Assembly (NCBI RefSeq): GCF_001894885.1
Contig: NZ_BCXB01000031.1
Span: 1-44,978, forward strand
From: Rhodococcus marinonascens NBRC 14363
GTDB taxonomy: Bacteria; Actinomycetota; Actinomycetes; Mycobacteriales; Mycobacteriaceae
Length of the DNA stretch: 44,978 bases
Reading direction: 5' to 3'
The position numbers were made by a program, and so were the translations under genes. A model generated the notes under the pieces. It was not told where the DNA came from. It did not search any database and saw nothing but the letters and a program-made list of their open reading frames with translations. Shown here piece after piece: positions 1-44,978 of this stretch; position 1 is the first letter of the stretch, and every line of letters begins with the position of its first letter.

Positions 1-196
1 CCATCAATCCCACTCCAGCTCCGAGTGGCATGAGGACGGTGGCCAGTCCGGCAAAGAAAAGGGCAGTCCGCATCGCGAGGCGACCGATTCCGTCGAAAGC
101 GTACGCAAAAAATGACGGCAATAACAGCGCCGAGCACGGGCTCACAAGCGAAAGCAGGCCACCGAAGAAGGCGCCGAGCAATCCGATGTTCGTCAT
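1..196 (-). CDS. CcdA/DsbD-type thiol-disulfide membrane protein (5' part only)
   Basis: Reading down from an ATG at 196, the frame encodes a hydrophobic N-terminus with the motif LLSLVSPCSALLLPSFFAYAF, followed by a second hydrophobic stretch, and runs off the left edge. A proline-cysteine pair at the end of the first membrane helix is typical of CcdA/DsbD proteins, which carry electrons across the membrane to extracytoplasmic thioredoxin-like partners. The start overlaps the stop of the upstream DsbA-like gene (ATGA at 196-193), so the two are probably co-translated and work together. Only about 65 residues are visible, so the second conserved cysteine and the total length cannot be checked. 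Confidence 0.75.
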   Translation of the reverse strand, partial: MTNIGLLGAFFGGLLSLVSPCSALLLPSFFAYAFDGIGRLAMRTALFFAGLATVLMPLGAGVGLM

Positions 197-912
197 TGCT
201 GCGCGAGTCCCGCGGCCTGATCAATTACCTGTTCGAAATGCGCAAGTGGTTGGGCCCCGAGGATGGGGTTGCCGTTGATGATGAATGCCGGAGTGCTCGA
301 GATGCCGATCGTCTGCGCGTTGGACACGTCTCGTGAGATCGACTCGTTGAATTGAGTGCTCGCGGCATCGTGATCGAATCTTGGGAGGTCGGGCACACCA
401 ACGTGCGCGGCAAAATCGTGTAGTACTTCCTGGGTCAGGTCAGCACGACCACCGGTCGGTGACTGCGCATACACCGCCTTGTTGAACTCCCAGAACTTCC
501 CCTGGGCCGCGGCGGCGCGACTTGCGCGGGCTGCCGCGATCGATTGTTCACCGAAGATCGGCAGGTCACGCCATTCTATTCGCAACACACCCTTGTTCAC
601 GTACTTCTCGATCAACGCCGGTTCGGTGTCGCGGCTGAACACCGCGCAGAACTGGCAGCGGTGGTCCGCATACTCGACCAGCACCACGGGGGCGTCCGTG
701 GACCCCATCGACAGGGGGTCACCGCTGATGCGGCGTGACTGATCGCCAACCGGTCCCATGCTGGCTACATCCTGCTGCGCCGCCGCCTCAGATGTTCCTT
801 CTCGAATCTTGCCGATCACAAGGAAGGCGCCGAGTACGACGGCCACCAGTATCAGGATGCCGACCAGCCAAAATTGTCTGCGGATTCCAGGGTCGTAGCG
901 TGTTGATCCCAA
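193..912 (-). CDS. Membrane-anchored DsbA-like thiol-disulfide oxidoreductase
   Basis: A 239-residue protein with one N-terminal membrane anchor (about residues 13-34), a polar linker, and a thioredoxin-fold domain with the CQFC active site at about residues 86-89 and a cis-proline segment (SSTPAFIING) near the C-terminus. This is the DsbA/Com1 architecture; it should form or reshuffle disulfides in proteins outside the cytoplasm. The frame is open to 1335, but the upstream part is arginine-rich and unlike the family. I chose the TTG at 912 because GAGAGG lies 6 bases before it and the next residues (GSTRYDPGIRRQFW) resemble the start of actinobacterial relatives. The next gene is CcdA-like and overlaps by four bases, consistent with an electron-transfer pair. 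Confidence 0.82.
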   Translation of the reverse strand: MGSTRYDPGIRRQFWLVGILILVAVVLGAFLVIGKIREGTSEAAAQQDVASMGPVGDQSRRISGDPLSMGSTDAPVVLVEYADHRCQFCAVFSRDTEPALIEKYVNKGVLRIEWRDLPIFGEQSIAAARASRAAAAQGKFWEFNKAVYAQSPTGGRADLTQEVLHDFAAHVGVPDLPRFDHDAASTQFNESISRDVSNAQTIGISSTPAFIINGNPILGAQPLAHFEQVIDQAAGLAQQ

Positions 913-1446
913 TGATGACCTCTCGAGCTGATTGGTGTGTACACGCCTCTGGCAGCTGACAGGGACAGTAGTGCCACTGCTAAGGGGTGAGTCCCTTGGG
1001 TGAGGACTGCCCCCAATCTCGGACCGCGCCGTCCACGGCAGACCCGCCATCCTCACCAGCAACCGCGCACCCAAAGACTGGTACATGTCAGTGACGGTCC
1101 AAGAGTAGGCCGATAGCGGCGGTCGAAAACTCGGCCACTGTTGCGTGGTCATTGTGCCTCGTTCTCGGCCGCGACCGTCATGGTCGCGTGACCACTGTCC
1201 ACTTTTCGGGGGGAACCTCACTCGAGCAGCCGCAGCACCATCAGCGCGCCACTCACCGGCGTCGAAAGCGTCCGCACCCTCCCTACCAACAATGCCCTCC
1301 GCGTTGCCGCAGACAATTCGCCGGGTCTGCGGCAAATCCTTGGTACTGAGTCTGACGCGACTGCTACCCGACCCCCGTCACTTGGGGTCTGTACGCGGTT
1401 GTGCAACGAGAACCTCCTTCCCGCGCATCGCCTGATAAGGCTCACC
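913..1446. other. Non-coding or decayed interval
   Basis: This 534-bp interval between the DsbA-like gene and the coiled-coil gene holds only short arginine- and proline-rich open frames on both strands, none with a recognisable domain or a good ribosome binding site. It contains one perfect inverted repeat at 1304-1335. Promoter elements for the DsbA-like gene must lie here but none stands out. It may be decayed sequence next to the recombinase island. Confidence 0.5.
1304..1335. repeat. Perfect 11-bp inverted repeat, possible terminator
   Basis: Arms TTGCCGCAGAC (1304-1314) and GTCTGCGGCAA (1325-1335) are exact reverse complements around a 10-base spacer. The site lies about 110 bp past the stop of the coiled-coil gene on its strand, so a transcription terminator is the simplest reading; there is no T-run. 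A protein-binding dyad is the alternative. Confidence 0.5.
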
Positions 1447-2388
1447 TCAACGCGTTTCCGGATCGCTGTTGATTGAGCGAGCGCGGGCCTCGGCGAGATC
1501 GGCGCGGAGCTCTTCGACTCGCTCCCTGGTGGCGTCGGCTTGTGTGCGCGAGGCGGCGAGATCCGCCCTTGTGGTGGCTAGTTCGTCGCGGGTCTGGTCG
1601 GCGCGACTCCGCTCGGCCTGAATTGCGGCTCTGGCCTCGTCGAGGTCTGATGCAAGCCGTTCGATCGAGGCCGTGGAGGCTGCGGTGGCTCGGTCCGCTT
1701 CAGCGCGGACCCGGCCGACATCATCACCGAGTTCGGTGACGCGTTTCCGGAGGGATTCGACGAGTTCGTGCTGTTGCGCCAGCTTCTCGAGGTGCTCGGC
1801 CTCGGCCGTGCCTATCTGCTGCCGCCACCGGTCGAGCGTTTCGGCATGTTCCGCAGCGAGCGCGGTCGTCTCCCGCTGGTGCGCCACCTCCATTTCGTGC
1901 ATCTGTACCTCCAGCGCCTGCATCTGCTCGGAATGGTCGCGGCGGGCCTCTGCGAGCTCCACCGCGGAGTCGTCCGCCGCCGCCTCGGCAGCCCGGGCGG
2001 CGGCATCGGCGTTGGCACGGTCGTCGATCGCGGTGTCGAGCTCGTCGCGGAGTTGTTCGATCTCGGCCGCGGCGTCGGCACGCACCTTGTCTGCGGCCAC
2101 CTGGGCGCGGCGAAGATGAGCATCCAGAGCCGCCGGGTCGCCGAGCAGTTCGACCGAACCGGTGATCCGGTCGGCGACGGCAGACAGCCGCGCGATCGCA
2201 CCTTCGGCTTCCTGTCTCAATAGGGGGAGGACCTGAGTCAGAGTCGCCGCCGCGGCGGCCGGATCGGCCGGCGCTTCGAGATCCGCCGTGGCCTCGCCCG
2301 ACTCCTTCTTCTTCCGTTCCCGCCAGGCGCGGACACGGTCGGCATCGGACGCGTACTCCCGCGGGCGTCCAGGCTTGCTCTCGGTCAT
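1447..2388 (-). CDS. Long coiled-coil protein with basic N-terminus (KfrA-like organisation)
   Basis: A 313-residue protein. The first 30 residues are basic and carry a GRPREYASDADRVRAWRERK segment, which looks like a DNA-contacting motif. The rest (about 40-300) is an almost uninterrupted alanine-, glutamate- and arginine-rich heptad pattern typical of a long coiled coil. This resembles plasmid KfrA-type proteins, which bind DNA by a small N-terminal domain and polymerise through an alpha-helical tail, but I cannot show homology. The start at 2388 follows GAGAGGG 6 bases upstream; an in-frame extension to 2448 is less likely. It is divergent from a serine resolvase, and a dyad at 2451-2489 lies just upstream, so autoregulation is plausible. 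Probably a relic or cargo of a mobile or plasmid-derived segment. Confidence 0.72.
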   Translation of the reverse strand: MTESKPGRPREYASDADRVRAWRERKKKESGEATADLEAPADPAAAAATLTQVLPLLRQEAEGAIARLSAVADRITGSVELLGDPAALDAHLRRAQVAADKVRADAAAEIEQLRDELDTAIDDRANADAAARAAEAAADDSAVELAEARRDHSEQMQALEVQMHEMEVAHQRETTALAAEHAETLDRWRQQIGTAEAEHLEKLAQQHELVESLRKRVTELGDDVGRVRAEADRATAASTASIERLASDLDEARAAIQAERSRADQTRDELATTRADLAASRTQADATRERVEELRADLAEARARSINSDPETR

Positions 2389-2450
2389 CTCAGCCCTCTC
2401 AAACTCAGTTTTGGTCGCAAAATCGTAACACAGAGTCGTTGCGTACAAGG

Positions 2451-2489
2451 ACGTTACGAAACGAACTGTTATGGTTCGAAACGTAACGT
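2451..2489. promoter_or_regulatory. 16-bp-arm dyad upstream of the coiled-coil gene
   Basis: Left arm 2451-2466 (acgttacgaaacgaac) and right arm 2474-2489 (gttcgaaacgtaacgt) match at 13 of 16 positions as an inverted repeat around 7 bases. The only mismatched triplet is AAA against TTT in the middle of each arm. It lies 63 bp before the coiled-coil start and about 170 bp before the resolvase start, so it could be an operator for either or a resolvase-binding subsite. Confidence 0.55.
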
Positions 2490-2557
2490 AAGTGCGGCTG
2501 ACCTGCGGGTTTGTTGATTCGGAGTACTGGCGTTCGCTCCAGGACCGCCAATTGACC

Positions 2558-2585
2558 GTCCTGTTTGACGATCGTTGAACAGGAC
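2558..2585. promoter_or_regulatory. 28-bp near-perfect palindrome, candidate resolvase res site
   Basis: GTCCTGTT at 2558-2565 and AACAGGAC at 2578-2585 are exact complements, and the core CGATCG is itself palindromic; overall 24 of 28 positions obey the dyad, with centre AT at 2571-2572. Serine resolvase crossover sites are typically about 28 bp imperfect palindromes with a two-base centre close to the resolvase gene, and this one is 72 bp before it. The length and position fit; binding is inferred. Confidence 0.5.
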
Positions 2586-2657
2586 ACCGGGGGAGGGGCC
2601 GCAGCCGTATCGAAGGCGACGTGAGACCCGCGAAAGTCGTCCGGTTTAGGGTCCTGC

Positions 2658-3290
2658 ATGATGATCTTGAATAGGCGGCCTATCCCGGACTATCGTCCTC
2701 TGGTGGCCGAAATCGTGATTGGGTATGCCAGGTGTAGCACCAGGGGTCAAGACCTGCGAGCGCAGCGCTCAGCGCTCGAACGTCTCGGAGTCCAACCTGA
2801 CCGGATCTACATGGACAGGGGGTTCACCGGGCGCAACCGGGAACGCCCAGGCCTGCGCGAGGCCCTCGCCGCCTGCCGTGCGGGCGACATCCTGCTGGTC
2901 AGCAAGCTCGATCGGCTCGGGCGGTCGGCGGTGGACCTCCACACCATCGCGGCGGAGCTCGAAAAGAAGGGCACCCGCCTGAGCATCAATGGGGCGATCC
3001 ATGACCCGGCGGATCCCACGGGGAAGCTGTTCTTCGGGATGCTTGCCCTGATGGCGGAATTCGAATCGGACCTGATCCGCGCTCGGACGAAGGAGTCGAT
3101 GGCGATCGCCAAGGCCGCCGGCCGACTGAAGGGCAAGCAGCCGAAGCTCTCACCGGCCGCGAGCCGCAAACTGCTCGAGGATTACGAGTCCGGGCGCTGG
3201 ACGACCAAGGAACTGATGGAGTTCAGCAATCTGTCCCGCTCGGCGATGTATGCCACCCTGGCACGGGCACGCAACGAGCGCTCCAGCTGA
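2658..3290 (+). CDS. Serine recombinase (resolvase/invertase family)
   Basis: A 210-residue protein with the complete small serine recombinase plan. The N-terminal catalytic domain begins VIGYARCST, with the nucleophilic serine at about residue 27 of this frame, and continues with an arginine-rich GFTGRNRERPGL segment and LLVSKLDRLGRS, then the E-helix LMAEFESDLIRARTKE. A C-terminal helix-turn-helix follows (about 170-205, TTKELMEFSNLSRSAMYATL). Such enzymes cut and rejoin DNA at short palindromic sites through a phosphoserine link. Starts at ATG 2658 or 2661 or GTG 2703 are possible; family members usually start close to the VIGYAR motif, so 2703 may be right. It is divergent from the coiled-coil gene, with dyads between them. 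No transposase is visible, so this looks like a residual resolution module. Confidence 0.88.
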   Translation: MMILNRRPIPDYRPLVAEIVIGYARCSTRGQDLRAQRSALERLGVQPDRIYMDRGFTGRNRERPGLREALAACRAGDILLVSKLDRLGRSAVDLHTIAAELEKKGTRLSINGAIHDPADPTGKLFFGMLALMAEFESDLIRARTKESMAIAKAAGRLKGKQPKLSPAASRKLLEDYESGRWTTKELMEFSNLSRSAMYATLARARNERSS

Positions 3291-3386
3291 CCGTTCGCAG
3301 CCGCCGGGTGTGCACGCGCTCCACGCGATGTCGGTGGGCGCGCAGCGGGAACTCCTGCGAGTGCGCTACCCGGGAAGATCGGGTTT

Positions 3387-3920
3387 CTAGGTGATGAGCG
3401 CTCGCCCGACCCCACACACCGCGACAGCCCAGAGCACACTTGTGAACGTTCCGATGATGAACTGTTCGGACGCGTGGGGTTCGCGGAGTTCGGGGTAGCG
3501 GGCCAGTCCCTTCACCGCCAGGACGACGGCGATGCCCTCCGGCCAACCGGCGAGTATCGCGGCTGCGACGGCGGCGCGCTCGAGCAGTCCGATGACCCGC
3601 CCCCCACGAAGGGGTCCGGCAGCGGGCGGGGTGTCGGATTCGGTGCCCGCATCGGGTTGTCGGCGGGCGATGCGGAACGCGGCAAGGACAAGGGGTCCCG
3701 CGCCGGTGGCGGCTGCCGAGACGGACAGGACGAGCGTGGCACCGAGGGCGAATCCGGTGACCGGCGTCGTTGGGGCCGCGGCGACCCCCGCGATTGCCAG
3801 GGCCAGCACGGCCGCTATCGGTGCCGCCCACAGCGACACCCACTGGGGACTTCGCGTCACACCGAGGGTCGGGGGTGTGAGTGCGGCGACGCCGAGTGCG
3901 ATGAGCGCGAGTGTCGTCAT
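3387..3920 (-). CDS. Small integral membrane protein (SatE-like partner)
   Basis: A 177-residue hydrophobic protein with about four to five membrane segments, a polar loop near 90-105 (RRQPDAGTESDTPP), and a last helix ending CGVGRALIT. No enzymatic motif is visible. Its start overlaps the stop of the SatD-like gene (ATGA, 3920-3917), so the two form a tight pair. In other bacteria SatD-family genes are also followed by a membrane protein gene, which suggests a two-component function, but the biochemical role is not known to me. A 96-bp gap with no visible feature separates it from the convergent resolvase gene. Confidence 0.75.
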   Translation of the reverse strand: MTTLALIALGVAALTPPTLGVTRSPQWVSLWAAPIAAVLALAIAGVAAAPTTPVTGFALGATLVLSVSAAATGAGPLVLAAFRIARRQPDAGTESDTPPAAGPLRGGRVIGLLERAAVAAAILAGWPEGIAVVLAVKGLARYPELREPHASEQFIIGTFTSVLWAVAVCGVGRALIT

Positions 3921-4498
3921 ATGTCAGCCCTGTTCAGGAGTCGTGCGGCCAGTCGTCGTCCCGCGATCTCGACGTGCCAGCCGGCGGTGGAGAGGCGTTG
4001 AGAGATGGCCTGTTTGCTGATGCCGAGTGCGCGAGCAGCCTCGGTCTGGGTGGAACCGCGCCGCATCTGCTCGATCGCTTCGTGTCCCTCGTCGGTGCGT
4101 CGTGCGACGAGGACCGCGACGAGGGTCAGCGCGGTGTCGGCGTCCGCTGCACTGTCGGGGTCGGCACCTTCCACCGCGACGCGCCCGGGTGCGCTCTTGG
4201 CGCGTTCGACGGCAGCCCGTGCGGATTCGAACGCTGGGCCCCGCCCGGCTCGGGTCTCGGTGGGGAGAGGTTCTTCGACGGGGCCGACTCCGATGCCGAT
4301 GCTCCAATGCTCGCGTGCGACGAGTTCGAGGGCGAGATCGACGACGGTGGCCGGATCGGCGACGACGGCCTGCACTTCGTCGCCGGCCGTGCGTTGGAAC
4401 GGGCGGACGAGGTCGTGGTCGTGAAGTTCGCCGATAAGTTTGTCGACTCGGTCGACGTCACGACGACTCCCGCGCTGATCGACCGTCAGTACGAACAT
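3917..4498 (-). CDS. SatD-family protein with C-terminal helix-turn-helix
   Basis: A 193-residue protein. The N-terminal two-thirds (FVLTVDQRGSRRD, AGDEVQAVV, WSIGIGVGPVE, GPAFESARAAVERAK) follow the SatD pattern, which has some resemblance to nucleotide-cyclase-like folds. The end (about 150-185, TQTEAARALGISKQAISQRL) is a clear helix-turn-helix with a recognition-helix pattern, so DNA binding is likely. Genes of this kind are often labelled MarR-like or SatD. It overlaps the following membrane protein gene by four bases. The promoter appears leaderless (see 4499-4533), and the repeated TTGACAT words near the start could be its own operator. The function is inferred, not known. Confidence 0.75.
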   Translation of the reverse strand: MFVLTVDQRGSRRDVDRVDKLIGELHDHDLVRPFQRTAGDEVQAVVADPATVVDLALELVAREHWSIGIGVGPVEEPLPTETRAGRGPAFESARAAVERAKSAPGRVAVEGADPDSAADADTALTLVAVLVARRTDEGHEAIEQMRRGSTQTEAARALGISKQAISQRLSTAGWHVEIAGRRLAARLLNRADI

Positions 4499-4533
4499 AT
4501 GTCAAGGCTAGAAACTGGATATCTAAATGTCAA
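4499..4533 (-). promoter_or_regulatory. Leaderless promoter of the SatD-like gene
   Basis: On the minus strand a perfect -35 TTGACA (4533-4528) is separated by 17 bases from TAGCCT (4510-4505), leaving six bases to the ATG at 4498, so transcription would start at or next to the start codon. TTGACAT occurs again immediately before the ATG, and an inverted TTGTCAAG lies at 4544-4551, giving candidate operator half-sites that overlap the promoter. Confidence 0.6.
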
Positions 4534-4557
4534 GACTCAATGCTTGACAATTCGGAT

Positions 4558-5232
4558 TCAAGGTTGCCGGGTTGCCAACTCCTCGACGGGGCGGAGTGAC
4601 GGCCGCCGCGAGTCAACGATCAGCCCGACGATTCCGGCAACGATGCACACGCCGGACAGGACGAGAAACGCCGGCTTCGTCTCCCCGGTGAGGGCGTCGC
4701 CGAGGACGACGACGCCGATCGTCCCCGGCAGGATGCCCACTGCGGTGGCGAGAACGTACGGGACCAACCGGATGGACGAGACGCCGCAGCAGTAGTTCAC
4801 CACGGAGAACGGGGCGAACGCGATCAAACGCAGAGAGCCGACGGCAAGCCAACCGCGACGGGCGATCCGCTCGTCCACCCGGCGGACGGTGGGATTGGAG
4901 ATGCGCCGCCACACCACGTCCCGGCCGATGACGCGCACCAGGAGGAGTGCGAGAACCGCGCTGACCATCGACGCCACCACGGCGATCGTGATGCCCAGCC
5001 ACGCACCGAACAACAATCCGGCACTCAAAGTGAACACCGTGCGGGGGATCGGGAAGACCGTGACGAGGGCATACACCGCGAAGAAGACCAGAGGAAAGGC
5101 CGAGCCGATCGACTGTGCCCAATCCCTGACCTGCAGAACGGAGGGGAGGGGCGTCAACAGCGCGACGACAACCAGTGCGACAGCCAGAATCGCCACGCCG
5201 ATCGCCTTGCGGTCTTCGAGGCGTCTCTTCAC
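4558..5232 (-). CDS. TVP38/TMEM64 (SNARE-associated, DedA-like) membrane protein
   Basis: About 224 residues with an N-terminal helix, a conserved central block FPIPRTVFTLSAGLLFGAWLG (the typical FPxPRT...SAGxLFG signature), a charged linker VRRVDERIARRGWLAV, then RLIAFAPFSVVNYCCGVSSI and two further helices. This matches the VTT/TVP38 family, membrane proteins thought to scramble or move lipids. The start is uncertain: GTG at 5232 gives VKRRLED, while TTG at 5253 adds seven residues; neither has a strong ribosome binding site. M. tuberculosis has a TVP38-family gene (Rv1491c) next to mutA, so the placement near mutAB is a conserved neighbourhood. Confidence 0.8.
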   Translation of the reverse strand: MKRRLEDRKAIGVAILAVALVVVALLTPLPSVLQVRDWAQSIGSAFPLVFFAVYALVTVFPIPRTVFTLSAGLLFGAWLGITIAVVASMVSAVLALLLVRVIGRDVVWRRISNPTVRRVDERIARRGWLAVGSLRLIAFAPFSVVNYCCGVSSIRLVPYVLATAVGILPGTIGVVVLGDALTGETKPAFLVLSGVCIVAGIVGLIVDSRRPSLRPVEELATRQP

Positions 5233-5281
5233 AGAGCATGAGGCTACCCCCAACGACCTGTGAGGGTTCTTCGAGCGAGCG

Positions 5282-6115
5282 TCAGATCAGACGGCGTCCG
5301 GTTACCGTCGCCTCGGTACAGATTTGTCCACCGCTGGTGCCGGTCACCCGGATCACGGACACCGCGCGGCCGGATTTGATCACCGCCGCGGTGAAGGTGA
5401 CGTCGGAATCCAGGCTGACGGGCCGGAAGTAGTTGATCCGCACCGACGCCGTGTCCATGTCCGGGCCGGCACCGCTCAGGGCAGCGTTCGCCGCAAGGCT
5501 CATCGCGCACGCCTGGACGCCGCCGTGCATATACCCGCGTTTGTTCGAGACCAGGGGATTGGGTGGAATCACGACCCGCACCTCCGGCCCGTTCTCGATC
5601 TGGCCACCGATCCACTCGAGCGGTGGGACTCCCAGTTCGGGAAAGTCGGGGAGCTGCGGTGCATTCGGTGAGGCAGCCCCGGAGTCATGACCGGGATCAT
5701 CCACGAAGTTGCCCCACAGCGTGCCTGTGCCGATCAGTGTGCCCGTCGAGTCGTACACGTGTGCGGTGGAGGTGCCGCCGTCGGCGGTGAGTGCGAGCAG
5801 CCTGCCCTCCGCCCACAGGGCGGGCCCCTGCCATCGCCGGGGAGTAAAGATGTCGATCGACAACTCGGCGGTGACGATTCCGGCGCGGGTGCCGCGCCTG
5901 TCCCACAACGTGAATCCCAGCAGGTCGTCGAGGAGTACGCCGAGCACACCGCTGTAGGAGGTGTCGGCGGTGTGTGCGGCAATCGCGCCGATGTCCATGC
6001 TCATACGATTGACTGGTTTGCCACAGTCGTTGACACCCCTGGTTGGTACGCCGAGCCCGAACAACCGCTGTGTGACACTGTGATCGGTGACGGCCGGTTC
6101 CCGCGCGATACTCAT
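5282..6115 (-). CDS. Acyl-CoA thioesterase-like protein, double hotdog fold
   Basis: A 277-residue protein long enough for two hotdog domains. The C-terminal half (about 175-275) contains NPLVSNKRGYMHGGVQACAM, with the HGG typical of the PaaI-like active site, then the strand patterns SVRINYFRPV and VIRVTGTSGGQICTEATVTG. The N-terminal half (about 45-150, SYSGVLGVLLDDLLGF, TAELSIDIFTPRRW) has the same layout in weaker form. These enzymes hydrolyse acyl-CoA thioesters. ATG 6115 is used; a shorter start in the MSMDIG segment (about residue 40) is possible. It is divergent from mutA over 130 bp, so a role linked to acyl-CoA turnover fits, but the substrate is unknown. Confidence 0.75.
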   Translation of the reverse strand: MSIAREPAVTDHSVTQRLFGLGVPTRGVNDCGKPVNRMSMDIGAIAAHTADTSYSGVLGVLLDDLLGFTLWDRRGTRAGIVTAELSIDIFTPRRWQGPALWAEGRLLALTADGGTSTAHVYDSTGTLIGTGTLWGNFVDDPGHDSGAASPNAPQLPDFPELGVPPLEWIGGQIENGPEVRVVIPPNPLVSNKRGYMHGGVQACAMSLAANAALSGAGPDMDTASVRINYFRPVSLDSDVTFTAAVIKSGRAVSVIRVTGTSGGQICTEATVTGRRLI

Positions 6116-6245
6116 GACCAGAGGTTATGCATCAAGTGGTGATCCTCACGATAAGAGGCACCGAAGTGCGGCTAGCATCACAGTCAAACAACATATTGAT
6201 CGATCGCTGATCAGGGGTCATCCACAGGGAGAGGGAGCCGACACC

Positions 6246-8168
6246 GTGTCACTAGCTTCAGAGACTGAGGAAGCTGCGCGGGCGTACGCAGACTGGCAGC
6301 GTGCCGTGGCCTTCGTCCTCGCGAAGTCGCGTCGGATCGACGCCGCGGAACTGGGTCCGGACCCCCAGAAGCTCCTCGACACCGTTACGTACGACGGCGT
6401 CACCGTCGCGCCGCTCTACAGCCCGCGCGACGAGCATCCGGAGCAGCCGCTGCCGGGCACCTTCCCCTACGTCCGCGGCGCGGACGCCACTCGCGACGTC
6501 AACGCGGGCTGGCTGGTCAGCGGCCGATTCGGTGACAGCGACGGTGCCGATGCCGCGGACGTCAACCGGTCGGTCCTCGACTCGTTGGAAAACGGTGTCA
6601 GCGCGCTGTGGCTCGCTGTCGGCGGCGGTAATCTACCCGTCCGCTCGCTCCAATCGGCACTCGACGGTGTGCTCCTCGACCTCGCACCACTCACTCTCGA
6701 CGCCGGAACCGATGTCGCACTGGCGGCTCGGGAACTGTTCGCATTGCTCGACGCGCGGGCGGGCGCGGGAGACAAGGGAACCGATCGCACCACGATCCGG
6801 GTTCAGTTGGGCGCGGCGCCCCTGACGAGCGCCTTCTCCGGCGCGGCCGATGTCGGGCTGGACGACGCGGTGTCGCTCGCAACCGCGTCGGCGTCACGGG
6901 ACGAGAGCGTGCGCGCGATCACAGTGGACGGGACAGCGTTTCACAATTCCGGAGCATCCGACTCGGAGGAACTCGGTGCGTCGATCGCGGCCGGCCTCGA
7001 ATACCTGCGTGCGCTGACCGAGAGTGGGCTGACCATCGGGCGGGCGCTCGAGCAGGTCGGCTTCCGGTTCTCCGCCACGGATGACCAGTTCCAGACCATA
7101 GCCAAGTTCCGTGCGGCGCGGCAGATCTGGGCACGTATCGCCCAGGTGTGCGGCGCTCCCGAGTTCGGTGGTGCTCCACAGCACGCCGTCACGTCGGCCG
7201 CAATGATGGCGCAACGTGATCCGTGGGTGAACATGCTGCGCACCACGCTCGCCGCATTCGGAGCCGGTGTGGGCGGCGCGGATGCCGTCACGGTTCTGCC
7301 GTTCGATGCTGCGTTGCCGGCCGGGACCCTTGGCCTGTCGAAGACCTTCGCCGCCCGTATCGCCCGCAACACCCAGCTGCTACTGCTCGAAGAATCGCAT
7401 CTCGGTCGCGTGCTCGACCCGGCGGCAGGCTCCTGGTACGTCGAGGACCTCACCCGACAGGTGGCGGCAAAGGCGTGGAAGTTCTTTCAGGGGATCGAGG
7501 CGGCGGGCGGCTACCGGGCCGCGCTCGGGTCCGGCCTGATCGTCGAGCGTATCGCTTCCACACGAGCGCAACGTGATTCGGATATTGCCCATCGCCGGAC
7601 CGCGGTCACTGGTGTCAACGAGTTCCCGAACCTCGGAGAGGCGCCGCTGCCGGTGGGCGCCGCCGAGGCTGACCGGGTGGCCCGGTACGCGGCGGCCTTC
7701 GAGGCGCTCCGCGATCGCTCGGACGCCTACCTGGCGGTGAACGGGGCTCGCCCCACCGTGATCCTGGCTCCGCTCGGACCGGTTGCGGAGCACAACGTCC
7801 GAACCACATTCAGCGCGAACCTCTTGGCGTCGGGTGGCATCGAAGCAGTCAATCCAGGCCCCCTGACTATCGGTGACGGCAGCATCGCCTCCGCAGCGAC
7901 CGAATCCGGGGCGGGAGTCGCGGTGATCTGCGGTACCGACAAGCGATACGTCGACGAGGCCTTGACCGCAGTGGGGGAACTGCGCGCCGCGGGGATCGGC
8001 ACGGTTCTGCTCGCCGGTCCCGAAACGGTCGTCGACGGCGCGGACGGCGCCGCCCGGCCCGACGGATTCGTTACAGCCCGTATCGACGCAGTCTCGATCC
8101 TGTCCGGTCTGCTCGACACCATCGAGCGCTCGAGTGACTCCTCGAGCGACGCAGGGAGCAAGAAGTGA
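6246..8168 (+). CDS. mutA: Methylmalonyl-CoA mutase small (alpha) subunit
   Basis: A 640-residue protein homologous to the large subunit through the mutase barrel: [21 protein letters not shown], a central [15 protein letters not shown] segment, and [33 protein letters not shown]. The C-terminal third is a degenerate B12-binding-like domain lacking the DxHxxG motif, as expected for the non-catalytic subunit of the heterodimer. With MutB it converts (R)-methylmalonyl-CoA to succinyl-CoA, the last step from propionyl-CoA to the TCA cycle. The GTG at 6246 follows GGAGAGGGAG by about 8 bases; an in-frame upstream extension to 6087 lacks similarity. The stop overlaps the mutB GTG (GTGA, 8165-8168). 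First gene of the mutA-mutB-meaB operon. Confidence 0.95.
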
Positions 8169-10459
8169 TTACTCGCGAGATCAAGCACGCGATCGGCAGC
8201 TTCGCCGAAGTGCCGCTGGAGGATCCGCAGTGTCCGCTACCGGCAGGTCCGTCCGCAGAAGAGACGGATGCGCTGATCGCGAACGCTGCGGCGGCGAATC
8301 ACTACACACCCGAAGACGTGGTGTGGTCGACCCCCGAGGGCATCGACGTCAAACCGGTCTACACCAAGGCCGATCGGGATGCCGTCGAGGCCGAGGGCTA
8401 CCCGGCCGGCAGTTTCCCTGGAGCAGCCCCCTTCCTCCGCGGCCCGTACCCCACCATGTACGTGAACCAGCCGTGGACGATCCGTCAGTACGCGGGTTTC
8501 TCGACGGCCGCCGAGTCCAACGCCTTCTACCGACGCAATCTCGCGGCCGGTCAGAAGGGGCTGTCAGTGGCGTTCGATCTCGCCACACACCGCGGCTACG
8601 ACTCCGATCATCCGCGAGTGCAGGGTGATGTCGGCATGGCCGGGGTGGCGATCGACTCGATCCTCGACATGCGTCAGCTGTTCGATCACATTCCGCTCGA
8701 CAGCGTCAGCGTCTCGATGACGATGAACGGTGCGGTGCTGCCGATCCTCGCGTTGTATGTGGTGGCGGCAGAGGAACAGGGTGTTGCACCCGAACAGTTG
8801 GCCGGAACCATTCAGAACGACATTCTGAAGGAGTTCATGGTCCGCAACACCTACATCTATCCACCGAAGCCGTCGATGCGGATCATTTCGGACATCTTCG
8901 CCTATACCAGCTCGAAGATGCCGAAGTTCAACTCCATCTCGATCTCCGGCTACCACATCCAGGAGGCTGGTGCGACCGCCGACCTCGAACTCGCGTACAC
9001 CCTCGCGGACGGCGTGGAGTACATCCGCGCCGGACTCGACGCCGGAATGGAGATCGACAAGTTCGCACCGCGTTTGTCGTTTTTCTGGGCCGTCGGTATG
9101 AACTTCTTCATGGAGGTTGCGAAGCTGCGGGCGGGTCGCCTGCTGTGGAGCGAGTTGGTCGCGAAGTTCGAACCGAAGTCGGCGAAGTCGTTGTCGCTGC
9201 GTACCCACTCGCAGACGTCGGGGTGGTCGCTGACCGCTCAGGATGTCTACAACAATGTGGCGCGCACCTGCGTCGAGGCGATGGCGGCGACGCAGGGACA
9301 CACCCAGTCGCTGCACACCAATGCCCTCGACGAAGCACTCGCCCTGCCGACGGATTTCTCCGCCCGCATTGCCCGCAACACCCAACTGCTGCTGCAGCAG
9401 GAATCGGGAACGGTGCGGCCGATCGACCCGTGGGGCGGCTCGCACTACGTCGAATGGCTCACCCACCAGTTGGCGAACCGGGCGCGCGCCCACATCGCCG
9501 AGGTCGAAGAGGCCGGCGGTATGGCGCAGGCGATCGGCGAGGGAATCCCGAAACTTCGTATCGAAGAGGCTGCCGCACGCACCCAGGCGCGCATCGACTC
9601 CGGCCGTCAGCCTCTGATCGGCGTCAACAAGTACGTGCCCGACGAAGCGGACCAGATCGAGGTCCTCAAGGTTGAGAACTCCAGGGTCCGTCAGGAGCAG
9701 CTGGACAAGCTCGAGCGGCTGCGCGCCGATCGGGACTCGCGCGCGGTCGACGAGGCGCTCGCCGAACTGAGCCGCGCCGCGGCTGCCACCGCGGGCGGGA
9801 TGGAGAACAATCTGCTGGCCCTCGCCATCGAGGCAGCGCGCGCGAAGGCCACGGTCGGTGAGATCTCCGAGGCGCTCGAGAATGTGTACGGACGTCATCA
9901 GGCCGAAATTCGGACCATCAGTGGTGTGTACCGAGACGAAGCCGGAAAGGTCGCCAACATCAGTAGGGCAACGGAACTCGTCGAGAAGTTTGCGGAGGAG
10001 GAGGGCCGCCGCCCGCGTGTTCTCGTCGCCAAGATGGGGCAGGACGGCCACGATCGCGGGCAGAAGGTGATCGCCACGGCCTTCGCAGACATCGGATTCG
10101 ACGTGGACGTCGGACCGCTGTTCCAGACCCCGGAAGAGGTCGCCACCCAGGCGGCCGACAACGACGTCCACGTGGTCGGGGTGTCGTCGTTGGCCGCGGG
10201 CCATCTCACCCTGGTGCCTGCACTCAGGGAAGCTCTCGCGGCAGTCGGACGTCCCGACATCATGGTCGTGGTCGGTGGTGTCATCCCGCCCGGCGACTTC
10301 GCCGAGCTGTACGAGGCGGGTGCGGCCGCGATCTTCCCGCCCGGAACGGTCATCGCCGATGCGGCGAGCGGTCTGCTCGAGAAGCTGGCTGCGCAACTCG
10401 GCCACGACCTCGACGCTTCAGACCTCGACGCTTCAGAGCACAGCGGTCAACCGGAATAG
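8165..10459 (+). CDS. mutB: Methylmalonyl-CoA mutase large (beta) catalytic subunit
   Basis: A 764-residue protein with the full mutase barrel ([59 protein letters not shown]) and a C-terminal cobalamin-binding domain with the axial-ligand motif DGHDRG (D627, H629) and the later GGVIPPGDF loop. It holds adenosylcobalamin and catalyses the radical rearrangement of methylmalonyl-CoA to succinyl-CoA. The GTG start overlaps the mutA stop by four bases, so synthesis of the subunits is coupled. The C-terminal tail carries a perfect in-frame 15-bp tandem duplication (10406-10435), reading LDASDLDAS, outside the conserved fold. Confidence 0.97.
10406..10435 (+). repeat. 15-bp tandem duplication in the mutB tail
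   Basis: The unit gacctcgacgcttca occurs twice in direct succession (10406-10420 and 10421-10435). It is in frame and duplicates five residues (DLDAS) close to the C-terminus, probably by replication slippage. No effect on activity is expected. Confidence 0.85.
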
Positions 10460-10460
10460 C

Positions 10461-11465
10461 ATGGGGCGACAGCCGGTCGACATCGACGCCCTCGCCGAGG
10501 CAGTGCGTACCAACCAGCGCGCAGGGTTAGCGAAGGCCATCACCCTGATCGAGTCCACCCGGACCGATCACCGGGCAGCGGCGCAGCAGTTACTGCTCGA
10601 GTTGCTGCCGGAATCAGGGAAGGCGCACCGGGTCGGCATCACCGGTGTTCCCGGAGTCGGGAAGTCGACGTTCATCGATGCGCTGGGGATGTATCTGATC
10701 GGCCAGGGCCACCGGGTGGCGGTGCTCGCCGTCGATCCGTCGTCAACCCGCACCGGTGGGTCGATTCTGGGCGACAAGACGCGGATGGCACGTCTAGCTC
10801 TCGAGAAGGACGCCTACATTCGGCCGTCACCGACGTCGGGGACCCTCGGTGGTGTCGCGAAGGCCACACGCGAGACGATCGTGCTGCTCGAGGCCGCCGG
10901 GTTCGACGTCATACTCGTCGAGACGGTGGGCGTCGGGCAGTCCGAGGTGACGGTCGCGAACATGGTGGACTGCTTCTGCTTCCTCACACTCGCGCGAACC
11001 GGCGACCAGTTGCAGGGCATCAAGAAGGGTGTCCTCGAACTCGCCGACCTCGTCGCCGTCAACAAGGCGGACGGCAAGCACGAGCGGGAAGCGAGGGGCG
11101 CCGCCCGTGAACTGGCGGGGGCACTGCGACTGATCCATCCGCACGACGCACTCTGGAAACCGCCCGTCATCACGATGAGTGGTCTGGAAGGAATCGGTCT
11201 CGAGGAATTCTGGAGCATCGTATGCAAGCATCGTGAAGTACTCGGTGCCGCAGGGCAGTTCGAGGAGACCCGTCGACGCCAGCAAGTCGACTGGACCTGG
11301 ACCATGGTCAACGACCAACTGCTGCGGCGGCTCGCGTCCAACGACCGCGTCAACGCCATTCGGGACGAGGTCGAGCAGCAGGTGCGGGAGGGCTCGCTGA
11401 CGGCGGCGCTTGCCGCAGCCGCGATCCTCGAGGCCTTCGACGGCACGGACGATGTCACCGGCTGA
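10461..11465 (+). CDS. meaB: MeaB-type G3E GTPase, methylmalonyl-CoA mutase chaperone
   Basis: A 334-residue GTPase: Walker A GVPGVGKST (about 62-70), VDPSSTRTGGSILGDKTRM (switch and base-specific region), ETVGVGQSE (Walker B/switch II) and the guanine motif NKAD. This is the MeaB/ArgK family, which gates adenosylcobalamin loading into the mutase and protects the enzyme from inactivation. ATG 10461 is one base after the mutB stop, so it is the third gene of the operon; no separate promoter is needed. Length and motif order are standard for the family. The label ArgK/LAO transporter ATPase used in older annotations is not supported by this context. Confidence 0.95.
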   Translation: MGRQPVDIDALAEAVRTNQRAGLAKAITLIESTRTDHRAAAQQLLLELLPESGKAHRVGITGVPGVGKSTFIDALGMYLIGQGHRVAVLAVDPSSTRTGGSILGDKTRMARLALEKDAYIRPSPTSGTLGGVAKATRETIVLLEAAGFDVILVETVGVGQSEVTVANMVDCFCFLTLARTGDQLQGIKKGVLELADLVAVNKADGKHEREARGAARELAGALRLIHPHDALWKPPVITMSGLEGIGLEEFWSIVCKHREVLGAAGQFEETRRRQQVDWTWTMVNDQLLRRLASNDRVNAIRDEVEQQVREGSLTAALAAAAILEAFDGTDDVTG

Positions 11466-11521
11466 GCTGGAAAATGGTCAACGGGTGATAGATGCCGCCC
11501 CCCGAATGCGAAACTGGCACC

Positions 11522-12046
11522 GTGACGTACGCGGAATGGGAATATCTCGCGACCTGGCGGTTCCCGGCTGAATACGACCGGTCCGAGACATCGTCCGATC
11601 CGATCGCCAATGCGCCCCAGGGTGTGGTCGAAGGGTGTCGTGCGGTGGGCCTTGATCTTCGGTGTCGCCGACACGGCCGCGATCTCGACATCGCGTCACT
11701 CTGGTGGACGGTGTCACTGCTCGAGTCCGGGGCTTGCCATATCGGCCTGGAACAGGTGCTTCGACCGCGCCGAAGGGCTCGTGGTGTCTCCGCGGCGCCG
11801 GAGTTCAGCGGCGTGGGCTTCAGCGGTCTACACACGGGTTATACGGCAGCGATGAATGCCGTCCTGATCGCAGAGCACGTCCAGGACGATCTGGCGGGAT
11901 ACGAATTCATTCAGTGGCCGGTCGAGGGGAGCCGTCTGCTGATGCCGGAAGTGCGGGATGGGCAAGCTCTCTGGTTCGACCCCGGGTCCGGACTCGTAGT
12001 TTCTCGAATCGGAGAGCTCTGCTCGCCGTCGCTTCCGGTCAGGTGA
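11522..12046 (+). CDS. Hypothetical protein
   Basis: An open frame of about 174 residues from GTG 11522 (VTYAEWEYLATWRFPAEY), or 184 from ATG 11492. The composition is that of a soluble globular protein (several tryptophans, acidic patches, FIQWPVEGSRLLMPEV, ALWFDPGSGLVVSRIGEL), with a fairly high share of G or C at third codon positions, so it is probably real. The middle (about 80-110) is arginine-rich and less convincing. I recognise no family, motif or membrane segment. It follows meaB on the same strand after 56 bp and is convergent with the nucleoside hydrolase gene. Confidence 0.5.
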   Translation: MTYAEWEYLATWRFPAEYDRSETSSDPIANAPQGVVEGCRAVGLDLRCRRHGRDLDIASLWWTVSLLESGACHIGLEQVLRPRRRARGVSAAPEFSGVGFSGLHTGYTAAMNAVLIAEHVQDDLAGYEFIQWPVEGSRLLMPEVRDGQALWFDPGSGLVVSRIGELCSPSLPVR

Positions 12047-12082
12047 CTGCGTCCCTCCGGGACACACACGGCGGTGCCAAGT

Positions 12083-13114
12083 TCAGCCGACCGATTTCGC
12101 GAAGCGCCCGACCCTGTCGATGAGATCGTCGAAGAAGACGACCGGGTCGGTGCTCACCGCGATGTCGACGTTGGGGTCGCGGTTCCAGTGACCCACCCAG
12201 TCCGCGACGGTGGTGCCCCGAGTGAGTCGGCCGTGCAGTTCGACGTCGACGGTGGCCGGGCGGGTCCGGGCCAAACCCGGGTTCAGCGCCACTGCCGCGG
12301 CGAACGGGTCGTGCATGTGCGCGAGGAAACCTTGATCGTGGGTGCGGTGGAAGTCCATGTAGAAGCGGATCGCATCGGACATGTGCCGGATCACCTGGTT
12401 GCTCGCGGTCGAACGGACCTCCGGCCCGTCGTCTGGGGAGATGATCTCGGCGGGAGTACTTCCCGCCTCCCGCGCCAGTCGCCGGACGTGGTGCGGCTTC
12501 ATCTCGATCGTCTCGGTGACGTCCAGTCCGCACAGGACGGGTCGCCGGCCTTCCGGAAGTCCGGAGAACGCGTCGAATACCTCCTTGGCCGCCTCCGGAT
12601 CCACCGACACGTTCCATTCCGCGGTGGGGGTGGTGTTGCCCGGGTGGTTGAACGCCCCGCCCATCACGACCAGTCGTCGCAAAAGTCTAGGCAGTTCGGG
12701 CTCTTCGCGGATCGCGAGTGCCAGGTTCGTCAGCGGACCGGTCACCAGTCCGGTGATTTCACCGGGGCGGGCACGGACGAGTTCGGCCCACATCGTGGCG
12801 GCGTTCCGACCCGACAGCACCCGCCCGGCATCGGGGAGGACGGCGTATCCGACGCCCTGCGGGCCGTGAGTGTCCTCGGTGGTGCGTAGCGGTGCGACGA
12901 GTGGGGCGTGTGCGCCGAGCGCCACCTCAATGTCGGGTGCGTCGCACACGCCCAGCCAGTTCAGGTTGTTCGCCGCAACCTGTGCGGAGGGCACGTTCCC
13001 CGAGGTACTCGCGATCCCGACGATCTCCGCCTCGGGACTGGCCAGCAAGTACAGCAGCGCGAGGGAATCGTCGATGCCGGTATCGACGTCGACGATCAGT
13101 CGCCGCGTACTCAT
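12083..13114 (-). CDS. Inosine-uridine-preferring nucleoside hydrolase
   Basis: A 343-residue protein with the calcium-binding signature LIVDVDTGIDD (residues 6-16, clustered aspartates), the nucleoside-hydrolase blocks GLVTGPLTNLALA, VVMGGAF...AEWNVSVDPEAA, and the late HDPFAAAVAL. These enzymes cleave the N-glycosidic bond of nucleosides to free base and ribose for salvage. ATG 13114 matches the family N-terminus; the long in-frame extension to 13294 is arginine-rich and not conserved. An N-terminal segment of a paralogous gene is found in the decayed region at 15453-15657, so the genome once had, or has elsewhere, a second copy. It is divergent from the short-chain dehydrogenase over about 200 bp with no clear regulatory site. 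Confidence 0.92.
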   Translation of the reverse strand: MSTRRLIVDVDTGIDDSLALLYLLASPEAEIVGIASTSGNVPSAQVAANNLNWLGVCDAPDIEVALGAHAPLVAPLRTTEDTHGPQGVGYAVLPDAGRVLSGRNAATMWAELVRARPGEITGLVTGPLTNLALAIREEPELPRLLRRLVVMGGAFNHPGNTTPTAEWNVSVDPEAAKEVFDAFSGLPEGRRPVLCGLDVTETIEMKPHHVRRLAREAGSTPAEIISPDDGPEVRSTASNQVIRHMSDAIRFYMDFHRTHDQGFLAHMHDPFAAAVALNPGLARTRPATVDVELHGRLTRGTTVADWVGHWNRDPNVDIAVSTDPVVFFDDLIDRVGRFAKSVG

Positions 13115-13317
13115 CCGATCCTCACGGAGAAGCGCTGGCGGATGGGGAAGCCGTATATCGTCACAGGGCCATTGTCCACGGGCCATTGCCTGCCAGGGGA
13201 CCGCGCCGCTCGGTCGCGGAAATGAGGGCTCGGCGCAGTACCGGTCCGCCGCTGGTACAGCAGCAATTCCTGAACGTATGGACGCCGGCAGCACCCCTCC
13301 TTCCGTAGGCTGTGAAC

Positions 13318-14199
13318 ATGACCAAATGGGCGGCGGGGGACATCATCGATCAGCAGGGCCGGACTTTTGTCGTGACGGGCGCGAACAGTGGCCTCGGAGC
13401 GGAAGCGACCAAGGCTTTGGTGAGAGCTGGCGCGAACGTGATCCTGGCGTGCCGGAATGTCGAGAAGGGGCGCGCGGTCGCGGAGCCGCTCGGAGAGCGC
13501 GCCGAGGTACGGCGCCTCGATCTCGCGGATCTGGCGTCGATCCGTGAGTTCTCCGAGTCGATCGATTCGATCGACGTGCTGGTGAACAACGCAGGAGTCA
13601 TGGCAGTGCCGCTGCGCCGCACCGTCGACGGGTTCGAGATGCAGATCGGCACAAATCATCTGGGCCACTTCGCGCTGACGGCTCTACTCCTCGGCAAGGT
13701 CCGAGACAGGGTCGTAACGATGTCGAGCATTATGCACAGGATCGGCACGATCGATCTCGACGATCTCAATTGGAAACATCGCCGGTACAGGCGTTGGTCC
13801 GCGTACGGGCAGTCGAAACTGGCCAACCTGTTGTTCACATTCGAGTTGCAGCGGCGGCTCGCGGCCTCGGGTTCGAAGGTGAAGGCACTCGCATCGCACC
13901 CGGGATACGCGGCGACCAACCTGCAGTCCAACACAGGGACGATCCAGGGTCGGATCCTGTCCCTGGCCAACCCGGTCATAGCGCAGTCCGCAAGAATGGG
14001 TGCGCTGCCGATGCTGTACGCGGCTACAGTTCCGGATGCGATCGGCGGCAGCTACCTCGGCCCGTCGTGGATGTTCCAGACCCGCGGATACCCGAAAGTG
14101 GTGGGATCGAAACGGAAGGCCCACGACGAAACGGTTGCGCGACAACTGTGGTCGTTGTCGGAGCAGCTCACTGGTGTCAACTACAACTTCGGAGGATGA
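13318..14199 (+). CDS. Short-chain dehydrogenase/reductase
   Basis: A 293-residue classical SDR: cofactor motif TGANSGLG (residues 20-27) preceded by a beta strand, LDLADLAS, the NNAG motif, TNHLGHFALT, MSS, and the catalytic YGQSK (Y163, K167). The overall layout resembles retinol-dehydrogenase/WWOX-like SDRs, which use NADP(H); the substrate is unknown. ATG 13318 is preceded by TAGGCT ending six bases before it, which suggests a -10 element and a leaderless transcript; GTG 13312 is the alternative. The next gene starts six bases after the stop, so the two form an operon. Confidence 0.88.
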   Translation: MTKWAAGDIIDQQGRTFVVTGANSGLGAEATKALVRAGANVILACRNVEKGRAVAEPLGERAEVRRLDLADLASIREFSESIDSIDVLVNNAGVMAVPLRRTVDGFEMQIGTNHLGHFALTALLLGKVRDRVVTMSSIMHRIGTIDLDDLNWKHRRYRRWSAYGQSKLANLLFTFELQRRLAASGSKVKALASHPGYAATNLQSNTGTIQGRILSLANPVIAQSARMGALPMLYAATVPDAIGGSYLGPSWMFQTRGYPKVVGSKRKAHDETVARQLWSLSEQLTGVNYNFGG

Positions 14200-14204
14200 C
14201 CTCG

Positions 14205-14744
14205 ATGGCGATTGAGCGACTCAACCATGCCGTCCTGTACGTGTCCGACCTGCAGCGCAGCCTGGCGTTCTACCGGGATGTGCTCAGGTTCGCGGAGCTA
14301 CCGGGCGGATTTCCCGGTGGGGTGTTCCTGCAGGCGCCGGACTCGGCGAACGACCACGATCTGGGTTTGTTCCAGAGCCCGAATCCGACCAGCCAGCTGA
14401 CGACGGGCAACGTCGGTCTCTACCATCTGGCGTGGGAGATCGACACGCTCGCGGGCCTGGCCGAGATGCAGGACCGCCTGCTAACCGCAGGTGCGCTGAC
14501 CGGGGCGAGCAACCACTCCTCCACCAAGGCGGTGTACGGGCGCGACCCGGACGCGATCGAGTTCGAGGTGTGCTGGCTGGTGCCCGACGAACTCGTGATC
14601 GACGAACTGGTTCCCGCGCAATCGCCCACGCGTCCGCTGGACATCGACGCGGAGATCGCCCGGTACGGTGCCGACACTCGAGGGGGACCGCGCAGCGACC
14701 GTCATCTGTGGGAGCGGGTACGCGCGGCGCACGCTCGCAGTTGA
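14205..14744 (+). CDS. VOC-family (glyoxalase/extradiol dioxygenase-like) protein
   Basis: A 179-residue protein beginning MAIERLNHAVLYVSDLQRSLAFYRDVL, the typical first VOC module, then GLYHLAWEIDTLAGLAEM and YGRDPDAIEFEV, giving histidine and glutamate metal ligands in the usual positions of the paired beta-alpha-beta-beta-beta fold. VOC proteins bind a divalent metal and act as dioxygenases, glyoxalases or epimerases; the last 50 residues (LDIDAEIARYGADTRGG) resemble the tail of catechol-2,3-dioxygenase-like members. GGAGG at 14191-14195 sits 9 bases before ATG 14205, which sets this start over the ATG at 14196. Co-transcribed with the SDR, so a small oxidative pathway is possible. Confidence 0.85.
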   Translation: MAIERLNHAVLYVSDLQRSLAFYRDVLRFAELPGGFPGGVFLQAPDSANDHDLGLFQSPNPTSQLTTGNVGLYHLAWEIDTLAGLAEMQDRLLTAGALTGASNHSSTKAVYGRDPDAIEFEVCWLVPDELVIDELVPAQSPTRPLDIDAEIARYGADTRGGPRSDRHLWERVRAAHARS

Positions 14745-14816
14745 CCTACGCTACGACGCCGGACCAGTGTCCTGGAAGGACTGACATACCAGTTGCGCCG
14801 TCACCGAGCCACACGC

Positions 14817-15242
14817 TCACTCCCAGGCGGGTCGGTTTTCGCCCCACCGCCGGGCAGGGAACGGGTAGTCGGCGTACTCACCGAGGGCGGGACGGGCGCT
14901 GAGCAGGTCGCCGTGCTCGACGAGGCAGGAAGCGCCGGGCACCGCCGCGGCAGCGGGCGTGTCGATGCGGTCCTCGGCACCGAGCAGACAGGCGCCGGTT
15001 CGAGCGAGAGACGCCTCGACGGTGCGGGCCCGGCCGTCGCGCCGTGCGGCGGTGAGTGCGTCGATGATTCCGGCGGCGAGCAGGTACCCGGTGGCGTGGT
15101 CGAGGGCCCGGCCGCGAGAGCGAACACCGGCAGACGCGCCCGCGAGGTAGTCCCCGGGATCCCCGCAGCCGATCCGGTCAGGGTCGGATGTGAAACCCGT
15201 CCCACGGTCGTAGTCGCGCAGCACCCGCCCGAACACACTCAT
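14817..15242 (-). pseudogene. Fragment of a CaiB/BaiF-type CoA-transferase
   Basis: A 141-residue open frame whose centre (GCGDPGDYLAGASAGV, ALDHATGYLLAAGIIDAL, GRARTVEASLARTGA) is recognisable as the inner part of a class III CoA-transferase. The family is about 380-450 residues and begins with a Rossmann-like domain that is absent here; the upstream sequence belongs to a different decayed gene. It has no evident ribosome binding site. I read it as a remnant of a gene that lost its 5' part, the first of three neighbouring fragments. Confidence 0.72.
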
Positions 15243-15281
15243 CGGAACCCCGCTTCGTCTCGGTCCATCGTCGACCCGAGA

Positions 15282-15657
15282 TTACCGGTGAGACAAAAGA
15301 CTCCGGCACCGTTCCATCAGGGCGGTGCGCAGCGGCGCGGCCCGCTCGGCGAGCTGTATCTGCCGGCGTACGTACTCGGCACGGCCAGTCGGCGTCTCGA
15401 TCGGTACCGGCGAGTACCCGGACTCGGACAGGTCGTACGGGCTGGCCTGCATTGCGCCGAGCGCCACCTCGATGTCAGGGGCCCGGCACACGCCCAGCCA
15501 GTTCAGATTGTTCGCCGCCACTTGTTCGGCGGGCACATTCCCCGCGGTGCCCGGCGATTCCCGCGATCTCGGCGTCGGGGCTGGCCAGCAGGTACAGCAG
15601 TGCCAGCGAGTCGTCGATGCCGGTGTCGACGTCCACGATCAGCCGGTGCGTACTCAT
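15282..15657 (-). pseudogene. Chimera: nucleoside-hydrolase N-terminus fused to glycosylase-like C-terminus, frameshifted
   Basis: From ATG 15657 the first 68 or so codons (MSTHRLIVDVDTGIDDSLAL, then after a frame change VAANNLNWLGVCRAPDIEVALGA) match the start of the nucleoside hydrolase at 12083-13114. From about 15452 to the stop at 15282 the frame matches the last 55 residues of the gene at 17352-18212 (ASPYDL..YGY.P..IETP.GRAEYV). A one-base insertion near 15545-15560 breaks the nucleoside-hydrolase part relative to the intact copy. The join falls exactly between ALGA and MQASPYD. It is therefore a deletion or recombination product of two gene families and cannot make either enzyme. Confidence 0.82.
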
Positions 15658-15699
15658 CCGATCACCACCGATGGGCGGTGGTGGACGGGGAAGTTGACG

Positions 15700-15893
15700 G
15701 ACCGGGCGACGAGCAGGTCCTCCGGATTTCAGCGGGTGGCGTCGCCGAGGAACGACGGGTCCGAACTGCCCGGCAGGCCCGGTTTCCCGGCCGCGGAGAT
15801 CACATGGCCCCGGGCGCAACCGTACGTGCCGTTCGTCCCCGGACCGCGGTTGCCGGTCCAGGTGACCGTCAGGGTGTAGTCGTGAGTCGTCAC
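15700..15893 (-). pseudogene. Truncated OsmC-like gene with nonsense codon
   Basis: From GTG 15893 the frame reads VTTHDYTLTVTWTGNRGPGT, then SAAGKPGLPGSSDPSFLGDATR and a stop at 15729. In OsmC-family proteins the next words are a tryptophan followed by NPEDLLVA, and here the codons after the TGA still read NPEDLLVA, so the stop is most simply a TGG-to-TGA change. About nine codons later the match ends and the upstream sequence of the nucleoside-hydrolase chimera begins. OsmC proteins reduce organic hydroperoxides with two cysteines, and both would lie in the missing part. Clearly a remnant. Confidence 0.75.
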
Positions 15894-15959
15894 ACGACCA
15901 TATTGTCCGAGGGAGGACAGTCGCCGCCGAACAGCAGGTACAGCGACGGTAGGTCCGTG

Positions 15960-15979
15960 CCTCCGCCCCGGGGCGGAGG
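15960..15979. terminator. 20-bp perfect palindrome after the pentapeptide gene
   Basis: CCTCCGCCCCGGGGCGGAGG is a perfect GC-rich palindrome 64 bp past the stop of the pentapeptide-repeat gene on its strand. Its position suggests a terminator. It has no T-run, and the perfect centre means the hairpin must open a few central pairs to form a loop. Confidence 0.45.
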
Positions 15980-16042
15980 AACAACGACAGGACCCGTCCT
16001 GCATCGCCCCGCCCCGGTACCTGCAGTTGTCAGCCCATCCGA

Positions 16043-16888
16043 TCACTGACCGCGCCAATGCGGAGGAACCAAAATCCTCTGAGGCACACGCGTATCGGCA
16101 CTGCCACGGGCAGCGTTGATCTGAGACTGAGTTACGTACAACGCCTCCGAAAGGTCTGCACCGTCCACCCTGGCATCACGAAGATCCGCTCCGAGCAGAT
16201 CCACCGCGGTCAGATCGCTCCTCCGCAGATCCGCGGCTATCAGGTAGGCCCCCCGTAGGTCAGCCCCGCAGAGACTGCGCGAGCGCAAATTCTGTCCGAT
16301 GAGGTCCGCGCCGGGTTTCAGGTTCCGGTCCAGATGGCCGCCGCTGGCACCGTAGGACGCCCTCAGTTCCTCGCTGATATCCATCAGGGTTCGTCGTACG
16401 GCGGAGTGTAGGGCGCCCGTATCCGCGGAGAGCAGTGCGTCCAAGTTGCCGCCGGTCAGTGCGTAAATGGCGGATGTGAGCTTCCGCGCTTCGTCCGCGG
16501 CGTCCGGGTCGAAAGTGCGTGTCCGTGCCTCGGCCAAGTACCAGAGCATCTCGTGCAACTGCCTCATGATCTTGAACGCCGAAAACATCTCCCGCTGGGT
16601 CTCCGGGCGCTCGGACCAGCTGACGCCGGAGAAGACCCGCTGAGATACGGCCTGACCTGCACCAAAACAGTCGAAGACCGTGCAGCCCCGGAAGCCCCGG
16701 GCACGCAGTCCTTCATGGATTCCGCAGGAGAAGTCCGTTTCGAGGTTCCGGCACGCTGAACCGGCCGGCTTGTCGATGGCGAAATCTTCCGAGCGAGAAA
16801 AGCCGAAGGCAGTGCAGCACAGCGCAAAACAGCTACCGCAGTCGGGGCGTAAAGCGTCCAGGTCGGACGCTGCGCGCGTGGCGGTCAT
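16043..16888 (-). CDS. Cysteine-rich pentapeptide-repeat protein
   Basis: A 281-residue protein. The N-terminus (about 10-85) is cysteine-rich: RPDCGSCFALCCTAF, then ETDFSCGIHEGLRARGF, RGCTVFDCFGAGQ, a spacing that could bind a metal or cluster. A helical middle follows. The C-terminal part (about 195-260) has repeated A(D/N)LxG-type pentapeptides (GADLRGAYLIAADLRRSDLTAVDLLGADL), which fold into a right-handed quadrilateral helix. Some such folds mimic DNA and protect gyrase; that role is not shown here. The start MTATRAASDL at 16888 is chosen because the in-frame upstream 86 codons look non-coding. Function unknown. Confidence 0.8.
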   Translation of the reverse strand: MTATRAASDLDALRPDCGSCFALCCTAFGFSRSEDFAIDKPAGSACRNLETDFSCGIHEGLRARGFRGCTVFDCFGAGQAVSQRVFSGVSWSERPETQREMFSAFKIMRQLHEMLWYLAEARTRTFDPDAADEARKLTSAIYALTGGNLDALLSADTGALHSAVRRTLMDISEELRASYGASGGHLDRNLKPGADLIGQNLRSRSLCGADLRGAYLIAADLRRSDLTAVDLLGADLRDARVDGADLSEALYVTQSQINAARGSADTRVPQRILVPPHWRGQ

Positions 16889-17351
16889 TGCCCGAGCGTC
16901 CGGCTCGTCAGCTTGACGGGGAAGCGGATGCCGCGTCCCCGCGATATTGGTTGGCTGCGGCGCAGATGTGGATGTCGATTCGATGGTCAAGTGTGCTCCC
17001 CGTGATGATTTCAGTGATGGCCAGAGGAGGGAACCCGTCATTGGGTTCCCTGTCGAGGCACACGAAATCACCACCCCGCGCAGGAGTGACGCATGGTCAT
17101 CGCGGAAGGGCTGGGTCACAAAGCAAAGATGTTTATCACTGCGCACAAACTACCATCCGGAGATGCGTCCTCGTTCAGCGCCACGACGACAAAAGACCGT
17201 GGGGCGGGGCAACAGGACGGGCGCCGGTCAGCGAACCCTCATGCCCTCCGAGCGCATTCAGATCCGCGTCCCGCTTCCGCACTTCCGGCGGACCTCAATA
17301 GTTCGGGCGGCAAAACGATCTCGGAACAGTTGCGGCCGTATATCGCCGCAC
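16889..17351. other. Intergenic interval with one strong hairpin
   Basis: About 460 bp between the pentapeptide gene and the glycosylase-like gene, both on the minus strand. Several open frames cross it on both strands, but they lack good start signals and are low-complexity. The only clear structure is the perfect inverted repeat at 17029-17050. The base composition is more AT-rich around 17090-17170 than in the flanks, which suits a promoter region, but no element is distinct. Confidence 0.4.
17029..17050. repeat. Perfect 8-bp inverted repeat
   Basis: GGGAACCC (17029-17036) and GGGTTCCC (17043-17050) pair exactly around gtcatt. It lies 140 bp upstream of the pentapeptide gene and 300 bp downstream of the glycosylase-like gene. 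It could be an operator for the former or a terminator for the latter; the distance favours an operator. Confidence 0.45.
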
Positions 17352-18212
17352 TCATGGCCTCGCGGCGGTGAGCAACCGGCGAGACCGGTCGAGCAATGCT
17401 TCCCGGATCGGCGCAGCTCGGCTGGCCAGGGTCGACTGCTCCCGCACATACTCGGCCCGGCCGTGGGGGGTTTCGATCCGAATCGGCGCGTAACCGTATT
17501 CAGTGAGGTCGTACGGGCTGGCCCGCATGTCGAGTTCCCTTGCTGCCAAGGCCAACTCGAAGCAATCAACGGTCAGATCGGAGTCGATCATCGGCGCGAG
17601 TTTGTAGCAGAACTTGTAGAGATCCATGTTGGCGTGCAGACAGCCGGGTTGCTCCAGCGCGAGTTGGCGGTTCCGGGTCAACGGTTCGATGTTCCGCGGT
17701 TCGGCGGCGGGTGTGAAGAACCGGTACGCGTCGTAGTGGGTGCAGCGAAGCTGCAGCGACTCCACGACGGAATCGGTGCCATCGCGGCCGAGACGCAGAG
17801 GGATGCTGTCATGGCGAACGTCCCCGGACCGATACATCATCGCCCACTCGTGCAGGCCGAAGCAGGACAGGTGGGCGGGACGCTGGGCGGTCGCCTCCAG
17901 CAGTCGTGCGGTGGAGGCGACCGTGTCCGCGCGGCGTGCCAGGAACTCCGGGTTGACGGTGACCCCGGCGGCGGTCCGGTGGTAGCCGCGGAGTCCGGCA
18001 TAGTCCTCTGCGTCGGCGAGGGTCGTTCCCCACCCGGGATGCCAGCGCAGCAGCTGGTTCGGTCGGTAGCTGTAGTAGGTGAAGAGGAAGTCGACCACCG
18101 GGTGGGGCTCGCCGCGTTCTCTGCGCTGCAGGTGCGCTGCGATCAGCGACGAGACCCTCGCCCGGTGCAGGTCGCGTCGGGCAATCCATTCCGACGCGGC
18201 AAGGACGTCCAT
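17352..18212 (-). CDS. Conserved actinobacterial protein, often labelled 3-methyladenine DNA glycosylase
   Basis: A 286-residue soluble protein rich in aromatic residues: PVVDFLFTYYSYRPNQLLRWHPGWG, CFGLHEWAMMYR, CTHYDAYRFFTPAA, CLHANMDLYKFCYKLAPMI, and a C-terminal SPYDLTEYGYAPIRIETPHG. I recall such sequences carried as putative 3-methyladenine DNA glycosylase in actinobacterial genomes, but I see no helix-hairpin-helix or other diagnostic glycosylase motif, so the activity is doubtful. TTG 18221 and GTG 18215 are alternative starts; the TTG overlaps the upstream CNNM stop (TTGA), so the gene belongs to that operon. A paralogue of its last 55 codons is fused into the pseudogene at 15282-15657. 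Confidence 0.72.
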   Translation of the reverse strand: MDVLAASEWIARRDLHRARVSSLIAAHLQRRERGEPHPVVDFLFTYYSYRPNQLLRWHPGWGTTLADAEDYAGLRGYHRTAAGVTVNPEFLARRADTVASTARLLEATAQRPAHLSCFGLHEWAMMYRSGDVRHDSIPLRLGRDGTDSVVESLQLRCTHYDAYRFFTPAAEPRNIEPLTRNRQLALEQPGCLHANMDLYKFCYKLAPMIDSDLTVDCFELALAARELDMRASPYDLTEYGYAPIRIETPHGRAEYVREQSTLASRAAPIREALLDRSRRLLTAARP

Positions 18213-18217
18213 CACGA

Positions 18218-19306
18218 TCAATTCGCGCGCTGTCCCGGATCGGCACCGTTGACCCGGTGAGTGCCGTCGCGCACGGTGCCCACGTATTCCTCGACCAGAT
18301 CCTCGAGGGCGACGATGCCGACGATCCGCCCAGACGGGTCCGCCGCGGCCCCCAAGTGGGAACTCGTGCGCCGCAGACCCGCGAGAGCTTCCGCGAGCGG
18401 GGTGGTGGCCGCCATTCGCGGCAGTGGGCGGATGTCCGCACGCGGAATCACTGTGTCGGGTCCCGCATCCTCGTCCAGCACGTCGTCGAGCACATCCTTG
18501 AGGTGCAGGTAGCCGACCAGCGAACCATCCTCGGCACGCACCGGGTACCGGGAGTACCCGGTCTCGATGACGGCTTCCTCGATGGCGCCGAGCCGTGTTC
18601 CTCCGACCGAGAGCGGGATGGTCCGGACCTCGTCCAAGGGGATCATCACCTCGGCGACGATGCGGTCGGTCGATTCGAGGGCCTGGGTGAGCCGCCGGTG
18701 CTCCTCCGCGTCGATGAGTCCCTCGGAACGGGATTCGCCAATCATCTCGGACAGTTCCACCGTAGAGACGGTGACCTCGAGTTCGTCCTTCGGTTCGACT
18801 CGGAGCAACCTCAGTGTGAGGTTGGCGCAGAGGTTGTAGAACGCGATGAGCGGGCGGGCCAGCTTGAGGAATACCAGATGCATCGGCACCAGCAGCATGG
18901 CCGACCGTTCCGGGCCTGCGAGGGCGATGTTCTTGGGCACCATCTCACCGAGCAGGATGTGCAGCACCACGATCAGCGCCATCGCGATCGTGAAGGACAC
19001 CGCGTGTAGAAGGCTGTCGGACAGTTGGAGCGCGCCAAGAGGGACTTCCAGGAGATCCGCGATGGCCGGTTCGGCCACCTTGCCGAGCAGGATCGAGCAG
19101 ATCGTGATGCCCAACTGTGCGGCGGCGAGCATCAACGACAGATTCTCGCCCGCCACGATCACGGTACGGGCGCGCTTCTTGCCCTGCGCCTCGAGTGCCT
19201 CGAGGCGGTCGCGTCGGGCCGAAATCAACGCGAATTCGGCGCAGACGAAGAAGGCGTTGCCGGCGAGTAGCACAAAGGTGAAGAGCATCCCGAACAGATC
19301 AGCCAT
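18218..19306 (-). CDS. CNNM/CorC-type membrane protein with CBS pair (second of tandem)
   Basis: A 362-residue protein: an N-terminal CNNM domain with four hydrophobic segments ([45 protein letters not shown], and [11 protein letters not shown]), then two CBS motifs ([13 protein letters not shown]..., [11 protein letters not shown]...[16 protein letters not shown]). Proteins of this class transport or export Mg2+ and related cations. No CorC_HlyC domain follows the CBS pair, unlike its upstream neighbour. Start 19306 overlaps the stop of the upstream paralogue by 8 bases (ATGGCTGA). The pair matches M. tuberculosis Rv1841c/Rv1842c in order next to guaB1. Two overlapping paralogues suggest a heteromeric transporter. 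Confidence 0.88.
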
Positions 19307-20669
19307 TATCGCCCTCCTTCCGGTCGGCGTCGCCGGTTTCGACGGGAACCGGTGTGAGCAGCACCCGGTCGATGCGTCGGCCATCCATGTGGGTCACCGT
19401 GGCCGTCCACCTGCCACCGGGGTCGTGCGCGGCACCGGACGTAGGGAGTTCCACCACGTCGCCATCCCCGGGGATGCGTCCGAGATGGGTGAGTACCAGA
19501 CCGCCGAGGGTTTCGTAATCGCCCTCAGGCGCCGTGTACCCGGTGGTTTCGGAGACCTCGTCGACGCGGAGCAGGCCCGAGCAGGACCAGCCGTCGCCGA
19601 TCCGCTGGACGTCGATCTGTGGTTCGTCGTGTTCGTCGCGCACGTCGCCGACAATTTCCTCGATCAGATCCTCCATTGTGACCAGTCCGGCCGTGCCACC
19701 GTATTCGTCGACGACGAAGGCCACCTGCATGCCGTCGGACCGGATCCGCTCCATCAGGGCATCACCGTCCAGGCTGGCGGGAACCACGGGGACGTTCTGT
19801 GCGAGCGAAATGAGACGGGTGGTGCGGCGACGTCCGCCGGGTACCGCGAAGGCGTGCTTGATGTGCACGATGCCGACGGAGTCGTCGAGGTCGCCGTCGA
19901 CGACGGGGAACCGGGAGAACCCGGTGCGAGCGGCGGTGTCGATCAGATCGGCCACCGTGTCGGTGGTGGCCAGCGACTCGATCTTCACTCGCGGCGTCAT
20001 CAGTTCCTCCGCGGTGCGTTCACCGAATCGGAGGGACCGGTTGACGAGCAGCGCTGTTCCCTTGTCGATGGCGCCACGTTGTGCGGAAGTACGGACGAGC
20101 GCACCGAGTTCCTGCGGGGATCGCGCCGACCGCAGTTCCTCGGCCGGCTCGATGCCCAGACGCCTCACCAATCTATTCGCGGTTCCGTTGAGTCCGTTGA
20201 TAGCCCATTTGAAGATCAGCGAGAAACCGGCGTGTATTCCCGCCGTCGCTCGCGCCGTAGGAAGGGGGTGGGAGATGGCGAGGTTCTTCGGAACGAGTTC
20301 GCCGAAGACCATCGAGAACGAGGTTGCGAGAACCAGAGCGATCACCAATGATGTTGCTGCGGAAACAGATTCGCTGATACCGACAGCATCCAAAATTGGC
20401 CTGATGAACCGTGCCAGGACCGGTTCGGCCAAATAGCCGGTGACCAGCGTGGTGATCGTGATGCCGAGTTGCGCTCCCGACAGCTGAAAGGACAGCGTGC
20501 GGTGGGCATGCTGAACCTGGCGGGAGCGGAGGTCACCGTCGCGGGCGTGCGCCTCGACGGCGCTGCGCTCGAGGGCGGTGAGCGAGAATTCGGCCGCGAC
20601 GAACAGTGCGGTGCCTGCCGTCAGGGCGAGAAAGCCGAGTAGCGCGAGAAGGCTGAGCGCGATGTCCAT
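19299..20669 (-). CDS. CNNM/CBS/CorC_HlyC-type cation transport protein (first of tandem)
   Basis: A 456-residue protein: CNNM domain with [38 protein letters not shown] and [11 protein letters not shown], a CBS pair ([46 protein letters not shown]), then a C-terminal CorC_HlyC domain (about 350-440, [22 protein letters not shown]). This is the complete architecture of Mg2+ efflux-type proteins such as CorC/CorB. ATG 20669 follows a structured leader (20682-20738) and a terminator of the upstream guaB1 gene, so this gene is probably the first of its operon with the following paralogue and the glycosylase-like gene. Ribosome binding sequence before the ATG is weak. Confidence 0.9.
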
Positions 20670-20681
20670 ACGTCATCGCCG

Positions 20682-20738
20682 CCGAGCGGGGAAACGAGGG
20701 GCGCCGGGTTTGTCACCCGGCTCGGTAGAGGGCCCCTC
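20682..20738 (-). promoter_or_regulatory. Structured 5' leader of the CNNM operon, candidate cis-acting RNA
   Basis: In the minus-strand RNA, GAGGGGC (20738-20732) pairs with GCCCCUC (20702-20696), and inside it GCCGGGU (20721-20715) pairs with ACCCGGC (20709-20703) around GACAA. A 10-base bulge (20731-20722) containing CUACCGA is left on the 5' side. CCGAGC at the bulge edge can pair with GCUCGG (20687-20682), just 13 bases before the start codon, which gives a pseudoknot or alternative fold near the ribosome site. That layout is riboswitch-like; no known class is recognised. Confidence 0.4.
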
Positions 20739-20838
20739 CGAACCGGCGGAATCAGAATCCGATCCCTCTGATGTGTCGACTGATGGGACGTTTGCTACGT
20801 ATGTGGGTGCCGCGGGCACCGGAGTCCTCTCGTTCGGA

Positions 20839-20868
20839 CTCGGCTATCGGAGGCGTCCGATAGCCGAG
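20839..20868 (-). terminator. Strong hairpin after guaB1
   Basis: Arms ctcggctatcgga (20839-20851) and tccgatagccgag (20856-20868) are perfect 13-bp complements around a four-base loop, about 90 bp past the guaB1 stop. No T-run follows, as is common in actinobacteria. It likely ends the guaB1 transcript before the CNNM operon. Confidence 0.75.
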
Positions 20869-20956
20869 AACTGGTGTGGTTAGGCGATCAATGATACCCC
20901 GGTGCCCGTCCGATGCTACGGAACGGGACACCCACCGGCACTTCTGGATGTGATCG

Positions 20957-22396
<1,440 letters not shown>

Positions 22397-23275
22397 TCAG
22401 GACGATACCGGGGATTCGGCGGTGGTGCCGGGCGTCCTCTGCGCTTGCGCCCTGGACAGTCCGATCGCGGCCACCAGCATCACCGCCACCGCACAGCCGA
22501 CCACCGCCAGCCCTGGACCCGTGACCCGCAGGCGTTCATCGAGGACGGTCACGCCGAGGAACACGGCGGCGAGGGGTTCGGCGATGGTGAGCGCCGGCAG
22601 GGACGCCGAGAGAGGCCCCACCTGGAACCCGCGTTGCTGCAGGTAGACCCCCGAAATCCCGGCTACTACTAGGGCCCACGCTTGCCAGCTGCTCAGCACC
22701 GTCGACAGTCCGCGGGGCACGAGTTCGACGACGTACTTGGTGAATGCCACCGCGATGCCGTACAGGATGCCGCCCGCACCCCCGAGCAGTAGCGCCCGCC
22801 ATCCGCTGTCGATTCTCGAGATCCCGGCGACGGTGGCGGCGACCACAACAACGACGAGGATGCCGAGGGACACCACCCATTGGCGGAACGGTGCGTCGAT
22901 GTTGCCCTCGGTGGGGTCGCCGATGGCGAGGAAGGCCGCGAGGGCCACCGCCAGGGCGACGGCCAGCACCCACGTGGTGCGGGTGAGCCGGTATCCGGAG
23001 AACTTCGCCGACAGAGGCAGCGCGAACAGTAGGGCGGCCACGAGAAGTGGTTGCACCACGAGTACCGATCCGAGCACCAGTGCCACGACCTGCATCGCGT
23101 AGCCGCCACCGTCCCCGACGACACCGGCCCACCAGCGTGGACTGCGGACAAGGGTGGTCATCAACCCGGCGCCCTCGGGCACCGCGAACGCCGCGCTCTG
23201 CTGAGCCACCGAAGCGCACGCGAACAGCAACGCCGCGATCAGCGCGCACACGATGGACGCGACCGGCAGGGACAT
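22397..23275 (-). CDS. DMT-family (EamA-like) transporter
   Basis: A 292-residue protein of nine to ten hydrophobic segments, starting with a helix ending in the small-residue patch ACASVAQQSAAFA and including GGILYGIAVAFTKYVVEL and PLSASLPALTIAEPLAAVFLGVTVLDE, the last being typical of the C-terminal half of drug/metabolite transporters. Such proteins carry small metabolites across the membrane; the substrate is unknown. It lies 5 bases after the DEAD-box helicase stop and 3 bases before guaB1, so the three form one transcription unit. A role in nucleobase or nucleoside movement beside guaB1 is a guess. Confidence 0.82.
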   Translation of the reverse strand: MSLPVASIVCALIAALLFACASVAQQSAAFAVPEGAGLMTTLVRSPRWWAGVVGDGGGYAMQVVALVLGSVLVVQPLLVAALLFALPLSAKFSGYRLTRTTWVLAVALAVALAAFLAIGDPTEGNIDAPFRQWVVSLGILVVVVVAATVAGISRIDSGWRALLLGGAGGILYGIAVAFTKYVVELVPRGLSTVLSSWQAWALVVAGISGVYLQQRGFQVGPLSASLPALTIAEPLAAVFLGVTVLDERLRVTGPGLAVVGCAVAVMLVAAIGLSRAQAQRTPGTTAESPVSS

Positions 23276-23280
23276 GCTGC

Positions 23281-24672
23281 TCAGTGTGCCCCGCGGTTGC
23301 GGTGCCCGTGCGGACTCGAGGCGGGCCCGGGCTTACGACCGCGTCGCGCACCAGAAGCAGTGTCCCGGGGTTCGCCGCCGCGGCGCGACGGGCGTCCCTT
23401 CGGGTCGTGTGCCTGTCTGCCCTTCTTCGGGGTGTCCTGCGCGGCTGCTCGTGTGTCGGGCGCAGGAACGGCTTTACCCGACGGACGGCGGGCGCCGGTG
23501 ATCTCGGCCAGCAGCGCATCGCCGGGTCGGACGGGCACGCCTCCCACCGCGATTCCAGCCTTGCGGGTCAACTTTTCGACCTCGGCGCGCTCGTCTTCGG
23601 TCACGAGGGTGACCACTACGCCCGCCTCACCGGCGCGGGCGGTCCGTCCGGCGCGGTGGAGATAGTCCTTGGATTCGGTCGGGGGATCGACGTGAACGAC
23701 GAGCGAGATGTCGTCCACGTGGATGCCCCGCGCAGCCACGTCGGTGGCCACCAGCACCGGAGTGGTCCCGTCGGCGAACGACTCGAGGGTGCGGGTGCGG
23801 TTGTTCTGCGCCTTGCCGCCGTGCAACGCCCCGGCCGCTATACCGGCGTCGTGTAACTGCTTCGCGAGCCTGTCGACCCCGTATTTGGTGCGCACGAACA
23901 TGATGGTGCGCCCGTCCCTCGAACCAATATGTGCCACAACGGATCTCTTGTCCGCCCTGTCGACGAGCAGTAAGTGGTGTCGCATTGTCGATACCGAGGC
24001 CTCTGCAGGAGCCGTCGAATGCGTCACCGGATCGCGCAGGTACCGCTTGACGAGGGTGTCGACTTCGCCGTCGAGGGTGGCCGAGAACAGGAGTCGCTGC
24101 CCCCCGGTCGGGGTCTTGTCGAGTATCTGCGTGACCTGCGGCATGAAGCCCATGTCGGCCATGTGGTCGGCCTCGTCGAGGGTGGTGACGACGACGTCGT
24201 TCAAGGACACCGACCCCTGTGCCAGGTGGTCGGCGAGCCGGCCGGGAGTGGCGATCAGCAGATCGACGCCACGGGAGAGCGTCTCGACCTGCCGTTTGAT
24301 CGGAACGCCGCCCACGACGCCGGCCACCCGCAACCCCATCGACAGCGCAGGCTCGTCCAGGGACCGCTCGATCTGCAGTGCCAGTTCACGGGTGGGAACC
24401 AGCACGATTCCGCGGGGGAAACCACGCCGACTCGCAGAGCCCTTGAGCCGCACCAACATCGGCAGTCCGAACGCCAGAGTCTTTCCGGACCCCGTCGGCG
24501 CCCTTCCGAGTACGTCCTTCCCGGCGAGGGCGTCCGGGATGGCGGCGGCCTGAATGGGAAACGGCGCGGTGATGCCGCCACGGTCGAGGGCGTGGGTCAT
24601 CACCGCGGGGAGACCGAGTCCAAGGAATGTCTCACCCACTGGTGTGGGGGAGGGATTCTCGTGTTCGGACAT
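23281..24672 (-). CDS. DEAD-box RNA helicase (short-tailed)
   Basis: A 463-residue helicase with all core motifs in order: a Q-motif-like start (FLGLGLPAVMTHAL...PFPIQAAAIPDAL), Walker A APTGSGKT, PTRELA, TPGRL, DEAD (TLDEADHMADMGF), SAT, and in the second domain MFVRTKYGVDRLAKQL, VATDVAARGIHV and HRAGRTARAG. It unwinds short RNA duplexes using ATP. The basic tail (about 395-463) is short and rich in K, R, P and G. ATG 24672 starts MSEHEN; the in-frame upstream sequence is not conserved. A related helicase with a much longer RG-rich tail lies at 30752-32560, on the far side of gnd and the propeller genes. Confidence 0.93.
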   Translation of the reverse strand: MSEHENPSPTPVGETFLGLGLPAVMTHALDRGGITAPFPIQAAAIPDALAGKDVLGRAPTGSGKTLAFGLPMLVRLKGSASRRGFPRGIVLVPTRELALQIERSLDEPALSMGLRVAGVVGGVPIKRQVETLSRGVDLLIATPGRLADHLAQGSVSLNDVVVTTLDEADHMADMGFMPQVTQILDKTPTGGQRLLFSATLDGEVDTLVKRYLRDPVTHSTAPAEASVSTMRHHLLLVDRADKRSVVAHIGSRDGRTIMFVRTKYGVDRLAKQLHDAGIAAGALHGGKAQNNRTRTLESFADGTTPVLVATDVAARGIHVDDISLVVHVDPPTESKDYLHRAGRTARAGEAGVVVTLVTEDERAEVEKLTRKAGIAVGGVPVRPGDALLAEITGARRPSGKAVPAPDTRAAAQDTPKKGRQAHDPKGRPSRRGGEPRDTASGARRGRKPGPASSPHGHRNRGAH

Positions 24673-24714
24673 ATCGTGAAGGCTACCGCCTGCGCGGAGC
24701 CACCCGTGCGCGTC

Positions 24715-24745
24715 GGCCGTGACGCACATGGTGCGCGTCACGGCC
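24715..24745 (-). terminator. Hairpin after gnd
   Basis: ggccgtgacgc (24715-24725) and gcgtcacggcc (24735-24745) are perfect 11-bp complements around nine bases. The hairpin begins 37 bp past the gnd stop and lies between gnd and the downstream helicase gene, so it probably terminates gnd transcripts, at least in part. Confidence 0.65.
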
Positions 24746-24781
24746 TGGGCACGAGGTACCGGAGGTGGTGAGTGCCTAGTC

Positions 24782-26233
24782 TCAGGCCTGCACTTCGCTG
24801 CGGTCACCACTCCACAGTGTGTGGAACTTGCCCTCGACGTCGACCCGCTCGTACGTGTGGGCGCCGAAGAAGTCCCGCTGCCCCTGGGTCAGGGCCGCGG
24901 GCAGTCGCTCTGCGCGCAGGGCGTCGTAGTACGACAGCGAGGACGCGAATGCCGGCACCGGGATACCGAGCAGGGTGGCGGTGGACACCACACGGCGCCA
25001 GCTATCGATGGCCGTCTCGATCGCCTCCCGGAAGTACGGCGCCAGGATGAGGCTCGGCAGTTTCGGGTTCTCGTCGTACGCGTCCTTGATGCGGTTGAGG
25101 AAGCGTGCCCGGATGATGCAGCCGCCACGCCAGATGGTCGCGAGGTCGGCCGGGTGCAGATCCCAGTCGTACTCGGCACTGCCCGCCGCGATCTGGTCGA
25201 ATCCCTGTGCGTAGGCCACAACCTTCGACGCGTACAGCGCCTGGCGGATGTCCTCGGTGAACTGCGCGGCGTCCGCCGGCTTGTCGGCGAGCCGACCGGA
25301 TGCGAGGCCGACCGCGGCCTTGCGCTGTTCACGTGAACCGGACAGGGCGCGGGCGAACACGGCCTCGGCGATGCCGGTGACCGGTACCCCGAGGTCGAGC
25401 GCGGACTTGACGGTCCAGCGGCCCGTGCCCTTCTGCTCGGCGGCGTCAACGATCACGTCGACCAGCGCCTTGCCGGTCTTCGCGTCCTTCTGCTTCAGTA
25501 CCTGTGCGGTGATCTCGACGAGGTAGCTCTCCAGATCCCCGGAATTCCACTCGGTGAACACCTCGGCGATCTTGTCGGCGTCGTAGCCGAGGGCGTCACG
25601 GAACAGGTTGTACGCCTCGCCGATCAGCTGCATGTCGGCGTACTCGATGCCGTTGTGGACCATCTTCACGAAGTGACCGGAACCGTCGGGGCCGATGTGC
25701 GTGCAGCACGGGGTGCCGTCGACCTGCGCGGCAATCGATTCGAGCAGCGGGCCGAGCGCCTCGTAGGACTCCTTGGGTCCACCCGGCATGATCGACGGTC
25801 CGTTCAGCGCGCCTTCCTCACCACCGGAAATACCGGCCCCGACGAAGTGCAGACCCCGCTCGCGGAGGGCGGCCTCGCGGCGGATCGTATCGGTGAACAG
25901 GGCATTGCCGCCGTCGATGATGATGTCGCCGGACTCCATCGCGGCGGCGAGCTCCTCGATGACGGCGTCGGTGGGATCGCCGGCCTTGACCATGATCAGC
26001 ACGCGGCGCGGCTTCTGTAGGGCGCCCACGAACTCCTCGATGGTCTCCGTACGCACGAAGTCGCCGTCCTTGCCGTAATCGGCAAGGAGGGCATCGGTCT
26101 TCGCGACGCTGCGGTTGTGCAGAGCGACCGTGTGACCGTGCCGGGCGAGATTTCGGGCAATGTTCGAGCCCATGACGGCCAGTCCGGTGACGCCGATCTG
26201 GGCGCGGGCGCCCTCGGTGTTGTCGATAGTCAT
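24782..26233 (-). CDS. gnd: 6-phosphogluconate dehydrogenase (decarboxylating)
   Basis: A 483-residue enzyme: NADP-binding GVTGLAVMGSNIARNLA, DGGNALFTDT, the substrate-site signature GISGGEEGALNGPSIMPGG, GSGHFVKMVHNGIEYADMQ with the catalytic lysine, and the C-terminal all-helical half ending HTLWSGDRSEVQA. It oxidises and decarboxylates 6-phosphogluconate to ribulose-5-phosphate, giving NADPH. This is the long, dimeric form. ATG 26233 follows GAAGGAA at a normal distance. The first 277 bp of the coding region (to 25957) lie inside a 699-bp segment that is repeated at 28244-28942, so a truncated second gnd start exists. In M. tuberculosis gnd1 is also next to guaB1 and the M56/BlaI pair. Confidence 0.96.
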   Translation of the reverse strand: MTIDNTEGARAQIGVTGLAVMGSNIARNLARHGHTVALHNRSVAKTDALLADYGKDGDFVRTETIEEFVGALQKPRRVLIMVKAGDPTDAVIEELAAAMESGDIIIDGGNALFTDTIRREAALRERGLHFVGAGISGGEEGALNGPSIMPGGPKESYEALGPLLESIAAQVDGTPCCTHIGPDGSGHFVKMVHNGIEYADMQLIGEAYNLFRDALGYDADKIAEVFTEWNSGDLESYLVEITAQVLKQKDAKTGKALVDVIVDAAEQKGTGRWTVKSALDLGVPVTGIAEAVFARALSGSREQRKAAVGLASGRLADKPADAAQFTEDIRQALYASKVVAYAQGFDQIAAGSAEYDWDLHPADLATIWRGGCIIRARFLNRIKDAYDENPKLPSLILAPYFREAIETAIDSWRRVVSTATLLGIPVPAFASSLSYYDALRAERLPAALTQGQRDFFGAHTYERVDVEGKFHTLWSGDRSEVQA

Positions 26234-26518
26234 AGATACAGCATTCCTTCTCACTCGGCGGTGGCGAAATCGGCGGCTGGATAGACCTCCAGCAAGGTTA
26301 TCGCCGAGGTCTTCGGGGTGCCGCGCCGATGCACGCCCTGCTGTCGGGGGGTCGGCGTCAGCGCAGATCATAGAGCTATTACCGGAGATACTGCCGCGCT
26401 CGATCTTCACTCCGATAACGAACACCCCGGGTGCCGCCGCAACGATCGGTGCCGAGATTGTGTATCCGATGCGGAATCATCAGGTCCGACGGCAATCCAT
26501 GGAGACCGGCATTGACCA

Positions 26519-26547
26519 TTGACAATATTTCCGGTCAAAGGTACACA
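26519..26547 (+). promoter_or_regulatory. Promoter of propeller gene 1
   Basis: TTGACA (26519-26524), a 17-base spacer and TACACA (26542-26547) form a good SigA-type promoter facing the propeller gene, predicting a start near 26554 and a 275-base leader. TTGACC (26512-26517) and GGTCAA (26534-26539) form an inverted pair spanning the -35, a possible operator. The same promoter is present in copy 2. Confidence 0.6.
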
Positions 26548-26594
26548 CTAGCGAATGAAGCGTGGGAGGCCCCTAACAGCTCCTGAGGGACAGA

Positions 26595-26630
26595 GGAACC
26601 ACTGTGATTGATGGAACCACTGTGATCGAT
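26595..26630 (+). repeat. Two 18-bp tandem units in the propeller 1 leader
   Basis: ggaaccactgtgattgat (26595-26612) is followed directly by ggaaccactgtgatcgat (26613-26630), differing at one base. The pair lies about 40-75 bases after the predicted transcription start and is also present in the second copy at 28882-28917. It could be a binding site or a slippage product. Confidence 0.7.
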
Positions 26631-26829
26631 CAGACGGATGAGATGTTGTGGACGTGAATCAGGTACAGCCGGGCAGTTGGGCAAGAACGGTCGCGTCGCA
26701 ATGGCTCACTTGCTGTTGGTGTCGAGGACGCTCGGCACCTATCCCGCGTCAGGAATCGAGCGGGAGTCCGCTGCCTCAACTTCCACGAGAGCCGGGATCA
26801 CCTCGCTGTTCCATCGAGTAGGGAGAAAT

Positions 26830-28182
26830 ATGAATTGGCACAGCGGTTTCCGCGGTTTCCTCGAGGTCTGGCGTTGTACCCGCCGCCTTTTGTTCGTGTT
26901 GGCTGCCGTCGTCGCGATGGCGGTGGGAACCGTCGGAGTGGGAGCGGTGACTGCGGCGGCAGACACCGTCATCGGCACCGTCCTGGTCGGGGACGCCCCG
27001 GAGGGGGTGGCGGTGACCCCGGATGGGTCCCGCGCCTACGTCACCGACTCGAAGAGCAATAGGGTGTCGGTGATCGACACTGCGAGCAACATTGTGATCG
27101 CGACCGTCCCTGTCGGGACCACCCCCCAAGGGGTGGCTGTGACCCCCGACGGATCCCGCGTCTACGTCGCCAACGCTTTCAGCGGTCTTCTCGGTGAGGT
27201 GTCGGTCATCGACACCGCCGACAACACGGTGGTCACGACCGTCCCTGCCGGGATCATCCCCGAAGGGGTGGCGGTGACCCCCGACGGAAACTTCGTCTAC
27301 GTCACCAACAATTTCAGCAATGAAGTGTATGTGATCGGCACCGCCGACAACATCGTGGCCACAACCTTCCCGGTCGGGGGCCGCCCCCAAGGGGTGGTGT
27401 TGACCCCGGACGGGTCCCGCGCCTACGTCACCAACTCGAAGGACAATTCGGTGTCGGTCATCGACACTGCCACCAATGCTGTGGTCGAAACGGTGCAGGT
27501 CGGGGCAAGCCCGCACGACGTGGCGGTGACCCCGAACGGGAAGTTCGCCTACGTCACCAACTCGAAGGGCAATTCGGTGTCGGTGATCGACACTGCCACC
27601 AATGCTGTGGTCGAAACGGTGCAGGTCGAGGCAAGCCCGTATGCCGTGGCGGCGACCCCGGACGGGTCCCGCGCCTACGTCACCAACTCGAAGGACAATT
27701 CGGTGTCGGTGATCGACACTGCCACCAATGCTGTGGTCGAAACGGTGCAGGTCGGGGCAAGCCCGCACGACGTGGCGGTGACCCCGGACGGGTCCCGCGC
27801 CTACGTCACCAACTATGACGACAACACAGTGTCAGTGATCGAAATAACCAAGGAGCCCGATGTCGAGACCACGACGAGACTGTCCCCGCCCACGTCTGCT
27901 GTGAAGGGCGTTGCAGTGGACCTCAATGCGATGGTCTCCTCGACCCCGTCCAGTGGCACAGTACAGTTCTTCGATGGCGTGATTCTCATCGGGGACCCGG
28001 TGCCGGTGACCAATGGTAGGGCGACACTGTCACATACCTTCACCGAGGCGGGCGATCACCCAATTACCGCGGTCTACAGCGGAACTGACGGCTTTCTCGG
28101 ATCGACCAGTCAAGTCACTACCGTCGTCGTCACAGACGATGGCGGCGGCACCGGATCAGCCGGCGGCGTCTTCGGATCCTGA
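26830..28182 (+). CDS. Secreted seven-bladed YVTN beta-propeller protein with Ig-like domain (copy 1)
   Basis: A 450-residue exported protein. The signal peptide (RRLLFVLAAVVAMAV...VTAAA) should be cleaved before DTVIG. Seven repeats of about 42 residues follow, each with the pattern VAVTPDGSRAYVTNSxxNxVSVIDTATN, enough for one closed propeller. An Ig-like domain (about 350-435, AVKGVAVDLNAMVSSTPSSGTVQFFDG...ITAVYSGTDGFLGST) and a glycine-rich tail ending GGVFGS complete it. Blades 4-7 repeat with an exact 126-bp period and near-identical DNA, a sign of recent blade amplification. ATG 26830 follows GGGAG. Likely located at the cell envelope; ligand unknown. It is paired with a diverged paralogue at 29181-30557 in a tandem duplication. 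Confidence 0.9.
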   Translation: MNWHSGFRGFLEVWRCTRRLLFVLAAVVAMAVGTVGVGAVTAAADTVIGTVLVGDAPEGVAVTPDGSRAYVTDSKSNRVSVIDTASNIVIATVPVGTTPQGVAVTPDGSRVYVANAFSGLLGEVSVIDTADNTVVTTVPAGIIPEGVAVTPDGNFVYVTNNFSNEVYVIGTADNIVATTFPVGGRPQGVVLTPDGSRAYVTNSKDNSVSVIDTATNAVVETVQVGASPHDVAVTPNGKFAYVTNSKGNSVSVIDTATNAVVETVQVEASPYAVAATPDGSRAYVTNSKDNSVSVIDTATNAVVETVQVGASPHDVAVTPDGSRAYVTNYDDNTVSVIEITKEPDVETTTRLSPPTSAVKGVAVDLNAMVSSTPSSGTVQFFDGVILIGDPVPVTNGRATLSHTFTEAGDHPITAVYSGTDGFLGSTSQVTTVVVTDDGGGTGSAGGVFGS

Positions 28183-28520
28183 TTTCTGCAACTCGCCCAG
28201 TACGCGGTTTCGGATTCCGGTGTATCGATCGCTGCGAACTCAGCGATGACGGCGTCGGTGGGATCGCCGGCCTTGACCATGATCAGCACGCGGCGCGGCT
28301 TCTGTAGGGCGCCCACGAACTCCTCGATGGTCTCCGTACGCACGAAGTCGCCGTCCTTGCCGTAATCGGCAAGGAGGGCATCGGTCTTCGCGACGCTGCG
28401 GTTGTGCAGAGCGACCGTGTGACCGTGCCGGGCGAGATTTCGGGCAATGTTCGAGCCCATGACGGCCAGTCCGGTGACGCCGATCTGGGCGCGGGCGCCC
28501 TCGGTGTTGTCGATAGTCAT
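28110..28520 (-). pseudogene. Truncated duplicate of the gnd 5' end
   Basis: From ATG 28520 the frame repeats the first 92 residues of gnd exactly (MTIDNTEGARAQIGVTGLAV onward, with the NADP-binding motif) up to DPTDAVI, then leaves the repeat at 28244 and continues for 44 unrelated residues to a stop at 28110, reading antisense through the 3' end of propeller gene 1. The catalytic and dimer parts of the enzyme are missing, so it cannot act as a dehydrogenase. It has the same ribosome binding site as gnd and could still be transcribed, opposing propeller gene 1. Confidence 0.9.
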
Positions 28521-28942
28521 AGATACAGCATTCCTTCTCACTCGGCGGTGGCGAAATCGGCGGCTGGATAGACCTCCAGCAAGGTTATCGCCGAGGTCTT
28601 CGGGGTGCCGCGCCGATGCACGCCCTGCTGTCGGGGGGTCGGCGTCAGCGCAGATCATAGAGCTATTACCGGAGATACTGCCGCGCTCGATCTCCACTCC
28701 GATAACGAACACCCCGGGTGCCGCCGCAACGATCGGTGCCGAGATTGTGTATCCGATGCGGAATCATCAGGTCCGACGGCAATCCATGGAGACCGGCATT
28801 GACCATTGACAATATTTCCGGTCAAAGGTACACACTAGCGAATGAAGCGTGGGAGGCCCCTAACAGCTCCTGAGGGACAGAGGAACCACTGTGATTGATG
28901 GAACCACTGTGATCGATCAGACGGATGAGATGTTGTGGACGT
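28244..28942. repeat. 699-bp direct repeat, copy 2
   Basis: This is the second copy of 25957-26655, shifted by 2,287 bp, with one base difference seen (c at 28693). Its left edge adjoins the 3' flank of propeller gene 1 and its right edge leads into the diverged leader of propeller gene 2. Beyond 28942 the two leaders still share words (cttgctgttggtg, and an acttccacgaga-like block) but are no longer identical. Confidence 0.95.
28806..28834 (+). promoter_or_regulatory. Promoter of propeller gene 2
   Basis: TTGACA (28806-28811), 17 bases, TACACA (28829-28834): an exact copy of the propeller 1 promoter, 2,287 bp downstream. The predicted leader to the GTG at 29181 is about 340 bases, longer than in copy 1. 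Confidence 0.6.
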
Positions 28943-29180
28943 CGATGGTGCGCAGCCGCAGCTGGGTAGTGCGGCAGGCATATTCGCGTTGTGGTCCGAA
29001 CGACCACTTCTAGATCACTTTCAGCCGACGTCTGTTTCGTGGCGGTCCCCTTGCTGTTGGTGCGTCTTTGGGCTGGCACACGACACTTCCCGTGCGGCAC
29101 GACTCGAGGTGAGGGACCGCCGACCCAGCTTCCACGAGATCCGGGACAACCTGGTTGTTCCTTTGCGGCAGGAGACAAAT

Positions 29181-30557
29181 GTGAATCGGCAGAGTAGTTT
29201 TCGATGCAATTTCGGGACCCGGGGGAGCGCCGGGCGTCTCTTGTTCGGGTTGACAGCCACCGTCGCGATGGTGGTTGGTATGGCCGGAATGGGGGCCGCG
29301 ACCGCGGCAGCAGATGCCGTCATCGCCACGGTCCCTGTCGGGAACACCCCGATCGGATTGTCGGTTGCCCCGGACGGGTCCCACGCCTACGTCACCAATG
29401 CTTATGGCAACAGTGTGTCGGTGATCGACACCGCCACCAACGCTGTGGTCGCGACCATCCCCGTCGAGGATGTCCCCCAAGGGGTGGCGGTGACCCCGGA
29501 CGGGTCACACGCCTACGTCGTCAACACTTTCGGCGGACACGTATCGGTGATCGACACCGCCACTAACACCGTGGCCGCGACCGTCCCGGTCGGGAGTCTT
29601 CCGTATGGGGTGGCGGTGACCCCGGACGGGTCCCACGTCTACGTCACCAACACCTTTAGCAGTAACGTGTCGGTGATCGACACCGCCTCCAACGCTGTGG
29701 TCGCGACCGTATCGGTCGGGTTCTTGGCATATGGGGTGGTGGTCGTCCCGGACGGGTCCCACGCCTACGTCACCAACTCCTACAACGATACGGTGTCGGT
29801 GATCGACACCGCCTCCAACGCTGTGGTCGCGACCGTCCCGGTCGGGGTCGGTCCGTATGGGGTGGCGGTGACCCCGGACGGGTCCCACGTCTACGTCGTC
29901 AACACTTTTGATCAATTTGTGTCGGTGATCGACACCGCCTCCAACGCTGTGGTCGCGACCGTCCCAGTCGGGGTCGGCCCGATGGGTGTGGCCGTCACCC
30001 CGGATGGGTCCCACGCCCTGGTCACGAACAAGACGGACAATTCGGTGTCGGTGATCGACACTGCCGCCAACGCTGTGGTCGCGACCGTCCCGGTCGGGAA
30101 TGGCCCGTACGAGGTGGCGGTCACCCCGGATGGGTCCCACGCCTACGTCACCAACTCTGATGACAATTCGGTGTCGGTGATCGACATCGCCGCGGCCGTC
30201 CCGGACGCGGAGACCACGACTGTGCTGACCCTGCCTGCGTCCGCGGTGAAAGGCGTTGCGGTGGATCTGACCGCGACGGTCTCCCCGACCCCCGACGGTG
30301 GCACCGTGCAGTTCTTGGATGACACGACCCCGATCGAGGACCCGGTGCTGGTAGCCGACGGTAAGGCAACGCTGTCACATGCATTCGCCGAGGCGGGCGA
30401 TCACCGCATCACGGCGGTCTACAGCGGAACGCAGGGCCATCTCGGCTCGACCGCTGAGGTGGGCACGATCACGGTCACCGACGATGGCGGCGGCGTCCCA
30501 GGGCCTGGGCCTGGGCCTGGTAGTAGCGGATCGGCCGACAGCATCTTCGGATCCTGA
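29181..30557 (+). CDS. Secreted seven-bladed YVTN beta-propeller protein with Ig-like domain (copy 2)
   Basis: A 458-residue paralogue of the preceding propeller. The signal peptide (GRLLFGLTATVAMVV...ATAAA) ends before DAVIA; seven 42-residue repeats follow (VAVTPDGSHAYVTNxxxxxVSVIDTASN), then an Ig-like domain (SAVKGVAVDLTATVSPTPDG...ITAVYSGTQGHLGST) and a linker with PGPGPGPGSSGS ending in DSIFGS. GTG 29181 follows GGAG at 29171-29174. Compared with copy 1, SR in each blade is SH and the loop residues differ throughout, so the two are clearly diverged although their upstream segments are almost identical. Cell-envelope location and binding role are inferred from the architecture. Confidence 0.9.
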   Translation: MNRQSSFRCNFGTRGSAGRLLFGLTATVAMVVGMAGMGAATAAADAVIATVPVGNTPIGLSVAPDGSHAYVTNAYGNSVSVIDTATNAVVATIPVEDVPQGVAVTPDGSHAYVVNTFGGHVSVIDTATNTVAATVPVGSLPYGVAVTPDGSHVYVTNTFSSNVSVIDTASNAVVATVSVGFLAYGVVVVPDGSHAYVTNSYNDTVSVIDTASNAVVATVPVGVGPYGVAVTPDGSHVYVVNTFDQFVSVIDTASNAVVATVPVGVGPMGVAVTPDGSHALVTNKTDNSVSVIDTAANAVVATVPVGNGPYEVAVTPDGSHAYVTNSDDNSVSVIDIAAAVPDAETTTVLTLPASAVKGVAVDLTATVSPTPDGGTVQFLDDTTPIEDPVLVADGKATLSHAFAEAGDHRITAVYSGTQGHLGSTAEVGTITVTDDGGGVPGPGPGPGSSGSADSIFGS

Positions 30558-30672
30558 GATAGCGGCTCCGTCGTGCCCGAGCAGGGCCTCGCCACCCTGG
30601 GCACATGCCTGCCCGACCACTTCCGGTAGGGGCGGGGCAGGTGCGGTGATCGTTGGAGAAAGACAGATATGA

Positions 30673-30706
30673 GGGCCCGGCCCTCGCATGTGCGATGGCC
30701 GGGCCC
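30673..30706. terminator. Long hairpin between propeller 2 and helicase
   Basis: GGGCCCGGCC (30673-30682) and GGCCGGGCCC (30697-30706) pair perfectly, and the loop holds a further CGCA-TG-TGCG pairing. It lies 46 bp past the helicase stop on the minus strand, followed there by the T-rich tcatatctgtctttctcc, and 115 bp past the propeller 2 stop. It probably terminates the two convergent genes. Confidence 0.75.
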
Positions 30707-30751
30707 CCACTTCAGGCGTTTCGAAGGTCGGTTGTGCCGACTACCTGGAGG

Positions 30752-32560
30752 TCAGCTGTGACGCTCACGCTGGGGGCCGTCGAACCCGTCGTACGAACGA
30801 CGGTCCGTGCGGCTGCGGAATCCACCTCCGGTCGACGCGGGACGCCGATCCGATGTGGAGGTGGGGCGATGGCCGTCGCGGCGGAAGCCGCCACCACGGC
30901 TGTCGCCCGAGTCACGGCGCGGAGCGCTGCGGTCGAAGCTGCGCTCTCCGGTGCCTCGATGACTGTCACCGCGGTCACCGTAGTCGCGGCGCGGCGCACT
31001 ATCGCCCGCCGGGCGCACGTCACGGTCCCCACGGTAGCTGCCGCCACGGTTGTCACCGCTGCGCTGAGGACGATCGCCCCGGTAGCCGCCGGACCGGTTG
31101 TCGGACTGGTCGCGGCGGGGTCCGCGGCCCTCGGAGCCGCGGTTCTCGAAGCTGCGGTTGCCCGAGGGGCGGTCGCCGTAGCTGCGGGTGCCCCGGTAGC
31201 CTCCACCGCCGTCCCGGCCACCGTATCCGCCTTCGCGGCGGGGTCCGCGGTTGCCGAACTTGCGATCGCCGCCACGGTCGGGGAAGGTTTCGCGCACAGG
31301 TTCTCCGCTGGGCGCCTTGGCACCGGTGATGCTGGCCAGCTTCTCCGAACCGGGAGTGACGGGCACGGCGGCGGCGTCGACGCCTGCCATCCCGGTCAGG
31401 CGCTTGAACGTGCGCTTCTGGTTGGGGAGCACGATCGCGACGACCGTGCCCTTCTCGCCGGCCCGCGCGGTGCGGCCTGCGCGGTGGAGGTAGTCCTTGT
31501 GGTCGGCGGGCGGATCGACGTGCACGACCAGGTCGATCCCGTCGACGTGGATTCCGCGCGCGGCGACGTCGGTCGCGACGAGCACGGGGGTGCGGCCGTT
31601 CTTGAAGCGTTCGAGGACCCGGGTGCGCTGGTTCTGTGCCTTGCCGCCGTGCAGGGACTCGGCGGCGATGCCCACCGCGCGCAGGCGGTCGGTGATCCCC
31701 TCGCACCCGAGTTTGGTCCGGGCGAACATGATGGTACGGCCGTCACGGGCACCGATTTCGGCCAGTACATTGTCCTTCTGCCCACGGTCGACGAGCAGCA
31801 CGTAATGCTCCATGGTGTCGACGCTGGCGCGACCGTCCTCGGTGGAGTGCTTAACGTGGTCGGGCAGGAATTGGCGGACCAGCGACTGCACCTCACGGTC
31901 CAGGGTGGCTGAGAACAGCAGTCGCTGTCCGTCGGCCGGCGTCTCGCCAAGGATGGATCGCACCTCTGGCAGGAAGCCCATGTCAGCCATCTGATCGGCC
32001 TCGTCGAGGGCGGTGATCTCGATGGAATCGAGGACGCAGGTGGCCTGACGCAGGTGATCGCTGAGACGCCCCGGGGTGGCGACGAGGATGTCGACGCCGC
32101 GACGCAGCTGGTCCACCTGCTTGGTGAACGGGGTGCCGCCGACGGCGGGCCGGACGGTCAGTCCGAGCGCGCCGGCGTAGGACGAGAGGGAGTCGACCAC
32201 CTGGAACGCAAGTTCACGGGTGGGGACGAGCACCAGCGCCCGGGGACGCTTGGGTGCGGGCCGGTCTTCGTGGCGGGCGAGGCGGGCGAGCATCGGCAGG
32301 CCGAAGGCCAGGGTCTTTCCAGATCCGGTCTGTGCGCGGCCGAGGACGTTGGTGCCGGCGAGCGCATCTGGAACGGACTGCGCCTGAATCGGCGACGGGG
32401 TGGTGATGGAGTTGCGGGCGAGGGCCTCCACCAGTGGTGCGGGCAGGCCGATCTCGGCAAACGTCACGGTGGCCGTGTCGGCTTCAGTGGCGCTCTGATC
32501 TGGGGTTTCGACGTCAGCCTGCTCTTGTGGGGCAGACGAAATCTGGACAGCGTTAGTCAC
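30752..32560 (-). CDS. DEAD-box RNA helicase with long RG-rich tail
   Basis: A 602-residue helicase. The core (about 30-390) has the Q motif, QTGSGKT, PTRELAFQ, TPGRLSDHL, DEADQMADMGF, SAT, ATDVAARGIHV and HRAGRTARAG. The remaining 210 residues are a disordered tail of repeated RG, GGYRG and GDR units, an RNA-binding tail seen in cold-adapted and ribosome-assembly helicases of the RhlE/CsdA type. GTG 32560 follows GGAGAGG. The leader is long: a -10-like TACACT at 32736-32731 leaves about 165 bases, which fits cold-inducible regulation but is not proof. Its core is related to the helicase at 23281-24672. Confidence 0.93.
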   Translation of the reverse strand: MTNAVQISSAPQEQADVETPDQSATEADTATVTFAEIGLPAPLVEALARNSITTPSPIQAQSVPDALAGTNVLGRAQTGSGKTLAFGLPMLARLARHEDRPAPKRPRALVLVPTRELAFQVVDSLSSYAGALGLTVRPAVGGTPFTKQVDQLRRGVDILVATPGRLSDHLRQATCVLDSIEITALDEADQMADMGFLPEVRSILGETPADGQRLLFSATLDREVQSLVRQFLPDHVKHSTEDGRASVDTMEHYVLLVDRGQKDNVLAEIGARDGRTIMFARTKLGCEGITDRLRAVGIAAESLHGGKAQNQRTRVLERFKNGRTPVLVATDVAARGIHVDGIDLVVHVDPPADHKDYLHRAGRTARAGEKGTVVAIVLPNQKRTFKRLTGMAGVDAAAVPVTPGSEKLASITGAKAPSGEPVRETFPDRGGDRKFGNRGPRREGGYGGRDGGGGYRGTRSYGDRPSGNRSFENRGSEGRGPRRDQSDNRSGGYRGDRPQRSGDNRGGSYRGDRDVRPAGDSAPRRDYGDRGDSHRGTGERSFDRSAPRRDSGDSRGGGFRRDGHRPTSTSDRRPASTGGGFRSRTDRRSYDGFDGPQRERHS

Positions 32561-32785
32561 GCGGGTACCTCTCCGGGCATAGGGCGCGTCGCGGAGCGGG
32601 GGCTGTCATGCAGCACGCACAATGGGACGAGCCAGGGCACATGTCACCTGGTCAATCCATTCGCGCAAGTGCGGGGAATTGGGCTGTGTGCCGTTTCAGT
32701 GTTGATGGGCCGCCGGGGCGACCGTCAAGTAGTGTACTCGACTGGGCGCCCGGTGATCGAATCGGCTGGGCTGTGACCTGCGTGA

Positions 32786-33739
32786 CTATGCGGCGTGGAA
32801 CAACCGACTCAGTTCGGTGAGCCAGGGGACGGCGACGGCGATGGTCGGGACGACAAGGATGGCGACGGACGCCGAGTACGCGGCCAGGGCGACGGGCGCT
32901 CCCGCTTCCGTTGAGGACAGTCGCTGCACCCGCAGCAGCGTGTCGGGGCCACCCGCGGCCATCGCACCCTTCGGCGCAAGTGACCCCGAGCAGGCGACGA
33001 GCGCCCGCGCGAGCGCAGTCCGCCCGGTGGCGCGGACGGCGGAATCGTCGGCCAGCATCTCGACGAGCAACTGCACCGACCCGAGCGCCGACTTGCTGCG
33101 CACCACGTTCGGGAAGGCGGCGTTGACGGCGGTGAAGGCCTCGAGCACTAGGTCATGGCGGGCGCGCAGATGTGAACGTTCGTGGGTGAGGATCGCGGTG
33201 ATCTCGACGTCTTCGAGCTTGGCGAACGTGCCTTGACTCAGCACGACCCGCTGCCGCAGGCCGGGTAGGCAATAGGCGATCGGCTCAGTGACGTCGAGGA
33301 CCCTCAAATCAGGTGCGCGTGCGAGCGGAGACGTCGTGTCGCAGCGGTCGAGGAGATCGACGAGCGTGCGGTGCCTGGCGCGCCGACGTCTCGTTCGAAC
33401 ACCCACCTGCACCACGGCGAAGATCAGTTTCGCACCCACCATCAGCGTGAGAGCGAGCACCACCATGTAGAGGACCCACAGGGGCAGGCCGAGGGCGTCG
33501 ATCTCCTCGACCGGCGCGGTGGTTGGGCGGCCGTCCGGACCGGGGACGAGGAGTTGGCTGGCGATCGCGAGCCCTGAACCGAAAGCGGACAGCACGGCGG
33601 CCAGGGCGATTGCCTGCCACAGCACGAGTGCTGCGCGAGGTGCTCGGTGTGGCCATCGGGCACGACTCAGCAGCGCAGGGACGGGCCCTGCGAGGACGAG
33701 TGCGAGTACTCCGAATACCAGCGCGGCGGTGGCGTGCAT
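32786..33739 (-). CDS. M56-family (BlaR1-like) membrane metallopeptidase
   Basis: A 317-residue protein with an N-terminal helix, further hydrophobic segments near 40-65 and 88-112, an arginine-rich cytoplasmic patch (RTRRRRARHR), and the zinc motif THERSH (HExxH, residues 186-190) followed by RARHDLVLEAFTAVNAAFPNV. The C-terminal hydrophobic segment ends WLTELSRLFHAA. It lacks the extracellular penicillin-binding sensor of BlaR1, as does M. tuberculosis Rv1845c. The likely role is to cleave or inactivate the BlaI repressor encoded 26 bp upstream on a signal not visible here. Confidence 0.9.
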   Translation of the reverse strand: MHATAALVFGVLALVLAGPVPALLSRARWPHRAPRAALVLWQAIALAAVLSAFGSGLAIASQLLVPGPDGRPTTAPVEEIDALGLPLWVLYMVVLALTLMVGAKLIFAVVQVGVRTRRRRARHRTLVDLLDRCDTTSPLARAPDLRVLDVTEPIAYCLPGLRQRVVLSQGTFAKLEDVEITAILTHERSHLRARHDLVLEAFTAVNAAFPNVVRSKSALGSVQLLVEMLADDSAVRATGRTALARALVACSGSLAPKGAMAAGGPDTLLRVQRLSSTEAGAPVALAAYSASVAILVVPTIAVAVPWLTELSRLFHAA

Positions 33740-33765
33740 ATCCTACTCATCATGCATGACGAAGG

Positions 33766-34179
33766 TCAGACCGCGCGCGCGGTTCCCGACTGGTCACCGC
33801 TGGCGGATCGTTCCTTGGTCTCGAGTGCGGCGAGAGCCTCGCGGAGTGCGTCGGCCTCGTCGGCACCGACCTGGCCCACGAAGTGAACAAGTGCGGCAGC
33901 GCGGCTGCTTGACTTGTCGGCCTGTTGCAGCGCGTCGACCATGAGGCTCGCGACGAGTTCTTCACGCTGGTGCACCGGCAGGTATCGGTGCGCACGATCG
34001 TCGCGCTGCTGAATGACGAGGTGCTTCTTGGCCAGTCGCTGCAGCACTGTCATGACAGTCGTGTACGCGAGGTCACGTCGCGTGGCCAGTTCCTCGTGCA
34101 CCTGCCGCACCGTCTGCGGCTCTGATGTGGACCACAGGTGATCCATCACCGCGCGTTCGAGTTCCCCGAGACCAGCCAT
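33766..34179 (-). CDS. blaI: BlaI/MecI-family transcriptional repressor
   Basis: A 137-residue winged-helix protein: GELERAVMDHLWS, then TVRQVHEELATRRDLAYTTVMTVLQRLAKKHLV, the canonical BlaI DNA-binding block, and a helical dimerisation tail. ATG 34179 is used. It precedes the M56 protease gene, forming the usual repressor-protease pair, and the same order occurs in M. tuberculosis (Rv1846c-Rv1845c). In mycobacteria the regulon includes beta-lactamase and ATP synthase genes; here only autoregulation can be suggested, from the candidate box at 34188-34233. Confidence 0.92.
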   Translation of the reverse strand: MAGLGELERAVMDHLWSTSEPQTVRQVHEELATRRDLAYTTVMTVLQRLAKKHLVIQQRDDRAHRYLPVHQREELVASLMVDALQQADKSSSRAAALVHFVGQVGADEADALREALAALETKERSASGDQSGTARAV

Positions 34180-34187
34180 GTTCCAAT

Positions 34188-34233
34188 TCTACGGCTACCA
34201 CGTCCGGGATATGCGCCAATGGGGCGTAGTAGA
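34188..34233. promoter_or_regulatory. Candidate BlaI operator
   Basis: Upstream of blaI, TCTACGGCTACCACG (34188-34202) faces CGTAGTAGA (34225-34233). The latter contains GTAGTA/TACTAC, the core of known BlaI boxes, and the former carries related TCTAC and TACCACG words. The spacing is wide and the match imperfect, so the assignment is tentative. Confidence 0.35.
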
Positions 34234-34258
34234 CCCTCGATACAGCGTGTGGTAATGG

Positions 34259-35122
34259 TCATAGTTTCGATACGCTTGACGAGTTTCGAGCAGCAGCGGC
34301 CGGGCCACCCACCGCGCCGTACACGTGGCGCGTCCCGATCGGTACCACCAGCGGACGATCGGACACCGGGTCGGCGATCACCGCGGCCTCGAGGCCGAAC
34401 ACATCGAGGAGCAGTTCGGCGGAGATGATGTCCTTCGGTGCACCCGCCGCGACGACCGTGCCGTCCCGCATCACGATCAGCCGGTCGCTGTATCGGATCG
34501 CGAGGTTGAGGTCGTGGAGCACCATGACCACGGTGCGGCCCATCTCCTCGTGCATCCGGTCCACGAGGTCCAGAACTTCGATCGAGTGCGCCAGGTCCAG
34601 GTAGGTCGTGGGCTCGTCGAGCAGGAGGATGTCGGTTCCCTGCGCGAGCGCCATCGAAATCCAGGCGCGCTGGCGCTGACCGCCGGACAACTGGTCGACC
34701 GGGCGATCCGCGAGGTCGGACACACCGGTCAACGCGAGCGCCTCGGCGACCTCGCCCTCGTCGTCGGACGACCACTGCCGGATCCACGACTGATGTGGAT
34801 GCCGGCCGCGCGCGACCAGGTCGGCAACCGTCAGGCCCTCGGGTGCGAGCGGCGCCTGGGGGAGCACGCCCAGGGTGCGAGCAACGTCCTTGGTGCGCAT
34901 CGACCCGATGGCCTTGCCGTCGAGCAGCACCGAACCGTTCCGCGGCTTCAGAAGCCTGCCCAGCGCGCGCAGCAGGGTCGACTTACCGCACCCATTGGGG
35001 CCGATCACGGTGGTGATCACCCCTGTCTCGACCTGTAGATCGAGGTTGTCGACGACAATGCGGTCGCCGTATCCGAGGCTCAGGCCTTCGGCGATCAGTC
35101 GAGCGTCAGGCTGCGCGGTCAT
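34259..35122 (-). CDS. ABC transporter ATPase for iron-siderophore uptake (FepC/FecE-like)
   Basis: A 287-residue ATPase: Walker A GPNGCGKST (41-49), Q-loop VLPQAPLAPEGLTV, signature LSGGQRQR (145-152), Walker B ILLLDEPTTYLDLAHSIEVLDL and the H-loop VMVLHDLNLA. The TTYLDLAHS variant is typical of iron-chelate transporters. ATG 35122 overlaps the upstream permease stop (ATGA), so it is the third gene of the operon. It energises import of a ferric siderophore through the two permeases. No periplasmic-type binding protein gene is in the operon, so that subunit must be encoded elsewhere. Confidence 0.93.
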   Translation of the reverse strand: MTAQPDARLIAEGLSLGYGDRIVVDNLDLQVETGVITTVIGPNGCGKSTLLRALGRLLKPRNGSVLLDGKAIGSMRTKDVARTLGVLPQAPLAPEGLTVADLVARGRHPHQSWIRQWSSDDEGEVAEALALTGVSDLADRPVDQLSGGQRQRAWISMALAQGTDILLLDEPTTYLDLAHSIEVLDLVDRMHEEMGRTVVMVLHDLNLAIRYSDRLIVMRDGTVVAAGAPKDIISAELLLDVFGLEAAVIADPVSDRPLVVPIGTRHVYGAVGGPAAAARNSSSVSKL

Positions 35123-36225
35123 GCTGAGACCTTCCGATTGTTGCGAACCAGCAGGTACATCAGGAATGGGCCACCGAGGGCCGAGGTGACGATGCCGACG
35201 GGAAGTTCGACCGGCAGGATCGTGCGGGCCACCACGTCGCTGCCCACCACGAGCACGGCACCCGTCAGCGCCGACGCGATCAGTGGGGGTCCGGCGGCGC
35301 GCACCAACCTCAGAGCGACCTGGGGTGCGGCGAGCGCGACGAAACCGATCGGACCCGCCGCCGCGGTCGCGATACCGGCCAGGGTCACGGACATCAGCAG
35401 AAGACGTGCCTGCGACCACTGCAGTCGGACACCCAGCGACACGGCGTTGTCGTCGCCGAGTCTGAGCGCCCCCATTGTGAATGAGCAGCCGACGGCGTAC
35501 CCACCGATCAGTACGACGGCTACCGTCACCGGCCACACCTGGCTCCACGACGCACCATTGAGGGAGCCGTTGAGCCAGACCTGGGCACGGGAAGCGTCGT
35601 TGATGTCGGCCGAGATGAGCAACCACCCGGTGACCGCGATCAGCATGGCGTTGATCCCGATGCCGATCAGGATCAACCGGTAGCCCTCGACACCGCCACG
35701 CCACGCGAACAGGTAGATGATGGTGGCGGTGAGTAGTGCACCGCACAGCGCGGCCAGGGGTATACCCAAGGTTGCCAGAAGGCCGACGAAGGATCCACCG
35801 CCGCCGAGGACGATCAGTGCGACCGCGGCGGCGCTCGCACCCGAGGTGATGCCGAGGATGTCGGGGCTCGCCAAGGCGTTCCGAGCGATCGACTGTGTGA
35901 TGGCACCGGCCAGGCCCAGGGCCATGCCGATGAACGCGCCGGTCAGCGCCCTCGGCAGGCGAAGGTCGATGACGATGAAGTTCTGGGCTCTTGTACCGCC
36001 ACCAAACAGCACTCTCGTGACCTCGGGGATGGACATCGGGTAGTCGCCGCGGCCGATGTGCAGGCAGAGCAGGAGAAAAAGCGTCACCAGCAGCGCGACG
36101 TTCACGGCGATACCGAGAGGCCGGAGAACGAGGGAGATCGGCCCGAGTCGGAATGCCGGGCGGGCGGGGACCCGGGACGGCAACGTTGCGCCGGCGTCGC
36201 TGCGCAACTCGTCTTTGACACTCAC
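35119..36225 (-). CDS. FecCD-family iron-siderophore permease
   Basis: A 368-residue permease with about ten hydrophobic segments and FecCD landmarks: RLPRALTGAFIGMALGLAGAITQ, ARNALASPDILGITSGASAAAV, GALRLGDDNAVSLGV and AAGPIGFVALAAPQVALRLV, ending LPVELPVGIVTSALGGPFLMYLLVR. It forms the channel with the upstream permease. GTG 36225 overlaps the upstream stop (GTGA). The first 30 residues are polar and cytoplasmic. Confidence 0.93.
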   Translation of the reverse strand: MSVKDELRSDAGATLPSRVPARPAFRLGPISLVLRPLGIAVNVALLVTLFLLLCLHIGRGDYPMSIPEVTRVLFGGGTRAQNFIVIDLRLPRALTGAFIGMALGLAGAITQSIARNALASPDILGITSGASAAAVALIVLGGGGSFVGLLATLGIPLAALCGALLTATIIYLFAWRGGVEGYRLILIGIGINAMLIAVTGWLLISADINDASRAQVWLNGSLNGASWSQVWPVTVAVVLIGGYAVGCSFTMGALRLGDDNAVSLGVRLQWSQARLLLMSVTLAGIATAAAGPIGFVALAAPQVALRLVRAAGPPLIASALTGAVLVVGSDVVARTILPVELPVGIVTSALGGPFLMYLLVRNNRKVSA

Positions 36226-37709
36226 AGCCTTGCCAACTTCCTGCGCCGAACCAACGCGATGAAGAACGGTGCGCCGAAGACTGCCAGCACGATGCCCACC
36301 TGCAGCTCGCCCGGTCGGACGACGACGCGGCCGAGGACGTCTGCGGTGACGAGCATGGTGCCGCCGAGGAGTCCTGCGTAGGGGACGAGCCAGCGGTAGT
36401 CGGAACCGGTGATCGCCCGCGCCACGTGCGGGACCACCAGGCCGATGAAGGCGATCGGCCCGCAGGCCGCGGTGGCCGCACCGATCAGCAGCGTGATGGC
36501 GAGGATGCCAAGGGCGCGACTGGCCGCAATGTTGGTACCGAGCGACCGGGCCACGTCCTCACCGAGGCTGAGGACGTTCAGTCCGGGTGTGCTGACCAGA
36601 GCGAGGATCAACCCGAAGATCAGGAACGGCAGCACTTGCCACAGCACGTCGAACCCACGTCCGGCCACCGAACCGACCACCCAGAAACGGAAGGAGTCCA
36701 GGCTGGCCTGGTCGATGATGATGACCGCGTTCGTCATCGCCTGCAGGAAGAACGCGACGGCGGCGCCGGCCAGTGCCAGACTCAGCGGACTTGCCCCACC
36801 GTTGCCGATCGACGACAGCCCGAACACGATCACACTCGCGGCGAACGTCCCGGCGAATGCGAACCACAGGTACTCACTGGGCGCGGTGAAGCCGAACAAA
36901 TACATCGACAGCACAACGAGGAATGCGGCACCGGCACTGAGACCGAGAAGCCCCGCATCGGCAAGTGGATTGCGGGTGTGCCCCTGGATCAGGGCACCGG
37001 CCACACCGAGCGCGATGCCCACGATGAGTCCCAGCGCGGTGCGCGGAGCGCGCAGTGTGTGCACGATGATGTCGGCCTGGGATCCGTCCGCGTCGAACAG
37101 AGCGTGGAAGATCTCCGCGAAGGACAACGGGCGCGCCCCGATCGCGACGCTCGCGAGTAGAACCAGGACGAGCAAAATCACCAGGACACCCAGACCGACA
37201 AGTCTGCGACGACGGATCGCCGCGACCGATACGTCCTTCGCGAGGACGGTGAATCCTTCGTCCCTCGCCGTGCTCTCGCGGACAACCTCGGTTCCGGAAC
37301 GCTGCAATACCCGCGCCAGCGCGCGCTTCGGTCCGATCGCATCGTGTGTGTGGGTGTCGCGGGTGACAAGGCCGACCCAGCCCTTGCCGGAACTCTGCCC
37401 GGTGTTGCCTTCACGGAAACCCTGGTTCCACACGGCGAGGGCCACCGCAATCGCGGCGGCGGTACAGCCGAAGACGATGCGGTCGGCCTGCCCGCCGCCG
37501 TTGGCGTCACTGAGCGCATCGAGGGTGTACCAGCCGAGGACAAGAGGGATCGCCACGATCCCGAGGTCGAGTAGCGCCGCGAGGGCGCGCAAATACAGCG
37601 AGGCGGGACCGCGCGGAACGTCACTTTTTCCGTACGGTTCGTCGGTCGACAGGTGCGGGATGTCACTGCCGAACTGTCTCGTCGTCACTGGTGGAAAAGC
37701 TCCTGACAT
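36222..37709 (-). CDS. RDD domain-FecCD permease fusion, iron-siderophore uptake
   Basis: A 495-residue protein, about 150 longer than a usual FecCD permease. Residues 36-120 form an RDD-like membrane module: ASLYLRALAALLDLGIVAIPL (the R...D pattern), a second helix, then WNQGFREGNTGQSSGKGWVGL, the typical RDD loop. A charged linker follows, and from about 165 the FecCD permease (TLRAPRTALGLIVGIALGVAGAL, TRNPLADAGLLGLSAGAAF, ATAACGPIAFIGLVVPHVARAI, GELQVGIVLAVFGAPFFI). ATG 37709 is preceded by a weak GAGC-type site. First gene of the operon; an IdeR-type box (37747-37765) lies 38 bp upstream, so repression by iron is expected. The role of the RDD part is unknown. Confidence 0.9.
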   Translation of the reverse strand: MSGAFPPVTTRQFGSDIPHLSTDEPYGKSDVPRGPASLYLRALAALLDLGIVAIPLVLGWYTLDALSDANGGGQADRIVFGCTAAAIAVALAVWNQGFREGNTGQSSGKGWVGLVTRDTHTHDAIGPKRALARVLQRSGTEVVRESTARDEGFTVLAKDVSVAAIRRRRLVGLGVLVILLVLVLLASVAIGARPLSFAEIFHALFDADGSQADIIVHTLRAPRTALGLIVGIALGVAGALIQGHTRNPLADAGLLGLSAGAAFLVVLSMYLFGFTAPSEYLWFAFAGTFAASVIVFGLSSIGNGGASPLSLALAGAAVAFFLQAMTNAVIIIDQASLDSFRFWVVGSVAGRGFDVLWQVLPFLIFGLILALVSTPGLNVLSLGEDVARSLGTNIAASRALGILAITLLIGAATAACGPIAFIGLVVPHVARAITGSDYRWLVPYAGLLGGTMLVTADVLGRVVVRPGELQVGIVLAVFGAPFFIALVRRRKLARL

Positions 37710-37746
37710 GTCTGCGTGTAAAGCGAACTGGCGCCGATTCACCCAC

Positions 37747-37765
37747 TTAGGTTACGGAACCCTAT
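37747..37765. promoter_or_regulatory. IdeR/DtxR-type iron box 1
   Basis: TTAGGTTACGGAACCCTAT matches the 19-bp IdeR consensus (TTAGGTTAGGCTAACCTAA) at 14 positions, including the full left half TTAGGTTA. It lies 38 bp before the siderophore permease start, the place expected for iron-dependent repression. Confidence 0.7.
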
Positions 37766-37783
37766 CCCTCGCCCCGCACCTAG

Positions 37784-37813
37784 TTGCATCATTAGGGCAG
37801 CCTTGCCTATAAT
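37784..37813 (+). promoter_or_regulatory. Promoter of the thioesterase gene overlapped by IdeR-type box 2
   Basis: TTGCAT (37784-37789), 18 bases, and a perfect TATAAT (37808-37813) face the divergent thioesterase. TTAGGGCAGCCTTGCCTAT (37792-37810), matching the IdeR consensus at 13 of 19 positions, covers the spacer and -10. Binding there should block this promoter in iron-rich cells. Confidence 0.55.
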
Positions 37814-37912
37814 CGCTGTGGGCGAGTCGAGTAGTCGGGCGACACGCCGAAGAACCGAACTACCGGACCGCACCGGAGTCCTGAGGGCTGCAGAGACTCC
37901 CGGTCCTTCCCA

Positions 37913-37948
37913 CGGCGGGCCGCACGCTCTACGGTGTGCGGCCCGCCG
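37913..37948 (+). repeat. Perfect 13-bp hairpin in the thioesterase leader
   Basis: cggcgggccgcac (37913-37925) and gtgcggcccgccg (37936-37948) pair exactly around ten bases, about 90 bases after the predicted transcription start and 100 before the coding region. A weaker stem (accggagtc with gactcccggt, 37871-37903) precedes it. It may be an attenuator or simply a stable leader fold. Confidence 0.6.
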
Positions 37949-38047
37949 ATCGGTTTGCCGCACCCGCCGTAGCCGCCGCATCGAGCGTCGTGTAGGCAAG
38001 TAATCGGGTGCGCTGCCAGAGCGCACTGCGATCCGATGGGGAGTGTG

Positions 38048-38524
38048 ATGGTGGGTTCCGGCGAACGGCAGGCCACGAATGGCGACGGTCAGATCGATGA
38101 CGGTCAGATCGATACTGCCGAGGTATCCGAACAACTGAACAGGGGATTCGATGCCCTCATCGGACTCGAGTACACCGAATTGGGTCCCGACCGCGTGCAG
38201 GCGCAGTGGACCGTCACTCCCGACCATCGGCAACCGGCCGGAATCCAACACGGCGGCGTGTACTGTTCCGTCATCGAATCAGTCGCCAGCACGGCAGGGA
38301 TGATGTGGCTCGGGGGTCGCGGACACGTCGTCGGGGTCAACAACAATACCGACTTCCTGCGTGCCGTACGCGAGGGAAGAATGACCGCCGCGGCCACCCC
38401 TATCCACCGCGGACGCACCCAGCAACTGTGGGAGGTCCGGATCACCGACGAACAGGACCGCCTGGTCTCCAAGGGGCAGGTCCGGCTTGCGAACATCACC
38501 GACACCGGCAGCCTCGGAAACTGA
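38048..38524 (+). CDS. PaaI-like hotdog thioesterase
   Basis: A 158-residue hotdog protein: LNRGFDALIGLEYTELGPDRV, then QPAGIQHGGVYCSVIESVAS with the active-site HGG and following glutamate, GVNNNTDFLRAV, and the strand LWEVRITDEQDRLVSKGQVRLANI. It should hydrolyse a small acyl-CoA or aryl-CoA. I chose ATG 38048, after GGGGAG, over ATG 38036, which has no ribosome site. The N-terminus contains an in-frame perfect 15-bp tandem duplication (38084-38098, 38099-38113) giving DGQIDDGQID. The position between blaI and ndh matches M. tuberculosis Rv1847. The upstream IdeR box suggests iron control shared with the siderophore permease operon. Confidence 0.88.
   Translation: MVGSGERQATNGDGQIDDGQIDTAEVSEQLNRGFDALIGLEYTELGPDRVQAQWTVTPDHRQPAGIQHGGVYCSVIESVASTAGMMWLGGRGHVVGVNNNTDFLRAVREGRMTAAATPIHRGRTQQLWEVRITDEQDRLVSKGQVRLANITDTGSLGN
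38084..38113 (+). repeat. 15-bp tandem duplication in the thioesterase gene
   Basis: gacggtcagatcgat is repeated exactly and in frame, adding five residues (DGQID) to the variable N-terminus. Probably replication slippage. Confidence 0.85.
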
Positions 38525-38551
38525 GCCGCCGATGTCACCGGTGACGAGATG

Positions 38552-39937
38552 TCACCCAGCGGCTTTGCGTTGTGGTTCGCTTGCGGAGGTCTCTCGCTCG
38601 CGCTCGTGCCGCTCCAACTGCTCCATCGCGTTTCGCGCGAAGACCCACTGCTCGGTGGACGCCATCTGAGCACGTCCGCGGCCGAGGAACGTGACCGTCC
38701 ACGACAGAATGGTGGAGAGCCTGCTCCGGAATCCCACCAAGTACATGAGGTGGACCACCAGCCATGCCACCCAGCCGACGAATCCGCTGATCTCGAGCTT
38801 GCCGACCTTCGCGACTGCACTGAACCGCGAAATCGTGGCCATGCTGCCCTTGTCGAAATATCTGAACGGCGGGCGATCCTCCGGCTTCTGGCCCTGTAGT
38901 CCGGCTTTGATTTGCTTGGCCGCGTACTTGCCGCCTTGCATGGCGACCTGAGCGAGACCGGGCAAGTTGTCGAGCGACATCATGTCGCCGATTACGAAGA
39001 CGTCTGGGTGTCCTGGCACCGACAGGTCGGGATTGACCATCAATCGACCAGCGCGGTCTACCTCGGCCTCGGACTGGTTGGCGATCTGCTTACCCAGCGG
39101 GCTCGCCTGCACGCCCGCCGACCACACCTTGCACTGTGACTCGATCCGACGTTCGGTACCGTCCTTGTCCTTCACGACGAGGCCGTCGACGTCGACATCG
39201 ACGACCATGGCGCCGAGTTGAATATCGGTGCCGAGCTTCTCGAGCTGTTCGGCTGCTTTTCGGCTCAACTTGCCGCCGTAGACGGGCAGCACGTCGTTCG
39301 CGCCGTCAAGCAGAATCACGCGAGCGTCACGCGGGTCGATGTTGCGGAACGCCCCGGAGAGGGTTCGATGAGACAGTTCCGCGATCTGCCCTGCCAGTTC
39401 GACACCCGTGGGCCCGGCGCCGACCACCACGAAGGTCAGCAGACGCGCACGTTCCTCAGGATCGTCGGACAACTCGGCCTGCTCGAAGGCACCCAGAATG
39501 CGGCCTCGCAGTTCCAGCGCGTCGTCGACCGTCTTCATTCCGGGTGCGAACTCGGAGAAGTGGTCGTTACCGAAGTAGGACTGCCCGGCGCCCGCCGCGA
39601 CGATCAGACTGTCGTACGGGGTAACCGTGATCCGCTCCAGGAACTGGGAGGTGACCGTCTTGGCTTCGAGGTCGATCTTCTGGACATCGCCGAGCAGAAC
39701 CTGAGTATTCTTCTGTTTGCGCAGCACGAGCCGAGTGGCAGGAGCGATGTCGCCGACGGAAAGGATTCCGGTGGCGACCTGATACAACAACGGCTGGAAC
39801 AGGTGGTGAGTCGTGCGCGCGATCATGGTGATCTCGACATCAGCCTTCTCGAGGGCTTGCGTGCCGAACAATCCACCGAAGCCGGATCCAATGACCACGA
39901 CGCGGTGGCGGCGTGATTCAGCCGACTGGTTACTCAT
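38552..39937 (-). CDS. ndh: Type II NADH:quinone dehydrogenase
   Basis: A 461-residue flavoprotein: FAD motif VVVIGSGFGGLFGTQAL at the N-terminus, TTHHLFQPLLYQVATGILS, the NADH motif FVVVGAGPTGVELAGQIAEL, and VFVIGDMMSLDNLPGLAQVAMQGGKYAA. The C-terminal part (FVGWVAWLVVHLMYLVGFRSRL) is an amphipathic/hydrophobic membrane anchor of the Ndh type. It oxidises NADH and reduces menaquinone without pumping protons. ATG 39937 follows GAGGAG at 7 bases; the in-frame extension to 40192 is not conserved. It is convergent with the thioesterase gene, 27 bp apart; GTCACCGGTGAC at 38534-38545 lies between them. Confidence 0.95.
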   Translation of the reverse strand: MSNQSAESRRHRVVVIGSGFGGLFGTQALEKADVEITMIARTTHHLFQPLLYQVATGILSVGDIAPATRLVLRKQKNTQVLLGDVQKIDLEAKTVTSQFLERITVTPYDSLIVAAGAGQSYFGNDHFSEFAPGMKTVDDALELRGRILGAFEQAELSDDPEERARLLTFVVVGAGPTGVELAGQIAELSHRTLSGAFRNIDPRDARVILLDGANDVLPVYGGKLSRKAAEQLEKLGTDIQLGAMVVDVDVDGLVVKDKDGTERRIESQCKVWSAGVQASPLGKQIANQSEAEVDRAGRLMVNPDLSVPGHPDVFVIGDMMSLDNLPGLAQVAMQGGKYAAKQIKAGLQGQKPEDRPPFRYFDKGSMATISRFSAVAKVGKLEISGFVGWVAWLVVHLMYLVGFRSRLSTILSWTVTFLGRGRAQMASTEQWVFARNAMEQLERHERERETSASEPQRKAAG

Positions 39938-40198
39938 TCCAGGCTCCTCGAAATATAGGCGACCCCTGCCACGGTAGTCCCCCAATTCCGGGCGGCTCAG
40001 TAGGGCGGAATAGTCCCAGCTCGGACACCAGAGGACGATTGACTGGCTAGTAGGTTCGGAAGGTTCATCGACGACGCCGGGCAGGGGCCCTGCCGGTCTC
40101 CGGGCACACGTCGAGCATCGGCGTTCCGACCGGGGTCTTGCGGTCGGTGAGAAACAGCGGGCTGCGGGTACAGGTCTTCCACGTTCAACCACAGCACT

Positions 40199-40456
40199 TC
40201 ATCGGCCCTTGCGGCGCGCTCTTAGCGCATCTTTCACTAGGGAAGACGAGCCGCTTCGCGCCCGGGCCAGGGGTCCGGTCGGCGCGGGTTCGCCGGTGGG
40301 CATCCATCCCCATGTCCTCAGCGAGACCCGGTAGATCTGCGCGGAGGACATGGGGATGGCGGTGCTTGTGAGGTACCGCTCCACCGCCGCGGTATACGAC
40401 GAGAGGGAGCGGACCGGGGGCCACTCGGGCGTGCGGCGGGGGTGAGTGAGGCGCAT
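40199..40456 (-). CDS. Possible small protein downstream of the TetR gene
   Basis: An 85-residue open frame starting MRLTHPRRTPEWPPVRSL and containing AAVERYLTSTAIPMSSAQIYRVSLRTWGWMPTG, which has a more protein-like composition than the surrounding shadows. ATG 40456 is 10 bases after the TetR stop, so it could be translated from that transcript, but I see no strong ribosome binding site and recognise no family. The 16-bp inverted repeat lies within it, which is odd for coding DNA and argues that this may be a remnant rather than a gene. Confidence 0.3.
   Translation of the reverse strand: MRLTHPRRTPEWPPVRSLSSYTAAVERYLTSTAIPMSSAQIYRVSLRTWGWMPTGEPAPTGPLARARSGSSSLVKDALRARRKGR
40304..40359. repeat. 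Perfect 16-bp inverted repeat with 24-bp spacer
   Basis: ccatccccatgtcctc (40304-40319) and gaggacatggggatgg (40344-40359) are exact complements. The arm length is unusual for a terminator with such a long loop; a recombination site, mobile element end or regulatory dyad is possible. It is 107 bp past the TetR stop on that strand. Confidence 0.75.
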
Positions 40457-40465
40457 GGTCGCGCC

Positions 40466-41086
40466 TCACTGTGCTGCGCCTCTCTGTGCACGGTGTGCGG
40501 GGGGCGCCGCGACGACGCGGCGGAAGAGGGCCTGTACGTCCATGGTGATGTCGGCACCGGAGTGGTGGTGGCAGGGGCCGGCGTAGGCGTGGGTGAGGAA
40601 GTCGGCGGTCAGTTCGGGGTCGGCCACGTCGAACTCACCGGCCGCGTTGCCTTCGGTGAGGATGGTGACGAGCAGGTCGCGAGCGGCGCTCATGGGTTCC
40701 TCACTGGCTGCGCCGCCGAGTTCGTGGAAGAGCTGGTGGTAGAGCTCGTGGTGGTCCTGTTCCGCGGCGATCCACGCGGCGACGAGTCCATCGAGCCGTT
40801 CGGTCCAGGTCAGCTCCGGCTGCTGGAGCAGGGCGGCGGGCCGTTGGAGCATGCGGTCCCACATCTCAGCTTGGAGGGCGGCCAGGAGTTCGTGCTTGGA
40901 GTCGAAGTAGAGGTAGACCGTGCCCTTGGCGACACCTGCCCGAGCGGCAACCTTGCTGATGGTCAGGGCCTCGTAGCCATCTTGAAGGAGCAGGCCGGCG
41001 ACCGCGTCGAGGATCTGGCGGCGGCGGACGTCCGGGGGCTGGAAGCGTCCGGACGGCTGGGCGAGGGCCGAGCTCTCCGTGGGCAC
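40466..41086 (-). CDS. TetR-family transcriptional regulator
   Basis: A 206-residue regulator. The N-terminal helix-turn-helix is clear: RRRQILDAVAGLLLQDGYEALTISKVAARAGVAKGTVYLYFDSKHELLAAL. The C-terminal ligand domain is helical and has a histidine-rich patch (QDHHELYHQLFHEL, CHHHSG). GTG 41086 follows AAGGAGGG. It is downstream of a methyltransferase gene in the same direction (38 bp gap), and palindromic sites upstream of that gene and between the two are likely operators, so it probably represses its own operon. The ligand is unknown. Confidence 0.9.
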   Translation of the reverse strand: MPTESSALAQPSGRFQPPDVRRRQILDAVAGLLLQDGYEALTISKVAARAGVAKGTVYLYFDSKHELLAALQAEMWDRMLQRPAALLQQPELTWTERLDGLVAAWIAAEQDHHELYHQLFHELGGAASEEPMSAARDLLVTILTEGNAAGEFDVADPELTADFLTHAYAGPCHHHSGADITMDVQALFRRVVAAPPAHRAQRGAAQ

Positions 41087-41110
41087 GGGCCCTCCTTACT
41101 GACGGGGGAC

Positions 41111-41127
41111 TGACCGACTGCCGGTCA
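41111..41127. promoter_or_regulatory. TGACCG..CGGTCA dyad before the TetR gene
   Basis: TGACCG, five bases, CGGTCA (41111-41127) overlaps the methyltransferase stop and sits 24 bp before the TetR start. It shares its half-site with the sites at 41825-41859, so it may be a secondary operator. Confidence 0.45.
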
Positions 41128-41793
41128 GAGCGTGGCCTCCAGGGTGCCATGCGGCCTGCGGGCGATCACGATCACTGCGTGGTCTTCGCCGCGCTCCTGC
41201 TCGTGGCCCGGGTGTTGGTGCACGGGCACCAGCGTTCGCTCAGCGCGGTCAATCTCGAGGCCGAGGCCGGTGAAGGCTTCGGTCAGCTCGTCGACAGTGA
41301 CCAGATCGTCCTCCTTGCCCCAGTCGCAAGCTTCCTCGTCCCACTCTCCCAAGGCTAGGACGGCACCGGGAGCGAGTGCTGCGGCCAGGGTGGCGGTGCG
41401 TGCCGGGCCGCGGGGTGGCAGTGAGTAGGAGCTGAGAACGAAGTCGTAGGTGGTCTCGGGCTGCCAGGCGGCACTGTCTGCGACGGCGAGGTCGACGAGG
41501 TCCGACAGGTGGCGTTCGCTGGCAGTGGCGCGGGTGCTGACGATAGCGCGGGGTGCGATGTCTACGCCGGTGACACGCCAGCCGCGTGCAGCGAGGGCTA
41601 GGGCGTTGCCGCCGGCGCCGCAGCCCAGGTCCAGGGCCAGTCCTGGGGTGAGGCCGTCGACCGGGGCGAGCAGGAGTGGGTCTGGGTCGCCGGTGTCGCT
41701 GCCATCACCGCGGTAGATGTCGTCCCAGTCGAAGTCGAAGTCAGGGTTCGGGGCGGGCTGGGCGCCCGGCGTGTGGGGTATGGGCTGAGTCAC
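41125..41793 (-). CDS. Class I SAM-dependent methyltransferase
   Basis: A 222-residue protein with the SAM-binding glycine motif LALDLGCGAGGNALALAARGWRVTGVDIA, followed by the acidic residue of motif II, and DFVLSSYSLPPRG as motif IV region. The end (TLVPVHQHPGHEQERGEDHAVIVIARRP) has several histidines, as in methyltransferases for thiol, metalloid or small-molecule detoxification. GTG 41793 is chosen for its strong AGGAGGAACC site; the frame open to 41838 crosses the operators. First gene of a two-gene operon with the TetR regulator, under palindromic operators at 41825-41859. Confidence 0.88.
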   Translation of the reverse strand: MTQPIPHTPGAQPAPNPDFDFDWDDIYRGDGSDTGDPDPLLLAPVDGLTPGLALDLGCGAGGNALALAARGWRVTGVDIAPRAIVSTRATASERHLSDLVDLAVADSAAWQPETTYDFVLSSYSLPPRGPARTATLAAALAPGAVLALGEWDEEACDWGKEDDLVTVDELTEAFTGLGLEIDRAERTLVPVHQHPGHEQERGEDHAVIVIARRPHGTLEATL

Positions 41794-41824
41794 GGTTCCT
41801 CCTGCGAGAATGAAGTCGATCGAC

Positions 41825-41859
41825 TGACCGTCGGTCATTAGTATGACCGTGGGTCATAC
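41825..41859. promoter_or_regulatory. Two TetR-type operators upstream of the methyltransferase
   Basis: TGACCGTCGGTCA (41825-41837) and GTATGACCGTGGGTCATAC (41841-41859, perfect 8-bp arms around three bases) are palindromes sharing the TGACC/GGTCA half-site, with centres 19 bp apart. They lie 32-66 bp before the methyltransferase start and 31 bp before a decayed divergent gene, so they could control both directions. Confidence 0.75.
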
Positions 41860-41889
41860 GCATTCGTCAAGCGCACCCGGAGACACCAC

Positions 41890-42135
41890 ATGAACCACAC
41901 AGCGCCCTACGACACCCTGATCGCCGGGGCGGACCCGAGGGCTGACCGCGCAGCGCCGCCGCCCCTGACTACGCCGCCATGGACACCACTGGCTTTAGCC
42001 CCTGGTCCGCCGACAACATCGCCATCGCCCCCTATGGATCCGCCCTGCGGAATCGATCCAGAATCGTGGGAACTCCCACGGCGCGCGAAGCGGGCAGCAC
42101 CTCTGGGCGGGAACTGCCCGCGTCACGTTGTGTAG
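41890..42135 (+). pseudogene. Probable remnant of a divergent gene, maybe FAD/NAD oxidoreductase
   Basis: From ATG 41890 the frame reads MNHTAPYDTLIAGADPRADRA and then turns proline-rich, which is typical of reading out of frame. In another frame, from about 41979, the text becomes protein-like for a short distance (MDTTGFSPWSADNIAIAPYGSAL). The opening YDTLIAGA resembles the first strand and turn of a nucleotide-binding fold, and methyltransferases are sometimes found with such oxidoreductases, but this is thin evidence. It is divergent from the methyltransferase across the TetR operators. I read it as a decayed gene. Confidence 0.35.
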
Positions 42136-42139
42136 CCGG

Positions 42140-42313
42140 CTATCTCGCCTCGTCGATCTTCTTCCTCGCCGAGGGCGATTCCGTCGACGTCGGTTGAATG
42201 AAGTCCGACTTGATCGAGAACACGAACAGTGCCGACAGCCCGCCTACCACGACAAGAATCGTGAGGACTACGACCACGTAGCCGAAACCGACACCAATTG
42301 CTGTCAGATCCAT
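42140..42313 (-). CDS. Small single-span membrane protein (57 residues)
   Basis: ATG 42313 follows GAGGAGGTAGG at an ideal distance. The product begins MDLTAIGVGFGYVVVVLTIL and continues VVVGGLSALFVFSIKSDFIQ, one long hydrophobic helix, then a polar charged tail ending ARKKIDEAR before TAG at 42140. The form recalls small subunits of membrane complexes (OadG- or KdpF-like) but I cannot assign a family. It lies 195 bp past the MBL-fold gene on the same strand, with a hairpin at 42447-42467 between, so it may have its own promoter. The good ribosome site and clean membrane profile make it likely real. Confidence 0.7.
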   Translation of the reverse strand: MDLTAIGVGFGYVVVVLTILVVVGGLSALFVFSIKSDFIQPTSTESPSARKKIDEAR

Positions 42314-42446
42314 CCGACCTACCTCCTCAGTTGCGGCGCAACGCTACTTAGACTCTGGGACGGAGGATAGCGGCTTCGACTTGATCCCGACCGCGAAGGG
42401 CACCGACAACCATCTGATCGTCCGGCAGCACGCCGAGCCAGCAGAC

Positions 42447-42467
42447 TGCCCGATCGAGGATCGGGCA
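42447..42467. terminator. Perfect 9-bp hairpin after the MBL-fold gene
   Basis: TGCCCGATC (42447-42455) and GATCGGGCA (42459-42467) pair around three bases, 42 bp past the stop of the MBL-fold gene. Position fits a terminator; there is no T-run. Confidence 0.55.
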
Positions 42468-42508
42468 CCACGGCTCTGATGGGCCGGGGTGCGCCGATAG
42501 TGGTTCGC

Positions 42509-43333
42509 TCACGTCAAGTGGTCGAACTTGCCGATCACCCACGCGCAGTGGCGTGCGGCCGAATACTCGAGTGCTTCGAGTCCACCGCAGTCGATCATGT
42601 TGTCGAAGTTGCCGATGATGCGGTCGAACTCGAGATTCGACAACCGGTCCGTGATGCGTCTCACCACCGCCGCCGACAGGGGCAGCCGGTTCGGGTACGA
42701 GCGGAGAAAGGACACCGTACGGTGGTCCGGGTTCGGAAACACGCCATCCCCGGTGAGGAGCAAGCCCCGGCCATCGGCGCCGGCCCGCCAGTGCGCCACT
42801 GCGCTGCCCGGAAAATGGCCACCGATCTGATGCAGAGTCAGGCCGGGAGTGACCTCGTGGGTCCCGGACCAGAACACGACCGGGCCGTCGGATCGCGCCA
42901 GCCACGAACGGTCTGCGTCCGCCACCAGGATCGGTGCGTCGCCGAGCGCCCGCGACCACTGCGTCTGCACACCGAACATGTGCGGGTGGCTGGCTGCGAC
43001 CGCGATGACCGGGCCATGCGATGTGACAGCATCTATCGCCGCTGCATCGACGAACCCGATCGGATCCCACAGCAGCGACCCTTGGGGTGTGCAGACCAGA
43101 AGGGACTGCTGGCCGATCGCGAACTTCGGTTCCACGTGCAGTCCGTACAACCCTCGCTCGACTTCGTGTATCTCGACACGGTGCCCCTGACCGGACAGTG
43201 ACTCCACGGTCGTCCACACCTGGCCGCCCAGCGGAATGTACTGTCGTTCGTCCGCGCAGATCGCACAATCCTCGGGAAGCGGGGTGTGTGGGTCCTGTTC
43301 TACACCGCACGTGGCGCAAAGATGATATGACAC
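42509..43333 (-). CDS. MBL-fold protein with N-terminal zinc ribbon and altered metal motif
   Basis: A 274-residue protein. The N-terminus holds two cysteine pairs, CATCG and CAIC, which look like a zinc ribbon. The rest has MBL-fold landmarks: LLVCTPQGSLLWDPIG, GPVIAVAASHPHMFG in place of the usual HxHxDH motif (the two histidines are kept but the D and H are F and G), GGHFPGSAVAHW and LLLTGDGVF. It may bind only one metal or be non-hydrolytic. GTG 43333 is chosen to start at the ribbon (MSYHLCATCG); GTG 43348 is the alternative. It is 17 bp after azlD, so probably the third gene of that operon. Confidence 0.82.
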   Translation of the reverse strand: MSYHLCATCGVEQDPHTPLPEDCAICADERQYIPLGGQVWTTVESLSGQGHRVEIHEVERGLYGLHVEPKFAIGQQSLLVCTPQGSLLWDPIGFVDAAAIDAVTSHGPVIAVAASHPHMFGVQTQWSRALGDAPILVADADRSWLARSDGPVVFWSGTHEVTPGLTLHQIGGHFPGSAVAHWRAGADGRGLLLTGDGVFPNPDHRTVSFLRSYPNRLPLSAAVVRRITDRLSNLEFDRIIGNFDNMIDCGGLEALEYSAARHCAWVIGKFDHLT

Positions 43334-43349
43334 CCCACGATCATGCACC

Positions 43350-43673
43350 TCAGGGCACGCCCAGTAGGCGTAATCCTGCCGCTGTCGCCGCGGCGGAGAG
43401 GACAACGACGACGAAAGGCGCTTTGCGCCAAGCAAGTATTCCCGCGACGAGCACTCCGGCGGGACGTGCCACGCCGGCTGGGCCGTGACCTTCCATGAGG
43501 GACGCGGTGCCTACGAGCGCAGTGAGGAGAACAACAGCTGAGGTCGCCATGAGCTTCTCCACCCAAGGCTTGGCTGCGATCCGGGGCCGGAGTATCGGTC
43601 CCGCGAAACGAAAAGCGAACGTCCCCGCGGCGAGGATTCCGACCGCTCCGATCAGGACAAGAAGATGATTCAC
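43350..43673 (-). CDS. azlD: AzlD-family branched-chain amino acid exporter small subunit
   Basis: A 107-residue membrane protein with about four hydrophobic segments (VNHLLVLIGAVGILAAGTFAFRFAGP, LMATSAVVLLTALVGTASL, PAGVLVAGILAWRKAPFVVVVLSAAATAAGLRLLG). The FRFAGP motif and size are typical of AzlD, which works with AzlC to export branched-chain amino acids or analogues. GTG 43673 overlaps the azlC stop (GTGA), so synthesis is coupled. Confidence 0.87.
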   Translation of the reverse strand: MNHLLVLIGAVGILAAGTFAFRFAGPILRPRIAAKPWVEKLMATSAVVLLTALVGTASLMEGHGPAGVARPAGVLVAGILAWRKAPFVVVVLSAAATAAGLRLLGVP

Positions 43674-44344
43674 TGCAGAACCTTCCGCCGAACACGAACC
43701 AGGAGTCCAAGGAGAGCCGCGAGGACCGGAAGTCCGGCGGGCAGGAGGGGTGTGGTGACCAAGGCGACGACTCCGCCGACGAGTGCGGGCACTCGGACGT
43801 CCCGATCGCGCAGTGCGGGAAGTACCAGCGCGAGCAGCACCGCGGGGAACATGGCGTCCAGTCCGAATACGCCGGTATCGCCTATCGCGTTTCCCGCCAC
43901 TGCGCCCAGTAGTGCACCGAGTGGCCAGCAAATGGCGATCCCGACGCCACAGGCCCAATACGCGGCCCGTCTGCGGTCGCGATCCGTTTGGCCGAGGGCG
44001 AAGACTACCGACTCGTCGTTCATCACGTGACTGCCGAGGACACGGCGCCATCCTCGATCCAGGACGTCACCGACTGTCAGACCGAACGGTAGATGACGAG
44101 CGTTCACCAGGAGGCCGGCGAGCATTGCCGCAATTGAGCTTCCACCCGCAGCGACGATGCCCACGAACATGAACTCGGCGGAACCCGCGAGGACCAGCAC
44201 AGACAAGGCGGTGGGCAACCAGGGTTCTAGACCCGCACCGACCGCGATCGCGCCGTACGAGATGCCGACGAGACCGTCGGCGAGGCACACCAGTGCGATG
44301 TTCCGCAGGAGGGTGGAATCGAGTGTTCGAAATATCGAACGCAT
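43670..44344 (-). CDS. azlC: AzlC-family branched-chain amino acid exporter large subunit
   Basis: A 224-residue membrane protein: ADGLVGISYGAIAVGAGLEPW, SVLVLAGSAEFMFVGIVAAG (the conserved SAxFxxV-type motif), LLVNARHLPFGLTVGDVL (the conserved NxRHxxFG) and several further helices. It forms the export channel with AzlD. ATG 44344 is used, and one of two matching operator palindromes (44323-44342) overlaps the first codons. Divergent from the XRE-cupin regulator, which probably controls it. Confidence 0.9.
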   Translation of the reverse strand: MRSIFRTLDSTLLRNIALVCLADGLVGISYGAIAVGAGLEPWLPTALSVLVLAGSAEFMFVGIVAAGGSSIAAMLAGLLVNARHLPFGLTVGDVLDRGWRRVLGSHVMNDESVVFALGQTDRDRRRAAYWACGVGIAICWPLGALLGAVAGNAIGDTGVFGLDAMFPAVLLALVLPALRDRDVRVPALVGGVVALVTTPLLPAGLPVLAALLGLLVRVRRKVLQ

Positions 44345-44389
44345 GACGCATATACTGAACAGAATGGTTGTGTTCGTCAAATCGAACAC
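44323..44389. promoter_or_regulatory. Pair of GTGTTCG-N6-CGAACrC operators
   Basis: GTGTTCG, six bases, CGAACGC (44323-44342) and GTGTTCG, six bases, CGAACAC (44370-44389) share the same half-site and spacer, with centres 47 bp apart. They lie in and upstream of the azlC start and 39 bp before the regulator start, so the regulator probably represses both directions. Confidence 0.72.
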
Positions 44390-44427
44390 TACGGTTGAAA
44401 TAATGAACGCATATCGGATGGGGAGTC

Positions 44428-44978
44428 ATGGAAGGTCAATCTCCGCTCGGATACATCGGACCCTCGCTTCGACGCGAGCGCGATCGGTCGGGCCTGTCCC
44501 TGACCGAGGTCGCGCGCCGCGCGGGAGTGGCAAAATCCACTCTGTCCCAGCTGGAGTCGGGCGGAGGGAATCCGAGCGTGGAGACGCTGTGGGCTCTTTG
44601 CGTCGCACTCGACGTGCCGATGTCGCAACTGCTGGATCCGCCCCGGCCACGAGTGCAGGTGATCCGCGCGAACGAGGGTCCGGAACTGACGTCTGAGCGG
44701 TCCGACTATCGTGCGACGCTGGTCGCGTCCTGCCCGCCGGCCGCGCGCCGAGACGTGTATCGGATCGCGGCAGAACCCGGACCTGGCCGCGAGTCCGAGC
44801 CGCACATGCCAGGACTGGTCGAGCACGTCATTCTCAGTGCCGGACGCGCACTCGTGGGCGTAGCCGGAGATCCTGTCAAACTGGCACCTGGGGACTACAT
44901 CGCATATCCCGGCGATATGGCACATGTGTTCGTGGCACTCGAGCCTGGCACGCGGGCCGTCATGATATCTGAGTACAA
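44428..44978 (+). CDS. XRE-family regulator with C-terminal cupin (cut by window edge)
   Basis: The visible 183 residues hold an N-terminal helix-turn-helix (GPSLRRERDRSGLSLTEVARRAGVAKSTLSQLESG) and a C-terminal cupin barrel (PHMPGLVEHVILSAGRALVGV, LAPGDYIAYPGDMAHVFVAL), the standard layout of XRE-cupin regulators. These sense small molecules such as amino acids through the cupin and regulate a nearby transporter. ATG 44428 follows GGGGAG. It is divergent from azlCD with two matching palindromes between, so it is probably the regulator of the exporter and of itself. The frame remains open at the right edge; only a few residues are likely missing, judging by family length. Confidence 0.9.
   Translation, partial: MEGQSPLGYIGPSLRRERDRSGLSLTEVARRAGVAKSTLSQLESGGGNPSVETLWALCVALDVPMSQLLDPPRPRVQVIRANEGPELTSERSDYRATLVASCPPAARRDVYRIAAEPGPGRESEPHMPGLVEHVILSAGRALVGVAGDPVKLAPGDYIAYPGDMAHVFVALEPGTRAVMISEY

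Follow-up and report, generated by a model that had tools for sequence, protein, structure and literature searches.

Homology-facilitated illegitimate recombination (HFIR) has been described with 3–10 bp of microhomology, and in the available text of that study 56 of 60 clones gave a PCR product that is diagnostic of a duplicated homologous segment, with lengths of 109–950 bp in the 14 that were sequenced (PMC3240628). In a second described system a new module inserts at a conserved upstream anchor and the old genes move downstream (PMC5361080), and in a third interchromatid pairing leads to tandem duplications (PMC3784515). Here we analyse a locus of Rhodococcus marinonascens NBRC 14363 that can be compared with each, in which two different secreted propeller genes lie next to one another, each 3' of a copy of the same repeat. 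The window referred to throughout is the whole of contig C31 (44,978 nucleotides) from a draft assembly of 156 contigs (genome G000), and the genus set searched for comparison held one genome per species, the nearest relative in the comparison set, G007, being a complete genome.

Results

A 699-bp sequence (repeat R; Table 1) occurs twice in the same orientation with a start-to-start distance of 2,287 bp, and the two copies agree at 698 of 699 positions, far beyond what chance would give, the single mismatch (26407 T / 28694 C) lying outside gnd. Copy 2 starts within gnd at about codon 92 and takes in that gene's start codon, the intergenic sequence and the promoter region, and 3' of each copy stands one gene for a secreted seven-bladed YVTN propeller/Ig-like protein. 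The end of the unit meets its start at a novel join (28243/28244), the repeats being direct. No third copy was among the matches listed when G000 was searched with R, and an Rfam scan of the window gave no matches.

Table 1. Features of the gnd–helicase site, in positions of the window.
Feature	Position	Strand	Remarks
gnd, intact 6-phosphogluconate dehydrogenase, 483 aa	24782..26233	-	Pfam 6PGD 4.7e-127, NAD_binding_2
Repeat R copy 1	25957..26655	.	gnd codons 1–92, intergenic, promoter region, start of propeller 5' UTR
Candidate promoter, TTGACA-17 nt-TACACA	26519..26547	+	read by eye; second copy at +2287
Propeller 1, 450 aa	26830..28182	+	signal-like helix, 7 YVTN blades, Big_3_5 Ig-like domain, FGS tail
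Spacer 3' of propeller 1	28183..28243	.	last 10 bases as at the G007 propeller–helicase boundary
Repeat R copy 2	28244..28942	.	698/699 identical to copy 1
Truncated gnd' (start codon + 92 codons)	28244..28520	-	within R copy 2
Propeller 2, 458 aa, GTG start	29181..30557	+	architecture as propeller 1
Helicase/gnd intergenic hairpin	30673..30706	.	10-bp stem
DEAD-box helicase gene, right flank of site	30752..32560	-	Pfam DEAD 1.6e-45

The preliminary description had taken this arrangement for a tandem duplication of 2,287 bp, of which the 699-bp repeat, the spacing, the truncated gnd and the two propellers stand, whereas the duplicated unit does not. Similarity across the unit is unequal, as it would not be after a simple tandem duplication: R is 99.9% identical against 75% for the propellers (75.2% in DNA and 64.4% in protein in a gapped alignment, dS 0.474). 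Identity in the 2,287-bp register ends directly after 26655, so that the recent copy amounts to 699 of the 2,287 bp (about 30%), the remainder being a diverged homologue. The repeat and the genes therefore differ in age, and the single difference in 699 positions, set against the dS between the propellers, excludes one duplication of the whole unit.

Both propellers matched TIGR02276 (YVTN) over seven stretches each (1.3e-86 and 8.2e-95), and the predicted structure of propeller 1 (pLDDT 89) is a seven-bladed YVTN propeller. Scores against NF052280 (YncE equivalog) were 111.2 and 80.4 bits, below the curated cut-off of 400, so neither is YncE proper. That the locus encodes an envelope protein, as first proposed, is plausible, the signal-like helix and the combination of propeller and Big_3_5 domain pointing to secretion and probably to the envelope. 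Dozens of similar propellers occur in G000 and in G007, where related genes form local groups of up to seven ORFs per 20-kb stretch. Protein searches with the two propellers gave only distant YVTN proteins among the best 120 of about 7,950 matches each, with highest identities of 61% and 65%, and the plasmid collection held no close copy, all 448 matching records staying below 60% identity. Neither a donor nor a strain of the same species was present in the genus set, with its one genome per species, or among the protein matches listed. Copying of propeller 2 from another G000 paralog was considered and rejected, as the listed G000 and G007 matches longer than 1 kb stay at or below 76% (G000 being a draft); shorter ones reach 84% among the matches listed.

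The frame of gnd' is open to 28110, giving a 136-aa ORF that runs antisense into propeller 1, and the product of the intact gnd is 96.9% identical in amino acids between G000 and G007. The candidate promoter in R aligns by eye with TTGACT-17-TAAGTA in G007, and a strict consensus promoter scan of 25957–30800 found no promoter-like site. We rejected the idea that the rest of the propeller family has this promoter in common, since searching G000 with R listed nothing else; likewise an upstream profile, built from 25 of the 56 ORFs (out of 68) with a start and enough upstream sequence, was significant only over 29 nt around the propeller 2 ribosome-binding site.

The intergenic hairpin is found in the four empty sites inspected (G018, G006, G020 and G012) and after propeller 2, and is missing in G007 and after propeller 1. 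The spacer that follows propeller 1 terminates in GCGAACTCAG, also present at the G007 propeller–helicase boundary, and then passes into gnd codons. This 10-base word is the longest common to the spacer and that boundary and lies at the extreme end of the spacer, a length equalled in 9 of 5,000 shuffles. The similarity of gnd to the join is imperfect (8/11 bases by eye), the microhomology given in PMC3240628 being 3–10 bp.

At the gnd–helicase site G007 carries one propeller, of the propeller-1 type, whilst in all six of the other congeners fetched the site has no propeller and the DEAD helicase gene adjoins gnd. Between G000 and G007 the dS of propeller 1 was 0.143 (bootstrap of 100: 0.106–0.190), against 0.380–0.637 for seven flanking genes, the lowest being gnd (0.380, lower bound 0.302). 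Propeller 2 against the G007 propeller gave 0.528–0.536, within the flanking-gene range, while the part of gnd that lies in R (92 codons) fell between the two classes (0.234; 0.128–0.347). The seven-gene range excludes that piece, ORFs 34259–36481 (dS 0.137, dN 0.133) and 18846–20351 on the plus strand (dS 0.186), in both of which differences peak at codon position 1, and ORF 37739–38251 (dS 0.328, 54% identity). When the ORFs of the window were filtered mechanically, the wider list of 18 non-propeller ones, several of them opposite-strand shadows, spanned 0.186–0.617. Across six locus pairs 3 of 47 non-propeller ORFs had a dS below 0.2, two with differences distributed over the codon positions as in a wrong frame, whilst the third (L068 4804–6054, 397 codons, dS 0.189) looks genuine, so that low values occur outside the propellers as well. 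A quick tree of 64 of the 68 propeller ORFs, four with fewer than five blades being left out, joined G000 propeller 1 to the G007 propeller (100) with propeller 2 outside (99).

The contrast between the inserted gene and its flanks (0.143 against 0.38–0.64, with propeller 2 at 0.53) makes propeller 2 resident-like and propeller 1 import-like. On these comparisons propeller 2 is probably the resident ortholog and propeller 1 probably an import from the G007 side, and the hairpin, standing after propeller 2 only, is counted in favour of propeller 2 as resident. Gene-specific constraint could also account for the low dS of propeller 1, though another propeller-family pair (L080/L091) gave 0.42.

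Discussion

We consider it fairly probable that one homologous exchange and one illegitimate join built the tandem, duplicating the promoter region together with the 5' end of gnd. An ancestor common to G000 and G007 would have acquired, at the position between gnd and the DEAD helicase gene, a single gene for a secreted propeller, which in the G000 lineage would have become propeller 2, the ancestral hairpin still 3' of it, and on the G007 side the propeller-1 type, with loss of the hairpin. Propeller-1-type DNA would recently have entered the G000 lineage. Homologous exchange within the promoter/5' UTR, close to 26655, would have made the first join; the second, illegitimate, would have fused the bases at which the incoming helicase gene ends to a resident or sister chromosome, at about codon 92 of its gnd, through short similar sequence. 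The event may have been HFIR or an unequal crossing-over between two haplotypes. Either would leave the resident propeller downstream of the foreign one with gnd 5' sequence and promoter region copied between them, a geometry that puts both genes behind the same upstream sequence, from which both might be expressed, and leaves gnd whole. Against this reading we counted the shortness of the 10-base boundary match, with 8 of 11 corresponding bases also occurring in gnd, the low dS of the genuine-looking non-propeller ORF, the intermediate dS of the gnd piece inside R, and the finding of no donor or same-species strain in the sets searched. We also counted against it that the classical HFIR product has a deletion, not a duplication, and that HFIR is a rare event (PMC3240628).

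A two-step history, in which the resident unit was recently duplicated in tandem by a join of the helicase end with gnd, and homologous exchange then replaced one propeller with a G007-type gene, fits almost as well; we hold it to be unlikely. It explains the near-identical repeat automatically, and with it the low dS of propeller 1, but it requires two events, and the first copy should retain the hairpin, whereas no hairpin stands in the spacer after propeller 1, the end of which resembles the G007 boundary. More doubtful is an old tandem pair, duplicated before G000 and G007 split, with propeller 2 lost from G007 and R homogenised by gene conversion. Propeller 2 does branch outside both propeller-1 genes, and the G000 junction and the helicase end share a short similarity (by eye) through which G007 could have undergone a deletion; the pair nevertheless predicts a propeller 1 dS of about 0.4–0.6 between the genomes, which the observed value already disfavours, and conversion would have had to stop exactly at 26655, sparing both genes.

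It appears very improbable that a simple duplication arose here recently and has been kept as a cassette through which an envelope protein gene expands and contracts in copy number. The repeats have the correct geometry: since they share one orientation, RecA-type recombination would delete propeller 1 and one repeat, placing propeller 2 behind the intact gnd, as the preliminary description foresaw, and would leave gnd unharmed, the sole mismatch in R lying outside it; to that extent the insertion may be reversible. The local groups in G007 also suggest that local amplification occurs in the family. However, the propellers are only 64% identical in protein, a repeat spanning a propeller was seen at none of the 21 loci fetched from G007, and the proposed gain of copies by unequal exchange found no counterpart, with no three-copy locus or 2.3-kb step among the loci fetched. 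In the relatives fetched, the single propeller of G007 is of the propeller-1 type and not the predicted deletion product, and the other six sites are empty. An assembly or mixed-strain artefact, in which reads of a propeller 1 strain and a propeller 2 strain were chained through the shared repeat, is scarcely credible despite the draft state of the genome and several contigs that begin or end inside propeller genes, because the junction of propeller 1's end with gnd' is a breakpoint expected in neither single-gene haplotype and would have to exist in the reads, the one linear path through a repeat node that is entered twice and left twice should give this order, and the contamination stated for the genome is 0.11.

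If exchange with an illegitimate join is the right explanation, the locus preserves an intermediate of exchange between lineages, with incoming and resident gene adjacent and both joins readable, and offers a concrete test of secreted-protein family turnover in mycolic-acid bacteria; it also warns against taking a near-identical repeat beside two genes as proof that these arose by duplication. It is possible, and we suggest it tentatively, that in this Rhodococcus group the repertoire of dozens of secreted propellers is actively reshuffled between species by swaps behind fixed local promoters with some tandem stacking, the gnd locus being a snapshot of one such exchange in which old and new gene are both still there. 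Were that so, it would constitute a surface system resembling antigenic variation, possibly directed against phages or predators, in a bacterium that to our knowledge is not known for antigenic variation.

Amongst described proteins, the best Foldseek match is an archaeal surface-layer YVTN/PKD protein (PDB 1l0q), which likewise joins a YVTN propeller to a further domain, but at 38% identity, in an archaeal surface layer and with PKD where the propellers here have Big_3_5. The MmpL3-complex propeller MSMEG_5308 / Rv1057 is also seven-bladed and from a mycolic-acid bacterium, and NF048007 (MmpL3/TtfA stabilizer equivalog) matched weakly; the scores, however, were 118.3 and 86.5 bits, below the curated cut-off of 600, and the available text of PMC6593404 mentions no Ig domain and no tail of this kind.

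Amongst described mechanisms, Streptococcus pneumoniae transformation merodiploids similarly arise by alternative chromatid pairing and unequal crossing-over that yields a tandem duplication, but of about 100–900 kb of the recipient's own chromosome (PMC3784515). Vibrio cholerae T6SS effector-immunity arrays, as available in PMC5361080, have a constant upstream anchor at which the newest module stands with older ones displaced, whereas at the gnd locus the duplication extends to the anchor and the promoter region, both genes are whole and there is no toxin/immunity logic. In HFIR products the duplications are ascribed to a single crossing-over of a circularised, partly deleted plasmid (PMC3240628), but these resemble the arrangement proposed for the gnd locus in having one end formed through homology, the other at short similarity, and duplications beside the inserts.

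The gnd repeat and the two propeller genes

In a register of 2,287 bp, the identity between the two halves of the locus ends at 26655, the right edge of the first copy of a 699-bp direct repeat (R). The R copies are spaced 2,287 bp apart and differ by a single mismatch (26407/28694). R comprises codons 1-92 of gnd and its 5' region, plus the promoter side of a propeller gene, whilst the frame of the truncated gnd in copy 2 (gnd') is open for 136 codons and runs into propeller 1 antisense. Propellers 1 and 2, in gapped alignment, share 75.2% DNA and 64.4% protein identity, with a dN of 0.245 and a dS of 0.474. The preliminary description had proposed a simple duplication of the whole 2,287-bp unit; since R (1 difference in 699) and the propeller divergence cannot share one origin, a single duplication of this kind is ruled out. 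The R. marinonascens assembly is a 4.92-Mb draft of 156 contigs, of which the window is one entire contig.

Features of the gnd-propeller locus
Feature	Position	Strand	Length	Remark
gnd, intact	24782-26233	minus		Pfam 6PGD
Repeat R copy 1	25957-26655			part of intact gnd
Propeller 1	26830-28182		450 aa	behind R copy 1
Three successive blades	27446-27830		126 bp each	in propeller 1
Repeat R copy 2	28244-28942			holds truncated gnd'
Propeller 2	29181-30557		458 aa	behind R copy 2
Hairpin	30673-30706			3' of propeller 2

Both genes are of secreted type and encode YVTN-repeat proteins whose N-terminus resembles a signal peptide; each protein has seven YVTN blades (TIGR02276) as well as a Big_3_5 Ig-like domain, and both score under the curated cut-offs for YncE and the MmpL3-complex propeller. 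The AlphaFold2 model of propeller 1 has a mean pLDDT of 89, and the top solved-structure match is an archaeal surface-layer YVTN/PKD protein (1l0q). The three successive blades of propeller 1 listed in the table are 88-93% identical in DNA and blade motifs sit at different positions in R. marinonascens and its nearest relative compared (G007), which suggests blade shuffling inside the propeller gene.

The gnd site in relatives

R was searched for in 41 genomes (match in 33) and the propeller in 28 genomes of the genus, the window's own included, whilst the gnd locus was inspected closely in seven same-genus genomes. At six of these seven loci (G018, G006, G020, G012, G002 and G003) gnd adjoins the DEAD helicase gene and the site is free of propellers. 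The complete 4.44-Mb genome of G007 has exactly one propeller at the site, which shows 90.5% DNA identity with propeller 1 and whose stop codon lies 11 bases from that of the helicase gene. A hairpin present at four of the empty sites is absent in G007, and in the window the same hairpin follows propeller 2 but not propeller 1, so that the right side of propeller 1 is of the G007 type and that of propeller 2 ancestral. In three genomes (G004, G011 and G021) a propeller-family match lies ~11 kb 3' of gnd, in the opposite orientation.

Relative ages of the two propellers

Between R. marinonascens and G007 the dS of propeller 1 is 0.143 (bootstrap 0.106-0.190), against 0.380 for gnd, 0.479 and 0.637 for the right and left helicases, 0.489 for a guaB-family gene, 0.527 for an M56 peptidase and 0.401 and 0.454 for two further flanking genes; third-position differences are 0.116 in propeller 1 vs 0.23-0.36 in these seven genes. 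Propeller 2 compared with the G007 propeller has a flank-like dS of 0.528-0.536. On the simplest reading, propeller 2 was inherited vertically at this site and propeller 1 is a later arrival from the G007 side. The tree unites the two propeller-1 genes (support 100) and leaves propeller 2 outside them (99), an arrangement compatible both with this import and with an old duplication; the dS contrast speaks against the latter. The dS evidence is complicated, against an easy reading, by the gnd piece within R, which has an intermediate dS of 0.234 (0.128-0.347), and by dS values below 0.2 in 3 of 47 non-propeller ORFs from six locus pairs, one of the three (in L068, dS 0.189) having the look of a real gene.

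The join

The spacer 3' of propeller 1 is 61 bp long and its final bases, GCGAACTCAG, directly precede R copy 2. These ten bases also occur at the G007 propeller-helicase boundary, helicase stop codon included, and form the longest word common to the spacer and the 52 bases 3' of the G007 propeller; an equally long common word was found for 9 of 5000 shuffled spacers. At the corresponding bases gnd is alike at 8 of 11 positions, not identical. The end of copy 1 thus seems to be a relic of the source's helicase end. Import of propeller 1 would have involved one homologous exchange, at the right-hand end of R, and one illegitimate join, at which the relic would have been fused to recipient gnd codons.

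Present-day consequences

The same upstream sequence stands ahead of each propeller, so that both could plausibly be expressed; a strict promoter scan found no site. As the preliminary description proposed, recombination between the R copies would excise propeller 1 in a 2,287-bp deletion and spare gnd; expansion is possible in principle, and no extra copies were observed amongst the fetched loci. A scan for repeats (minimum 80 bp, 85% identity) flanking a propeller on both sides or reaching into one, returned three other fetched stretches, all from R. marinonascens: L071 (102 bp, 96%), L072 (1,320 bp, 94%) and L084 (421 bp, 86%). None crossed a propeller in 21 G007 loci, and repeats as near-identical as R were absent from the other fetched propeller loci. 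G007 stretch L104 holds a 4.5-kb self-overlapping direct repeat (1-4471 and 1839-6312, 88%) beside a propeller gene.

The propeller family

Counting fragments and matches to the Ig domain alone, the DNA of propeller 1 has 55 matching places in R. marinonascens and that of propeller 2 has 54 in G007. The 40 fetched stretches, the window and the G007 gnd locus hold 68 propeller ORFs with at least three blades (29 and 39 in the two genomes respectively), amongst which clean one-to-one pairs are few. Two pairs of a three-gene group (L083/L100) have dS values of 0.113 and 0.136, with 0.469 for a flanking gene, whilst pair L080/L091 has 0.421. On this small sample propeller exchange between the lineages may be recurrent; low propeller dS may instead reflect gene-specific constraint. 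Over 3.9 kb, a Rhodococcus spongiicola contig shows 76% identity to one R. marinonascens and one G007 locus. Propellers of R. spongiicola stretch L058 (8265-9342) and G007 stretch L107 (5929-7003) are 85% identical, whilst other L058 genes align at ~76%, and with a different G007 locus (L089), a further hint that propellers move. The real-looking non-propeller gene of R. marinonascens stretch L068 (4804-6054), near a propeller locus, has an unusually low dS of 0.189 against L099 of G007.

A tail of GS, FS, WPS, GSS or GN, often preceded by a Gly/Ser-rich stretch (SLTGSGSGAGSxFS), closes 60 of the 66 propeller ORFs whose 3' end is complete (L068-L107, L041, window) and may serve the family in sorting or anchoring. 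It was found in 12 of 532 other coding-like ORFs of these loci, 11 of them in two G007 stretches (L094 and L105) and one a propeller fragment; the two of these 11 ORFs that were examined encode Ig-repeat (Big_3_5) proteins. Many family members in both genomes share a conserved upstream region of ~140-330 nt ending at the ribosome-binding site (e.g. L069 8173; consensus n=25), which the gnd-linked pair lacks save for 29 nt at propeller 2.

Comparison with known systems

Amongst open-licence PubMed Central papers, we found no Rhodococcus propeller family reported, by title and abstract opening, and no report of YVTN surface-antigen recombination. In homology-facilitated illegitimate recombination, 3-10 bp are described at the illegitimate join (PMC3240628); the same E. 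coli study reports that most recombinants examined had part of the homologous locus duplicated, which it ascribes to a single crossing-over of circularised molecules. For T6SS arrays a similar one-anchor insertion has been proposed (PMC5361080); for pneumococcal merodiploids the proposal is interchromatid pairing (PMC3784515). Judged from a single genome, any of several such variants may have acted here; the mechanism belongs to a known class, and this locus adds a new member to it.
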